Assembly (NCBI GenBank): GCA_000333855.2
Contig: CM007337.1
Span: forward strand, 358,360 to 422,359
Reading direction: 5' to 3'
DNA length: 64,000 nt
Source of the DNA: Endotrypanum monterogeii
Taxonomy: Eukaryota; Euglenozoa; Kinetoplastea; Trypanosomatida; Trypanosomatidae
In this document: positions 1-64,000 of the stretch, piece after piece
How positions within the stretch are numbered: the stretch's first letter is position 1
How the letters are laid out: the number at the start of each line of letters is the position of its first letter
Made by a program: the position numbers and the translations under genes
The notes under the pieces: generated by a model
The model's input: the letters and a program-made list of their open reading frames with translations, nothing else
Told to the model about the DNA's origin: nothing
The model's database searches: none

Positions 1-42
1 CCTTTTTCTCAGCCGTCGTGTGCCCTGCTGCCAGTTGCCGGA
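1..42 (+). promoter_or_regulatory. Trans-splice acceptor and short 5' UTR of the first META gene
   Basis: A pyrimidine run ends in an AG at 11-12, about 30 bases before the first ATG at 43. Bases 1-24 are identical to 1635-1658, the splice acceptor region of the second META gene, so both copies inherited the same trans-splicing signal. The rest of the tract lies left of the window. The acceptor call is inferred from the usual trypanosomatid rule (polypyrimidine tract, then first AG). Confidence 0.5.
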
Positions 43-381
43 ATGCCTCTGGATTACCTGTACGGGAAATACACGCTGAAGACCCTGAATGGCAGGGCTG
101 CGAGGGCACGTGCGACGATCGAGTTCAGCCCCAGTTCGACGGCCAACACTGTTCTGTTTGAGGGGAAAGTGGCGAATACCATGAGTGGCCGGCTGAGGGT
201 CGAGGGCGAGAGGCTTTCTGGCTTCCTCAAGTCAACAAGGAAGATGGGCAATGATTACGAGAGCGCGATCGAGCATGCGTTACTAGAAGGGTTTGAGCGC
301 GGCATGACGTTTAAACTGACGAGCAGGGGCTCGCTGATACTGACGAGCGGCCCTGACAGGTTGCAGTTCTATCCGTTGTAG
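43..381 (+). CDS. META1-like protein, copy 1 (META/HslJ domain)
   Basis: A 112-residue protein that is almost entirely one META/HslJ-type domain. It opens with the G-x-Y-x-L-x-x-x-NG pattern at about residues 8-17, continues with a TIEFSP strand, then a K-V-A-N-T-M-S-G strand pair and an E-x-A-(L) helix near residue 78, and ends in a hydrophobic strand (LQFYPL). No signal peptide or membrane segment is seen. META1 of Leishmania is a protein of about this size, upregulated in infective metacyclic promastigotes; its biochemical role is unsettled. The ATG at 43 is the first after a splice-type AG at 11-12. The next gene (1659-2054) is a tandem paralogue, and a 47-bp block (86-132) is identical to 1717-1763. 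The META1 assignment rests on domain, size and recalled locus, not on a search. Confidence 0.75.
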   Translation: MPLDYLYGKYTLKTLNGRAARARATIEFSPSSTANTVLFEGKVANTMSGRLRVEGERLSGFLKSTRKMGNDYESAIEHALLEGFERGMTFKLTSRGSLILTSGPDRLQFYPL

Positions 382-1658
382 GCGCGCGTCGTGTGCTTGG
401 GCTTTCTCTCTTTTTAATTCTAACTCTGTTTTGTTTGTTCTTTTCTCCCTAATTTCCTCTCCCACCACCCATTTAACCGCATCGACGAGTCCTGCCCCGC
501 CGCTGTGCGTGTGGATGCACTGGAGCGCAGACGCGAAGGGCGCCTCCGGGTAAGGGCGCCTGCCCGGCCGATGGGGCGCCGCCATCGGTGGTCTGTGGTG
601 TCGTGCACCGGCGCTGCGTTGTCGCACTGCGCGCGGAGGCTCGTGGATGTCACTGTGCTAACTCCCCCTCTCTTTTCTTTGCAGTCCTGTTTTGCTTCCT
701 TTGTGTACACCCCTGTACGAGTGTCGGCATGCCTCTATACGCGCAGCCGCCTGTACACGTTCTGTCTTCTGTAAGTGTGTGCGTGCGCACACGCGTGGTG
801 CGGCGTGGCGTTTCTGTGCCTGTGTGTGCTTTGGGTGTGTACCGCGCGGTGTGTGGTGAGATGTGTGCGCGTTGTGCTCACCTCTCATGCCGTGCGACCG
901 CCCCCCTTCAGCACGCCCGCCGCCTTTTGCGTGCTGTGTGTGTTGCACCACCAGTCCACCTTCCCCCTCCCTGTTTTTTTTTTTTTATATACGTCTGCGC
1001 GTGTGTGTGCGTTCCCCTGGAAACCCTCCCCCTCCATGCTTCCCTCCCCCTCTACGCGTGCGTGCCTCGTGTGCACGCCGCCCTCGTGCCTGTGTTGGCA
1101 GTCTCTCCCCCCGCGATGCCCGCTGTCGTGGTGCTGCGTCACCCAATGCGGGTGTGCACGCGCGCGCCTGCGCCGCTGCGTTGGCGGTGTGCTGTGCTCG
1201 CCGTGCCGCGCGGGGTCTCCGCGTTGCGCTGCCTCTGTGGCGGCCACGCGCCGTGTGTCGCGTCAGCGTGCGGCCTGCCCATGTGCCCACCTGGTTCACC
1301 CCCCTCCACCATCAATTGATTTCTCTTCTCTTTCTCACACCTACACCCCTACCCCCACCCCCACACATACACAATCGCGCGCAGCTCGTCTTGGCCCGAC
1401 TGCGCTCCGTGCCACACGCCCACGTGCATCCACTCACGCCCCACGCTACCAGCGGAAAGACAGTATCACCACCCAGCAAAGCGCTGCCCGTCTGCGGCTG
1501 TCCACGCGAAAGCACATCGTCCTCGTCCCGGTGTTCTCTCGAGAGCGTGCCGTTGCACTCCCCAACGCTGCTGACCCCGCACCGCACGCCGCACCACCAC
1601 CACTACTTCACCCCTCTGTGTGTGTGTGTCGCACCCTTTTTCTCAGCCGTCGTGTGCC
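382..1658. other. Intergenic region between the two META genes
   Basis: Contains the 3' UTR of copy 1 (including a 126-bp block repeated exactly near 11 kb) and then about 1 kb of pyrimidine-rich, GT-rich sequence with a T-run at 970-986 and a CA/CCC-rich stretch around 1335-1375. A splice-type AG at 1645-1646 serves the second META gene. Long open frames here (for example 863-2224 and 588-1319) are compositional and have no recognisable domains. No further gene is supported. Confidence 0.6.
494..619 (+). repeat. META 3' UTR repeat, copy A
   Basis: These 126 bases are identical to 10945-11070. The preceding bases 395-493 are similar but diverged relative to about 10840-10944. The repeat lies in the 3' UTR of META copy 1; its twin follows a META gene fragment, so both are remnants of a duplicated META gene plus 3' UTR. 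The twin is cut by an assembly gap exactly where the identity ends. Confidence 0.9.
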
Positions 1659-2054
1659 ATGTCGTCACAGGGATCGGGTTTGGAGAGCCTGCTCGGGCAG
1701 TACGTCCTGAAGAGTGTGAATGGCAGGGCTGCGAGGGCACGTGCGACGATCGAGTTCAGCCCCGGCCAGAACAGCGACATCGTAGAGTGCGTGGCGCACG
1801 TAGGAAATACGATGAGTGGTGTACTCGATATCAGTGGCAACCGGCTCCGAGGTATGCTGATGTCGACGAGGATGTGGGTCACTGGGGACGAGGTGGAAAT
1901 CGAAAAGGCCCTTTATCGCGGGTTCACGCACGGCATGACGTACACGTGGAGCAGCGAGGGCGAGTTGGTGCTGACGTCGGGGTCTCGCTTGCTGCGCTTC
2001 CAACCTCTACAGGGTGTACGTGGCGGTGTGTCTGGGTCGCTGGATTCAGTTTGA
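1659..2054 (+). CDS. META1-like protein, copy 2 (META/HslJ domain)
   Basis: A 131-residue paralogue of the 43-381 gene with the same META/HslJ fold: G-Q-Y-x-L-K-x-x-NG near the N-terminus, a TIEFSP strand, a G-N-T-M-S-G turn, a S-T-R-M motif, an E-(K)-A-L helix and a final hydrophobic strand. It differs by about 15 extra C-terminal residues rich in Gly, Ser and Val. I chose the ATG at 1659 because it is the first after the splice-type AG at 1645-1646; the frame stays open upstream to 1620, but only from a GTG. Outside an exactly shared 47-bp patch, the two proteins differ substantially, so they are not recent identical copies. Role as for copy 1: probably stage-regulated, biochemical function unknown. 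Confidence 0.75.
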   Translation: MSSQGSGLESLLGQYVLKSVNGRAARARATIEFSPGQNSDIVECVAHVGNTMSGVLDISGNRLRGMLMSTRMWVTGDEVEIEKALYRGFTHGMTYTWSSEGELVLTSGSRLLRFQPLQGVRGGVSGSLDSV

Positions 2055-3135
2055 CACCTCACTGCCTCTGTTTTCCCCGCTGTGCGCACTTTTCCCTTTC
2101 TTTTACTTCGTTCCCTCTATATGTGCGGACCTGCGTCAAAGGGTCTCGCCTCGCTGTCGTTGTCGTTGTTTGTGATGCGCACGAACACACAGGCAGTTAT
2201 CTGGTTCAATGGCGGTGGGTCTAACGTGGAAATGTCTCCCCCGCTCGCAACCTTATCGTGTGTGTGTGTGTGTGTGTGTCGAGTCGCTGGCCCGCAGTGC
2301 GGTGCCCCTCTGTGGCTATTCAAGCGGGAGTATGTTGCCGTTGTCCTACCTATTTCTATAGAGCTACTCGGACGTGCCCCCTCGCATATACCTCACCGCG
2401 CATTCACATCTTTTGAAGCTCAGCTCGAGTCCGCTCCTCTCCAGGATTGTCTCGTCGCTGCTTAGCCTGCTGCAATGAAAGATCTGTGTTGCTGAAAGCA
2501 TCGGGCAGCTGTGTCTCGATGTAGATCGCTGAGGTTTTATTGTTTTATGGTGCCTCAGTACATACGTGCATCGCGCATAGGTGCTTCGACTGCAAGGAAT
2601 GGTGTTTTGCGCTGTGGTCGCGGCGGGTAGCTGTTCAGAGACACGTGGATGCCTTCGCGCAACCCTCACTGCCCGTCTGAACTCCCTTCTTCCGTACAGG
2701 ATGAGGATATATATATATATATATATATATAATTATATTTTTTTCAATTCCTTGACTATCGTTATTCTTCGATTTACTTGTTCAATATTTTTGTGTTTAT
2801 GAGTAGAAGAAGAGCGCAGTAGGCGCAAGACAGGACGCGGAAGTGTGCGATGCAAGTGGTGCGCGGTGGCGTACTGATGTGTGGGTTGGATGCACTAGTA
2901 CCCTCCTCCTTCCCTCCTTTGTTCTCTGAGAGTCTGCCCCCCTCTCCCCCCCCCTTTCTCGTCCCCTCTCGTCTCGGTGCGGTGTTCGAGTGCGGTCATG
3001 CCACTGTCACTGCCGCTTTCCCCGTTTTTGTGTTTTTCATCTACCGACAGCCGCCTCACGTAGCACTTCCTCCCTCCCCCCCACCTACAAACATAAGCAT
3101 AGGACGACACACCCCGAAGGGGCGAAGAGGGAATC
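2055..3135. other. META copy 2 to DRC5 intergenic region
   Basis: 3' UTR, a (GT)n run at about 2258-2279, a (TA)n run at 2707-2731, then a pyrimidine-rich tract around 2900-3045 ending in an AG at about 3049-3050, which is a good trans-splice acceptor for the gene at 3136. No supported ORF. Confidence 0.55.
2707..2731. repeat. (AT)n microsatellite
   Basis: About 12 uninterrupted AT units in the intergenic region, followed by an A/T-rich stretch to about 2790. Confidence 0.95.
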
Positions 3136-5175
3136 ATGCTCAACACGACTCTGCGCAGAAAACGAAGCGCGCCGGCGTCGCAGGCACAGATGCTGGCCGA
3201 GAGCGAGTTTCACCAGACGCGCATGCAGGAGCAGTCGCGTACGCACGCCATGAAGCACCTCGGTGCTACCGAGCAACAGGCAGCGCCGGCCTACTTCACC
3301 ACCTCTCTGCAGGAGTTGTCTGCACAGCGTTTGGCGGACAGCTTTGTGGATTGCGCGGAGGTGGATGCTTTGCGGGAGGAGCAGCCAGAGCTCTACGCGA
3401 TGGTGCTGCAACTGTTGCCCGTGGGGCCCGAGTCGATGCCTCCGCTGCGCATCGCTGTCCCCCGTATTGTCGATGAGGGCTATTGGCAGCGCTGCTGCAA
3501 GGCCCGCTGGTCCCTGGGGCAGCTGTCGCGCATGACGAAGGGGCAGCAGCGGCGGGAGAAGGAGTGTGAGTGGAAGCGCCTGTTCCTCGAGCAGGTGTTG
3601 AACGACTTTCTCATGGCGCTTGGTAGCGACTGTGCTGCAGAGAGCGGCGACGGCAGTTTGCTACCGCCCTGTGGCATGCCAAGGGTGTCCGGTGGGGCTC
3701 ATGCCGTCCCACCAAAGGGAATCTCGTTGCCGGCGTCCGCTGCGGTTTCGTGTACCACATATGACGCGGACGCCAGCCGCTTCGACCTGAACCGCGATAA
3801 GGAGGCCATCGCTGCGCTGCACGAACTGTGCGCTGTTTGCCGCGACTACGTGCACACCGTTGATCTACCATGTCAGTTAGTGCACTTCCACTTCTACGAG
3901 CACCTTTTTTCGCGTGTGCCCGGCATCCGCTCGTTCCGCCTCACCTTTGGAGTGGCGAACCGCGGAGTTCGTGTTGGTGTGACGGACATGATTGGCTTCC
4001 GCGATGAGGATGCGGAACAGATACAGCATCTTCTGCGCCACTACAGCTCTCTTGAGTCGCTGCGGCTCCCGCTGAACCGGCTGGCAGATCGCCACGTGCA
4101 GATGATTTCGGCGGGGCTGGCAAGCTCGACTGCGTTGCGCGTCCTCGATTTGTCACAGAATTCGCTGACGGACGTCGCCGTTGTGGAGGCGGTGTCGCTA
4201 CTGCTTTGCCGACCCGACTTCCCCTTGGAGGAGCTGTACCTGGCTGATAATAAGCTGGCGGATGCGGCTGCGGCAGCCCTATCCGAGGCCCTGCGGTACA
4301 ACAAGACACTCTGCGTTCTGCATTTGCAGCAGAACTGCATCGGCGATGCGGCGGGCGGTGCGCTGCTGGTGCGTGCCTTGGCGATGCACCCAACACTGTC
4401 GAGCTTGAACCTGGGTAGCAACCGTCTTGGGCCGAGCACGGCGGTGGCGCTGTCGGAGGCGCTTCCGCAACTTACAGAGCTGCGCGTGCTTTGTCTCGCC
4501 GGAAACCCGCATCTTGTCGGTGACGGGGTGATTCCTGTGGACGTGTCTTCATTTCCCTTGTCCATTGTCAAGGCTGTCGCTGCTGCTGCGTCGACCTCGA
4601 CGGCCTCTCCGACCTCCGATTCGACGAGGCCCTCTGTCCGACACGCTGCGGTGTCCGCTGAGGACAGTGACGCGGATTCCTCGGACTCCGGTAGAGCCCA
4701 TGGAGCGCGGGCGGTGACCGAAGGGGGTACTGGCGAGGCGGATGTGTCACTCACGCCCTCGGGGGCTGCGGAGGGCGAGTCATACATGGGCACCATCACC
4801 GCGCGGCCGTCCATGACGACGATGCCCTGCGGGGACGTGCCCACATCGCTACACGGAGGTCCGCCATTGGGGGGTAGGCACCAGGGTGTGTCTGAGATTC
4901 CGTCCGCTGCAGCGCAGCGTGCGCCATTGGTCCAGACAACCGGTGGCATGCTGATTGCTGCCGCTGTCAGGGCAAACACGTCGCTCGTCGAGTTGGACGT
5001 GCGCTTCTGCGGGATGACGGAGTTCGAGGAGCAAGCTATTATGCACGAGGTGCAGGAGCGCGTGTATAGGCAGCGGATGGCGGCGTCCGCGGCCTCTCAT
5101 GAAGCCGACCAGCGGCGTGTGCTGCAGCGCCGTGCAGCCGAACGGGTTGCACTCATGACAGGCCAATGGGTCTAA
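3136..5175 (+). CDS. Leucine-rich-repeat protein, DRC5/TCTE1-like (nexin-dynein regulatory complex)
   Basis: A 679-residue protein. Residues about 104-125 carry a block (RIVDEGYWQRCCKARW) that I recognise as the TCTE1/DRC5 signature before the repeats. Ribonuclease-inhibitor-type LRRs follow at about 305-466 (repeating L-x-x-L-x-L-x-x-N units). A Ser/Thr/Ala-rich low-complexity insert occupies about 479-600, and a conserved tail (VELDVRFCGMTEFEEQAI, then a charged Arg/Gln helix) ends the protein, as in TCTE1. DRC5 is a subunit of the axonemal nexin-dynein regulatory complex, which links doublet microtubules and tunes dynein activity. The ATG at 3136 follows a strong polypyrimidine tract and AG near 3050. 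Family membership is read from sequence; flagellar location is inferred from the family. Confidence 0.8.
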   Translation: MLNTTLRRKRSAPASQAQMLAESEFHQTRMQEQSRTHAMKHLGATEQQAAPAYFTTSLQELSAQRLADSFVDCAEVDALREEQPELYAMVLQLLPVGPESMPPLRIAVPRIVDEGYWQRCCKARWSLGQLSRMTKGQQRREKECEWKRLFLEQVLNDFLMALGSDCAAESGDGSLLPPCGMPRVSGGAHAVPPKGISLPASAAVSCTTYDADASRFDLNRDKEAIAALHELCAVCRDYVHTVDLPCQLVHFHFYEHLFSRVPGIRSFRLTFGVANRGVRVGVTDMIGFRDEDAEQIQHLLRHYSSLESLRLPLNRLADRHVQMISAGLASSTALRVLDLSQNSLTDVAVVEAVSLLLCRPDFPLEELYLADNKLADAAAAALSEALRYNKTLCVLHLQQNCIGDAAGGALLVRALAMHPTLSSLNLGSNRLGPSTAVALSEALPQLTELRVLCLAGNPHLVGDGVIPVDVSSFPLSIVKAVAAAASTSTASPTSDSTRPSVRHAAVSAEDSDADSSDSGRAHGARAVTEGGTGEADVSLTPSGAAEGESYMGTITARPSMTTMPCGDVPTSLHGGPPLGGRHQGVSEIPSAAAQRAPLVQTTGGMLIAAAVRANTSLVELDVRFCGMTEFEEQAIMHEVQERVYRQRMAASAASHEADQRRVLQRRAAERVALMTGQWV

Positions 5176-6244
5176 AAGGAGGGGGCGGTCTATGGGCGTG
5201 TGGGATTGGAAATGAGAGTAGGGGAGGTCCACTTGCCGACAGACACTGCTGCGATGCGGTTTATTTTCCATGTAGATGAGATGCCTCTGCATTTCGTGTT
5301 TCTCTCTTCGCCCCACGATGTAACTTTTCCCCTCTTCCTCCGCGGGGAAGGGGGGCGGGCAGGGAAAACCGGGAGAAAAGGGGGGGCGCGTGTTCTTTTC
5401 TGTGTCTCGCTTCGTGATTACACGACGCGCCTGCCACTTCTGCCTCTCTTCCAATTGCTGCTTTTTTCTCTGAGCTCAAACGTCACTTGGGAAAGGTGCG
5501 GAAGGGCCTTCGCGCGTGCATGTGCGTGCGCGAATGTGAAGCCATAACAGCAACGCCTGCGATGCCGCTTTCACCCTCACAGTGTGCCGCGGTGATGCGG
5601 TGCATCGGTCTTCGATCCGATGGATGGAGCGGGTGGTAGCGGGGGTAGTGAAGCACACGAGTTGAGCTACCTCCCGCGTGGCATAGGTTCCCTGCCGCCG
5701 CATTCCCTTGTCGTCCTGTTTTTCTTCAATTTTTTTCCTCTACTTCTACCTCTGCCTTTTCCTGCTTATCCCACCTGTGCCTCGTGCGATCCCACTGCGG
5801 CTGTTCCACGCACGCACGCGCCATCTCGCGCATATTCGTGGCGTGCGTATGTGCGGACAATTCCCTACGCCTTGCAACCGGCCGGGGTGCCCTACGTTGC
5901 TGCACCCCTGTTACACCCCTCTCTTCAGAACTGCTGTCGGGTCTTTCGCCTGTCACTTCTGACGCTGTTGCGGTCGCCTTCATTTTGTTGCACGCTGCAT
6001 GTGAGGACAATACTTGCTCCTCCTGTAGTGTATCTTTTTGTGTGTGAGCGCTGTAGTCTGTAGGAAGGGGTGGTGTGTGTGTGGTTGCCGGTGCTACAGG
6101 GTGCATGCGCCTTCTCCCGAAGCGACACGACTGAATACCGAGCCGGGTGGTGGGCAGGAAGGGAAAGAGGGAGGGGACGCGGCGGCGCAGTCGACTGGAG
6201 GGTGCAAAAAGCCCCCCTCCCTCCCCTTGTCCGGAGGTGAAGCG
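5176..6244. other. DRC5 to acyltransferase intergenic region
   Basis: 3' UTR with a GGG/AAA-rich patch near 5340-5390, then a clear polypyrimidine tract at about 5704-5775 and the acceptor-like sequence CTCTTCAG near 5924-5931. The frame of the next gene is open back to 6038, but from a GTG. No independent gene is supported. Confidence 0.5.
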
Positions 6245-7675
6245 ATGCTGCTGACACTGCGCGGTGGCATCACCCTGGCGGGCAGCCTGCTGGTGACGGT
6301 GACCTTCTTCTCCTTGTGTGAGGTATGGGTGGTGTTGCTCCTGTACCTGGTGAAGTATATCCTCGGCGATGGGGCCTTCAGGCCACTGTACCGCCTCATC
6401 AGCCCGCACCACGCCATGATGCAAAGGGCGTACCTGTGCTGGGTGGGCGGCCTGCTGGAGCTTGTCCTGGGGACCCGTGTTGCATACACGGTTGTTGATG
6501 GAGATGGGCAAGCGCATCTGGAGCAGCACTACATGACGTCTGTGCGCACTGAGGATGGTGCAGTGGAGAGGTACCTCGATTTGGACAGGGTGCTGCGGCC
6601 GCCTTCAAAGCCCGGCAACGCGAAGATAATTATGATGAACCACCACTGCCGGGTTGACTGGCTCTACACGTTCATCTACTTCGCCCGTACTCGAGGCATG
6701 ATAAATCATATCCGCTACGTTATGAAGGGAAATCTGAAGCGACTCCCGTTGCTTGGGTGGTCTATGGAGCTTTTCGGCTACCTCTTCTTGTCGCGCAGCT
6801 GGGACACCGACAAGGTGTACCTCCAGCGCATGGTCGACTTTTACCGCGCCACCAGCGACACGCCGGTCATCTTCATATATCCCGAAGGCACCGACCTCTC
6901 GCTGAGCAACATTCAGCGGTCACAGGCGTACGCCGCCGGTGTGGGGCTCCCAAAGTTCCACCACGTGCTGAACCCACGCACGACTGGCACTGTTGCGCTG
7001 ATGAGCATGCTAGGAGCTGTGGGCAGTGTGGAGGAGGTGGTGGACCTCACCATCGGCTATACGCCTCACATTCCGGGTCAGCGTCCGGACGAGCCGTCGC
7101 TCGTCAACGGCCACCATCCGAGGAAGGTGCACCTGCTAGTCCACAGCTACCCCGTTGCAGGTACAGCAGCCGCGGCGGGGAGGGAGCCAAAAGACGTCTG
7201 TCCAACTGAGGAGTCGGCTCTCGCTACGTGGATCCACGAGCGCTTCGCGGAGAAGGAGCTGCTTTTATCACGGTTTTTCGTGTCCAACCCACTTGGCTTC
7301 GACGCTGCTGATGTGCGCGCGGTGGTAGGCAAAGACGTTGGTATCGCCAGCTACGATGACGATGAGTATTGCCTGCGCCATCCCGACCGACCCTGGTGGA
7401 GGCGGTACTATCAGCAAGTCGGTATTTTTGGAGCAGTTATCACACCCGTGTATTGGCTCGCCTCTCCCCTGTATTTCGCGCTCTTCACTCGCTGGTGGCT
7501 CTCCATGCTGTGGATGATCGTCGTTGTCATTGTCTGTACGAAGGGGTTCGCTGCCGCTGGCGGTATTCAGCAGTCACTCTACTTGACGGATGTGACGCCA
7601 GAGGCCACATTGATGCAGCGGATTCGTCGCATGCTGAATGGTCAAGGGACGAGACAGGGCAGGAAGGAGGACTGA
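6245..7675 (+). CDS. LCLAT1/AGPAT-like lysophospholipid acyltransferase
   Basis: A 476-residue membrane acyltransferase of the PlsC/LPLAT superfamily. The catalytic NHxxxxD motif is NHHCRVD at residues 132-138; the acyl-acceptor motif is YPEGTDLS at 212-219, followed by S-x-A-x-x-x-G-L and a VLNPRTTG block (about 243-250). The FPEGTDL/L-x-PRTTG combination is typical of LCLAT1 (lysocardiolipin acyltransferase) and AGPAT3/4/5 rather than bacterial PlsC. Hydrophobic segments lie at about 3-40 (probably two passes) and about 390-440 (two passes), fitting an ER or mitochondria-associated membrane enzyme. It probably re-acylates lysophosphatidic acid, lyso-PI or lyso-cardiolipin; the substrate cannot be told from sequence. 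The start is the first ATG in frame; the open frame upstream uses only GTG. Confidence 0.85.
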   Translation: MLLTLRGGITLAGSLLVTVTFFSLCEVWVVLLLYLVKYILGDGAFRPLYRLISPHHAMMQRAYLCWVGGLLELVLGTRVAYTVVDGDGQAHLEQHYMTSVRTEDGAVERYLDLDRVLRPPSKPGNAKIIMMNHHCRVDWLYTFIYFARTRGMINHIRYVMKGNLKRLPLLGWSMELFGYLFLSRSWDTDKVYLQRMVDFYRATSDTPVIFIYPEGTDLSLSNIQRSQAYAAGVGLPKFHHVLNPRTTGTVALMSMLGAVGSVEEVVDLTIGYTPHIPGQRPDEPSLVNGHHPRKVHLLVHSYPVAGTAAAAGREPKDVCPTEESALATWIHERFAEKELLLSRFFVSNPLGFDAADVRAVVGKDVGIASYDDDEYCLRHPDRPWWRRYYQQVGIFGAVITPVYWLASPLYFALFTRWWLSMLWMIVVVIVCTKGFAAAGGIQQSLYLTDVTPEATLMQRIRRMLNGQGTRQGRKED

Positions 7676-8392
7676 GCCGGTAGAGCGTCTCCGTTATTTG
7701 TTTTCACTTATGTTCTTAGTCCCCACCCCCTCCCCTGCGCTAAAGTCTTCCTGCCTTCCATGTCTGTATCCTTTTCCCGCCAGTATTCTCAAAAAAAAAA
7801 AATGCTCGTGCGTGTGTTCATAGGAAGATTCCATCGGTTCTGCGTGTTTTGTTTTTATTCCTCTCCCCCTTTCCTGGGATATGCGTTTATGCTTCTAGGC
7901 TTGATCCCCGTACGACATGGTTTCTTGGGATGTCGGTTTGTGTGTGTGTGTGTGTGTGTGTCTTCCGCAGAAATCTGATCACGCTTCCTTTTTTTTTGTG
8001 CTCTCCTTTCTCTCCGTGGGTGTGGGGTAATGAATTTCTACCCGCCTCTAGCTGCTCTCACCCCTGCATATCACCGTCTCTTTCGTGCTCATCCCCGTGT
8101 GTGACACACGAGGACTCGACGTCGCAGTCCGATAGTCGACGTCGACCACGACATCTTTGCATGTGCGTGCCCACACTCTTCAAGCGTCGATGTCCACTAT
8201 GCTGTCTGCGTCACCCCTCCTCCCCACTCTCTCCTCCATTTTTCTCCTCCGCCTCCGATTTTTTTCTGAACGTGCTGGCCGCACGCCCTACTGTGTGGCC
8301 TTCTCAGCAAGCCTTCGACACACGCACACGACTCCCTGCCACTTCACCACGATCCCCGGGAAGAGAAAGAGAGCGCGGCGGAAAGGGCGGGG
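7676..8392. other. Acyltransferase to Brr2 intergenic region
   Basis: Contains an A-run at 7790-7802, a (GT)n run at about 7938-7962, and a polypyrimidine tract at about 8190-8270 followed by TTCTCAG near 8302-8308, a likely trans-splice acceptor for the ATG at 8393. No gene seen. Confidence 0.55.
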
Positions 8393-10678
8393 ATGTCTCT
8401 CGCGAATCATCTAGGGCGGCCTTCGTCCGCGACGCATTATGTGCCGCACTCGGATCTGACGAAGTCGCACTATGAACGCCTCCTCCTCGACGTGCGCCGG
8501 TACCTTCCGCCCGGCGTGGAGGATGACGTGGAAGAGATCGCCGAGCAGGTACTGAGCATCGTGTGCTCTGCTGCCTCCGGCACATCCACGTCTGCAGTGG
8601 CTCTTAGCGAGCAGCAGCAGCAGAGCCTAGAACGTTTGCTGGACACCCGCCTAAGTCGTGATACTCGCGACCACTTGTTGCAATATGGGAGGTTGATCAC
8701 CGACTACGTGGCCAGCGATGAAGCGGCGGCGACAGTGCAGGATGACAGCTCGTATATGCCAGCGGCCTCATCTGGCGTATTTGGGGTGCAGGACTTGAAC
8801 TTCGCGGGTGCCAGTGACAGCGATAGTGACAGCGATGATGGCAGTGATGCTGTGCGCGGTGGCGCAGAGGAGCGTCAGACGCTAGAGCTTCTGACAGGCG
8901 GCGCGTCGTCGTGCGCAACGGAGCGAAAAGAGCGGCGGAAAAGGCGCAAGTTCCTCATGAGAGCCGACCAGAATTTAATGCAGTACGCTTTCGCTGAGGA
9001 GGGCGGCATCAGTGACACACTCGAGGAGGCAGAGGGATGGGGTGCGCGTCCGGTGCTCGGCGAAGGTGGGGCTCCTACAGGGGTGTCGAGCGAGGACGAG
9101 TATGGGGAGGATGGCCCGCTGGCAGCGGGGGCTGCTGGCGCACAGCGGATCTCGTTCGACGAGGTCGCGTGCAACGCGCAGTTCATCAAAGACGCCGTGC
9201 GACGTCTCTTTCCGGCGCAGGACGCGGACACCTGTCAGAGCGTGGCCCAGCGTGTGCTGAATTTCCTGGGTGAGAGGGAGGAGGACGACTTCACACTGGA
9301 GACCCAACTGACTACGTGTTTGGGTGGTTATGAGGACGAGGCGGTGATGGATTGGATCGGTGATGTGGTGCAGTCGCGATGGAATATTGTGTACGGCCAC
9401 CGCTACGCCCAGTGCGCGTCACAGAAGGAACGCGATGTCGTAATGGATGAGATGCGGCGACACGCCCTCGATGACCCGCTGGTCGAACATCTCTATCAGA
9501 GTATCACCGGCAAGGAGGTGGACCCGCTGAACACGGTGCAACAGCAGCAGCAGCGCCACGAGTCTGCTGCCACACGCGGCGGCGATGACGCTGCAACTAC
9601 GGTATCGACAGCGGCGCGGCAGCCCCCGCTGCGACGAGTGGACCTCCAAGCCTGCGCCTTCCAGGATGAGCGAACGCCGCATCTGCACGTTCGTGCCACG
9701 GTGCCGCAGGGTACGCAGCGGCTGACCTACGAGACCCACGATGAGGTTATCCTCCCTCCGTCGTCGTCGTACAACACGTCGACTCCTCTAATCCATGTCA
9801 CCAAAGCGTTTCCCGCCTGGGCGGCAGAGGCCTTCCCAGGAGTTACCGAGCTGAACGCCATGCAGTCCAAGGTGTACGACTGCGCCTTTAACTCGGACGA
9901 GAACATGCTGGTGAGCGCGCCGACTGGGGCCGGCAAAACGAATGTGGCGGTGATGGCGATGTTGCGCGCCATCGCGGCTGCTCGAAACCCGGCGACGGGT
10001 GTGATCGATAGCCATGATCTGAAGATGGTGTATGTCGCCCCCATGAAGGCGCTTGTGCAAGAGGTGGTGCGTACTTTCTCCAGGCGACTGGAGCCGCTAG
10101 GCCTCACGGTAAACGAGCTTTCAGGCGACGCTGCGATGACGCAGCAGCAGATGGCTACCACGCAGCTTATCGTGACAACTCCAGAGAAGTGGGATGTTGT
10201 CACGCGGAAGTCCGTCGAACTTGGTGTAGCTTCTCTGCTGAAGCTGCTTATCATCGACGAGGTGCATCTTCTCCACAACGAGCGTGGTCCCGTACTCGAG
10301 GCTATTGTAGCGCGAACGACGCTACAGCAGCAGCTCCGCGGGGAGGGCGGCATTCGATTTGTCGGTCTCAGTGCGACTCTTCCTAACTACACAGACGTCG
10401 CGGCATTCCTGCAGGTCAACCGTCAGCGCGGTCTCTTTCGGTTCGACAGCAGCTACCGCCCGATCCCTCTAGAGCAGAGCTACTGTGCCATCAAGAAATT
10501 GCGGGGTGTTGCGCAGAGTGCTGTGATGAACCTGGTAGCGTACGACAAGGTGCTAAGGGCAGTGCAGAGTGTGGTGCTCATTTGCGACAACAAAGGACAG
10601 CAATCGAGGCGCAAGGAGCGAATACGCCGTAGGATAAGCTCGGAGTCACCTGTGACCTCTGCGGTATACTTGTTCTGA
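8393..10678 (+). CDS. Brr2-like U5 snRNP helicase, N-terminal part (truncated by a chimeric junction)
   Basis: Encodes an acidic N-terminal region (about residues 1-370) and the first DExH helicase cassette of a Ski2-like Brr2 protein. Motif I is APTGAGKT at 509-516, motif II is DEVH at 622-625, and motif III is SAT within GLSATLPNY near 658. The block after DEVH (LLHNERGPVLEAIVART) is characteristic of Brr2/SNRNP200. Brr2 unwinds U4/U6 snRNA to activate the spliceosome, which in trypanosomatids serves mainly SL trans-splicing. True Brr2 coding ends near 10554. Bases 10555-10678 then encode an unrelated tail ending in a stop, because the sequence switches into a META gene fragment. Bases 10451-10554 recur at 11081-11184 with one mismatch, where the intact frame resumes. 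The annotated stop is therefore an artefact of this rearrangement or of assembly. Confidence 0.85.
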   Translation: MSLANHLGRPSSATHYVPHSDLTKSHYERLLLDVRRYLPPGVEDDVEEIAEQVLSIVCSAASGTSTSAVALSEQQQQSLERLLDTRLSRDTRDHLLQYGRLITDYVASDEAAATVQDDSSYMPAASSGVFGVQDLNFAGASDSDSDSDDGSDAVRGGAEERQTLELLTGGASSCATERKERRKRRKFLMRADQNLMQYAFAEEGGISDTLEEAEGWGARPVLGEGGAPTGVSSEDEYGEDGPLAAGAAGAQRISFDEVACNAQFIKDAVRRLFPAQDADTCQSVAQRVLNFLGEREEDDFTLETQLTTCLGGYEDEAVMDWIGDVVQSRWNIVYGHRYAQCASQKERDVVMDEMRRHALDDPLVEHLYQSITGKEVDPLNTVQQQQQRHESAATRGGDDAATTVSTAARQPPLRRVDLQACAFQDERTPHLHVRATVPQGTQRLTYETHDEVILPPSSSYNTSTPLIHVTKAFPAWAAEAFPGVTELNAMQSKVYDCAFNSDENMLVSAPTGAGKTNVAVMAMLRAIAAARNPATGVIDSHDLKMVYVAPMKALVQEVVRTFSRRLEPLGLTVNELSGDAAMTQQQMATTQLIVTTPEKWDVVTRKSVELGVASLLKLLIIDEVHLLHNERGPVLEAIVARTTLQQQLRGEGGIRFVGLSATLPNYTDVAAFLQVNRQRGLFRFDSSYRPIPLEQSYCAIKKLRGVAQSAVMNLVAYDKVLRAVQSVVLICDNKGQQSRRKERIRRRISSESPVTSAVYLF
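10451..10554 (+). repeat. Duplicated Brr2 coding segment, copy A
   Basis: These 104 bases match 11081-11184 with a single mismatch (AAATTG against AAGTTG). After base 10554 the two copies diverge, apart from a short shared AGTGCAG at 10561-10567. The repeat marks overlapping contig ends or a rearrangement breakpoint. Confidence 0.95.
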
Positions 10679-10803
10679 CCAGGATGAGGAACACTGGGCC
10701 TAAGAACGTGGTGGAGAGGGCCCTGTCTCGAGGGCTCACGCACGCAATGAAGATCGCCCTCAGCAGCGAGAGTGCGTTAGTGCACATGTCGCGTCACATA
10801 TAA
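10561..10803 (+). pseudogene. META-domain gene fragment fused behind truncated Brr2
   Basis: In the frame that ends at the TAA 10801-10803, the translation aligns over its length with the C-terminal two thirds of META copy 2. AECGAH matches VECVAH. NTP-stop-DKLGVTCDLCGILVLTRM matches the region from NTMSG to LMSTRM position for position. ALSRGLTHAMKIALSSE matches ALYRGFTHGMTYTWSSE. It has one in-frame stop (TAG at 10630-10632) and no N-terminal part, so it cannot make a META protein. It is followed by the META 3' UTR repeat at 10945-11070. It is well diverged from both intact copies, so it is an old third member of the array, not a direct copy of either neighbour. Confidence 0.75.
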
Positions 10804-10944
10804 TGCGCTTTCACGATGTCTCGGGTGCGCGCCGCGGTGTGTCGGGCTTCCTGTTTAATTTCTTCGAATCTACCTCTATTCTGTTTGTTCTTTTCTCCTT
10901 AATTCCCTTTCCCACCACTCCTTTCACCTGCGTTGACCAGTCCC

Positions 10945-11070
10945 GCCCCGCCGCTGTGCGTGTGGATGCACTGGAGCGCAGACGCGAAGGGCGCCTCCGG
11001 GTAAGGGCGCCTGCCCGGCCGATGGGGCGCCGCCATCGGTGGTCTGTGGTGTCGTGCACCGGCGCTGCGT
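10945..11070 (+). repeat. META 3' UTR repeat, copy B
   Basis: 126 bases identical to 494-619, directly abutting the N gap at 11071. An assembly ending inside an exact repeat is typical of a contig break caused by that repeat. Confidence 0.9.
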
Positions 11071-11080
11071 NNNNNNNNNN
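11071..11080. other. Assembly gap (10 N)
   Basis: Ten unknown bases. The left flank is META 3' UTR repeat; the right flank restarts inside the Brr2 gene at a position already present at 10451. The gap size is therefore nominal and the true content could be absent, small or several kilobases. Confidence 1.
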
Positions 11081-14000
11081 AGCTACCGCCCGATCCCTCT
11101 AGAGCAGAGCTACTGTGCCATCAAGAAGTTGCGGGGTGTTGCGCAGAGTGCTGTGATGAACCTGGTAGCGTACGACAAGGTGCTGCAGACAGTGCAGGCC
11201 GAGGAGCAGGTCATGATTTTTGTGCACTCGAGGCGGGAGACCGAACATACTGCACGGTACTTACAGAAGCGTGCCTCCGAGGAACGGCGGGGCTACTATT
11301 TTGTTCGCCCCGAGACTGATAGCCACAGGGCCTTGCTGAAGGTCTGTAGTGGCGCTGACGGTACAGTGCTACGCCGTAGCCTGCAACAGCTCCTTCCAGA
11401 GGGATTCGGCATCCACCACGCCGGTCTGAGTCGGGACGAGCGCAGGACTGTAGAGCAGCTGTTTGCGGATGGCTCGATCAAAGTTCTCGTCTGCACATCA
11501 ACACTGGCGTGGGGAGTTAACTTACCCGCGAACCGTGTTATCATCAAGGGCACTCGGGTGTTTAATGGTTCAAAGGGGCAGTCTGAGTTGCTGAGTGCTC
11601 TGGACGTGTTGCAGATGTTTGGAAGAGCTGGCCGTGTTGGCTATGGCGTGGCGGTGGGCAGGGCCACAATCATCACCTCCCCCGAGGACCTCCACTATTA
11701 CCTTAGCGTGTTGAACCAGCAACTGCCTATCGAATCACAGATGATGAAGCGGGTGGTTGATATGCTCAATTCTGAGATCACACTAGGCCACGTAGAGACG
11801 GTCGAGGAGGGGGTGCAGTGGCTCCAGCGGTGCTACCTGTACGTGCGCATGCGTCAGACACCAGAGGTGTACGGTATTCGTGCAAGCGTCAGTGATCCTT
11901 TGCTGCTGCACCACCTTGCAAACATTGTCCACACATCTTTCGAGGAGCTGAAGGCAGCAAAGATGGCAGACTACGACCCCCGCACCAGGAAGGTGACTGG
12001 TACACCGTATGGCCGCATCGCCTCCTACTGCTATGTTACGACCACATCGATGGCCACCTACCTGAGACTGATGAGCAATGCCATGCAGGACGTAGAGCTG
12101 TTCCGCGTGTTTGCCTCATCAAGTGAATTCGCGAACATCGGCGTGCGAGCAGAGGAGCAGGCGCAGCTGAAGGAGCTCCTGGAGAGCGCGCCGGTGGCTG
12201 TGAGGGAGTCGCGCTACACGCCTCTGGCGAAGATCAACGTCCTCCTCCAGTGTTACATAAGTCGGAAAGGCCTGGAGGGGTTGCCGCTCATGAGCGAGAT
12301 GGTGTATGTGAAAGACTCTGCGCAGCGTATTTTGCGTGCCCTCTTCGAGATTTGTCTCGTTCGCGAGTACGGCCGCACAGCTCGGCAGTTTCTTGAGCTG
12401 TACCTAATGACGGTGCACCGGCAATGGGCGGTCCAGTCGCCGCTGCGTCAGGTGCAGGGTTATTTGCCGGAAAAGCACTTCGACTCCATCCTGCCAGCGC
12501 TGGAGCGTGTTCGCGTACCATGGGAGGAGGTGCGGCGTTGGTCGGTGGAGGACTTGGCCGAGAAACTGAGCGACGACCGGCGCTCACAGTTTGCGTACGA
12601 AGCGATTCATGTTATACCACACTACGCTGTAGATGCTGCGGTGCGTCCTCTGACGCGTGGAATGCTTTACGTGGACGTTGACATCCTTCCAGATTTTCAC
12701 TACGTGGAGTCTGTGCATGGTCGTTCGGTCTGTGAAGTACTCCTTTTGATCGAGCACACGGACGGTCGCTTGCTTCATCACGAGACTGTTTTTATTCCCC
12801 AGGCAAATGTTCATAAGAATGTCTCCTATTCCTGTCCACCGGTAGTGGTGCCAATGGTGGAGCCTGCGCCAACGCACCTGTTCGTGCGTGTCGTCTCCCC
12901 ACATTGGCTGTCGGCGACGTCCTTCACCTCTGTGTGCCTCTTGAACACCCTTTTACCGCCAGTCGCGCCACCCCTGCGTGAGGTGGATCAGCGTCCACCG
13001 CTGCAGGAGGCAAACAGTACGTCTGTCGTGGAGCGTCTCGCCCCGTTCGAGCTCCACACCGTTGCTGAGATGCTCTTCCCCTTTCACAATTTCACGGCGT
13101 TGCAGTCAGACCTAATCGACCCCATCTTCCAGGATCACCCACACAACCTCCTCGTCGGTGTCCCGCCGGGTGCCGGCAAGACGGTCATCGCAGAGCTTTT
13201 CGTGTTGCATTTTCTGCTCGATGAGGCGTTGAAGGAGACGGAGCGCGCAAAGAGGGTCCAGCAACAGGAAGGAGACAGAGCGTCAGACACCGACTCTGTG
13301 AACTTGCTCCCAGGCAAGCTGCTCTACCTCACGAGCCACCCTGACGTTGTGCATCGCCGGGCGTTGGACTGGCGCTACAGGTTTGGCGAGGTATTGAGGC
13401 AGCGTGTTGTGGAGCTTGCCGGGGCCGGTGAAGCTGAGACGGTGGGCAACGACAGCGAAGTCGCAAATGCCAAAATTATGCTGGCCACTGGGGAGAATCT
13501 TATCCGTCTTGTGCGTCGAGGTGACCAGGTGTTGGCCGATGTGACGCACATAATCGTCGACCATCTGCACCTTTTGCGGGCTCCCGAGGGGCAGGCAATG
13601 GAGGAGTGCATGGCTCGACTCAACAGCGAGCCCTTTCTCGTGCGCCGAGGTTCAGGACGCGCGCGTGTGCTGGGATTAACCTACCCACTGATCAGTACAG
13701 CAGAGATCGGTCGCTGGTTAAGGGTTTCGGCGAGTCACCAGTATAACTACGGCGCCTCCTACCGTCAGCTTTGTGTGCGTATGGTGGGCGTGGACTTACC
13801 TGGCCCCCGAAGCCGTTACGAAAACGGTGTTGTCACCGCTTTGAAGTTGCTGCGCCGGCCTTCGTACGCTGCAGCTCCAACTGTGATATTTGTACCCACA
13901 GCGCGTCAGGCGCGGGAGGTTGCGCAGCGTGTATTGTTGCGGTGTCGCGACAATTGCATCCCTGATGCTACGGAGCACGCTGCCGACGATGCGCGACTCG

Positions 14001-16090
14001 CCGTATTTCTCGCGGCTGGCGTGGCCTACATGCACCGCGGTACAAGCGAACTAGATGTTCTCACGATCCAAGAGCTCGTCGAAACTCCAGCTGTCAACCC
14101 CACCACTCAGGCTTTGCTGCCATTATGTCTCGTGTGCGCCTTCGACGCCGCCTGGCGATTGCCGGCAGCTCTCTTCACCAACGCCATCATCTGCTGTGGT
14201 GAACGTTTGACGACCTTCGAGGGCGAGGATGGTGTGCGTGACACGCGTTATCAGGACTGCTCTGCAGTGGAGCTGATGCAGATGGCGTCGCGCGCCCTTA
14301 ACGAAGCGGTGTTGTGCGCCCGCACGTCGCGGGTGTGGGTGTGGGGTAAGTTCCTCAATGAGTCGTTGCCCCTCGAGTCAAGCCTGCGGTACGCAGATGA
14401 CTTTCGTGACACGGTGAATGCTGCCATTGCGCAGGGGCGGGCCCGTAGCCGTGTCGACGTGCTGCGTGTGCTGTCCTCGCACTATTTTCTTTACCATGTC
14501 AAGTCGAACCTTCACTTTTACGGAGTTCCGACGGCGGCTGATGTGTCTCTGTACGCTTCCAGCTTTGCTTCGCACGTGGTGAGCTCACTGAAGGAGCTTG
14601 GGTGCATTGAAGAGTTGAAGGTGCGGCGCCATGACGCCAATCAACGCGACAACGGTCAGGCAGAGCTTGAGGAAGCCGAGGAGGATGAGGACCCACACGC
14701 ACCTCTGCGGCCTACAGCTCGTGGTATGGCCCTCGCTCACCACTGCATCGCCGTGAGCACCGCAGAGGATCTCCTACGTGCCCTGCCGGGATCCCTTGAG
14801 GTTGGCAAGGCGACGCTCTACAACTCTACGACGTACCTGTGGCAGATCCTGGCACTCCACTGTGAGGAGTTTACACCAGCGCACCTCGGCGACACCGCAC
14901 GGGTGACGGAGGCATCGGAGTTGAGGGCGTTGCACTCGATAGCGCGTGCGCTGCCGGAGGGCCTTGGTGTGCGCTACGTTGATCTGGACTTCAATGCACC
15001 AGGGACCAAGGTCTACCTTGCGGTGCTTGCATACAGCTGTCGACTGTTCCCTCCCATTCATTTCCACGCTGCAGACGTCGTTGACTCAACTGAAAAAGCG
15101 TCTGCGGACGCTGCCTTCGATGCACATGTCGGCCACTGTCTTTACCACACTGCTCTGTCTCCCGCGGCTCGTGACTCACTCTGCAGCGCTGTGCCAGACG
15201 ATATCGCCCAGCGCCTCGTAGACGACTTACGTTCGCTCCTTCCCACCGTCCTCCGTGTCGTGACGGCGGTGGTGGAGCTGCTAGACGGCGACACGCAAGC
15301 TTGGGCAGTGGACCGCTTAATTCGTTTCGTTGCATGCCTGCATCAGCAAGTGTGGGAAATCGATCCGCCAGTGACGCAGTTGTCGTGCTGGCGCGCACCG
15401 AGATGGTCATCGCCTACTGCCCGTCTAGTCATTCAAAGCAGCTGTGCGCTGCAGGACCTACAGACCCGCCCAGCGGAGGCTACATCCAAGCTGCAGGAGG
15501 CTATTCGAGACCTCGTAACCGCTGACGACGTGGCAGTTGTTGTGCCGCGCATACTGGCCTCGGCCACACAGGACGCGGCGGGAGTGCCGCGGGTGGTGTC
15601 AATGAGTGCCAGCGGGTGTGTCGAGGAGTTGAAGGGGGTGTTGGCTATGGTGATACGTGTTGCTGCGCAGTTCCGCTGGAAGACACCAACATTGCTGGGA
15701 CTGGGCGACAAGAGCAGCGTGGATGATTGTGCGCTGGGGGTCGGCTCCTCGGGGCTTCCAGAGGGGCGTGTGGCAGCCGCGTCACAGTGGTGGGTTCGGT
15801 GTGTTGTTTCGCCTCGATCATCCGGTGCCTCCAACGTTGGCATCTCGGCAGAGACGCGTCAGTTGGCGCTACGGCGCGTCGGTACGGGTAGGATTCTGGA
15901 GAGCGCAGAGCCAGCATCGCTTTATGAGGTCTCTGCCGACCTATTTTTTCCCCTGGCGCGACTTGAGACTGAAGATTTGGATGCGGTTGAGATGCGCGCG
16001 ATCTTGACGAGCGTTGTGTACTGCAGCGTGGAGGCCACGGATGCTGTGAAATTTGAAGTGGTTGACGAGGAGAACGGAGAAAGCGCGTAG
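11081..16090 (+). CDS. Brr2-like U5 snRNP helicase, remainder to stop
   Basis: Continues the 8393 gene in frame from the duplicated segment. It contains the rest of cassette 1 (HSRRET, a GIHHAGLSRDER motif, TSTLAWGVNLPA, and motif VI QMFGRAGR at about 11611-11634), then the first Sec63-like module. A second helicase cassette begins near 13030; it keeps a P-loop (VPPGAGKT, about 13160-13183), but motif II reads DHLH and motif III LTY instead of SAT, and I see no GRAGR, followed by a second Sec63-like module. Two cassettes, the second degenerate, is the Brr2 architecture; in other eukaryotes the second is inactive and acts as a regulatory platform for Prp8 and Jab1. Joined without the duplicated segment, the protein would be about 2,355 residues, in the family range but slightly long. 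The open frame extends left only through Ns and repeat. Confidence 0.88.
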   Translation, partial: SYRPIPLEQSYCAIKKLRGVAQSAVMNLVAYDKVLQTVQAEEQVMIFVHSRRETEHTARYLQKRASEERRGYYFVRPETDSHRALLKVCSGADGTVLRRSLQQLLPEGFGIHHAGLSRDERRTVEQLFADGSIKVLVCTSTLAWGVNLPANRVIIKGTRVFNGSKGQSELLSALDVLQMFGRAGRVGYGVAVGRATIITSPEDLHYYLSVLNQQLPIESQMMKRVVDMLNSEITLGHVETVEEGVQWLQRCYLYVRMRQTPEVYGIRASVSDPLLLHHLANIVHTSFEELKAAKMADYDPRTRKVTGTPYGRIASYCYVTTTSMATYLRLMSNAMQDVELFRVFASSSEFANIGVRAEEQAQLKELLESAPVAVRESRYTPLAKINVLLQCYISRKGLEGLPLMSEMVYVKDSAQRILRALFEICLVREYGRTARQFLELYLMTVHRQWAVQSPLRQVQGYLPEKHFDSILPALERVRVPWEEVRRWSVEDLAEKLSDDRRSQFAYEAIHVIPHYAVDAAVRPLTRGMLYVDVDILPDFHYVESVHGRSVCEVLLLIEHTDGRLLHHETVFIPQANVHKNVSYSCPPVVVPMVEPAPTHLFVRVVSPHWLSATSFTSVCLLNTLLPPVAPPLREVDQRPPLQEANSTSVVERLAPFELHTVAEMLFPFHNFTALQSDLIDPIFQDHPHNLLVGVPPGAGKTVIAELFVLHFLLDEALKETERAKRVQQQEGDRASDTDSVNLLPGKLLYLTSHPDVVHRRALDWRYRFGEVLRQRVVELAGAGEAETVGNDSEVANAKIMLATGENLIRLVRRGDQVLADVTHIIVDHLHLLRAPEGQAMEECMARLNSEPFLVRRGSGRARVLGLTYPLISTAEIGRWLRVSASHQYNYGASYRQLCVRMVGVDLPGPRSRYENGVVTALKLLRRPSYAAAPTVIFVPTARQAREVAQRVLLRCRDNCIPDATEHAADDARLAVFLAAGVAYMHRGTSELDVLTIQELVETPAVNPTTQALLPLCLVCAFDAAWRLPAALFTNAIICCGERLTTFEGEDGVRDTRYQDCSAVELMQMASRALNEAVLCARTSRVWVWGKFLNESLPLESSLRYADDFRDTVNAAIAQGRARSRVDVLRVLSSHYFLYHVKSNLHFYGVPTAADVSLYASSFASHVVSSLKELGCIEELKVRRHDANQRDNGQAELEEAEEDEDPHAPLRPTARGMALAHHCIAVSTAEDLLRALPGSLEVGKATLYNSTTYLWQILALHCEEFTPAHLGDTARVTEASELRALHSIARALPEGLGVRYVDLDFNAPGTKVYLAVLAYSCRLFPPIHFHAADVVDSTEKASADAAFDAHVGHCLYHTALSPAARDSLCSAVPDDIAQRLVDDLRSLLPTVLRVVTAVVELLDGDTQAWAVDRLIRFVACLHQQVWEIDPPVTQLSCWRAPRWSSPTARLVIQSSCALQDLQTRPAEATSKLQEAIRDLVTADDVAVVVPRILASATQDAAGVPRVVSMSASGCVEELKGVLAMVIRVAAQFRWKTPTLLGLGDKSSVDDCALGVGSSGLPEGRVAAASQWWVRCVVSPRSSGASNVGISAETRQLALRRVGTGRILESAEPASLYEVSADLFFPLARLETEDLDAVEMRAILTSVVYCSVEATDAVKFEVVDEENGESA

Positions 16091-16208
16091 CAAGTCTTTC
16101 TCTGTCTCTCTTTCTCTCTCTGTGTGTATAAGGGTTGTATTGGACCTACACCGATTTAGGTGAGTAGTGGGTTAGTATCATAAGACCACGTATTGAGGAC
16201 CGATACTC

Positions 16209-16210
<2 letters not shown>

Positions 16211-16242
<32 letters not shown>
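16211..16242. repeat. (GT)n microsatellite
   Basis: Sixteen uninterrupted TG units in the Brr2 3' flank. Confidence 0.95.
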
Positions 16243-16243
<1 letters not shown>

Positions 16244-16762
16244 GTTGCGAAGGAAAATTACTGACATGGTCCCTTCTCCTCGATAATGCAGTCCATAAGG
16301 GTTACAGTGATGACTTTTGTGTACTGTTGGATGTCATGGCTTGAGGAAAAAAAAAGGGGGCGGGGCCATCGAATATCGATGCGATGTTCAATAAATGTTT
16401 CAGTGAAGGATTGCTGCCCTCGCACATCCCGTAGAGGCTCCCGCCGCTTCCGTGCCGTGTCGTCGAGGCTTTCTTTACTAGGCGTTTTCTTCGAATATGA
16501 TAAACCAAACAAAACCACGAATCGTTTTTTTTCTTGGACGACGCCGATTATCCCCAAGACCACTACCACTGCCTTTGTGAAAGGGATCCACGTGGTATAG
16601 CAGACGTGTGCGTGCGTGCATCTCTAAGTAAGATCCAGTCCAAAGGGAGAAAGGGCAAGGGGTACCTCGTCGAGGATTAAAAAAAAAAAATCGACGATGT
16701 CAAGAGGAGACAGGAAGGGTGGTGGGAGATGGAGGTGAGGGAAAGAGGACACTTAAAAAAAA

Positions 16763-16821
16763 AATTACCCCTCTCCTCTCCTCCCCTCTCCTCTCCTCTC
16801 CTCTCCTCTTCTCTCTTCTCT
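16763..16821. repeat. CTCTC pentanucleotide array
   Basis: About ten slightly imperfect five-base units of C/T, followed by T8. It makes a very long pure pyrimidine tract, a potential trans-splice signal although it lies almost 2 kb before the next ATG. Confidence 0.85.
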
Positions 16822-17588
16822 TTTTTTCCACTGAAAACTTTGATTTTTAATTTTATTTTGTCACGGAAGATTTAATTTTTCCTCTCCACTACCCTCCGCC
16901 TTATTTTTATTCCTCTCCTCACCTGAGAAATACAAAAAAAAACCCTAGTTTTCCCATTTCTCTCTCCATTTGCACCTCCCTCTTCACATACCTCGTCTTC
17001 ACCCCTTCTCTCTTAGCGGCCTGCAATATTTGGGGCGCGAAGCGCATCAGCGACTTGAGTGCAGCAACCGCATAGCATATCAGTGTTTGCGTGTCGTGTT
17101 CCCCTACTATCAGTCGAATCCCAAGAAAAAAAAAACATCGGAGGACCCGCGGTGTTCCGCTGCGCCTACTTTCCCTTTTTCTCTGTTTCATCGGAAAAAA
17201 AAACACAAACACACAAACACACAATTCTAAACAACGTGAAGGCGCGCGTATACGCACACATACAAAAATACATATATGCATACATACACGTCATTCCTTG
17301 CTGACCTTCATTCTTCCTGTTCGTGTATTTTTCGTGTGCGTTTCTTCACGCCTTTTAACGCCGTTGTGCGTCGCTCGCCATTTGTTTTCCTGCTGTCTAC
17401 CCCCTGAGGTGCACATTCCTTTTATATTCCCCCTTTTTTTTTTTCTTGTAAGTGCGTGCCTCCTCCCCTACCCAAAACACACACACGCGGCGAGGGACAT
17501 CGACATTTCACACTCACACACCTGTCTGCTTTCTTTTGGCTTATTCAACGAGGTGAACGTTGCTTGTGTGTATTTATTCATCGTATAC

Positions 17589-17589
17589 G

Positions 17590-17621
<32 letters not shown>

Positions 17622-17765
17622 TTGCTCACTTCCCTTACTCTGTGTCTTTATCCCATTCTATTTCTGTTTGACTCCCCCCCTCCTCCTCCTGTCCATTGTG
17701 CGTGAGCGTTTTTATTTTATTTTTTAAATCATCATTATTGTTGTTGCTTTTCTTTCATCTTCCTG

Positions 17766-17806
<41 letters not shown>
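17589..17806. repeat. (TA)n then (AC)n microsatellites
   Basis: A (TA)n run at 17589-17622 and an (AC)n run at 17768-17806, separated by T/C-rich sequence. The same pairing of TA and CA runs recurs in later intergenic regions. Confidence 0.9.
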
Positions 17807-17808
<2 letters not shown>

Positions 17809-18779
17809 CACAGACATACACACAGCAGGTGATTCACGTGTGTGTGTGTGTGTGTCTGTGTGTTGGTGTTTTATCGGTACAACCCCTTCATTTTCTTTTC
17901 TGTATGTGTGTGTTCTCGCCAAAACATCGTTTCTGTTTGGGCCGTCCGTATATTCATGTGTACTTTTTAGGGGGTCTGCTGTAGATCTATTGTCAGTTCC
18001 CCTCCCCTCCTCCATTCCACCGTTTTCTTTATCAAGTATTTTCCTATTCATCTTCCCTCCCACCTCCTCCTCCGCCCCCTACTCCGTCTCTTGCTTCTCC
18101 CCCTTGCCTCTATACCTGCATACACGTCCACATCTTTTCGACCTTACTCACACACTCACTTCCTCTTTTTCCCGGCACCTTTTTATTTCTTCCGTGTTTG
18201 TGTCTTTACGTCCATCTCCCTCCTCTCACTATTTTTACCTGCATTTCTGGCCACCTTTTTTTTTCTCTTGACACCTTGTATTGCTTTACTGACCAGCCTT
18301 TGTGTGGTTGTGTAGTTAGTCCCCCCCTTTTTTTTCCCCCCTGTGGCTGCCTACCCCCCCTCCCTCTTCTTCTTCTTCTTCTTGGTCCCTATTCCTTCTT
18401 TCCCCCCTCCTTTATCGTGCAGATCAACTGATACTGACCTTTGTTGCTCTCTCTCTCTCTCTCGCTATTTTTAAAATTTGTATTATTTCTGGGTATTGCC
18501 CCCTTTAAGGATCCTCCGATCATACTGCCAACAAATCTTGGGTCTGGCCAAGTTCCCTAGGGACTCACCCGTTGTGTGTGTGTGTGTGTGTCTGCTGGGG
18601 CGAGAGAGGGTGGTGGGCGGTGGTGACGGTGACGCAGCACAAGACTCCTTTTAGAGAGAGAAAACATAAACGGGTACTTGGGCGTAGCGATTCGCCACGG
18701 GGGACACCCCCACGTTTTGTGTGAGGGTGCGTCAAGCCGAGTCTGACCGCCACCTTAGGGCAGCGCCGTTCCTGAAGGC

Positions 18780-21257
18780 ATGTCATTTCGCCGCTCACCT
18801 GCAATGCGGCGGGTTGCCACATCTGTCGAGTTCGCGCAGATCGGAGTGGGTGTGACCCCTGAGAGGAACTTCACCATCTCTGCTAGAAGGGATGAGGACA
18901 CCGTGATGGGGGATGCGGATGATCCGATTGTTTTATCAAGCGCACCCGCACGCGTGCCCTCACCGGATCATCCCCGGCGATGCAGCATGGTGCGTATTGA
19001 TGGCGCCGACGCTCACCCATCGAGCACCTCCATATCGTTGCAGCAACTCCGCCGTCGCTCAATGGGTGAACGTCGCGGGTGCGGCTTGTTGTCTTTGAGT
19101 GGCACGAATGTCTCTGCTCGCCGCTTGTCGCGTGCGAACATGGTGGAGGTCTCTAAGGAGTACTTAAACTCCGTAGCGGAGGCGCATGGTGTCACCGTAG
19201 AGCATGTGCGCGATGTGATGATTGCTGCCCAGGGTGACACTGACCTTATGTTGGCGATTCTCCAGAGCGAGGGAGATGTGCAGCTTGCCTCACCGTCGAA
19301 TATTGATGTGCTGCATTTCGGGACCCAGGAGACAGTGCGCCGTCTCCTTCAATTTCTTGAGCTATCGAAAGAGTGGGAGGGTGAGGTGGTGCGGACACTG
19401 AACGTCACCAATGGTGATGCGCAGGAGGCGGCCGCTATCCTCGCACAGAAATCGGGCCAGCGAGCCTTTTCTCTACCGAGTGACGTTACCGCGTCGCGTC
19501 AGCAGGTACTCACACCCAGAGAAGCCGAGGAGCTGCCATTGTTGCTGCAGCGTCTAGATCAAAATCCCAGTGGCGAGACCCAACAGTTACAGGCTGAGTT
19601 CCCCGAGTGCACCGCGGAGGAGATTCGCACGGCGTTGCAGCTGACCGACGGAAACATGGATAACGCCCGAGTCTTCTTGCGAGAAAATCAAACAGCATCG
19701 AAGAGCAGTAACAGGGCCGCCATGAATAATATTTTTGCTCGGGTCGCTGCAACTGGTGGGTCGCGACCGCGGCCGAATCACAAAAAGGAGATCGAGGCTG
19801 CATATCACAAGTTCAACGGCGCCGTCGGTGTCCGCAGCAGTATTGTCGAGGTGCTCAACACCGCCACGGGGGAAGACACGGTGACCACGAGTTTGTCGCC
19901 GCAGGACATGCACCTTCATCGTAACAGTGGTCGCTCTGCCGGCGCTGGTGATGGCGCGGATAGCATAGGCCGGCTTCGGCGCCTGTCCCTGAGCGAAGGC
20001 TCTACGCCTGTCGTGTCTGGCTCGTGCAACTTTTCTTCCACCCCAAGTGGGCTGGCCTCGTCCACCCCCACAACGAGCGCAGCTCGTTGTTCGGATAAAT
20101 CGATTGACGCGCGTTGCCCGCAGCCGCCATTGCAGTCCTTTGCAGCGTCCGTGTCGACACCGCCGGTCTCCAACGGTTTTGCGAACGGGGCACGTCAGGT
20201 ATCGAGCGCGGCACGCCAGAATATACAAAGGGCGCTGTCGCAAGAGTTGGCGTCCACGACAACCGTCTCAGACAGTGCTCAGGCAACCAATGCCCCTTGT
20301 CAGCGTTCACGCCGCCTATCACTTTCACGAGATGCCACAAATGTCTCGACGCGCCTTGCGAACCGCTTTGAGCTTCCAGCGCTGCGCTCGGCGCGAGCCA
20401 GCGTCGGCGCGTCACCCAGTGGCGGTTGGACCGAGAGCCTGAACGATTTGGAAGGCGCTTCTGCTGCAGACAAGAATGCTAACAATCCGGTTGGCGGATC
20501 CTCACAATCGCCAACGAGCTCTGCGAAGGTGGTCGCTCCTCGACGGTCAAGTGTGGCAGCCGTAAACCTGAACGATCATCCCTGTGCCGGTGCCACCGGA
20601 GACGTGAGTGGGGCGGACTATGTGTGTGCCGGCGCGGGCGGCAATGCAGCCAGCAGTAACGGGGTGTATTTCGCCTCCGTAGCCCCTGGATCTGCTCTCA
20701 GCGCGTCGCAGCAGGTGGCTGGAAGAGGGCTGGTGCACTCACCGCGCACGGAAAGTCTGCTGAACACAGTCCTTGGGTCGTTTGTGAAGGGTACAATGGA
20801 CCGAGAGAGTACGAGACAGGAGCAGCACCGCCGCGCTTCTTGTGATTTGGTAAACACAACCTCCGTGCGAGCATCTTCTCTGATCGCGAGCTCCGAGAAT
20901 AAGGGTCTGGCGGTGCATCCCAGCGGTCTCTCGACGTCATTGCCGACGTCGGCTCCACCGACGCTCCCCTTCGACAGCTCAGCCACAGCACCAACTTCGA
21001 CGAACGCAGCATTTGCATGTGACTTGCCTCCTCCTCCTCCTCCACCCCCAGCCTACAGGGGAGGTGGACTCGCAGGTCCACCACCACCACCACCACCACC
21101 ACCACCACCACCACCGGCAGCGGCAGCGGCAGCGGTCTCACCGCGCGGAGACAGTGGCGTGGTAAATCCTCCTTCAGGCTTGCCTCCTCCGCCACCTCCT
21201 CCGGCCCCGCTTGGCTCTAACGGCATCCCGCCGCCTGCACCGCCGCCTGCACCACCG

Positions 21258-21292
<35 letters not shown>

Positions 21293-22523
21293 CCCTCGAG
21301 GTGGGAATGGTCAGCCGCCGCCGCTTTCAGGGAGGCGTGTGGGCGTTACAATGACCCCTGTGCCGAACTCTAGCACCACCCGCAACGTACCGATTGACGG
21401 CGCCGTTGGCGACTTCGATGATGCGATCTTCAAAGCTGCGCGACCTATTAGTCTTACGGCCGGTGCACGCGATCGGTTGCTAGCTCTTTTCCCCAAGACG
21501 GAGCCAAAACGCGGGGTAGAAGACGAAGACGCGATGGAGCGTGCCCAGCAGATTTTGGATCCGAACCGTGACCGCAACGTGAGCATCGTTTTAAAATTTA
21601 TTCGCCTGCCGATCCAGCAGATCGAGGCAAGTGTGCGGACATTTGATACGCTCACACTCGGAGAGGAACGCATATCCGGCCTTCTTAAGATCATACCCAA
21701 CTCCGAAGATTTCGAGGCGATCGCGCGCGCGCAGCGGGACCACGGCGCCGCGTGGACGCGTGCGGAGGAGCAACAACTGCCGCCCTCTGTTCGTTTTTTT
21801 ATAATGACGCAGCGTATTGACCACTACGCCGAGCGGATCCACGCCTGGAGTCTTCGCCACGAGCTCGGTGGACGACTCGAATACCTGGAGGAGAAGCTCC
21901 AAAAGGCAGACAAGGCCATCAATGCAATCTTCACCTCGCCGTCGCTGCCCGACTTGCTTTACTTCCTCCTCGAGGTGAGCAATTTTTTGAACGCTGGCAG
22001 TCGTTTCCAGGGTGCCAAGGGGTTCCCCATCACGCAGTTGCCGCAGATTATGAATTTTAAGACAACAGACGGCAAGGGCACCTTGCTGCAGTACGTGGTG
22101 GAAATACTGAGCACCGTGAATCCGCACCTGCAGGAGATCTCCAGCGAGCTCATGCCAGCCGTGGATGAGGGACGTGACATAGACGTTCCCAGCATTGAGC
22201 AGGAGCTGAAAAAATTGCGGGGTCGTCTGCAAAAGTGTAAATTATTGATTGAGCAGTTGAAGAACGACGTGCGCTGGACGAATGTGCTTGGAAAGTTCAT
22301 CTACCGCTCGTTGCCAGTTCTCGAACGTGTGGAGAAGTATGTGGAGCTGATCAACGGCAAGTCAGAGCGCTTGCGGGACTTCCTATGTGAGAAGAAGGAG
22401 ACATTCTCACTGAATGAGGTGCTTCGGGTACTCTCGAATTTCTGCAAGCGATACGACCAAGAGCGCGAGAAGCAGATCCTGAGACAGGAGCGTCTGGACC
22501 GCGTGACCGAGAAGAGGCAGTAG
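18780..22523 (+). CDS. Formin (FH1-FH2) with N-terminal UBA/CUE-like modules
   Basis: A 1,247-residue formin. The FH1 domain at about 750-850 is proline runs broken by Gly/Ala spacers, binding profilin-actin in this family. The FH2 domain spans about 875-1215 and includes the recognisable block SNFLNAGSR...GFPITQLPQI...TTDGKGTLLQYVVE (nucleotides 21978-22105). Formins nucleate and processively elongate unbranched actin filaments. No DAD-like tail or GBD/FH3 armadillo region is evident, so the usual Rho-controlled autoinhibition may be absent. Instead residues about 121-302 hold three short helical modules resembling UBA/CUE domains, the last (about 252-302, FPECTAEEIRTALQLTDGNMDNARVFL) being the clearest. 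A Ser/Ala/Thr-rich linker (about 310-745) joins them to FH1. Start: first ATG of the frame. Confidence 0.9.
21027..21325 (+). repeat. Proline-codon repeats (CCT/CCA/CCG) of the formin FH1 domain
   Basis: Three separate homogeneous proline-codon tracts, each using one dominant codon: CCT/TCC at about 21027-21048, CCA at about 21079-21115, CCG at about 21253-21293. Each tract uses its own codon, which indicates independent expansion by slippage. Confidence 0.9.
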
Positions 22524-22898
22524 CGTGGCGCCGGGTGTTTGACGTCTTCCGTAAAACTGAGCCGTGTTAGGGGCCGACGTGCCATCGCCGAGCCATGAAG
22601 TGTTTTATCACCAACACAACGACTGCTTTTCTCGCAGCAGCAGCGTCCTGGTCAAACAGGCGGTGATCACAGAGGATGTCCCGATCCTTCTCCCCCAAGG
22701 CTCAACATATGAGCGTGAGCAGCGTGGTTAGTAGTAGGGCGACTCGCGGAGTTGCTTCCGATATATATTCATGCTGTGCTCGTTGCAGCTTTGCGGTGAC
22801 CTCATAAACGTCGACTGTAGCGCTGTTCGCCGCCTTTGTGCACCAGCGAGGCTGTTCCTTCGTTCCATCTACTCAGCTGATTTTTTGCTAACATCCTC

Positions 22899-22955
22899 AG
22901 GCCCTACCCTCCATCGCCCCCCCGAGGGGGGGGGGTAGGGTATGGGGGAGGGGGG
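22899..22955. repeat. C/G inverted repeat and potential G-quadruplex
   Basis: C7 (22917-22923), GA, then G10 (22926-22935), TA, GGG, TAT, G5, A, G6. CCCTACCC at about 22902-22909 is also complementary to GGGTAGGG at 22933-22940. The + strand could form either a hairpin or a four-run G-quadruplex. It lies about 400 bases past the formin stop, probably in its 3' UTR. Confidence 0.7.
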
Positions 22956-24427
22956 AGGAGGACCGTACCCACACTTCATCTTTGTGCGCGGTGCGTCGGG
23001 GGGAAACGGCAACGAGTACCCCATCACCAACCTCGAGGGTAAGTAACGGTGTCCCCCTTTCTATCCTTCTCTCCCTGCTCTTTTCTGTCCATGACAAACA
23101 CATGTACTGGTGACGGGTGTCTTGGTTACACTGGCACGAAGGTTCCCTCATCCTTTGATTGCGGTGCTCCTATCGTCTTGGCTCTCGGAATTTGAGTGTT
23201 GCCGAAAATGAAAGGACATATATTCGGAAACGCGAGTATTCGCTGCATGCGGGCGATTCTTTTTTCTCTCTTCGCTCTCACCTCGGCCCACGACGCACAC
23301 AGGGCGTGGTCTCCTGCAGCGCTTCTCTTGAGGGAGATGTCTAATAGCACTTTGAAACAAACAAACAAAAAAAGACATCGACATTCCCACCCACTCCACC
23401 CCCTTTCCCTCGCACTGCTTGCTTCATACCTTCGTGACGTGTCTTCTCTTTTTTTTTTTCTATTGCCCATGTGTGCCTTACGAATACGGACTAGATACAT
23501 GAGAGGGGTGTATGTGTGCTACATTTTGGGCCTAAGCGAATTATTCAGTGCTTGTATAGGTTGGATGACGTCACACGGGTACCTGTAGTGAGGGAGATAT
23601 GATTTAGAAGAGAGAAGGCTGCGGAGGGGGGCGGGGGAAAAGGAAATGACTTACGCCATTCTGAGCTCAGCCTACCCCCTTCTCTGCTCTCTCCGTCGTT
23701 GTCCCGATCATGTGCTGTGTGCCAGGGTATGCGTCGCTGAATACCTTTGCATCTCCTTTCCCATACCTCTCGCCGTAAGATTTTATTCATTTATATACAT
23801 ATTATATAGTCGTCACCTCTCATTTTCCTATGGTATGACGGTTTGTGTTTGCTATTTTTTTTTTTTCCCTGCTGGGTTTGCCCCTGCCGCTTCCTGCTGT
23901 CCTTATTGCAGACTGTGACCGTATCCATCCCCCCCTTTCGTGCCTTGATTTATTTTGCCACGGTCACAGCATCCTCCTCCTCTTTCTCTCTTCTCATCCC
24001 TTCCCTCCGCCTATGTCCAACGTATCCATCATCTTTTCTTGCTTCTCTTCGTGTTTTCTGCACCACGGTGAGGGGGAGGGGAGGGGGGGGGGTGAAAAGG
24101 AGAAGCAGTGAAGGGGTGATGCGTAGAGGCAGAAAAAGAAGAGAGGGATTGGTAACATGGTCGCTTCTTTTTGTTTCCTGTTCCTGTTCCTCTTCCCGCT
24201 TGATTTGATATTTTGTATTTCTTTGTTTTTTTTTTTCGAGTTCAGTGTTCCCTCTGCTGGTTTTTATTTTATACATTACCCCTTTTTTTTTGGGGGGGGG
24301 GGGAGCTCCTCACTTGTTCGTCATTGTTGTGGTCATCCCCCTTCCCTCCCACCACCCACGAGGTTGCTTACATCTCTAAATGGCTAGTGAATGTTGATAT
24401 GGACGGACATGCCCTTCGGAATATTGG

Positions 24428-24429
24428 AT

Positions 24430-24461
<32 letters not shown>

Positions 24462-24575
24462 ACATATATATATATCCATGTGTATGTGTTTCTACCCGTG
24501 TGTATGACTGTGTACATTTTATTGCGCTCTACAGTACGTTTCTCTGCACTTTGGCATATATATATATATATATAT
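24428..24575. repeat. (TA)n microsatellites
   Basis: Two TA-rich runs, 24428-24475 (interrupted by CATGTATACA) and 24556-24575. Confidence 0.9.
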
Positions 24576-24882
24576 TTCCGTTAATGCCTCCCCATACCCT
24601 TATATCTGGTGCAACACGTATTGCTTCCTTCTTCCCTTTCTTCCTCCCTCTCACCATGACAAACCAATGCACATGACCTGCAGTGTATGACACAAGAAGA
24701 AGGGAGGAAATACAGGTCAGTGTTTTCTATTGACGAGAGAGGACGACAAGGACGTCCATCAAAGCCTCATGTACACAAGTGCATAACAAAAACAGGAGGT
24801 GGAGGATGTGCGATAGTGTGAGTGGTGTGCCCCCCTTCCCCCATACTACAGCGCATCAATTGGGAGAGAGGCACAGCTCAGG

Positions 24883-24925
24883 GATATATATATATATATA
24901 TATATATACTATTATTATTATTATA
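24883..24925. repeat. (TA)n followed by (ATT)n
   Basis: Thirteen TA units directly followed by about five ATT units. Confidence 0.9.
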
Positions 24926-25585
24926 AATTTTTAGATGTTCCTTTTTCTCGATTCTTTAAGCAGGGAGAGCATTGCAGTGGTAGAGGGGCTCGAGTGAGTA
25001 GGGAAAAAAAGATGACTGGTTGTGAGGTGGAAAGCATTGCTACAGATATGCTTTCTCTCTTGCCTTCCACAGTTGTCTGCAATTTTCTCTGGGCCAACGT
25101 TTGGCTGATGGATCAGCTGTCAAAAATAAAAAAAAATGTGTTTGTGGGTAGAGCTTAAATGTGTTGATAGCCCTCTTCCTCCTTCCCCTCTTTTTTTTTT
25201 TGCGGAAAGGAAGGTTTCACAATTCTACCACCACAATTGCCGAGAAGAAGAAGAGGTACATTTTGTGTGCGTGCGTGTGTGGCGGCTGCGTGGGAGGGGA
25301 GGGGGGAGATGTGGGTACTGGGAAGTGTGAGAGGGTGTGAAGGGAAAATGTTGAACAGTGAACGAAGGGAGTGGGGGGGGGAGGGTAGTGGAGTGCGGAG
25401 GCAAGACCAGGGGAAGTCACTACAGATGATTTTTTCGTGTTGACGATTCCCCCTCATTCGTTCACTTGTTCATCTTCTCTTTCTTTTCCTCACTTAATTC
25501 ATTCTTCTTTTGACCTGCGATTGTTGATTGATGGAACCCTCTCGCCCCTTCGTCGTTTGTGCTTTGGCCCTGGTGGTGCAGTGTT

Positions 25586-25602
25586 CCCCCCCCTGGGGGG
25601 GG
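25586..25602. repeat. C8-T-G9 inverted repeat
   Basis: Eight Cs, one T, nine Gs: a near-perfect G/C palindrome with no room for a normal loop on one strand, about 210 bases before the PCIF1-like ATG. It resembles the C7-GA-G10 element earlier in the same intergenic region. Confidence 0.85.
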
Positions 25603-25754
25603 GAGCTCTTACATCTACTCCACTCTCTTTCTCTCGTAATGATGTCTTCACCGAATCTTTATTTTGGGTCTCTCTTTCTCACCTTTTGTTTGCTCATCCT
25701 TTGCAATCGACTCTTTATATCGACTGCCCTGCCAAAAACTTGCTTTCACCGCAA

Positions 25755-25756
25755 CA
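25755..25756 (+). promoter_or_regulatory. Predicted trans-splice acceptor of the PCIF1-like gene
   Basis: A long pyrimidine-rich stretch (about 25620-25750) ends in CACCGCAACAG. The first ATG after this AG is 25814, which sets the start of the coding region and rejects the upstream TTG-initiated extension. Confidence 0.5.
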
Positions 25757-25813
25757 GTTGACAGCTTCTCCACCGGTCCCCCCCTCCAATCCCTCCCCTC
25801 AAAACACACGCAC

Positions 25814-28800
25814 ATGGATGTCCGAAAAACACGCGATGGCGTGCCGGAGCTGTTCAAGCGTGATCGAGTGACGCTGGTCATGCAACAGGCCCTCGCTCAG
25901 CGCTACGCCCACCCCTTGCCGCCGCCGCTCTCTGATGAATGGCGTAGTGATCGCCATACTGGAGTCAAGTGCGGCAACGCTGCTACCTTGGACATCACCG
26001 TCCCATCGCCCTCCTTGGCACCTCACTTGGTGTGCCCACAACATTACACGGTTCGCCGGTGCTCCCGCACGGAGTACTACCTTGACTTCATCCCATCGCA
26101 TCGTGATCAGCGCGTGGGCTCTGTCAGACCGCGCGCCGCGCAGCAATCGACTCTGGTCTCAGCTCCTTGGCAAGTGTTCGACGATGAAATGTCGGTGGCT
26201 ATTGAGGTGGCCGGAGAATGCTGGCGTCACACCGCTTTCACGGAACTGACAGAAACAGATCTCCACAATTTGTGTAGGCTTCCCAAAGTTGATGCAGTCG
26301 GCAGTAGCGGTTGCAGGAGCGACACCGTGTCGTCGCTAGCCCCTCTTTCCGCAGCATCGGCAACATTGCATAGCCGTCGCTTTTCTTCAGCATTTGTGTC
26401 TCGCCAGGATTTTTGTGAAATGCCGCCGCGGTGGGTTATGCAGAGTCTTAGCGAGGTGGACCAGCACATGTTCGAGAGCTTCGATGAATGGCTGTATCGC
26501 CGCCATGTAACACCGCTGGATGTGGGTGCCACCGTCGTCACGCAGGAGACGGGTGCAGGGGAAGCACCTTATTCAGCTACGGCTGCCCGAAATGATGCTC
26601 TCCCCCAAACACCTAGGACGGCACCACTGAGCTCTCACGCGAGAAGAGCAGCAAAAAAAGGTGGCGTTGCGCCAGGGTCTTCCTCATCTCCATGCTGCAT
26701 CTCATCATCTCCGTCAGAGGAAGTCGATCACGTGCCTCCTCATCAAAAGTGTTTCCGTGTGCTGGCTACTGGTAGTATGTCTCGAGGGGCTTACTGGGTG
26801 AGCGTCGCACCTCTGGCGACACAAGAGGAAGAAACGATGGCAAGGGGTTCACACTTGACGAATGCTGGCGTGTCGAATATCGTGGTTGACGAAGTCCGAT
26901 GGAAGCGTGTCGATCGCGACGATGTGCGGTTGCATCCTCCGGTGGCACTCTATGTGGACCCCCTCTTGCCCTGTGATGAGCTCTACAGCGACCGCGGGGT
27001 GAACACTGGCGTCTTTATCTTTTTCCTGCGCGCCCTCCAGCAGCACCAACGTGGGCTAGGGAAGGGTCGTAGTTCCCGCGACACCGCTTCCTCTGACGGC
27101 GGCAACAGCGATAGTGGTATGCGTCCTGGAAGTGTAGGGGATGTCTCCGATCCATTTGAGACTGCGGCATCGTTGGCCGTGCGGCTGTCCTTGTGCGCGC
27201 GACACCGTCGCCGGGAGTTGGCACGGCGTATCGATCGAGCGATCGCTGCTGCAAATGGCTCAACTTCGCAGCAGTGTGCACGCCTAGGAGAACCCGCCAC
27301 GTCGATGGCACCTGATGCAACGGCTCCCTCTTCTGAACTCCCTGGGTATACAGTACCAACGGTGCTGTTGCAGGTGCGTGTGGACTCTGCGCGCGACTCG
27401 TTGCAGCTTCGTGCGCTGGTGCAGGAAGGGGTGGTGACGCCCAGTAACACCAGCGTGTCAGGAGGTGAGCTTAGTCCCACGGTACATGCTGCCGTAGATC
27501 CCTCCTCAGCGCATGCCCCTCACCCAACGCAGTACACGGCAGTCTCCCGCAGAGCCGGTGCAAAGCGCCCGAGGGAAGAGGCAGAGGTGGGGAAGTCTCT
27601 GCGAGGCTTTCACTTCCTTCACACCCATCCGATGTCGCCATCACCCACGGTGGGGGTATTGCTTCGCTCTGCTTACAAACTTGCTTCTCTCTACGACATG
27701 ACTTGCTCGGTGGTGCAGGGGCATCGAGAGGCAGTGCGGGACGCCGCTGAAGGGTACACGGAGGCGAAGGCGCCAAACTGTACGGGGGCGGAAGCGTGTG
27801 CGTCGACGCCGACGCCAACGACTCCATCCTCTGGGGTGGCGGTCTCCATGATGACACGTCTTGCAGGCATGTGGCAATCTGTCTCAGGTGCATCAGCGTC
27901 CGAGGCTCGTGGTCTACCCAGTGAGGCGCCGCATGACTCCGGCTGGAGAACTGTGATGCTCTGCACAGGGGGTGCACATCCGCCATCAACCGGGCCTGTG
28001 GCGGAGGAAGTGGTTCTCGGTCCAGAGCCGTGTGCTCCACCAGTAGACTCTCCGATTACCGCCTCAGTGACTGAAGAGTTGATCGGCGGCCACCCGTCAA
28101 CTGATGCGGCGGCGGCAAATTTTGTCGGGGACCACCCCCGTTTTACCATCAGCACGACAGGACCCGAGCGTATTTTTCTCGCGCGACTCTTCCGGCTCCT
28201 CCTTCGGTATCGTACGCTCTTTGGAGAGCACGGCTACAACCAAGGCCCGCACGCCGCTGTGCCACCGCCGGTGATGGAGCAGCTCGCCTCCACCTTTGAG
28301 ATCAGCGCCGAGGCGTTCGCGTCCCCGCTGAATGCGCAACTGCCCCAGTACGGCTCTTTGTTTCCTGACACCGATGTCTTTTTCGGAAGCTTGGGGTCAT
28401 TCTTCGATCTACACTTCGGCGGCACCAGGGGTGCAGCACACAGCTCGCGCTCTCCAACATCAACGGGATGCACTGCCTCACCGCTGTCTGGGTGCCACAT
28501 TGAAGTGAATCCTCCATTCGACACGACCCTCCTCAGACACATGGCGACGCATCTACTGTTGAGTTTGGAGGGGGCAGAGGGATCGCCACAGAGCCTTTTA
28601 TTTTTAGTTGTTTTGCCCAGTCATGACATGACGGATGCTGAGAAGGCGGCGGCGGCAGAGAGCGCGCCGCAGTCGACAATCCAGCAACCAGCACGAACGA
28701 AGGCTGCGTTGCGTCTTGGCAATGATAAACGATGCGGTGGTGGTATAACGACTGCCTGTGCTCCGGTTACACCGAGTACTGACCGTCTCCTGCGCGAGTC

Positions 28801-29050
28801 TTCATATTGCCTTGGTCACGTTCTCTGCACGGCGACTGAGTCAGCTTACGTGGACGGCCATCAGCACCTCCTGCAAAGTCCCTTTTTCCGTATCGAGACA
28901 CCCACACGGCTGATTCTTCTTGGCAACACCGCTGCCCGTGTACGCTTCCCGCACGCCGTCTCCCAGCTGGAGTCTGTGCGTGAGACGTGGAGGGTGCTGA
29001 CAGAGGCGGCGCTACGACAGCGGTCGCCGTGTCAATCGACACCGGCGTAA
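25814..29050 (+). CDS. PCIF1/CAPAM-family putative cap-adenosine N6-methyltransferase
   Basis: A 1,078-residue protein. The C-terminal third matches the catalytic core of PCIF1 (CAPAM), which N6-methylates 2'-O-methyladenosine next to the m7G cap. The clearest block is FASPLNAQLPQYGSLFPDTD followed by FFGS (about residues 835-860), then the catalytic NPPF motif at 899-902 (28508-28519) preceded by CHIEV, and LLFLVVLPSHD (about 930-940), which fits the strand after NPPF. A preceding helical block around 785-830 also fits the family. I see no WW domain, which in vertebrate PCIF1 binds the phosphorylated Pol II CTD; trypanosomatid Pol II lacks the heptad CTD. Ser/Thr/Ala-rich linkers separate conserved blocks in the first 780 residues. 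Likely role: N6 methylation of the first nucleotide of the spliced-leader cap. Family call from sequence; cap-4 role inferred. Confidence 0.8.
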   Translation: MDVRKTRDGVPELFKRDRVTLVMQQALAQRYAHPLPPPLSDEWRSDRHTGVKCGNAATLDITVPSPSLAPHLVCPQHYTVRRCSRTEYYLDFIPSHRDQRVGSVRPRAAQQSTLVSAPWQVFDDEMSVAIEVAGECWRHTAFTELTETDLHNLCRLPKVDAVGSSGCRSDTVSSLAPLSAASATLHSRRFSSAFVSRQDFCEMPPRWVMQSLSEVDQHMFESFDEWLYRRHVTPLDVGATVVTQETGAGEAPYSATAARNDALPQTPRTAPLSSHARRAAKKGGVAPGSSSSPCCISSSPSEEVDHVPPHQKCFRVLATGSMSRGAYWVSVAPLATQEEETMARGSHLTNAGVSNIVVDEVRWKRVDRDDVRLHPPVALYVDPLLPCDELYSDRGVNTGVFIFFLRALQQHQRGLGKGRSSRDTASSDGGNSDSGMRPGSVGDVSDPFETAASLAVRLSLCARHRRRELARRIDRAIAAANGSTSQQCARLGEPATSMAPDATAPSSELPGYTVPTVLLQVRVDSARDSLQLRALVQEGVVTPSNTSVSGGELSPTVHAAVDPSSAHAPHPTQYTAVSRRAGAKRPREEAEVGKSLRGFHFLHTHPMSPSPTVGVLLRSAYKLASLYDMTCSVVQGHREAVRDAAEGYTEAKAPNCTGAEACASTPTPTTPSSGVAVSMMTRLAGMWQSVSGASASEARGLPSEAPHDSGWRTVMLCTGGAHPPSTGPVAEEVVLGPEPCAPPVDSPITASVTEELIGGHPSTDAAAANFVGDHPRFTISTTGPERIFLARLFRLLLRYRTLFGEHGYNQGPHAAVPPPVMEQLASTFEISAEAFASPLNAQLPQYGSLFPDTDVFFGSLGSFFDLHFGGTRGAAHSSRSPTSTGCTASPLSGCHIEVNPPFDTTLLRHMATHLLLSLEGAEGSPQSLLFLVVLPSHDMTDAEKAAAAESAPQSTIQQPARTKAALRLGNDKRCGGGITTACAPVTPSTDRLLRESSYCLGHVLCTATESAYVDGHQHLLQSPFFRIETPTRLILLGNTAARVRFPHAVSQLESVRETWRVLTEAALRQRSPCQSTPA

Positions 29051-29488
29051 ATGTTTTGTTCTGTGTGGATGTGCATAGGGAAGGGGCCAAGGTTGGGTTT
29101 GTGAGGGGCATCTCTGCGTGGTTGTGTATTTCTGTGGTGGTGGTGGTCGTGTGTGTGTGTGTGTGTGTGTGTGTGGCGGAGGATGGGATCGAGGCAAGTC
29201 TTCTGCCCAGCAGCTGAACTCCCCGGATGCATCATGCAATATACGCAGCTGAGGAGGGTGCAATGCGTGTTCCTCTCGCGCTGTCAGGCTCGGTCAGTAC
29301 TGCGTGCGACGCAGCCACACATACACACAAGGCATCCTAATAGAGAGAAGAGCAAGAGTGACGGATGGTGACCGGCAAGCGGGAGGAAGAGGGAGGAAGT
29401 CGTGCACTATCGGCCCCAAATCTTATGTGACTCTGCAGTGTGGCCGCAAATCTTACATTTGAGCGCGAGGGCTGGTGATGCACAGGGG

Positions 29489-29505
29489 NNNNNNNNNNNN
29501 NNNNN
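29489..29505. other. Assembly gap (17 N)
   Basis: Seventeen unknown bases in the intergenic region. Unlike the gap at 11071, I see no duplicated sequence across it. Confidence 1.
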
Positions 29506-29920
29506 TCCAGCGGTCTGAAGCGAGTGTTGAGGGGAAGGGGTCACCTATCTCCGCTGGCTGGGATACAGAGGGGGTTCAAGGTGCCATAACCCAATATTCG
29601 CCAGCTTTCTCTACTCCCTCATCTGAGCAGGCGTGCCGGCGAGACTGCACCTGCTCCTCGATCAACAGGTACCAGCACATCTGCTACTGGGCAGTACTCA
29701 GAACAAGACTCACCTGAATTGCAGCACGTGCGTGGGGGAAGAACAACAGGAAAGAAGAAGAACCCGCTAGACTAGTGGCTCCATATTAAGCGGCGACGCC
29801 ACATCTCGCCGCTAGACAAGTATCAGTCGCTGCGCTGCAGAGGTGGTGGGTGAGCTGTTGCGCACATGGTTGTCTGTCTTAATTGTGGTACACCGCTTGC
29901 ACGAAAAGGGAAATCAATAA
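29506..29920. other. Non-repetitive intergenic segment of unknown origin
   Basis: About 400 bases of balanced, non-microsatellite sequence without a convincing ORF, in sharp contrast to the surrounding low-complexity DNA. It includes a 7-bp stem (GCGGCGA 29790-29796 against TCGCCGC 29806-29812). It could be a degenerate SIDER-type retroposon, which are common in Leishmania 3' UTRs, or a retained UTR element. I cannot decide without alignment. Confidence 0.3.
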
Positions 29921-30662
29921 GTACAATTACCCGCTCTTGTACACGAGCTCGCGCGGCTCGTTAGTGCACTAGGGATGTTCGTGTGTGTGTGTGTGTGTGT
30001 GTATCGAAGTTTGGCAGTGGGGATCACTTCCTGGATGTCCATATCCCTCCTTCTCCCCAAAGTACGCTCCCCGTCACAGGACAGCGGCCCATCTGCCCTC
30101 CTCTTTTTCCATGGAGCAGCAAGCATGATCATATATAATTATCCGCCCTTCCCTCCTTTCTTACCTCCACCATCTCCTCGACGCTTGCTCTTCACCGTCC
30201 AAAAAAAAAAAATGAAAGGTCGATGGGGGAAAACAATCGTGTCTAAGACGTACAAAATAAAACATCCTCCGTACTCCCCGTCCCCCGACACATATACACA
30301 TCCACACACACGTACATACACGCATACACAGGGTGTCACGTACAGTACTCCAACAGGACCAACTCCATTCTGCATAGCCTTGGTGTTACCTGTGTGTGCT
30401 TTCTCCTATTCTTCTTCTCCCTTTTGATCTCTTCGTTCACGTCGTCTCTCGTGACATCACTGCTCCCGACGTAGCGTATTTCTTTTTGCTATCCTTTCTT
30501 ATGTTCTGTTCTCTTTTTTCTTGATTGTTGTGTCTTACAGTTGGTTCTTGTTACTGTGGTGATTACATTTTATAGTCATTGGATGTATTGGCGCCTCTTA
30601 CCAGTCTCCCATTCCTTTCGTCCACATCTCTACCCACCTTCTATCATTTGGTGCTGACAAGG

Positions 30663-30664
<2 letters not shown>

Positions 30665-30698
<34 letters not shown>

Positions 30699-30704
30699 CC
30701 CCAC

Positions 30705-30742
<38 letters not shown>
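30665..30742. repeat. (AC)n then (TA)n microsatellites
   Basis: Sixteen AC units at 30665-30696, then a TA-rich run at 30704-30742, followed by a short (TC)n. A further (TA)n lies at 30968-30996. Confidence 0.9.
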
Positions 30743-30745
<3 letters not shown>

Positions 30746-31674
30746 TCTTGTCTCTCTCTCTCTCTCTCTCCACCTCTGTGTGTTTGTGTTTTGTTTCGTG
30801 AGATCCGCTCACCGGTCCTCTCCACTTATCTCTTTTCCTCCACGTCTGTCTTGAAGGTATCTTGATCTTGCTTGGGCGATCTGCCCTACCCGCTCGTCAG
30901 CCTCAATCCTTCATTCTTTTCCCTTTTTTCTGATCTATCGACCTATCTATCCGTCCATCCATCCATCTATATATATATATATATATGTATATATATTTAT
31001 GCGCATAAATACTACACTTCTCATCGGTCTTTCTACGTGTCTGTGTGCAGTAGTCGTTGGTGTGGGTGTGGGAGCATAACGTGTTGTCGAGTTTGGATTC
31101 TTTTTCTTTCCCTTTGATTGTGTTTGGTGTTTGTCTCGGGGTGTATCTTTTCATTCATATCCGGAGCTTTTCTCCCCTTTCCCCTATTGCCAAGCCTGCT
31201 GTGTCCTTCGCTGGTAACGTCTGCGTCTTGCTGCGCGTGTGTGAGCAGGGAAGGAATTCTTTTTTTTCCACCTCTTTTTTCTTTCTCTATTTGTTTTTGA
31301 TGCATATTCGTGCTCCTTATTGACTTGAGCCCCCCCCCCCCCCTGTTGCTCCATCTCTTCCCGTCGTTCTGGCTGTTGTAGTTGCTGTTGTGTGTTCGCG
31401 CTCGTATTTGCCTGGAAGTTCTTGTTTGTGTTTTCACCGTTTATTTTTTATATTTCGGTTGTCTCGTTTCTGGCTACCTTCCCCTCCCCTTCTCCCTTCC
31501 TCCAAAGTCACCTCAACGTTCCTCTTGAGTTTTCAGGGTAACCACAGTAATCGCTCACGCGTGTCTCTGTGGCCGTGGATCGTTTTTGTAGAATCTTTTT
31601 TTTTTTCTGTTCTCCCTCCCCTCCTCCCCCCTGTTCCGCTCTCTTCTTTCCTTCCTTTCCCTCGCGAATACTCG

Positions 31675-32288
31675 ATGCTGCCAGCGATGCCAAAGCGCGA
31701 TCGCGCTCCGAAGACGATGGACGTAGCTGCTTCAGCTCCTAAGCCTCGGCTGTCTAACAGTGTAGCCGGTGCTGCAGGCTGCGCTACTCCCCCAGTTGAG
31801 CAGGTAACTCCATTGACGTCACGGTGTGCGACTGCGAACCCCTCTGTGCAGAGGCGAGGTGTTGATTTGTCCCATTCGAGCTCTCACTCAGCCTCCCTCA
31901 CTAGCGGCTCCGTTCCAGACCACTGTATGCTTCATTTGGCAACTGCGGATGGATTTGCTCAAGCAGGTCGTGGCTGGGAATCACCTCGGGGCGGCTTCTT
32001 GCCCACTGTCGCAGACACGTGCCCACCTGCCACGGTTGCAGCTCGCGTGCCTTCACCCCACACAGCGGCCACCGCCCTACCAACAGGAGATTTGATGGTC
32101 GGCATGCCGACACCGGGTCAGATCTCGACATCTGGTCAATCAAATGCCGCTATGGACACTCAGTCTATTCAGCTCCTCCAGGAGCTCCAGCAGCTGCTTC
32201 GAAGCGGCGCTCCAACGGGTGTTCTGCAACAGTGGGTGTCTGGCTATCTTCTCCAGGCGACATCCCGTGCTGCTTCTCCTCCTCTTCC

Positions 32289-32321
<33 letters not shown>

Positions 32322-32482
32322 ACTTGCTTCCTCACAACCTGCGAGGCCAGCCGGCACCACCGCCCTTTCCGTTGTAGCGCTGGGGCAGCCGATAAGCCCC
32401 GTCATCGTAGTTGGCAGCCGAGCTCTGCGCCGGCCTCTACCAGCCGTTTCCTTCTCTCTCTCCACCGACTCCCATTCTCACA

Positions 32483-32515
<33 letters not shown>

Positions 32516-35500
32516 CTGAAACACAGGAGAGGCCCCCAAATGACACCACCACCACTCTTACTGAAGAAGTCTTCACTCCTTCATGCACCGACTCTGTGCG
32601 CACAGCTAATACCAGCAGTTTCTCTAATAAGCCGCCCGTCATGGGTGATGGGAGTGCCGTATCTCGCATGCCAGTGATCGGCAAGACAACACCGTTCCTT
32701 GTGGCTGCGCAGTCGGAGGCCGAGACAAGGGCACCTCTACATAAAGCTTCGCAGTCGGTTTCTGTTGGCGTGGCAGTGACAGCCTCACTGGAAAGGGGCG
32801 CGTGCCTCATTGTCGATGATCCGCTCGCCGTCACGGATGGTGACGACGTCGACGTATCTCCGCCTCAAAGCGGTTCGGGCGGCGGCAACGGATTACTGAA
32901 GGCCTCGCGGCCGTGTGTACAGCACTCGCAGTGGCGTTCTTTTCGCGCCAAGGGCAGCACTGCTGGCTGCAACTCTGTAACTTCCCCGTCTGGTGGGGCA
33001 CAGTCCGTGACAATGACTGGGGTCGGTGCTCACTCCTCCACGCACATCGCTCCGCCTTTATTACCGCCCACGAGCCCTACAGGTACTCCAACGAAGTGCC
33101 GTATCGCTTCCGCGCTGCACTCAGTCACTAAGGCAGCGATTCACGCGACTACGTCCCAGCTCATGACAGAGGAGCAACAGAGCATCTCCTTGTTTATCGG
33201 AGAGCGCTTCTCCCGCCACCCTCAAAACTACCTCCGTTGTGGAGCGGCGTCGCTTTCCGCTGGCAGTGGAAGTTCTCCCGGAGCACAGGCGTCGTCTGGT
33301 GCGACGTCGAGTGCGGTTTTGTTTCAGGGGAAGCCATATGACGGGATCAGCCTCGGCGCAGAAGGAGACGGCACCTCTGGCGTCACTGCTGAGGCCACCA
33401 CACTTCAGCAACGTGATGTGTCGGCTCCTACCTTGGATGTTTCGAGGACACTGTTGGCATGTAGGACACATGTTCCGCACAGTATCCCAGAAAGTGGTGC
33501 TGTGCCCGCGGTGGTTTCTGGAGTGCACCACGTGCCCTTGATCTCCACGAACCCGGCAGCTCCGGAAAGTCTTGCCGCGCGCGACCTCATTTCCAGAATC
33601 CCTCAAAACCCTATCGTGCCCTCGACGCTCGCGACTGCGGCCATGGAAACGGCCGAACATGATGCTTCCGGGGTATCATCCCAGCAAGGGAATCACCAAG
33701 TCGCGACCAACAACCGCGACGCCTTGTCGGCCGCGTTCTCCAGCAACAGGGACGGCGATGCTGCTACTAGGATCTCGTCATTGGTCGTCGACGACTTCGC
33801 ATCACATGAGAGGCGTATGAAATGCGCTTCTCCAGAGCAGCCTGCCGACATGGATACAGAGGCGGAGCGCAAGATGTTGCTGCACCGTCGTCGGCAGAGT
33901 GTCAACCTGTCGGGTGTGGTGGCCGTCCGCTCGCCTCCGGCTGCTGCGGAGAGTGCAGCAGGGGATGCTGCGGAGATGGCGGTGGCTGCCGATGGATCCG
34001 ATGTCATTTCCCTCATTGATATCAATCCGGAGGACGCGAGTGCGTCGTGTACCCCCACCCGGAGATCGCCCGGCCTCGATGCCTCATCTACGTTCAGTGG
34101 GAGCGACTGCCATGAGTTGCGACGCTCGTGGGCAGAAGCTGCAAGGATGTCTGCCGATCGTCATCACCGCTTTCCTTTCCGCGCTCCCATTATGACACTT
34201 CCGCCCGTGAACGCTATTTGTGCACCGTCCGCCTTGGCACCTCAGTCGATGGGGGCTATCCCCGCGAGCAACTTTGGAAACTCGCTCTCGCAGTACTTCA
34301 CGTCACCGTCCGCGGTGGCCCAGCGCGCCCGCCCTGCGTCTATACCGCCACGGCGGTCGACCAGCTTCGCCTCCATGACCAGTAGCCACCTCGGCGGTGG
34401 TGGAGCGTCCGGGGAAACCGGCTTGTCAGCGTTTCTCAACCTCGGCGGTCGCAGCTGTTTTTGTCATGACGAGATGCCGAGCACGAATAGCTGCCGCGCT
34501 ACTTGTGTGTCTGCCATTGGCGACAACATCGAGGACAGATGTCGGCGTCGCGCATCTGTCCTTCGGCTGAGCCGCTCTTCGCTTAACGGAGGGGTTGATC
34601 ACACGGACGGCGTCATGGCAACTTTTTTCTTGGATGACATTAGCGGTGCACAACACCGTTCGGGCCCGCGCTTCTTGCGCTCCTTCTGCCGTCACACGCC
34701 TGTGCGGGTCACGGAGGGCGTGACACAGGAAGTCCTAAAGGCGCTCGGTGTGCCGTTCTTGGGTGGCATTGACCACGCCTCGGAGCCAACAAACGTATTC
34801 AGGCTGATGGAATCGCATGGGTTTGAGGATATCCGCGTCTTTTATGTGGCGATGTGCCTTAATGTGCTTCTGCGTTACGAGTTTGTTCGGCGCTTTGGGT
34901 GGAACGTGCCGAGACTGAAGAGGTTTTTTGAGGTGGCTGCGACATACTTCTGTGACGGTAACCCGCTACACAATGCGCTGCACGCCGTCGACGTCGTTGT
35001 GGCGGCGCACCAGTGGATCGGCGAGGGGAGCACCGGTGCAGCACTTACAGATGATGAGGTGATGACCTTCTTGTTCACTGCCATGGTGCAGCAGCTTGCC
35101 CACACCGGTGTAGATAACCTCCTCTTGGCACACCTGAAACATCCGTATGCGATGCTCTGCAGCTACGCGTCACCGCAGCAAGGTGCCACTGTCGCACTCT
35201 TGATGTCTCTTCTTAGTCGACCGGAGCTGCATTTTTTCCCCGAGCCCTTCCTCGATGGTAGCGACGTCCCCGGTGTCGCCGGCAGTGCGGATGCGACAGT
35301 GGTGCCTGAGTGGACTATCAGTCGAGAGCTGCAGATGTATGACATGCTGGCGGACCTCATCATAGCAACAGACGAGCGCAATCAAGCGATTCTGAAACAA
35401 GGCATCGTGCGCATGGGTGAGGAAAATAGGCGGCGGCACGGCTGTCTGTGTGCTACCACACCCGGCGACTGCCCCGCAGCGGCTTGGCAGGGCCCGTCTC

Positions 35501-36624
35501 GCTTCGCACGACAGCCGGACACCGCGGCACGCATGCTGTATCCGTCTCAGCAGGGAAACTTCTGCTTAAACTGCTGTGCTTACATCATCGATGCGCACGT
35601 GCCCGCCGTGCTGAAGGCGGTGCTGTTCTTTATTGAGTACGCCTTCTTGTTCAGACCCTACCAGGTATACCTCATCCAGAGCGTCGCCTACATCGCAGAG
35701 CTTTACCGGCAGAACGAGCGCGAGTACAAGCTCTTCCAAGAATTGCAGCAGGAGCAGGTGCGGAAGGCCCAACTGGGTAAGACAGATGAGGGGAGTCTTG
35801 GTGGGACGGTGCTGCCGCCGCCGTCTGGTGTCGGCCGCGTGGGCGGCGCTTCCTCTGCTCCATCGGCAAACGCGTACACGTTCGCTACTGCTCTCCTGGC
35901 CGAACATCATCCGTGGCGGCAAGGCGTCGCTCAGGCCTCCACCATGACCTCGCTGCAGCGTAACAACGAAGAACCCGTGATGGGTCCCGATGCACTGTTC
36001 GTGCCCTACCATGCGACGGGTGTGGTACTGCCACTCGAGAGCGATACTCGCAGGGACTCTGCGTTGGAGTCGCTGGAAGCGCTCGAAGAGGACGTCGTAA
36101 AACCAGTGGCAAGCGCGGCTTGTAATGAGGGTACGTGTTCATCGAACGTATTGGGTACCTCAAGTCGCGTGCGGCCTCTCAAGGGGTTGGGCCGTGATAT
36201 AGTGCTCATAAGCATCGAGGACTTGTGCCTCCCATTTCTCGAGCAGCTGTCGCCTTACATGCCACAGGCATGGGTGGAGGCGTGCTACCGAAACTATCAG
36301 ATGCTCGTGAAGGATCTGCCAACGCCGGAGGAGTTTGATGAGGTGGTGTATCGCTTCCTTGATATGGGCGAGGAGACTGGAGCGGAGAACACGAAAGGGG
36401 ACTGCACAAGAGAGGGTGATCCCGAGGATGGGGAGACGGACTCGATTACCGCTGACCGTCCTTTCACGTTGCCCTGGCGGCTTTTGCGCCCGCTGCGCCC
36501 TATCGTTGCTGAGTGGGCCGTGAGCAAGGACAAGCTCGTTCAGCGTGTACTCCGGGAAATTATGAGAGGACCCCAGCAGCTACTGAGGGAAATCGACGAA
36601 TCCCGAGAAGCAATGGAGCGTTGA
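31675..36624 (+). CDS. Degenerate class I cyclic-nucleotide phosphodiesterase homologue (pseudo-PDE)
   Basis: A 1,649-residue protein: about 1,000 residues of Ser/Ala/Thr-rich sequence (with an Ala run near 205-215 and a Gln run near 272-280), then a PDE catalytic-domain fold at about 1010-1340, a linker, and a last helical block to about 1630. The PDE signature starts well: H1099-N-A-L-H1103-A-V-D matches HNxxHAxDV. The next motif, normally HDxxHPG, reads Q1139-Q1140-L-A-H-T-G, and the later K-x-A-D-I motif reads C-C-A-Y1303-I. By PDE4 numbering, three of four metal ligands (His200, Asp201, Asp318) are replaced. The substrate glutamine also seems lost. The fold call is firm; catalysis is unlikely, so a scaffold or cyclic-nucleotide-sensing role is possible. 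The ATG at 31675 is chosen as first ATG after TTTTCAG at about 31530-31536; 31687 is an alternative. Confidence 0.8.
32289..32323 (+). repeat. GCC-codon run (polyalanine) in the pseudo-PDE
   Basis: Ten or so consecutive GCC codons encode a polyalanine tract in the N-terminal low-complexity region. Confidence 0.9.
32488..32514 (+). repeat. CAG-codon run (polyglutamine) in the pseudo-PDE
   Basis: Nine consecutive CAG codons encode a polyglutamine tract, likely length-polymorphic. Confidence 0.9.
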
Positions 36625-37160
36625 AAGTGCGGGGTAGAAGGGGCTGGGGGGAGGTTGGAATTGAGAGGGAGGGAGAGGGAGAGGTGCTTCTGTATGTGAC
36701 AATCAGCTCTCTTCCTTGCTCTCTGAACTCGTGGTTGACGGAAGCACGCGCTCGCGAACCCAAGTCCATGAGATTGTACGCGTACACGAACTTAAAGACT
36801 AGGCCCACACCTCCTGGGAGAGGTGCACGCTGTACGTGTAAGCTACATTAGTATCCACATCCTCCCTCACTCTCATATATATATATTTATTTATTTTTCT
36901 CTTTTTTGTCTGCTGGTGTTCACATGTGATTGCTTATGTTAACATATTCATGCTTCTGTGTGTTTCTTCTTTATTTCTTTTCCTCCTCCTTTTTTTTTTT
37001 GGCTTCTCGAATGGCGACCGCCTCCCAGCTTTTCCATCCCGATCTTCACAATTGTGGACACCATCTTGGCTTGCTTCGGGGCACTATGTATGTGCATGTC
37101 GGTATCTATGTGTACATTTTATTTTCAAGTAGCCATGTGTATGTGCATGCATATATGAAT

Positions 37161-37466
37161 ATGTATATATGTATATATATATATATATATATATACATAT
37201 ATTCCTTCCCCCCCCTCTGGAGTAGCATTGTTTTATTTGATCCTTTAGGGATGTATTTCCTTTTTGTGTATAAATGTTGTGTAGTGTCTGTGCGACATTT
37301 TCTAGTCTCACGTTTCCAACTCTCATGACATTGCATTCAGAATGCCTCGCTGTCATCTCTCTCATAACCCCCTCTTTTTTTCTTCCCTTTGTCTGCATGT
37401 TTTCCTGTTACATTTTTTTTTTTTGCTTTACAGTTGGGTGTCTCATTGTCTTCTCTGCCCGCTCAC

Positions 37467-37498
<32 letters not shown>

Positions 37499-37500
37499 GT
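37161..37500. repeat. (TA)n microsatellites
   Basis: Two TA-rich runs at 37161-37202 and 37466-37500, both with short TG interruptions. Confidence 0.9.
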
Positions 37501-38611
37501 GTGTGTTAGAGGAGCAGATGGTGTGATGGGACGTGTGTTCTTTGTATGTGGTGCGTTGCTTCCCTGCCTCTTATATTTATGTATACGTATGAGGTAACGG
37601 AAACACGAGTCATTGGGCGAGCACCCACACAATCGCGGCACACAACACCACTCCCTCCCTCCCTCCCCCTTATTTTCCCTCAAATAGGAACGCCGGCCGA
37701 CTAATTTTCATCTCTTAAAGTTTTTGTTTTCCACTCCCACTCAAACGCAAGTGTTAGTCAAATTCAAAAAAGAGAAAAAAAGAAACAGATTTTTTAATTA
37801 CGAGAATGCGTCGTTGCGGAACAGGGGTGGGGGTTCCCACCCCTTTCCCTAGCCTTGATCTTGACCTGTCCATCGTCGTCTCTTCCCTACAGCGGGGTAG
37901 TGACCCACCGTAAAGAGCACTGAACACGATGTCCCAATAAGCTGCTCGCAACGTCGATGCAATAACAGAGATCTCTCACGTTATTACAGCATGATGAAGC
38001 TTCCTTTATTCCGTTCCATGATTCCTTTGCAACGTGTTGTACATATCTGCTTTCCTTCTACCGCCCCTCTTTTTTTTTTTTTTGTACAGCACATTTGCTG
38101 TGCCTGTCTTGGCCCACTTTATTATTTCGAGTGATCTGTAAGAGCTTTCTGTACAGCCGCATCGCTAGGGGTGCAGTCGTGCTCACCTCGGCGCCCCAAC
38201 CTTTACCGTCCCTCCTTACACACACACGCACACACATATACACAACAGGTTACAGACATACATATCCCCAGCTACACTCGAGCACTCAGCAGGCGCCATT
38301 CGGCACGCTGTCCTTTATCGCTGCACTGTGTTATCGCTTAGGCTTCATCCCCTCTCCTTCCCTCGCTCTTTCGCTCCGTCCTTCACCCGACCTTGGACGT
38401 GCCGTGACGCCGAGGGTACATCTTCGGGTTGGATTCCAAAGAGAGTGGTCGAGTGTCCGAAAGAAAGGGGTAGAAAGGAGGTAAGGAGAGTTCACGTGCT
38501 GCCGAGCACTGCCGAACATAGTGTGTAGGTGTTTGTGTCCGAGTGTGTGTAGCGGCCTACTCGCGTGCACTTGAGGGCGATTTCAGTGTATTTCTCAAGT
38601 TCATTTAAAGT

Positions 38612-38648
<37 letters not shown>

Positions 38649-38690
38649 ATAGCTATCTATATCTATATATAGATAGATAGTATATATATT
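38612..38690. repeat. AC/TA/CTAT/GATA compound microsatellite with palindrome
   Basis: (AC)n passes into (TA)n and then CTAT and GATA units. Bases 38660-38675 (TATCTATATATAGATA) are a perfect 16-bp palindrome. Confidence 0.85.
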
Positions 38691-39120
38691 ACCTTGCCTC
38701 TTTCAGTTTTTATTTGCGTGTGTGTGTGTGTGTGTGTGTGGCTTCCTTAATTGAACTTCCCTATCTGTTCACCGTTCAATTTTCTCCTCCCTTTTCTCCT
38801 CCCTGTATCCTCTCCGCTGAGCTGTGACTGTTTGTTTTTTCCCCTGTCATCTCTCCCCCCTTCCCTTGGCGTCTTGCTGGTTCTATTCTCCCCTTCCCTC
38901 CGCCCTTTTGCGCCAGAGAAGTGAGGTGACCCCAGGGATATACCGATGTGTTACTCCGTCGTCACAACGTCGTTGTCACCGCTGCCGTGGTCTCACACAC
39001 TACATTATCCCCCACCTCACTAGCATCGCCGTACCCGGAGTTTTTTTTTTTTTAAGTGCTCCTTCATCTGGGTGCGCGCAACGGCGCAAAGCACCAGAAT
39101 ATTTTCTCCTTGTCGCCCTC

Positions 39121-39122
39121 AG
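39121..39122 (+). promoter_or_regulatory. Predicted trans-splice acceptor of the BTB gene
   Basis: The AG of GTCGCCCTCAG follows pyrimidine-rich sequence. The first ATG after it is 39164. An earlier AG directly after the T-run (39055-39056) would leave the same first in-frame ATG. Confidence 0.4.
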
Positions 39123-39163
39123 GTGACACTGCTACGGCCTACTGCTCTACTGTCCGGTCTGTC

Positions 39164-42100
39164 ATGCCCGCCGACACAGCCCACAGGGCTTCAGATGGCG
39201 TCCTTGGTGGCGCTCATGATTTCCAGCGCAGCCCGTCCTCGTGTTCTGGGGACACCTGTGGCGATGCGACAGCTGCCTCGCTGAGTTTTATTGAGCGTGT
39301 GGCAGCTGCGGCCCAAGGGGATCCGAGGTATCTGCGGTGCCATGAGATGACACGGCTGCTTCCCACCTCCGGCGAATCCCCAGTTTGCGAGGAGTCCCCG
39401 TCACTGGGGGAGGCATCTCGCCTTGATGTCGCCGCCATCACGACGACATCAAGCGACATACATCTCCCAGATAACACCATTTCTTCTGTGAGTCTGCTTG
39501 GCGCCGAATCTTTGCCGACTTCCCCATCCCTGCTGCCTCTTCAGGCTTTTGAGCAGCGTGCGGTGAAGAAGCCGCGATGCGTCCGGCGTGCCAACCTCCT
39601 GTACCTTGAGCAGATGCAGCGGCGGTGCCGTACAGCAACTGTACTAACCCAGCATTGTGTGGAGTCGTCACGTTCGCCAGGTGCCGAGGGAAATGCTCTC
39701 GAGTCGCTCCCACAGACAGCGGTAATTGTGATGCGGCAGCCATGCGGCTCGCTCTCTGCGCCTCTCTCGTCACCTTACCCTTTCTCGGGAGGTGATGCAG
39801 CTGTGACCTCGACGTGTAAGCTGCACTCAACCATGGTTAAGCTGGTTTCAACGGAGACCCGCCCGCGGAACTGGTCAACGCAAGGAAGGGTGCGTGCCGT
39901 AACCGGTTCCAGCCGCGGTGTGGATGCCCAGGAATGCTCTTCTGATGATAAAACCGTTTTTCCCAACAAGGATGGTGTTCTACAGCCAGGGTATGACCGC
40001 CATGGTCTCTCTGGTGTCCGCATAGGTCTGAGAGAGCGCGGTGATGGCAGTGATCAGGGTAGATCTGAGCATGATACAGACATGGGTGCTGGGGATAGCG
40101 CAGCGCATCGCTGGATACCTTCAACAGCGCCACACACCACAGCTCCCTCTTCTTCTTCCTCAACTGTTGATGTGTCCGTGTTATCGGTGGAAGATCCAGC
40201 GACCGGTATATGTGAAGGCCCACCCAGCGGGCTGGACCGGGATACACACAGACTCTTGTCGCATGTGCGACCCTCAACCAAGCCCTGCTCCCCTCAGACA
40301 GTGCAACAGGAGGGTACCGGGATGTGCTACCATCCCTCGGTGGGACACACATCTGTGCGTCGTTCGCCGTCTAGAGCGACGCCTGCGCTCGCACAGAGCG
40401 CCATGCGCTCAATTGACGACGCGGCTGCGGCACAGCATGGATGGCCCCATCCTCCTCTCAGCGTTCATGGGGATGGGCTGTGTCCAACGAGATCGTCCCC
40501 TTCACGAGAAATTCCCGCGTCGAGGTTATGTTCATTGGTTTCCTCGACCTTCACGGCAGTAGAAACACCGTTGGCGCAGTCGCTGACCAGCGCCCGCCCA
40601 GCTGTTTCTCCCACCTCTTCGCGCCAACACCTTCACCGTTCCCTCTTCACAGCCCCCCCTGCTCTAGCAGGTCTTTCCTCAGGCGTGTGCATGACAGCTG
40701 CGACTAATAGGGCGCCTGCAGCTGGCGTGGGCCGTGCTTCCAGGTCAGGACTCGTTTTCACTGCGATGGAGCCAGCATCTGTGGGCATCGATTCGATAGG
40801 CAGCCGTGCCAACCGGTATGAAGGGGTGCAGCCGGTGTCCCTGTTGTCCCTGGGGTGTCACACCTCCTCGGGTGTAGCACATGGCGACTGTTTTGGTGAA
40901 GTCTCTGCTTGTGTGCCTATGTTCCAACAGCACCTCTTTTCGTCGCGTCGGATGAACTCATCAGGGGTCATTGCATCGTTGCCATCGTCTCGTGCGGCCG
41001 CAGCGCGATCCACAGAGGGTGATCCACACCGCCGAATAGCAAGTGCTGGTACAGCTGCCCCAACAGCTCAAGTCGTCAGAGGCACGGCTGTGGTAGGCAG
41101 CAACAGGCACCGCGACGCTCATGATCCCTGCAGTGAGTCCCTCGAAAGAGTGATGACAGAGCCGTCAGTTACTGGCTCTGTTTCAACGCTGCTGTCTCGC
41201 ATCACTATATCGCAGCATCACCGAACGACTGTGCCGTTGGCAGAGGCGGGGCGGTCACTCCCTTCGGAGACGCTGTCACACCGGCCACACGTGGGGCCCC
41301 ATACCCGCAGAGACTGTTGCAACGGTGATTCAGAAGAGGCGTGGGACAGAACAACGAAAGAGGCGAAGGAAATGTTGGTTATGCCGTCCACAGACACGTC
41401 GGTGCTGCTGTTGGTACCAGGGGGTGTCTCCTCTGTGCCGGCTGCTGTGCTCTCTTCTATGACCAGCGCCGCTGACGGCGAGCTCACCGGGTGCAGTGGT
41501 GCCCCCATCGACGCTGCCTTTGCCCTGTCCGAGGACATTATGGAAAGGGTTTCCTGTGAGGCGGAGCAGGTGGTGGTGGATGACTGCCAGACGTGCATTC
41601 GTGATGGCGACGCGGTATTCACTGAACCCGCAATGGGGCGGACAGTGACGTATTTCCCTTTGCACAAGTCGGTTGTGGCACAAGGCAGTGCCTACTTTGC
41701 TGGCCTTCTAAACCATGGTGGGGGCTGTGGCCCATATGTGCACAGCACCCCGGATGAGTACGTTGATCTGACAGATTTGTCAACCGCCTCGGCAGTCGGC
41801 GCCTTCCCAGCAGAGATACAGAAGGGAGCGTTCGGGAGGACTGGCGATGCAGCCGTGACACACCCCTGGACGGGGAAAAGCTCGCATTTCTTTGAGCGAC
41901 GCGTACGTCTGAGCCGCAACGCTGCAGTCGACAAGAGCATCTCGGGGGCTCTGCATGATGCTGAGCCCGCGCCCCCTGCGGGGATGGCTAGCCACCAGCC
42001 GGTTCCCGTGTACTACATTCCTACACCAGCAACTATAGCGTATTTCATTGATGCGGGTGACGGTGACCCGGTGGTGTCCTGTCCACCGAAACTTACCGCA

Positions 42101-42997
42101 GACACTGTGTGTCAGGTGCTCCATTACCTGTACACGGGTGTGCTCCCGATGTTTTTCCATATTTCAGGGACGACAGGCCTCTCTGAGCAAGGGCCCACTG
42201 CTGTCGCCGAAATCGACGGCCTTCAACACGAAGCGCCTCATCGACACGTTGCCCAAGACTACGCCGCAGTGCTTTGGCTGGGACTGTTCACTGGTCTTTC
42301 CTCGCTGACATCTTCATTGCTAACACTGCTGTCGTTTTTCTTGGCGCTCTCCCGTGATGTCTGGTCGTATTGGACGGCGGCAGTGCAGTGGCGCTTACCA
42401 GAGATGCAGTCGATTTGCGAATCCTGGATGAGGCAGTATTTGTGCGTGATGTTGCGTGCGTCCACTGCGCAGGGGATGTGGCGAGGGATGCGCCTCGATC
42501 ACGTACAGTTACTTGTGACGCTTCGCAGGGAGGCACTAGAGGTACAGCTGCGCGTGGCAGAGACGAAAACGGTGGCAGGCGGAGGAGCGGCGCCGTGCTC
42601 GTCCGCGCTCGTAAGCACCGTGGGTGGCTCGGCTGCTGGGACGTCAATGACGAGCACCATCAACGCTGAGGCTCCGTTGAACCGGCGAGGGCACACGGGC
42701 AATGGCAAATCGGCTCCCCGCTTTGCGTATAATCGACTGTTGAGCGAGGGGATATCGGCCTATTGCCATGCACAGTCAACCCTGAGACCACCCGCATTTC
42801 ACCTAGCGGCCATTGGGTGGTCAGCTGAGATGCTGAGGCACCACCAGCCTCACCTCCAGCTTCCAGCGGTGCTAGCAGCACTACTACCACTGACGTTGGT
42901 GTGGAAACTCGTGCATCCTTCTGGTCAGCGACTCCTCATATCTCCTCTCTTCACGATCCCCGACATTGTTCTGCCACCGCGGTCTTCCCGTATCTAG
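39164..42997 (+). CDS. BTB/POZ-domain protein (C-terminus probably cut by a frameshift)
   Basis: A 1,277-residue product. The first 800 residues are Ser/Thr/Ala-rich with no domain I recognise. A BTB/POZ fold follows from about residue 806: a charged strand, then FPLHKSVVAQGSAYFAGLL (about 831-849), the classic BTB 'hold HK-x-x-(L)-x-x-x-S-x-Y-F' element. After an insert of roughly 120 residues comes TVCQVLHYLYTGVLP (about 977-991) and later WTAAVQWRLPEMQSICESWM (about 1071-1090), matching the closing BTB helices. BTB domains mediate dimerisation or Cullin-3 adaptor function. The frame ends at 42997 in a tail that overlaps a second open frame (42829-44058) with coding character, so the real protein probably continues there. 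Start: first ATG after the AG at 39121-39122; the frame is open upstream only from a GTG. Confidence 0.7.
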   Translation: MPADTAHRASDGVLGGAHDFQRSPSSCSGDTCGDATAASLSFIERVAAAAQGDPRYLRCHEMTRLLPTSGESPVCEESPSLGEASRLDVAAITTTSSDIHLPDNTISSVSLLGAESLPTSPSLLPLQAFEQRAVKKPRCVRRANLLYLEQMQRRCRTATVLTQHCVESSRSPGAEGNALESLPQTAVIVMRQPCGSLSAPLSSPYPFSGGDAAVTSTCKLHSTMVKLVSTETRPRNWSTQGRVRAVTGSSRGVDAQECSSDDKTVFPNKDGVLQPGYDRHGLSGVRIGLRERGDGSDQGRSEHDTDMGAGDSAAHRWIPSTAPHTTAPSSSSSTVDVSVLSVEDPATGICEGPPSGLDRDTHRLLSHVRPSTKPCSPQTVQQEGTGMCYHPSVGHTSVRRSPSRATPALAQSAMRSIDDAAAAQHGWPHPPLSVHGDGLCPTRSSPSREIPASRLCSLVSSTFTAVETPLAQSLTSARPAVSPTSSRQHLHRSLFTAPPALAGLSSGVCMTAATNRAPAAGVGRASRSGLVFTAMEPASVGIDSIGSRANRYEGVQPVSLLSLGCHTSSGVAHGDCFGEVSACVPMFQQHLFSSRRMNSSGVIASLPSSRAAAARSTEGDPHRRIASAGTAAPTAQVVRGTAVVGSNRHRDAHDPCSESLERVMTEPSVTGSVSTLLSRITISQHHRTTVPLAEAGRSLPSETLSHRPHVGPHTRRDCCNGDSEEAWDRTTKEAKEMLVMPSTDTSVLLLVPGGVSSVPAAVLSSMTSAADGELTGCSGAPIDAAFALSEDIMERVSCEAEQVVVDDCQTCIRDGDAVFTEPAMGRTVTYFPLHKSVVAQGSAYFAGLLNHGGGCGPYVHSTPDEYVDLTDLSTASAVGAFPAEIQKGAFGRTGDAAVTHPWTGKSSHFFERRVRLSRNAAVDKSISGALHDAEPAPPAGMASHQPVPVYYIPTPATIAYFIDAGDGDPVVSCPPKLTADTVCQVLHYLYTGVLPMFFHISGTTGLSEQGPTAVAEIDGLQHEAPHRHVAQDYAAVLWLGLFTGLSSLTSSLLTLLSFFLALSRDVWSYWTAAVQWRLPEMQSICESWMRQYLCVMLRASTAQGMWRGMRLDHVQLLVTLRREALEVQLRVAETKTVAGGGAAPCSSALVSTVGGSAAGTSMTSTINAEAPLNRRGHTGNGKSAPRFAYNRLLSEGISAYCHAQSTLRPPAFHLAAIGWSAEMLRHHQPHLQLPAVLAALLPLTLVWKLVHPSGQRLLISPLFTIPDIVLPPRSSRI

Positions 42998-44058
42998 GCC
43001 ACCCTGCAGTAGAGGCGCACCCCACACCCACTCAGGACGATGGGTCCCATGTTTCTTCTAGAAGGCTGCCGTCGCCATGCGTCGGCGCTTCGTTTCCTGC
43101 AGAGGCGGCCGCGAGCACCAGCGTCCTGCTTACTCGCGATAGCAGTCGCGCCGAGGCGCCGTGTTTTCCCTCAAGGCCCTCCCCGGCCGTGTTGCACTTT
43201 TGGAGCCATAGTGGTCGCCCCACCGCTACCGGGACTATCCCAGGCACATCCGCACAAGGGCAACCATCTTCTGCGGCACTGGTATTTGACAACGTGGGAG
43301 AAATGGCTGGCACGCCAGTGGTCGGCTACACAAACGACCTAGCCGCAGCCACGTCACGAGCTCAAGGGCATCAGATGAGCTTCGGGCCCCGAGAGGAAGG
43401 GGTCGCTAGTGCTCGTCTGGCAACTGCCTCATCGCTCGGCAGTTTTGTTCACCAGCAGACGCTTCCTCCCACGGGCATCCCTCTTCACGAAAGCACTGAT
43501 GTTTTCCGGATTGTACACCAGCGAAGTGGATCAGCTACTGAGGGTTCCTATGGTGTGTTCCGCGGACCTCACGCCCAGCGACGCCCTCCGTATTCTCGGC
43601 CTGATACTACTAAGGCCACCACTAAATCTACGGATTACGCTGCTCCCCCATCGATCACAGCGGTGACACGGCCCGCTCTGCGGCTGCTCGAAGATGGGTC
43701 TTGGGACATCGGTGGATGCGGTCGGCTTTATACGACTGTCACACGCGAAGAGCTGGAGCAGCTCCAAGTCTACTGGAGCTCTGCAGAGCGGGAGCAGCAA
43801 CGGAAGCATCCATCGGGGATGCTATTGACTGATCATGAGATGTTGGATCGCCTTTGGACGTGGTGGCATGCTCGCACAGATGACGACTCCCATCCGACGA
43901 CAGAGGCAGAAATGCGGGCCATGGCTGAGATGCTACAGTCGATCCACCATGATCTTACCCAGTACGCACTGCCGACCGTTTCCAAGCCTGATAACGTGGC
44001 CTGTGAGAGGGAGCAGGGATCCCCTCACACACGAAGCGATGCCAATGCAAGCAAATAA
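42829..44058 (+). pseudogene. Probable C-terminal continuation of the BTB gene in another frame
   Basis: An open frame of about 409 codons in the +1 phase relative to the BTB gene, beginning after a TGA at 42826-42828 and overlapping its last 170 bases. It has no ATG until 43302 and no splice-type polypyrimidine tract in front of that ATG, so it does not look like an independent gene. Its composition (A-S-P-rich linker, then a well-ordered region: GSWDIGGCGRLYTTVTREEL, and a W-T-W-W helix) is that of real trypanosomatid coding sequence. The simplest reading is a single-base frameshift between about 42826 and 42997, from sequencing error or a true lesion. If it is a separate gene it would start at the ATG 43302 (252 residues). 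Function unknown. Confidence 0.5.
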
Positions 44059-44591
44059 AAACTCCATGCGACTCTGCACAGGGCAGTCGCTGCAACCAAC
44101 ACTCGTGCCACTCTAAGATTAGTGCGTGCCCGTGCGTAGGTACACGCACACAGGAATATATTTTCTCCACTCTGCAGCACACCGGTGCCTCTTGCGCATG
44201 TGTGGGTAATCATATATATGTACATGTATACATATTTATATACATTTATGGTATCTATTCATTCATCAATTTTCCCTCTTTCATACCTGCATGTTTTCTT
44301 TCTTCGCGGAGAGCGGAGGGGGGTGAGGAGGACACAGCAGTGGTGTGGTTTGTGTCATCTTCCCTCTTTTTTTTTAAAATTATTTTGTGGGAGCTTTTCT
44401 AAATCAAAGAAAAAAACAGTGAAGTGTATCTCGTAGGTCTTTTTTTTTTTTTTTGCTATTGTACATCTTTTCTTTCTCTTCCCCTCTTTTTTTCCACTTT
44501 CTTGGTCATTTCTTTTCGGAAATAGGTCTTCCTGTGTACGCCTGATTGGATGTTGTAGGCGGTGTACATCTCTGCTTCCCCCTCTTCGTAT

Positions 44592-44621
44592 CCCATATAC
44601 ACACATATGTGTGTATATGGG
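44592..44621. repeat. Perfect 30-bp palindrome
   Basis: The half-site CCCATATACACACAT is followed directly by its exact reverse complement, with no spacer. It lies about 530 bases after the BTB-region stop, within probable 3' UTR. It would form a long RNA hairpin or a DNA cruciform. Confidence 0.97.
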
Positions 44622-44864
44622 TAGGGATATGCTCGCTGATGTCCGCACACCCGGTATTTCTGTATAGTTATATTTCTCTCTTTCTATATACACCTGTATG
44701 CGCCTCTCTGTTCGCATAATTTTTTTTTCAAATCTTCGGTTTCATATGATTGCCTCCCTACCCTCAACTTCTCCATCGGGGTGTAAGTGTTCATGGTTAC
44801 CTTTGTCTGTTTCGCTTACTCTTCCTCTCCCCCCCTCCCCCCCCCCCACCACACACATATGTAC

Positions 44865-44872
<8 letters not shown>

Positions 44873-44903
<31 letters not shown>

Positions 44904-44916
44904 CACACACACACAT
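44873..44916. repeat. (TA)n then (AC)n microsatellites
   Basis: Twelve TA units, a short spacer, then seven AC units. Confidence 0.9.
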
Positions 44917-45693
44917 ACATATTTATGTTTATATAACGATATATTCAAAACAACAACAGGCAAGAACAAACATGAAGGATGGGCGGAGTGACAACAGCGG
45001 AAGATGCAGAGAAAACACACGAAAAATCGCGTGTTTGGTCCCCATATGAATGATGCCCACATCAAATATGTTTGAGGATTTTTTTTTTTCTGTTTCGGAG
45101 GCTAGAGTCTTATAGTTTAAGGTGTGTAATGATGGTTCGCACCTCACGGGCGTGTACACCCTTTCCACACTCATGGGCCCATCGACCCCAATGGGGAGGA
45201 GGGGAGAGACCACGCTATGAGGGGGGGGGAAGGGAAACGTGCGCGATGCATTGGGTCTGTATGCTCCCTGTATTCTGCACGCACGCTCGCGCGCAGGTGT
45301 GTCTAAGTGTGTGTGTTTCTTCTACCGACTAGCTTCCGCCCTTCCTCTGTTTCCCCTCTCCCTCCCTCCCTATCCCCTTCATTACAGAATCGCCTCCTTC
45401 CTCCACTCTCCCGTATCTTTACCCGTACCGTGCCTCGGCCTCTATGGGATGAGAAAAGAAAAGCTTCTTGGGGGACACGTGTGTGCACGTGCCACTGCAA
45501 GAAATGCGGTGACGTAGAGTTCATGCATCGACGGCTTCTTTTCTCATTGTTCCTCGTTGTTGTGTTTCGTTTGCCCTTGCCCGTGATCGACGGCTGCTCC
45601 TTTGGGTTTCGCCTATCCTATGCATTGTATCGTATCCTCTTCCTGTATTCCCTTTTTTCTCTCTCCTTTTTCTCTTTTTGCTTCTGTTGCTGC

Positions 45694-45725
45694 GCCCTTC
45701 ACCCTTCACCCTTCACCCTTCACCC
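45694..45725. repeat. CCCTTCA heptamer minisatellite
   Basis: Four exact tandem copies of CCCTTCA followed by a run of Cs, in a pyrimidine-rich stretch upstream of NAA35. Confidence 0.9.
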
Positions 45726-45977
45726 CCCCTCCCCCTGCACATCCACCACTACAAGTACCACACATTGTGCGCGTTGCGCGGTCTTACAGAACTCACCCCA
45801 CTTATACCAGGAGGAACCGTAGAGCGGTGCACTCGGGATAACACGTCCATTTCATAACCTGACTTCAACATTAGTGGGTTTCGCATACGTGTATTGCAGC
45901 GTAAAGGAAAGTATTTAACTCTTCCCCACAGGTTTCCTCTTTTTTTTTATATTTTTTAAATATTTCATTTGGTAGAC

Positions 45978-48206
45978 ATGCCGCCGCCGCTGCACAAACC
46001 CATCTGTAACCTGGATGACACCTGGAAGGATGTCCTCTCCGCCTTTCGAGACTCCTTAAAAGGAGAGTCTGCGTGGAGTTGCCACTGCCTCGATGGTGTC
46101 GACAAAGAAGTCATTTTGTCAGCGCCAGAGATCATGGACCCAAAGACAGACTCTGGTTTCGGATGCGAGACTATTTATTCCCTCACCCACCTCCTGAAGA
46201 CTCATGAGGTGCCCTCCGCAGAAACCATCTCGACGGACGCTGCCTTGCTTGACGTGATGGATTATATCCATGTTAAGGAGCTGACGTATCTCCAGGGCTA
46301 CTCACTCACTCAGAGCTACCTGGACTTTCCTTTTTTCCTGCGCATGGACCTTCTGAAGGATCAAAATAGCACATTGTACGCTTACTGCCGTGGTGTGCTG
46401 CGCTCTCTTGACTGCGTTCTGAGTGCCGTCTTATCCACCACGAACCGTAGCGATGAGGAGTTTATGCTGGTGCCTCCGGAGTTGGACCGTCAGTGTGACT
46501 GCAGCGTGGACGTGATCCTGAAGGAGCTCGAGTCAGCCGCGGGGAAGGCCTCAAGTCCAGCTGTGGCTTCCAGGCTGCGCTTTCGAAGGCACTTCCTCGC
46601 AGCGCTCACTCAACTTCTGGAGGCGAGGAGGAGGGGTGATGTTGAGGCGGCGTGTGATACCTTCCAGGAGGCCCTTGCGCTGCTCGAAAGCGGGATATAC
46701 GTCCGTGCCACAGAGCCGGCGCCTGAGGCGACGCTGCTGCGTGCGAGGGAGGTAGCTTTTTGGGTTAGCGTCATCACGCCGACCAAGGAGTTGCCTGTCA
46801 CACTATTTGCTGATGCCATGGCTGCCTACAAGCGCTTGCTACAACAGCTGATTTCCTTCAAGACACTCGTGAATATCGAGTCGCTCGCCTCCATCTCGGA
46901 CTTTATCGAGAATCTAGGTGCCCTGCAGCCGCTCTTGCCGGTGCGCTCGCTGTGTGCCGTCGTTTTGTTTAGCAGAGATCCCAACGAGTCTTTTCTTCAC
47001 GGTGCCCCGCTGCATCGTCGTGTGCTGGAGACGCTGGCGACTCGGTACGGTGCTCCCCTTTACCAGAAGATCTTCGAGGGCGATGGGGCTATGATCGATG
47101 GCGTTGTTGAGTATCGTATTAAATGTACGATGAACCGTCTGAAGGTGACCCCCGAGCAACGCATGTTCCTGCGCCAGCAGACGATTGACTCAGTGCGGCG
47201 CTGGACAACAGAGGTGTGCAAGCTTTATCTCGTTCTATTAGAGACAATGCTGTGCAATCGCGGGCTGGCGCACCGGCGTATGATGAACTCGATGGCGGAC
47301 CTGATCCGCTTCCAAGAGTTTTCCTACACAACGGACCTTTCCGTCTTTCTCGCCAACGTACCCGGTGTATCGAAGGATCTCGAGGCGGAGTGCATCCGCT
47401 GCAGTACAGTCCTGACGCTCTTCTCAAACGACTACATCCTGCGTGCGATGGAGATGATCATGAGCTTTGAGGTGGAGCTCGACTTGTTGACGCAGGGCGA
47501 GCTGGTGCCGGCGATGTGGTACGTAAACTTTGCGCAGCGTGCTCAGCGGGAGAACATGTCAGCCTTGTGCTTGCAGAACACACACTTTATTCCTGCGACA
47601 CTGATCAACAAGCGAACTCACATTCCCGTGTACAACCTAGCGCTGACGACGCGAACAACCGGTCAGATGGATCTTGCCCGCGACGGCGTCCTCGACGCGT
47701 GCTGCTCCCTCTCCGATGCCACCTATTTGGCAGCGTGCCTTATGGAGAAGAAGCAGCTCATCGACCTCGATAGTGCACCGAAGCATTCCCTCATCAGCGT
47801 GGAGAACGCCTTTAATCACCGACTTCTCCTCTGTTACGGCCAGATGCAGAACCCACCGCTGCGCTCGTACAAACGGTGCATGAACGCGAAGCCGTCGCTT
47901 GACGACGTGAGCAAGATTCCGATCTATGCCCAGAAGGCGGCGGAGGTTGCCACTAGTGCCGCCGAGAAGCTCAGAGCGGTTATGTCGAGCAGTGCCATCG
48001 ACGAAGTACGCAAGGCAGCCATACGACGCAATGTCGAGGGCCTAGAGAAGACGGCACACACTGTCGCCGCTTCACTTCGTGCTTTCTCTGCCGTCTTCGA
48101 GAACGATGAAGGTCTGAAGGATTATTACGCTGCAGTAGAGCGACCTGGTATCCCCAGTGCTCTGGCATTCGCATTCCGCAAGAAGAAGGAGAACATAACT
48201 GGTTAG
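45978..48206 (+). CDS. NatC N-terminal acetyltransferase auxiliary subunit NAA35/Mak10-like
   Basis: A 742-residue protein. The N-terminal block MDPKTDSGFG (from residue 53) is the Mak10/NAA35 hallmark (MDPKMDxG in other eukaryotes). It is followed at about 103-110 by the LQGYSLTQS element, matching EGHSLAQT. The middle holds MEMIMSFEVELDLLTQGELV (about residue 491 on), aligning with the family's GFELELY block, and the C-terminal region has FNHRLLLCYGQMQNPPLRSY, matching the conserved H-R-F-x-P-F-x-x-x-x-x-P-P stretch. NAA35 is the large scaffold of NatC (with NAA30 and NAA38), which acetylates N-termini starting Met-Leu, Met-Ile or Met-Phe on ribosome-emerging proteins. All-helical, no membrane segment. 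The start is the ATG at 45978; a TTG three codons upstream is in frame but not a plausible start. Confidence 0.85.
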   Translation: MPPPLHKPICNLDDTWKDVLSAFRDSLKGESAWSCHCLDGVDKEVILSAPEIMDPKTDSGFGCETIYSLTHLLKTHEVPSAETISTDAALLDVMDYIHVKELTYLQGYSLTQSYLDFPFFLRMDLLKDQNSTLYAYCRGVLRSLDCVLSAVLSTTNRSDEEFMLVPPELDRQCDCSVDVILKELESAAGKASSPAVASRLRFRRHFLAALTQLLEARRRGDVEAACDTFQEALALLESGIYVRATEPAPEATLLRAREVAFWVSVITPTKELPVTLFADAMAAYKRLLQQLISFKTLVNIESLASISDFIENLGALQPLLPVRSLCAVVLFSRDPNESFLHGAPLHRRVLETLATRYGAPLYQKIFEGDGAMIDGVVEYRIKCTMNRLKVTPEQRMFLRQQTIDSVRRWTTEVCKLYLVLLETMLCNRGLAHRRMMNSMADLIRFQEFSYTTDLSVFLANVPGVSKDLEAECIRCSTVLTLFSNDYILRAMEMIMSFEVELDLLTQGELVPAMWYVNFAQRAQRENMSALCLQNTHFIPATLINKRTHIPVYNLALTTRTTGQMDLARDGVLDACCSLSDATYLAACLMEKKQLIDLDSAPKHSLISVENAFNHRLLLCYGQMQNPPLRSYKRCMNAKPSLDDVSKIPIYAQKAAEVATSAAEKLRAVMSSSAIDEVRKAAIRRNVEGLEKTAHTVAASLRAFSAVFENDEGLKDYYAAVERPGIPSALAFAFRKKKENITG

Positions 48207-48263
48207 CCACGAGCAAAGCTACGGCGGAATAGGTGCGTGTGTGTGTCTAGTCTGTTTTTCTGC

Positions 48264-48346
48264 ATACACACACACACACACATATATATATACACACACA
48301 CACACATATAGTTATATAGTTATATATATAGTTATATATATAGTTG
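48264..48346. repeat. AC / TA / GTTATATATATA compound repeat
   Basis: Two (AC)n blocks flank a short (TA)n, then several imperfect copies of a GTTATA-based unit of 8 to 12 bases. It begins about 60 bases after the NAA35 stop. Confidence 0.85.
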
Positions 48347-49257
48347 TGTGCTGAGTTATTCCCCCGCTTCTCACGCCTTGATCACACTTCTGACTGCCAC
48401 TTTCCCCGTGCCGCTTCGGACGTTCTCTTCTGAGGTCCACTTCAAGACAAAGTGCGGGCGCGCTGCTTATTCACTAATAAGTCAGCGTTTCGCCCCATTT
48501 TCCTTATTTTCTTCAAAAAAAAGAAAGAGATCCATGTTTCGGTATGCATGCGATGTGCTTGGTGCGAGGAGGAGGAGGAGAAGGAGAAAGAGGGGAGGGG
48601 GGAGAAAGGCAGAGGAGGTGCGCTGCGATTCAGATTCTGGGACAGACTGGTCGGCTATGCATCCCTTCTCATCTTACACACAAAAAAAAAAAACGAAAAT
48701 GAACCTAAGTCCTTTTCTATCGCTTTCTGTAAAAAAAAAAAAGAAAACGAATCATGGAGATTTCTCAATCAGAGGAGGAGGGTGGAGGGAGGGGAGAACA
48801 AAACAAGGACACGGAGGAGAAGGAGAAGGAAGAGGAAGGGGGGGGGTATTTGGGGCGATGTTTTCCATTCTCCCTCCCTATCCCCCACACACCTCTTCAG
48901 TTCTTGATCTCCCCTCCCTCCATTACCCCAGTGAGGCTCGAAAAAGTAAAGAAGAATTAAATAAGCAACATATATCTATATATGTCTTTGTATTCCCCTT
49001 GGTTTCTGTCATTTGTGTCTTGGCGCTGGCGTGGGTGTGTGATGCCTCTCTCGTGTACGCTCTTGCATTTTTTTTCTCTCGCCCTGTGTTGCTGTGCGGT
49101 ACATCAGTGCGCACAAAAAGGGATGTAGAGAACGGGGAGGCGGTGGGGAGGTTATATCTCTTGGCACCTTTTCCCGTCCTCGTTCTGTGCCCCATTTTGA
49201 GCTGAGGCGGAAGAGGAAGGTAAAGCATTTCCAAAGAGAAAATAAAGCAGTCTGTAA

Positions 49258-49700
49258 GTATGTATATGTATATATGTATATATCTATATATATATATATC
49301 TATACATACTGTGAAGGGGTCTCAGGAGGGAGGGGGGGGGGAGTGCTGATATTGGAAAGAAGAATCAAGAGGGAACTTCGACAGCATCGGTATCGCATAA
49401 TTCTTTACCCATTGGCGTGGCCACCAAAAATCTAGCGGCGCAGTATGGTGGTGTGTCCGCAAGCGTACTGGCGGCGCTGGTATGCTGAGATAGCAACAGC
49501 ACATTTTCGCGGTGCCCATTCTCTCGCTCCACCTTTCCTTCTTTCCAACTAGGTTTGTTTGCAGCTTATTTCGAGCATCCTGTAGAATGCACACCAGGGA
49601 TGATGTGGAGGTAGAGGTGGAGGGTTCCAGTGGATGTTGGTTACGACACATGGTTGCCAGCTCGTTTTTCAGATAAACTCTCTGTTGCCTTTCCTTTTTG

Positions 49701-49731
<31 letters not shown>

Positions 49732-49929
49732 CCTTACCTCTTGGATTGCATTCACCACCTCTTTATCTCCTTACGGCTGCACACCTTCATCCCTGACCCC
49801 CCCCCCAAAAAAAAAAAAAATCAAGATGAAGTTGTGTGATATTACACACACACTCCCATACCAACACACACACATATATGTGTACGTACCAATATATATA
49901 TATATATATATATACATATATACATATAT
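49258..49929. repeat. Three TA-rich microsatellites
   Basis: TA-rich runs at 49258-49312 (with TGTA and CTA interruptions), 49701-49728 (pure AT) and 49892-49929 (pure TA then TACATA). Confidence 0.9.
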
Positions 49930-50001
49930 TTCTGCGTTCCTCTATTGAGAGACAGAGTACAAGTGCGTAGTATTATTCACCACGAAGGGGGGTAGTCTGA
50001 C

Positions 50002-50253
50002 ATGAGCGGCGTCCACATTGCGGCCTTCAGCAAATATTTTGCAATCGGCGGACTTGGGGCAGTTGCCTGTTGTGCGCGACATAGTGCCTTTCTCATGGCG
50101 GATGATTCTCAACGCTTCCAGAGTCTCTGCTCGAGCGTGGCTCGCTACGCGGATGAAGCAGTTGCACTCGAGGAGTATGTGGAGTCAAAAGGGCTGTCTA
50201 TCGCAAAAATACAGTCAGGCATGACCCCACCGTTGCCAGCAGCAGCCAAGTAG
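50002..50253 (+). CDS. Small predicted membrane protein, function unknown
   Basis: An 83-residue ORF with an ATG start. Residues about 12-31 (YFAIGGLGAVACCARHSAFL) form a moderately hydrophobic Gly/Ala-rich segment that could be a single membrane pass or a mitochondrial targeting/anchor element. Residues 32-65 look helical and charged, followed by a short Pro/Ala tail (PPLPAAAK). The reading frame is one of the few ATG-initiated frames in this intergenic block not made of repeats, and its codon composition is like coding sequence. I do not recognise a family. It could be a small subunit of a mitochondrial membrane complex, but nothing in the neighbourhood supports that. The gene call itself is likely, not certain. 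Confidence 0.6.
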   Translation: MSGVHIAAFSKYFAIGGLGAVACCARHSAFLMADDSQRFQSLCSSVARYADEAVALEEYVESKGLSIAKIQSGMTPPLPAAAK

Positions 50254-50389
50254 AATGGGGACTCCAGCTGAGTGTCGGTATCCGTGTGTGTAGGTGCACC
50301 CAGGAGGACCTTGATGGATTGATCAGACCTGCGTGCTCGTGTTGATCTCGTATTCCTCGTTACCCTACACACATCCATTTTATTCTCTT

Positions 50390-50441
50390 CAGCAGCAGCA
50401 GCAGCAGCAGCATATATATATATATATATATATCTATATAT
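50390..50441. repeat. (CAG)n then (TA)n compound microsatellite
   Basis: Seven CAG units directly followed by about fifteen TA units with one CTA interruption, in the 3' flank of the small ORF. Confidence 0.95.
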
Positions 50442-51287
50442 GTGTGTGTGGTTGCCATGCATTTCTATACATCTTCCTCGAACCGTCCAGGGGTCAGTGC
50501 GCACCATCTGAGATGCACACAGAAGGGGGGCGAATTGAAAAGGGGAACGAGGGAGAGAAGCATGTACTCGTTACAAACGAAAAAAGGACGTGGGTAGAAT
50601 GTGTGGTTGTGGGGGAAGGGGAGGGGGCGGAGCCGAAGCTGGGCAAAACATGTACTAGCACAGCTCTATTTAGCGAAGACATGGCCATCTGCCTGATGGG
50701 TCTACGCACCCCATCCGCTACTACTGACACTGCAGGGGAAGCTGGTCGTGCCCCTCTCCCACCCCTTTCCATCACACTTCACCTGTTTCTTTTACGCACA
50801 CACACACACACACATTTTCGCCTCTTGTGAGGAGGTGAGGGCCCCGTTGCAAGACGAATAAATATAAAAGCTGAAGGGATCGAATGGCGATCGCAGTAGT
50901 GAATGAGACAGCAGATCCAAATGCTGGTGCTGCTGTACCCGCACGTTCTTTTCCCTACCCTACCTTTTGTCTCTCTCCACGCAATGTTATGCACGAGGAA
51001 AAAAAAAAGCGGAAACATGTTTGTCTATACGGGCCTGCCTGTATATATTTTTCTCGCTTTCGCATCTTTAAGTCTGTTCCTTTCTCCCCCCCTGTTCTTT
51101 CCTCCCTCGTCATCGCTCTTGCGTCGACGCCACTCACATCATCTCATTATTTCCTTCCTTTCCCCAACACGTCCACTGTGGCATCGTTCTCATCACATTC
51201 CGCGCATGCTTCATCTTTTCTTGTGCGCGATAACAAAGCGCTCGATACATTTAGCTGTGATCTTTTTATTTACCCCAATTATTGTTA

Positions 51288-51914
51288 CTATTATTATTAT
51301 TATTATTATTATTAATCTCGAGAAAGAAGGAGGGTCCCTTGGATTATTGGTCTCGCTTTTACATCCCTAACTTCTTCCTCGTCTTTTTCTCCCCCCTCCT
51401 CCATCTTTCAGTCCCCCCCTTGTTTTGCTCTTTTTTTTTCCCACGCTGCCTTTTTTCTTTTTTTGTGTGTATTTACGTCATATATATTTATCTCATATAT
51501 AATAATAACGTGTGCCTGCCACTATTGTATCAGTGTGTGTGGTGGCTTCTATCGTCCTGAGAGCTTCGCACGAACCTGTACGCACACACACGCACACACA
51601 CCCTTCCTCTTACACGGAAAGTTGGATTTTTCTATGTGACTCTTAATGCACTCAGTTACCATCTCCAAGCACCCATACCGCACACCCACTCATCGTCCAA
51701 CATATTTCAAACGCATACAATTATTATAGAAGGAGGCTTCCACTCAGCAGCTCAGTTCATTGTACGGGATTCGGATCACACGACAAAAAGAAAAAAAAAG
51801 CATAAAAGAAAAAGAATTAGAACACCGCTTCTTGTTTTCGTGTTTCTGTTATCGCTCCAAAGGCCCTTTTCTCTTCCCTCATTCGCTCGTCTTTCTTTCC
51901 TCGAAAAAAAAAAC

Positions 51915-51955
<41 letters not shown>
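51288..51955. repeat. (ATT)n and (TA)n microsatellites
   Basis: About nine ATT units at 51288-51314 and a TA run at 51916-51955 preceded by an A-run. Confidence 0.9.
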
Positions 51956-52148
51956 TCCCCTTGAACGTGACGACGAGAGGTAGGTGACGCGTTGCCAGAG
52001 AGAGAGAGAGCAGGTGTGTGCATCTGTGTGGTGTGAGTAAGCACTTCGAAGCGCGAGAAATAATATATATCTATTTTCTTATTTTTGTGCCGTGTGCGAG
52101 TGTACCTCGCACATGGTGTGACTGAGCGCAATACATTTTTCTTCCAAC

Positions 52149-52150
52149 AG
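52149..52150 (+). promoter_or_regulatory. Predicted trans-splice acceptor of the TOR-like gene
   Basis: The AG ends a short pyrimidine tract (TTTTTCTTCCAACAG). The next ATG, 52174, opens the giant ORF; an in-frame TGA at 52123-52125 excludes a start further upstream. Confidence 0.5.
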
Positions 52151-52173
52151 GCGGCTGCCCATCTCTCACCACT

Positions 52174-55100
52174 ATGCCGTCGCGCCTAGCACACATTACG
52201 ACGCACTTCTTCAGTATCCCAGCGGCACAAGACGAGCCGCAGTATGGCACAGCGCATCCAATGCAGGAGCGGACGAGTTCCACCGCGTTGCCGGCGGGGG
52301 CAGCAACCTCCCACCGAAGTACTGGCTGTCCACTAGATGCACCCAGGCGGGTGGTGTCGGTGCGGCGTGGGGGAGGGGGAAGTCAGCCGTACTCGTCAGC
52401 CGCTACGGGAAGACCATCTTCTGCAGCTTCCTCCACGGTAGCTTTGACGCCGACTCTCTCGCCCACATCACCGATAGCCTTTCGACGTCCGATATTTTCC
52501 GTATCGCCGTGTAGCAGCGGCGGACGGCCGCAAAGTTGGGCGGCTTTAACACGACTGAGGCGAGCGCCCGAAGACAGCAGCCTCGCTTTCTCATCCTCAC
52601 CGCGGATGCCGGCGCAGTGCACATGGACAGAGGCTTCTGGTACCGAGGCGACAACACACTCGTATCCAACCGTCGGTACCGAATCCCGACGCTGGATTGT
52701 GAGCGCAGGCATCGGAGTCGCTGGAAGAGAGGCGACAAGCGGGGCTGCTGACGTGATGAGCGCCGAGCACTCTTATCAGTCCACCGGCACGGCCAGTCAG
52801 CAAGGCGCTCAGTCTCACGCGACCGGGCCCATGTCACCGAAGGTACGGGTCCTATCAAATCGAGCTGCTCCTGCACCTCCACCTCCACCTCCCACCCCCT
52901 CTACCGCTCTGCACCAGGACCGCATCAGGGACGGCTTGTCGGCTACCGCGAGCGGCAGAAGTGGGGACAGCGTCGGCGGGCGAGGGGGGGCAAATCCTAT
53001 ACTGAACGACTCGAGCACTACGTTGGTCACTGAGGCAGATGGCGAATTTCTTCTGCAGCCGCTGATTCACTTCGTCGAGGATGAAGAGGCGCTATGCTAC
53101 GTTTCCAGGGTGCTGGGACGCACGCGTCTCGACGAGGTGGTGGTGCCCGGTGCAGATGAAATCACCCGTGGTTCGGCAACGGGTGTTTCTGGCTCTCATG
53201 ATAAAAAGAGTCCGGGAAATACTGTCCAGCGCGATTACGTGTTGAATGCACAGCAAAGCAAGTCTCTTCATGCGCTGATGAGGTCGAGCAGTGATGCGCA
53301 GTGCACGACAGGTGGCTGCCGTGTACTGGCTCCTACGTTCGGCACTGCGCGTGGTGCCCATGGGGATGCGAAGAGCGGCGTCACCGGAAGCGATATGGGG
53401 ACTTCTGCAAATTGTCTTGGTTGTTCATCTGCCTCGCCGCAGGTCTCGCGTCTCCACTCCGGCAACACAGAAGACGGCGCTTCCACAGCAACACTTGCCT
53501 TTACGAAGAAACGAAACGTTTTAACGGACTGCCAAGCTTCCACAGCAGCGGCAACAACTCCTTCGTTGGATCAAAGGGCATCTACGAGCTCCCATTGCGA
53601 CCCTAGTGGTGTTGCCGGGGCACCTCACGCTGCCGCGCGGCATTTCATGAGTATGTCGCGCCGATCCGCTGACGCGATTGGGTTGGGGGCTTCTTTGGAG
53701 GCTAACGGTGCGTCATGGGTGTCCCCCGAGATTTCAAAACTAAACGCAAACGGCTCCGAGGGCCACACCGCGGCCCGTGCCGAGATGGCTGGTACCGCGA
53801 TGGGTTCTGTATCGTCTGCGATCGATGTAGAGGGTTTCCTTCTCTTGGTGCGTCACAACGTCTTCGCCAACTACCGCATCGTTCCTGCTCATTGTGCGAG
53901 GCGGTCCTATGAGCAGCTTCCAGGGCGGTATCGCGCCGGATTTGACGCGATCGAGGCTGAGGTGCGTGTGCAGCAACAGCAGCGTGATCTGCAGCAGGGA
54001 AACAGCGACACCGCGGCCAACCGCGGTGCCGAGGTCACCAATGGGCCAGTGGTGAAAAGTGGCGGCGGCGGTGGCACCAGTGAACGCGGGGGCCTCACCA
54101 GTATGAGCCACCCATGCAGTCGACTATCTGAGGGGTCAGCGGTGGGCATGGCAGGTGCTGCCCCAGGAGCCTCAAGCTACGTCGCCGACGGTTATCGTGA
54201 CCCCCTTACATTTGCGGGTATGGGCTACTACGTCGCCGGGTCTCGCGGCGGCGCGTTGCCGATCACCATGAGTTTTTCTGGGAGTATCGGTGCAGCCTCC
54301 ACGGCGACAACACCGGCTGCGAGTCCGTCTTGGCTGGGCAGCAGTGGAGGCATCTTTCGTGAGGCCTCAGTGTTTCCTTCGTCTTTTTCGCGGGCTGTGG
54401 AGGAACGGGCACCAGCAGCGAGGGCTACTCCAGCGTCTGTGGTCTCGAGTCCTACGGTAGAAGACGCCGCGGTGGCTGCGACCGGGCCGGGGGTCTCATC
54501 GCTACGCTCCTCGTCACCAACGTCTGCTGTGACCCCAACGTCGGCTCCAATGTACGACACAGCTCCCGAGGCGGGCATTTCTTCTAGGGTGGCTCTCTTG
54601 CAGCATGTTCATCACACTATACAAGCTTTTATTGCGCGTGGTGAGCGGGAGGCTGCACTGCACTTCATCATGGCCGCTGCCCCCTACCGCTTTCCTGGGA
54701 TAAGCGATGGCGATCGCATATTGGCTTTCTTCAACCAGATTCGATTATTTCTGCCGTCCCCCCGCTTCGGCATCGTCATGCTGGCGATGGAGGTGTGGCG
54801 ATCTCTCTACAGGCCTGGTGTTGGGGCAGGGGCAGCGGACTGCACACACATGACGGAGGAGCTTCTGGCGCTGATTGAGGTGTACCTCTGTCATGGACGT
54901 ACTTATGCCGAATATGTTTCTGGACTGCTCATGCTACGAGCAGTCTTGGCATTTGCTATGGAAAACAGTACGTTGGGCAGTTCCACGGCAGCGGTGCTCC
55001 TGCAGCATCAATCTCTCCTGCGTAGCCGCTTGCCTAACTTCCTGCTGGCGGTGTGGTTGATACTCATGGAATTTTATACTATCGACGACACGGTGCGGCC

Positions 55101-58100
55101 ACCTCGACGAGTATTGCGAGACCTCGCGGCCAATGTCATGCAGGACCTCTTCACGGTCGCACTGGAACTGGAAATGATACTGCCAGTGCAAAACGTTGTC
55201 GCCAACGCTGTCAACGTCTTTTTTGCCGGACCCCAGTCACAGTCACAGCCGCAGTTGCTGCCCTTCACTCCTACCACCACTACTTTCCATAATATTAATA
55301 ATGCGAGGGCTGCAGTGGAGCTGGGCCGTCGTGGCAGGGTGGAGGCGAGTAGTGAACACCATCGCAGTGACACAGACGCAGCTGGTACAAGTGCACTCGC
55401 GCCATCCACTTCCCCCCACGGTACCGACACGATTGCCAGGAGCGCTGACGTGAATGCAGTAAGAATTCTTCTTCCCACGTCGCAGGTTGCTGATGATCAC
55501 AATTATGGCGCCGGCAAGTCGGATGTCGCGGAGATGCGAGCGAATTTGTCTCGAAGTCCGTCCCCCTGCAATCCGTCTCGCACCCATGGAAAAAACTCTC
55601 TGGCCAAGGCAGCAAACACGACAGTGATGCCCGCCAACCTTTCCCCCGACGCGACCATACAGAGTGCTTGGGCCATGCCGACGACAGCCTCAGCATCCGC
55701 GTCACCGACACCACAGGTGCCAACGGCTTCCTATCGTAACATCACGAAGTCCGTTTGGGGCTCAGTGAAGCGCGCTGCTCGACGCCTGATCGATGGCGGA
55801 TCGGTGTCGTCACGGTCGTCAGTACGGGATTTTTTTGCTACCGGGAACAGTGCCCGAGGGGTGGCAAAGAATACGAGGGCTCCCCAAAAGGCTTCCTGTG
55901 GGACATCCGAGAAGCCGTCGGGGCTAGATGTCCCAGGGCACGTGGCGTCGGAGCGTCGCTTGGCGATGAACAACCGCCCTTCGCCGCCGTTGCTAATTGA
56001 TGTCCTGGATGACGTTTTCCATGAGTCTATCAGCACCGATCCGTCCCAGAACGCCGACACGGTCATGCGATGTATGGGGGCTGGACCACCACCAGCTCCG
56101 ACCTTCACGAACGCGACAGGTGCTGGCAGGCGCTGGGCTGTGCATAGCAGTGACCCACATTCTTCCCAGGATTTGCTGCGGATGACCGTCAACCCCGCCG
56201 GAGCTGGAAGAGGTCACAGTACCATCTTTTCCCCGATCCACGGTTTTCGACTGCCTCATGCAGCCACTTCACCAATGTTACGTCAGGGGCAATGGATCCA
56301 ACCTCGACACCTGCAACGCACTTTCAACCTCTCAGCTGCCGCGGCAACGACGCTCGTGCCTGAGTCTCCTTCCGCCTTCAGCGATGCACTGTGGGGCAGC
56401 ACTCCTTTCGATGGTGCAGTGTTTAGTCGAAGCACACTCTGGACGTTGCCCCTCGCGCGCGCCCTTGAGGTGGCCGGCCGGCCTTCGTCATTAGAAGTCG
56501 CCGTTGCAGCGTCAACACTCACGCTTGGCGCGTTTTTGTGTGCGTGGCGTGTCGCAGGTCGCTCAGACGAGACTGTCTGCAGCGAGGTGAGGTGGGAAGG
56601 GACCCCCAAGTCGACCAAGCCGCCTAGGACGAGTGCACATTGTCACGGCGCTAAATTCACCGACACCTCATCGTCTCCTTGCCGAGATGCGCCCTCGCCA
56701 CGGTATTTGTATCCTACAGCGGATGGGACCTCGCCAGGAAACACGGATCCGCTCGCCGAGGGTGTCATTCTTCCACTTGTGTCGCCGGAGAATTTTGTGC
56801 AAGGGGAGGGCTCGGCTCCAGTAGCAGCCCGTGGAGACTCTTTTGGCGACGCACTTCCGCCGTTGCGCCCATCTTCGACGGCAGGTAGCTCAATGACGTT
56901 GCCACATGGGGTAAGCGGTGTCCGCGGGGTTACCGGACACACTAGAGTTGAGTCCAACACGTCTTCGTTGTCGATGCAACCTCCGGTAACTGCGGTTGTC
57001 AGTCGCACGGATATGTCTCCTCCCCGGACAAGACTGCTGGCATCCATCACCGCTGATGTGGATCCGGAGTGGCATAGTGTGGAGGGGGCAGCGACAAACA
57101 TGTACATCCCCCCGTTGATCAGCGTCACAACGCCTCTTGTGGAGGCCGCAGGTGCGGGAGCCGCGGCTCCAGGGAGTGTAGGGATGACAGTCACTCCGCC
57201 TGTGATTCCCGAGACGGCGCCGCTGATTGCAGTCTCGCCCTCGCTGGGGTCAAGAAAGGAATCGTCGGCGTCAGTGGCCCAGGGTGCCATGGATACACCT
57301 GCAGTCTGCAGGAATGGTGTCGACAAAACACCGGCGTCTTGTGCGGCAGCATCGGCAGCATCGCCAGACGCCGACTTCACCGCACCACCGAACGATCAAG
57401 TCTATCGCAGTACTAGCTCACCTGGAGGAATACCCCAGGGCGTAGCCGGCCCTAAAACCCAACATTTAGCGCCACGCGCCAAAGATGAGCTTCCAGGTGC
57501 TATCTCGGCGTCCAGGACGGAGTCGTGTGGGGCTCCGGTCCCTAACAGCACGAGCACTGGGGTGGCGGAGGTGTCACCCACCTCGCTCGAATTTTTCCTA
57601 CCCTCCTGGGTTGCGGCGCGGATAGTGGAGCGATGTGTCCACCCGCGCTGGGACGTGGTTACCACACCCACCTTGTCTAGCCTGCCAGAGAGCGGGAATG
57701 CAGCAGCGCGGCCCACGAGCGGCCTGGTGGTAACCAAGGAGGTTGAGGCCCTGCTCACCAGTGTGGTGCCTCTCCTTTCACTGTATTACTTAGGCTCCCT
57801 ATCCCCCACCACCGTGACAGCCGCTACGCAGGTACTTGTGAACTGCGCCATCAAAGCTGTAAAATCTCTCTCGCAGGGTGTGTGTGCTGGTAGCAGCAAT
57901 GACAGCAGTGGCCGTGGTTGCGCACCGGTAGGCGCAAGGGTACACGCTAGCTCAGATGCCCCTCTGTCTTCCTCGTGTGCCCCACGCCGTTCTCACGCGG
58001 ACAATCCTCTTAATGGGACTGAGTCACTAGCAGCGTCGCCACGTGCGGCAGCGCCCGCAGATGCGGGGGTCGCCACCATCGAGCCCTGCGCGGCCTCGTT

Positions 58101-61100
58101 CACCTCCCCGCTGTCGGCTTGCGTAGAGGAGGACAGTGCCCTCGTGGACGGCACGGTACTCTTAAACGCGATTCTTTTTATAATTACAGTGGCAGAGCGC
58201 TATCCGGATCTATACGAGACGATCGTGCGCGAGAGGCTGTACCCTCTACTTCACTCGACGCTATTGCTACATAGCTCCGCGATAGAGGAACCTCAGCTGT
58301 TGCTTTCTGTGCCTCTCTCCTCTGCAGGGGCCGCCGCATTCTTCAGCCTCGGTACACCAGCGACGCGATGGAAAGCGCGGGAGTCCCCAAACCACCAGCA
58401 GCAGTGCAACGGGTCCCCTGCATCGCCGATCAACGCACCGACGGTGGAGGGCGACGCGTTCCTTCAACGGATGCGCGTGTTCATGTCCCGCACCATGTAT
58501 CAGCGCGTTGTAATGCCAGCGCTGGCTCTTCTTTCTCAAAACATGCCGACTAATGCTTGCGCAGAGCGCTGCTACCCACTGGTGGCGCGACTCGCGCAGT
58601 TGGGACTGCGACGTCCTTTTTCGATGGCATCCGTCACCACCGCCTTGTGCATATGTGCTGTGTACCCGCCTCTTTCCAGTGCCTGCCAGTCCAAGCTAAT
58701 ACGTGCAATGGCCGTTGTGCTGTCGACTCCAGACGATTGGCTCACCAATCGAGACGACAGCGCTGATGACGGCGATGTCAACGGACTTGTTGCAGCGGTG
58801 TCGCGAGACAAGGCAGCAGATGGGCAGGGGTCATCACGACATTTCCGTAAAAACCCGGCGCCAATGCTTCCCGAAGAGGAGCGACGCAGTAGCCGCGAAG
58901 AAGCCGTCGCTACCAAGCCGGTTCGGTCGAGAGGGGGTGTCACGGTAACACCGAAGCATCCCTTGGTCCCCACTGTTACCGGGGCGGTGCCCCATGGGTC
59001 ACTGCTTTGCCCGTCTTCGCGGGGTGCCGCACGCAGCACGACTTCTGCAGCCACGGGGAGCGTGCTTTACTCAATGTGGCGGAGTCAGCTAAATCTTCGG
59101 CTTTTCTTACCTTTCTTTTCAACGGACCCCGGGTCTCTGCGCTCCTCTACCCCGCGGCTGCGTGCTGCGCAGAGGCGGCAGGCAGCGCAGACGCGCCTCA
59201 TCAAGCATCAGTGTTTTCGTGCCATGAGTCTTCTTAGCAGCACTTGGGAGGGCGCCACCCTCTTCTTCCTTGAGGTGTGTCTTCCTTACTTCCGGCACCC
59301 GGATGCACAAATGCGGCTGGAGTGTGTACAGTGTTGCATACACTGGCTCCTTTCGGACTGCTGGCACTCGACAGGGCAGACCCACTGGCATCAGCAGAGG
59401 TGCATGCCGGCTGTGAGCCCGGGTATTATAGGTACCGCCTCATCGACAGCACTAGCTCCCCTAGGTGGTAGTGTGGCAGCTGCTGTAACTCGGGCACCAG
59501 TAAGAGACTTGCGCACAACTGCCAACAGCGAAAGCGGTACCGCGGGGGACGGATGCAAAGGGATTGCACTGCAGTGCTCCAGTACCCTTGCGGCCTCGGC
59601 GGCCACGCAGGCCGGTCGCGCCTGCGTGCAGCCTCATGAGTCACCTGAGGTCGCAGAGGGCCTTCGTGGTCGTGGCTGTGCTGTGTTCGGGATGAAGGCA
59701 TCTCCGGCAGTCTCTTCTGCTACCGCGCCATCGCCAGCGCTCTCGATTCAAACTGTACAACATCACGGGTGCACGCACGTCAATGCCCTGCGAGAGGTGG
59801 TGCATCACCTGGTTGAGTTGGCGGTTTGTGACCCCGAGCCACTTGTTAGGACATGTGCGCTCGACAGCCTTTCCCCCGAGACGTATCCTCTCTTGTGCCC
59901 CCATGAGCCCACCGTGCACCAACTCTTCACGGTGCTATGGGACAGTCACATGCCCAACCGGAGGAAGGCAGCGCAGCTGCTCTGTGAGTTGGCACCACTA
60001 AATCCTTCGTTTATTTTTCCCCGACTCCGCCAGGTGCTGGCTCAGTACACAGATGACTTGACGAGCAGCATCGAGCGCCCCGAAGCACTATCCGCGCGTG
60101 CCAAGTCGACCTCGGCACCTCTGGTGACATCTGGTCCCAGCCACATTCATGAAGACGCATTGTTTGTACTGTGTCAGGTGGCGTCTCGGTTGAAGCACTC
60201 GACTCACCTTTATTTGCCACGGCTGCTCTCCATCCTATCATCGGTTCTGTGTAGCACATCGTCAACGCGCGGGGCGGTGTTGCAGGCACTGCGCTTCCTC
60301 GTTACATTGCGCGAGGACAGTACCGAGGAGCAGTCGATACTTTTCGCTCCCTTTTTTGATCTCGTTGCACAGCAGCTGATCGACGACGACGGCGACACCT
60401 CTCGCCTACTAGTGACGGTGGAAGCGCTGCAAAGTTTGTTGCGGCAGTTCACAGGGTCGTCGCACTCCTCGCCACAGTCCCTCCCAATCGTGGTGGAGTG
60501 CTTGCACTCACTCCTGTATCGTAAACCGTCCATCCGAACAGAGTTCGCCATGGCTGTGCTGCAGTTACTTGGAACAATCAGTAGCATCGAACCGTGGGAT
60601 GCAGAGGCGGCTCCGCGTCCCCCTGCGCTCCTTCGACGTCCACAGAATCGCTATGCCTTGCCGTTGCTGTCCTCCTTAGCGGGTGTGCTGGGTCGAGGCA
60701 GGGCAGAACGTTCCCGATGGCTTGAGCGAGACGAGAAGGCTGACAGCGCGACACAAGCACTCGCGCAGCTGCAGAAGGCCGACCGCTTCACTCCATTTAT
60801 GGCCCGCACGTGGTGCGATGTGATTTTACGGGCATTAATGCGCACCGCCTCCGAATACGTGAATGGAACGATGAGTCAGACACGGGGAGGCCTGTGCGCC
60901 TGTCTAGAAGCCATCATGAACATCTTGATCAACACTGTGGCTGTGTATCATATCGAGATCTACTTGCCGACAGTACTCACGCTTGTGATTGACCTTCTCG
61001 AAAAGCGGCAGACGCGGTCGCGCTACATGGAGTCAACGTGTGAGGTGTTTGTGCGCAGGCCGCGCTCGAGGATTCCCACCCCCGCAGTGGGGTCCACAGA

Positions 61101-64000
61101 GGGATCTAAAATCAGCGACTCCGCAGAGGAGATACGGCAGCTCTTCCTGGGGAGCTTGCTTGAGCTGGTTTTTGTGGCCGGTCGCCGTATTGGCTCGATA
61201 TATCCGCTTCTTAACGTGTTTCTACGACGCAGCTGGAATACGGTAGGGGCGCATGGGCTTGTGCAGTGCTGCGAGGTGCTGGATGCTCTCTCCTGGGCGG
61301 TGCCAGATTTACTGCGGAACGACTGCGACGTGTGGGTGTCGTCCTTGTTGGAGGCGTTGATGGAGTACGACACACTTGTGGTGACACACCGCCGCGCGCA
61401 CGAGGGTGCACCAGGTAGCGACCCCATCGGCGCCAAAGCACCAATGAGTGCACCTGCATCCGGCACATCCGCCGGCGTCACTGCGGCCCCTACAGGGAGC
61501 CGAGAGGAGGATGCAGCAGTTGCGCACAACATATCGAAACATTCCTTGGCGACATTGGAACGTGCGAGTCCTGCGCAATACGAGGACAGCACCGCCGATG
61601 CAGCTGACAACATGAGCGACGCGGTAGAAAATGCGCGCTCCCCGTCGGTACCGTTTCCCTGTACGTCAGGCGCTGATCGAGAGGCGGCGTCGTCTTGGGA
61701 ACAACAATTAAAGCTCGTTTATCAAGCTTTGACTCTGTGCTTGACATCATTGCAACCGCTGGTGTCTCAGACGGGGAAGCGGTTGGTTGCGGTTAGTTTG
61801 TCTGAATGCCTCAAGTCGTCCCACGTGCCTCGCAGCGAGGCTGCGCGGCGCGGTGTACTGACGACGTCAACCACCGCACCAACGGATGGTCGTGGAAAAT
61901 ACAGCGCTGGTTTAGACGGGGAGTCTGGCGCCACGCTTGTCGGGTCGACGCGCTCCTCGCTCCAGAATGCAAAGTCGCCTACGGGTCAACCCACAACGTT
62001 AGCTGTGTTTGATCTCATGTCCGACTCACACGAGGAGCTGATCTCTTTTTTGAATTCGTGTGTGTGCACTCCGCTGCTGGAGTACATGGTGCATTGCAAC
62101 CTCTCGACCATCTCCATGAGGTTGGTGAAGAACCTGCTGTCACGTTTAGAGTCGCTGAGCGCCGTGCACGAGGAGGCGTTGCTGCGGCTGGCGGGGGCGA
62201 TAGACGTCAACTCCTTACCTCCGCAGTTTCACGCAGAAAACAACGCTGTTCAGTCCTCTTTTATAGGCTCGGCGGGCAGCAGCCTCACACCACCGACTAA
62301 TGGTGTGTATTCGTTGTCGGGGTCGGCACGCGCACATCTGGAGGTGAGGCTACGAGAGGTACGTGAGCAGCTGTGTCTGCAACGATCGCGGCAGCACCAT
62401 GAGGGCAACGAAATGGCAAAGGCTGACGGCTGTGCTCCTGGTGCTTCTCTTTCCTGCCCCGCTTCCCACGCGTCATCACGGTTGGTGAAGGAGGCGCTGT
62501 GGTTTAGAGATGCGGCGATCAGTCGCCTGTGGGTGCAGAGCACCGACTGCACTTCGACCGTGCGGCGCGTCTTTCCGTTCGACGAGGTGAAGACTTCCTG
62601 GGAGACAGAGGGGGAAATGCATCTACTCGGGTGTCTATTGGTGGCGGCCGCATGGCGGCACCCACCTTCGACAGCTGCCTTTGCAGCCACGCTGCACACA
62701 TACTTTTTACATCGATTTGGCCCAGAAAGCGTTGCAGTTGCGTACGTGCGGTGTGTGTGTTCCGGTTATTACAATCTCTGCATGCCACTTGGCCCTTTGC
62801 AGGACGAGCGGATTTTCGCTCAGGCGGCCCCACCGCCGTCCGTGCCACCGCAGCAGCAGCAGCAGCAGCAACAAGGGGTTGATCCTGCAGGCTCGTACAG
62901 CGACACTGCCACTGAGGGCGACACTTCACCCACTGCTGTGGGACGCTCGGTTACGATGTCCGGCAGCGGCTTATATGATGCCGCTCTACTGGTAGCGCAG
63001 GAGATGAACACGGATGTCATTCCCCGTAACGGCAGCTCTCTTTTCCCTCCAGCGCTTGCCGCAGCGACTCCCGGGGAGAGGAACACCACCGCCTGGCGAA
63101 AGGGCAATGTCGTTGTTGCCAGGTCGTCAGGGATGGGCGGTCGCGTTGTCAGTTGGGAAGACGATACATCGGCGCCAGCCATCGTGGGTGCAGAGAGCGG
63201 ATCGTTGGCCTCTTCTCCCCCTGCCATCACCTCTGCCGGTCCATCAGGGGCACGCGCGCCGATGCGGAGGGCTCTGACAAACAGCGCAGTGGCATCGCCC
63301 AGCTCAGTTCTCACTAGCACAGCCACAGTCCGCAGAATTCATAGGAACTGTATGGCATTCGCGCGTCCCATGGCGATGTGCCCCAGCGCGGAGCGCCTCG
63401 ACAGCAGCAGCGATGGGCGTCGCTCCGCTGATTTGATCACCGCCGTGCGCGGTTCTGACAATGAAGAGGACCAGGACTGCAGCGGACGCATGTGGACAGA
63501 TTCCTACTACGCGCGCCAGACAAGAAGCAGTAGTAGTACTGCGCTGCCGTATCCACTTCCAAGTGGTTATCAACATCCCTATTCTCAGCAGTTTCTCCAG
63601 CAGGGGTACCCCTTGCTGACCCGTACGGCTGCCTCGACGCCCTTCTGCAGCCCTAATTCACTCACTCGAACAATCACGGCAACCAGCACAAATGGCGCAG
63701 ACACACCGCCGTCAACGACGCATCCGCATTCAGGCACGACGGTAACCCAACCCATTCCAGTCGTAACAGAAGGTAACGGGGGTGGGAATAATAATAACGG
63801 TCGCGGTGCCGTGATTGGAAGCGATCCGGACAAGTACGCCAGTGCCTCCGTCCCTGTAGCTCTTTCTGGTCCCCACAGCGGAAGCGGCAGCGGAACTTCG
63901 ATGTATCCTGGGAGTTTCTTTGGGGACACTTTCGCCGCGGAGGGACGGACCGCCGGCGATGGCCGCAGGCGCATCGGCAACACGAACACCAGGTCTCATG
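52174..64000 (+). CDS. Giant TOR-type HEAT-repeat protein, N-terminal part (runs off the window)
   Basis: One uninterrupted frame of at least 3,942 codons with no stop before the window edge. Helical HEAT-like blocks alternate with long Ser/Ala/Thr/Pro-rich inserts. Helical blocks lie at about 54590-55240, 57590-57890, 58150-58290, 58490-58740, 59060-59400, 59760-61400, 61690-61800, 62010-62240 and 62460-62810. The block from residue 2530 (DPEPLVRTCALDSL, LFTVLWDSHMPNRRKAAQLL, LNPSFIFPRLRQVLAQ) lines up with the mTOR HEAT segment around mTOR residues 620-720. RTEFAMAVLQLLGTISSIEPWD (about 2790) resembles the later RREAIRVLGLLGALDPY block. A polyQ tract sits at 62851-62874. TOR proteins are PI3K-related kinases controlling growth; trypanosomatids have several. 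The FAT and kinase domains would lie beyond the window, so TOR identity is provisional; a kinase-less HEAT scaffold is the alternative. Confidence 0.6.
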   Translation, partial: MPSRLAHITTHFFSIPAAQDEPQYGTAHPMQERTSSTALPAGAATSHRSTGCPLDAPRRVVSVRRGGGGSQPYSSAATGRPSSAASSTVALTPTLSPTSPIAFRRPIFSVSPCSSGGRPQSWAALTRLRRAPEDSSLAFSSSPRMPAQCTWTEASGTEATTHSYPTVGTESRRWIVSAGIGVAGREATSGAADVMSAEHSYQSTGTASQQGAQSHATGPMSPKVRVLSNRAAPAPPPPPPTPSTALHQDRIRDGLSATASGRSGDSVGGRGGANPILNDSSTTLVTEADGEFLLQPLIHFVEDEEALCYVSRVLGRTRLDEVVVPGADEITRGSATGVSGSHDKKSPGNTVQRDYVLNAQQSKSLHALMRSSSDAQCTTGGCRVLAPTFGTARGAHGDAKSGVTGSDMGTSANCLGCSSASPQVSRLHSGNTEDGASTATLAFTKKRNVLTDCQASTAAATTPSLDQRASTSSHCDPSGVAGAPHAAARHFMSMSRRSADAIGLGASLEANGASWVSPEISKLNANGSEGHTAARAEMAGTAMGSVSSAIDVEGFLLLVRHNVFANYRIVPAHCARRSYEQLPGRYRAGFDAIEAEVRVQQQQRDLQQGNSDTAANRGAEVTNGPVVKSGGGGGTSERGGLTSMSHPCSRLSEGSAVGMAGAAPGASSYVADGYRDPLTFAGMGYYVAGSRGGALPITMSFSGSIGAASTATTPAASPSWLGSSGGIFREASVFPSSFSRAVEERAPAARATPASVVSSPTVEDAAVAATGPGVSSLRSSSPTSAVTPTSAPMYDTAPEAGISSRVALLQHVHHTIQAFIARGEREAALHFIMAAAPYRFPGISDGDRILAFFNQIRLFLPSPRFGIVMLAMEVWRSLYRPGVGAGAADCTHMTEELLALIEVYLCHGRTYAEYVSGLLMLRAVLAFAMENSTLGSSTAAVLLQHQSLLRSRLPNFLLAVWLILMEFYTIDDTVRPPRRVLRDLAANVMQDLFTVALELEMILPVQNVVANAVNVFFAGPQSQSQPQLLPFTPTTTTFHNINNARAAVELGRRGRVEASSEHHRSDTDAAGTSALAPSTSPHGTDTIARSADVNAVRILLPTSQVADDHNYGAGKSDVAEMRANLSRSPSPCNPSRTHGKNSLAKAANTTVMPANLSPDATIQSAWAMPTTASASASPTPQVPTASYRNITKSVWGSVKRAARRLIDGGSVSSRSSVRDFFATGNSARGVAKNTRAPQKASCGTSEKPSGLDVPGHVASERRLAMNNRPSPPLLIDVLDDVFHESISTDPSQNADTVMRCMGAGPPPAPTFTNATGAGRRWAVHSSDPHSSQDLLRMTVNPAGAGRGHSTIFSPIHGFRLPHAATSPMLRQGQWIQPRHLQRTFNLSAAAATTLVPESPSAFSDALWGSTPFDGAVFSRSTLWTLPLARALEVAGRPSSLEVAVAASTLTLGAFLCAWRVAGRSDETVCSEVRWEGTPKSTKPPRTSAHCHGAKFTDTSSSPCRDAPSPRYLYPTADGTSPGNTDPLAEGVILPLVSPENFVQGEGSAPVAARGDSFGDALPPLRPSSTAGSSMTLPHGVSGVRGVTGHTRVESNTSSLSMQPPVTAVVSRTDMSPPRTRLLASITADVDPEWHSVEGAATNMYIPPLISVTTPLVEAAGAGAAAPGSVGMTVTPPVIPETAPLIAVSPSLGSRKESSASVAQGAMDTPAVCRNGVDKTPASCAAASAASPDADFTAPPNDQVYRSTSSPGGIPQGVAGPKTQHLAPRAKDELPGAISASRTESCGAPVPNSTSTGVAEVSPTSLEFFLPSWVAARIVERCVHPRWDVVTTPTLSSLPESGNAAARPTSGLVVTKEVEALLTSVVPLLSLYYLGSLSPTTVTAATQVLVNCAIKAVKSLSQGVCAGSSNDSSGRGCAPVGARVHASSDAPLSSSCAPRRSHADNPLNGTESLAASPRAAAPADAGVATIEPCAASFTSPLSACVEEDSALVDGTVLLNAILFIITVAERYPDLYETIVRERLYPLLHSTLLLHSSAIEEPQLLLSVPLSSAGAAAFFSLGTPATRWKARESPNHQQQCNGSPASPINAPTVEGDAFLQRMRVFMSRTMYQRVVMPALALLSQNMPTNACAERCYPLVARLAQLGLRRPFSMASVTTALCICAVYPPLSSACQSKLIRAMAVVLSTPDDWLTNRDDSADDGDVNGLVAAVSRDKAADGQGSSRHFRKNPAPMLPEEERRSSREEAVATKPVRSRGGVTVTPKHPLVPTVTGAVPHGSLLCPSSRGAARSTTSAATGSVLYSMWRSQLNLRLFLPFFSTDPGSLRSSTPRLRAAQRRQAAQTRLIKHQCFRAMSLLSSTWEGATLFFLEVCLPYFRHPDAQMRLECVQCCIHWLLSDCWHSTGQTHWHQQRCMPAVSPGIIGTASSTALAPLGGSVAAAVTRAPVRDLRTTANSESGTAGDGCKGIALQCSSTLAASAATQAGRACVQPHESPEVAEGLRGRGCAVFGMKASPAVSSATAPSPALSIQTVQHHGCTHVNALREVVHHLVELAVCDPEPLVRTCALDSLSPETYPLLCPHEPTVHQLFTVLWDSHMPNRRKAAQLLCELAPLNPSFIFPRLRQVLAQYTDDLTSSIERPEALSARAKSTSAPLVTSGPSHIHEDALFVLCQVASRLKHSTHLYLPRLLSILSSVLCSTSSTRGAVLQALRFLVTLREDSTEEQSILFAPFFDLVAQQLIDDDGDTSRLLVTVEALQSLLRQFTGSSHSSPQSLPIVVECLHSLLYRKPSIRTEFAMAVLQLLGTISSIEPWDAEAAPRPPALLRRPQNRYALPLLSSLAGVLGRGRAERSRWLERDEKADSATQALAQLQKADRFTPFMARTWCDVILRALMRTASEYVNGTMSQTRGGLCACLEAIMNILINTVAVYHIEIYLPTVLTLVIDLLEKRQTRSRYMESTCEVFVRRPRSRIPTPAVGSTEGSKISDSAEEIRQLFLGSLLELVFVAGRRIGSIYPLLNVFLRRSWNTVGAHGLVQCCEVLDALSWAVPDLLRNDCDVWVSSLLEALMEYDTLVVTHRRAHEGAPGSDPIGAKAPMSAPASGTSAGVTAAPTGSREEDAAVAHNISKHSLATLERASPAQYEDSTADAADNMSDAVENARSPSVPFPCTSGADREAASSWEQQLKLVYQALTLCLTSLQPLVSQTGKRLVAVSLSECLKSSHVPRSEAARRGVLTTSTTAPTDGRGKYSAGLDGESGATLVGSTRSSLQNAKSPTGQPTTLAVFDLMSDSHEELISFLNSCVCTPLLEYMVHCNLSTISMRLVKNLLSRLESLSAVHEEALLRLAGAIDVNSLPPQFHAENNAVQSSFIGSAGSSLTPPTNGVYSLSGSARAHLEVRLREVREQLCLQRSRQHHEGNEMAKADGCAPGASLSCPASHASSRLVKEALWFRDAAISRLWVQSTDCTSTVRRVFPFDEVKTSWETEGEMHLLGCLLVAAAWRHPPSTAAFAATLHTYFLHRFGPESVAVAYVRCVCSGYYNLCMPLGPLQDERIFAQAAPPPSVPPQQQQQQQQGVDPAGSYSDTATEGDTSPTAVGRSVTMSGSGLYDAALLVAQEMNTDVIPRNGSSLFPPALAAATPGERNTTAWRKGNVVVARSSGMGGRVVSWEDDTSAPAIVGAESGSLASSPPAITSAGPSGARAPMRRALTNSAVASPSSVLTSTATVRRIHRNCMAFARPMAMCPSAERLDSSSDGRRSADLITAVRGSDNEEDQDCSGRMWTDSYYARQTRSSSSTALPYPLPSGYQHPYSQQFLQQGYPLLTRTAASTPFCSPNSLTRTITATSTNGADTPPSTTHPHSGTTVTQPIPVVTEGNGGGNNNNGRGAVIGSDPDKYASASVPVALSGPHSGSGSGTSMYPGSFFGDTFAAEGRTAGDGRRRIGNTNTRSH
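62851..62874 (+). repeat. CAG/CAA run (polyglutamine) in the TOR-like gene
   Basis: Six CAG then two CAA codons encode eight glutamines, after the last clear helical block in the window. Confidence 0.9.

Follow-up and report, generated by a model that had tools for sequence, protein, structure and literature searches.

A PCIF1/CAPAM-family gene at the locus

The window, the whole 64,000-nucleotide stretch of Endotrypanum monterogeii DNA analysed here, carries on its forward strand an open reading frame of 1078 aa (gene A), 25814..29050, which runs from an ATG at 25814 to a stop codon at 29050. This start is supported by homologues, since M1 is nearly invariant (at least 90%) in a 34-row alignment of 31 clade A proteins and three other family members. 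The features of the gene and its neighbours are given below in window coordinates, with residue numbers referring to the gene A protein.

18780-22523: formin (FH2), neighbour of gene A
25814..29050, + strand: PCIF1/CAPAM-family methyltransferase gene, kinetoplastid paralogue A, 1078 aa
25883..27964, + strand: helical-domain part with low-complexity inserts, about residues 24-717 (approximate bounds; structural alignment to human PCIF1 from residue 24; inserts of low pLDDT)
28160..29011, + strand: Rossmann methyltransferase domain, about residues 783-1066 (PF12237 at 786-940, secondary structure of the model, structural alignment to residue 1060)
28316..28333, + strand: FASPLN motif, residues 835-840
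28346..28375, + strand: QYGSLFPDTD motif, residues 845-854
28508..28519, + strand: NPPF catalytic motif, residues 899-902, in 33 of 33 clade A rows
28616..28627, + strand: PSHD loop, residues 935-938, PSHD in 29 of 33 clade A rows
28847..28870, + strand: YVDGHQHL, residues 1012-1019, counterpart of SGSQH in human and zebrafish PCIF1 (profile alignment against PDB chains)
31675-36624: protein with a partial cyclic-nucleotide phosphodiesterase domain, neighbour of gene A
45978-48206: weak NAA35/Mak10-like protein, below curated cut-offs, neighbour of gene A

A sequence-only reading of this DNA had proposed a PCIF1/CAPAM-like methyltransferase, and profile searches bore this out. PF12237 was the sole Pfam match of gene A (E = 3.3e-32; 111.9 bits, gathering cut-off 31.1; residues 786-940), and searches of the PDB retrieved human and zebrafish PCIF1 both with the single sequence (1.4e-13 and 1.1e-13, respectively) and with the 34-row profile (2.5e-43 and 8.1e-44). 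Given these E-values, the likeness to PCIF1 is not due to chance. All motifs of the earlier reading were found in place and in PCIF1 order, namely the FASPLN...QYxSxFPDTD block (FASPLNAQLPQYGSLFPDTD, residues 835-854), NPPF at exactly residues 899-902 and, after it, the hydrophobic strand LLFLVVLP. Towards the C terminus, YVDGHQH aligned with YRSGSQH of the PDB PCIF1 chains in the 34-row profile.

The methyltransferase fold anticipated from the sequence also appeared in the predicted structure, which joins the PCIF1-specific helical domain to a Rossmann methyltransferase domain; both domains aligned structurally with human PCIF1 over residues 24-1060. With Foldseek alone, the model scored weakly at the global level (TM 0.17 by query, 0.36 by target). 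The model further contains a group of beta-strands at about residues 313-373 (GAYWVSV region). Together, profile, motifs and fold support membership of gene A in the PCIF1/CAPAM family.

Gene A shares with animal PCIF1/CAPAM (PDB 6irv-6is0) the helical and Rossmann domains and the order of FASPLN, FPDTD and NPPF. In contrast to the animal WW-linker-HD-MTD architecture, however, it lacks a WW domain and carries large low-complexity inserts, and it has PSHD in place of P-x-W and no Glu at NPPF+5. The missing WW domain, noted before from the sequence, was confirmed: Pfam scans of the proteins A, B and C (the latter two described below) listed PF12237 only, with no N-terminal WW, and a WW profile run over the whole genome matched seven times elsewhere, serving as a control, and in none of the three PCIF1 genes. 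A putative link between this absence and a polymerase CTD without heptads is reasonable. The T. cruzi orthologue of gene A, P0018, is 43.8% identical to it over 669 aligned residues and is shorter (694 versus 1078 aa).

Three PCIF1 paralogues in the genome

Searching the 30.7 Mb assembly in six frames with PF12237 gave four above-threshold matches, which fall into three loci: the window gene (paralogue A, C17), paralogue B (C36; two match pieces in one open reading frame, 653 aa from the first ATG) and paralogue C (C24; 590 aa), which scored 36.6 bits against the cut-off of 31.1. That B and C belong to PCIF1 is not new, because public annotation labels their orthologues as PCIF1-domain proteins. 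The literature searched, lying mostly outside subscription papers and supplements, held no description of multiple kinetoplastid PCIF1 paralogues or of the DVPY variant discussed below; PMC8868631 refers to a PCIF1 tree in its supplementary Figure S2, which may show paralogues.

Homologue searches, in which about 8,000 word-sharing candidates were scored per query, found 55 proteins for A, 14 for B and 43 for C. Named kinetoplastid matches of A came from Porcisia, Leishmania, Novymonas, Leptomonas and six Trypanosoma species, those of B from Leishmania, Porcisia, Novymonas and Angomonas, and those of C from, among others, Porcisia, Leishmania, Novymonas, Leptomonas, Trypanosoma, Strigomonas, Phytomonas and Angomonas. 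Trypanosoma was not named among the 14 B matches, which include nameless ones and do not imply its absence, and Phytomonas, Strigomonas and Angomonas were not named among the A matches, for which the length window excluded proteins below about 593 aa. Because the searches were word-limited, the lack of a paralogue in some lineages is not evidence of loss. Local identity to T. cruzi within the searched regions was 50% for A and 50% for C; C is the better conserved of the two, partly because of the inserts in A.

For phylogenetic analysis, 115 proteins from the match lists were sorted before tree building into A (33), B (13), C (44) and other (25), the last being family members outside the three clades. 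A quick tree of all 115 rows recovered A, B and C as one clade each (support 98, 100 and 100), as did a careful tree of 52 of the 115 rows (98/97, 100/100 and 100/100). The careful tree also placed A with B in a weak clade (79/20), and tests holding other groupings together rejected none of them (AU; A+C, p = 0.2; B+C, p = 0.253; A+B+C, p = 0.207). C is separated by a very long branch (4.59), where the tree program flagged a meeting of long branches. For these reasons, we claim no splitting order of the three paralogues.

Active sites of the paralogues

Active-site residues were counted on an alignment of all 115 rows. NPPF is present in every A and B row (33/33 and 13/13) and in 23 of the 25 other rows; the remaining two, the PCIF1 relatives P0037 and P0038, have GPPY instead. 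All 44 C rows read DVPY at this position, followed by DED in each case, so that DVPYDED is invariant; with DVPY throughout and NPPF absent, C is a variant rather than a canonical PCIF1. Two residues before the motif stands Glu in A (33/33), B (13/13) and most other rows (21/25), and Thr in C (44/44). In the loop that follows the next strand, 29/33 A rows have PSHD, 13/13 B rows PDS and 17/25 other rows P-x-W; A has His where these 17 have Trp. In C, the loop takes the form P-x-W-W, with P450, W452 and W453 invariant in the 44-row alignment (a simple pattern caught 42 of the 44).

Zebrafish PCIF1 contacts the m7G cap through R239, R269 and E563, as described in a passage of PMC11550742. Counting on the PDB chain placed E563 at NPPF+5, with one offset putting both R239 and R269 on Arg. 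At this counted position, A has Thr, Ala or Ser in all 33 rows and Glu in none, C has Glu in 44/44, B has His in 13/13 and the other rows have Glu in 5/25. Profile alignment showed a nearly invariant Lys of C (K67) in the R239 column; R269 had no aligned Arg in C, an invariant Arg (R150) lying four residues further on. The SAM-side motifs are intact in A and kept in C.

The predicted structure of C has the same helical and methyltransferase domain fold as PCIF1, and in a structure search with this model, KsgA chains were the first non-PCIF1 rows (ranks 7-13). The KsgA/Dim1 profile PF00398 did not match C, for which PF12237 was the only profile listed. C does share the motif x-[V/L/I]-P-[Y/F] with the KsgA/Dim1/TFB1M/Erm adenosine dimethyltransferases: three of the four DVPY positions fit N-[LIV]-P-[YF], with Asp replacing Asn.

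A candidate two-step route to the cap-4 dimethyladenosine

Pandey et al. 2020 reportedly found that Trypanosoma Pcif1 methylates adenosine to m6Am and contributes to the cap-4 trimethyladenosine. Cap-4, which occurs on the mRNAs of trypanosomes and Leishmania, is the most extensively methylated mRNA cap, and its trimethyladenosine is a strong stimulator of the recapping enzyme TbCe1, according to passages of PMC11417388 (2024). The same passages cite Pandey 2020 for a T. cruzi PCIF1 that makes m7Gppp-m6Am, and call the N6,N6-dimethyl and N3-methyluridine activities of cap-4 unreported. A passage of PMC8868631, also citing Pandey 2020, assigns both m6Am and m6,6Am to PCIF1, so that the two citing papers differ about the dimethyl step. 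As the m6Am activity of T. cruzi PCIF1 has been reported, a cap N6 methyltransferase role of A is not a new idea, and the earlier statement that the cap-4 N6 enzyme had yet to be assigned is out of date.

The reported T. cruzi m6Am enzyme is presumably the T. cruzi orthologue of A, P0018. We regard A as the kinetoplastid PCIF1/CAPAM orthologue, most likely responsible for the first N6 methylation of the spliced-leader A1. The analysis established its family, fold, intact SAM-side and NPPF motifs and conservation across trypanosomatids; that the assayed T. cruzi PCIF1 falls into clade A and that the window copy acts likewise, we infer. Counting against A as a cap enzyme are the lack of Glu at NPPF+5, although just 5 of the 25 other family rows have Glu there, His in place of Trp and the weak Foldseek TM. 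In the reaction we propose, A would bind the m7G-capped 5' end of the spliced leader between its helical and methyltransferase domains and use SAM to methylate N6 of the first adenosine (itself 2'-O-methylated), whose amino group would be held by NPPF.

For the second N6 methylation, C is in our view a more natural candidate than A. Having the same fold and DVPY, it would convert m6Am to m6,6Am, and the m6,6Am of cap-4 may thus be built by two PCIF1 paralogues in turn, A making m6Am and C adding the second methyl, a proposal that we make tentatively and rate at somewhat below an even chance. It would fit the invariant DVPY, the spread of C among trypanosomatids and a cap-4 dimethyl step without a reported enzyme; the evidence here is motif resemblance and phyletic pattern. 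If true, C would be a cap-4 dimethylase that arose within the PCIF1 family and not the KsgA/Dim1 family. The sequence-only reading of A as the candidate for the cap-4 dimethyladenosine therefore stands with respect to the PCIF1 family, but the m6Am enzyme had already been reported, and C appears the likelier dimethylator. Three PCIF1 paralogues, one with an invariant altered motif, provide a short gene list for the two unreported cap-4 activities.

Several other readings, not all of them mutually exclusive, were weighed against this. The attribution of both marks to PCIF1 in PMC8868631 would leave no need for C in the second step, and the kinetoplastid-specific site of A (PSHD for P-x-W, no acid at NPPF+5) could fit a methylated amine. 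Even so, we think it rather unlikely that A alone adds both N6 methyls while B and C do other work, as A retains the NPPF of the mono-methylating PCIF1 and PMC11417388 (2024), in the passage concerned, calls the dimethylating activity unreported even though the m6Am enzyme of T. cruzi had been described.

C could instead make the N3-methyl of U4 (m3Um) in cap-4, an activity likewise given as unreported in that passage of PMC11417388. In favour of this, C occurs widely among trypanosomatids and its model has the cap-enzyme fold, and the Asp replacing Asn could take the N3 proton. However, DVPY resembles the motifs of adenine dimethylases (NVPY and NLPF in the same genome), a BMT5-like gene with NNPH offers another m3U candidate and U4 is more distant from the cap than A1, which makes this role improbable. 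Similarly improbable is that A, B or C writes m6A at other sites, the poly(A) tails of trypanosome mRNAs being one example. In favour of this, trypanosomes do carry m6A in poly(A) (PMC9778586), and kinetoplastids are said in a passage of PMC8868631 to have lost METTL3, METTL14 and METTL4; against it, the known members of the PCIF1 family act beside the cap, and the PCIF1-type helical domain is retained in the models of A and C. Least probable, by our estimate, is that C is a scaffold without catalytic activity. In favour of this, C has no NPPF and, as passages of PMC9479742 relate, an altered NPPF goes with no m6Am in Drosophila (F to H) and m6Am was likewise not seen in honey bee (F to Y), although there the authors question whether the substitution is the cause. 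Against it, C retains its SAM-side motifs and DVPYDED is invariant in 44/44 rows, whereas an inactive site should have drifted.

Other methyltransferases and further observations

The Leishmania-type spliced-leader exon had no match in the assembly, either exactly or with up to three mismatches, nor did its first 23 bases with up to two; the spliced-leader array may be missing from the assembly, or the exon may differ. An MT-A70 profile matched neither this genome nor any control genome, so that this negative does not show absence, and METTL16 (PF05971), found in 5 of 14 control genomes, had no match in this one. PF00398 identified two genes, which we set aside as cap enzymes, reading them as Dim1 and an organellar rRNA enzyme. 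The motif pattern occurred twice in the Dim1-like frame (DFPY and NVPY) and twice in a BMT5-like frame (DHPF and NNPH); going by the family motifs, we take NVPY (context ANVPYAISS) and NNPH (context FNNPHIG) to be the respective motifs. The BMT5-like gene with NNPH, at G000:C25:7752-8318, is a candidate for m3U in rRNA or cap-4.

Elsewhere in the window, a Brr2/SNRNP200-like helicase (8393-16090) is divided into two open reading frames, 8393-10678 and 11156-16090, separated by a stretch of N and a repeated flank; the split is probably an assembly fault. An open frame of at least 3942 aa (52174-63999) runs off the window; it had no Pfam match at 0.001.

PCIF1 domains also appeared in combination with other domains. 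In P0044 (877 aa), a Dev_Cell_Death domain (PF10539, 1.8e-10) precedes the PCIF1 domain. In P0046 (1047 aa), the PCIF1 domain follows an RNA polymerase Rpb1 domain 5 (PF04998, 2.4e-23); from this arrangement the protein might couple cap methylation to a polymerase, and it is possibly of viral origin. In P0052 (938 aa), both FTO domains (PF12933, 5.7e-54; PF12934, 1.6e-19) are fused to a PCIF1 methyltransferase domain (1.6e-38), which by domain content would make it a putative writer and eraser of cap m6Am in one protein.
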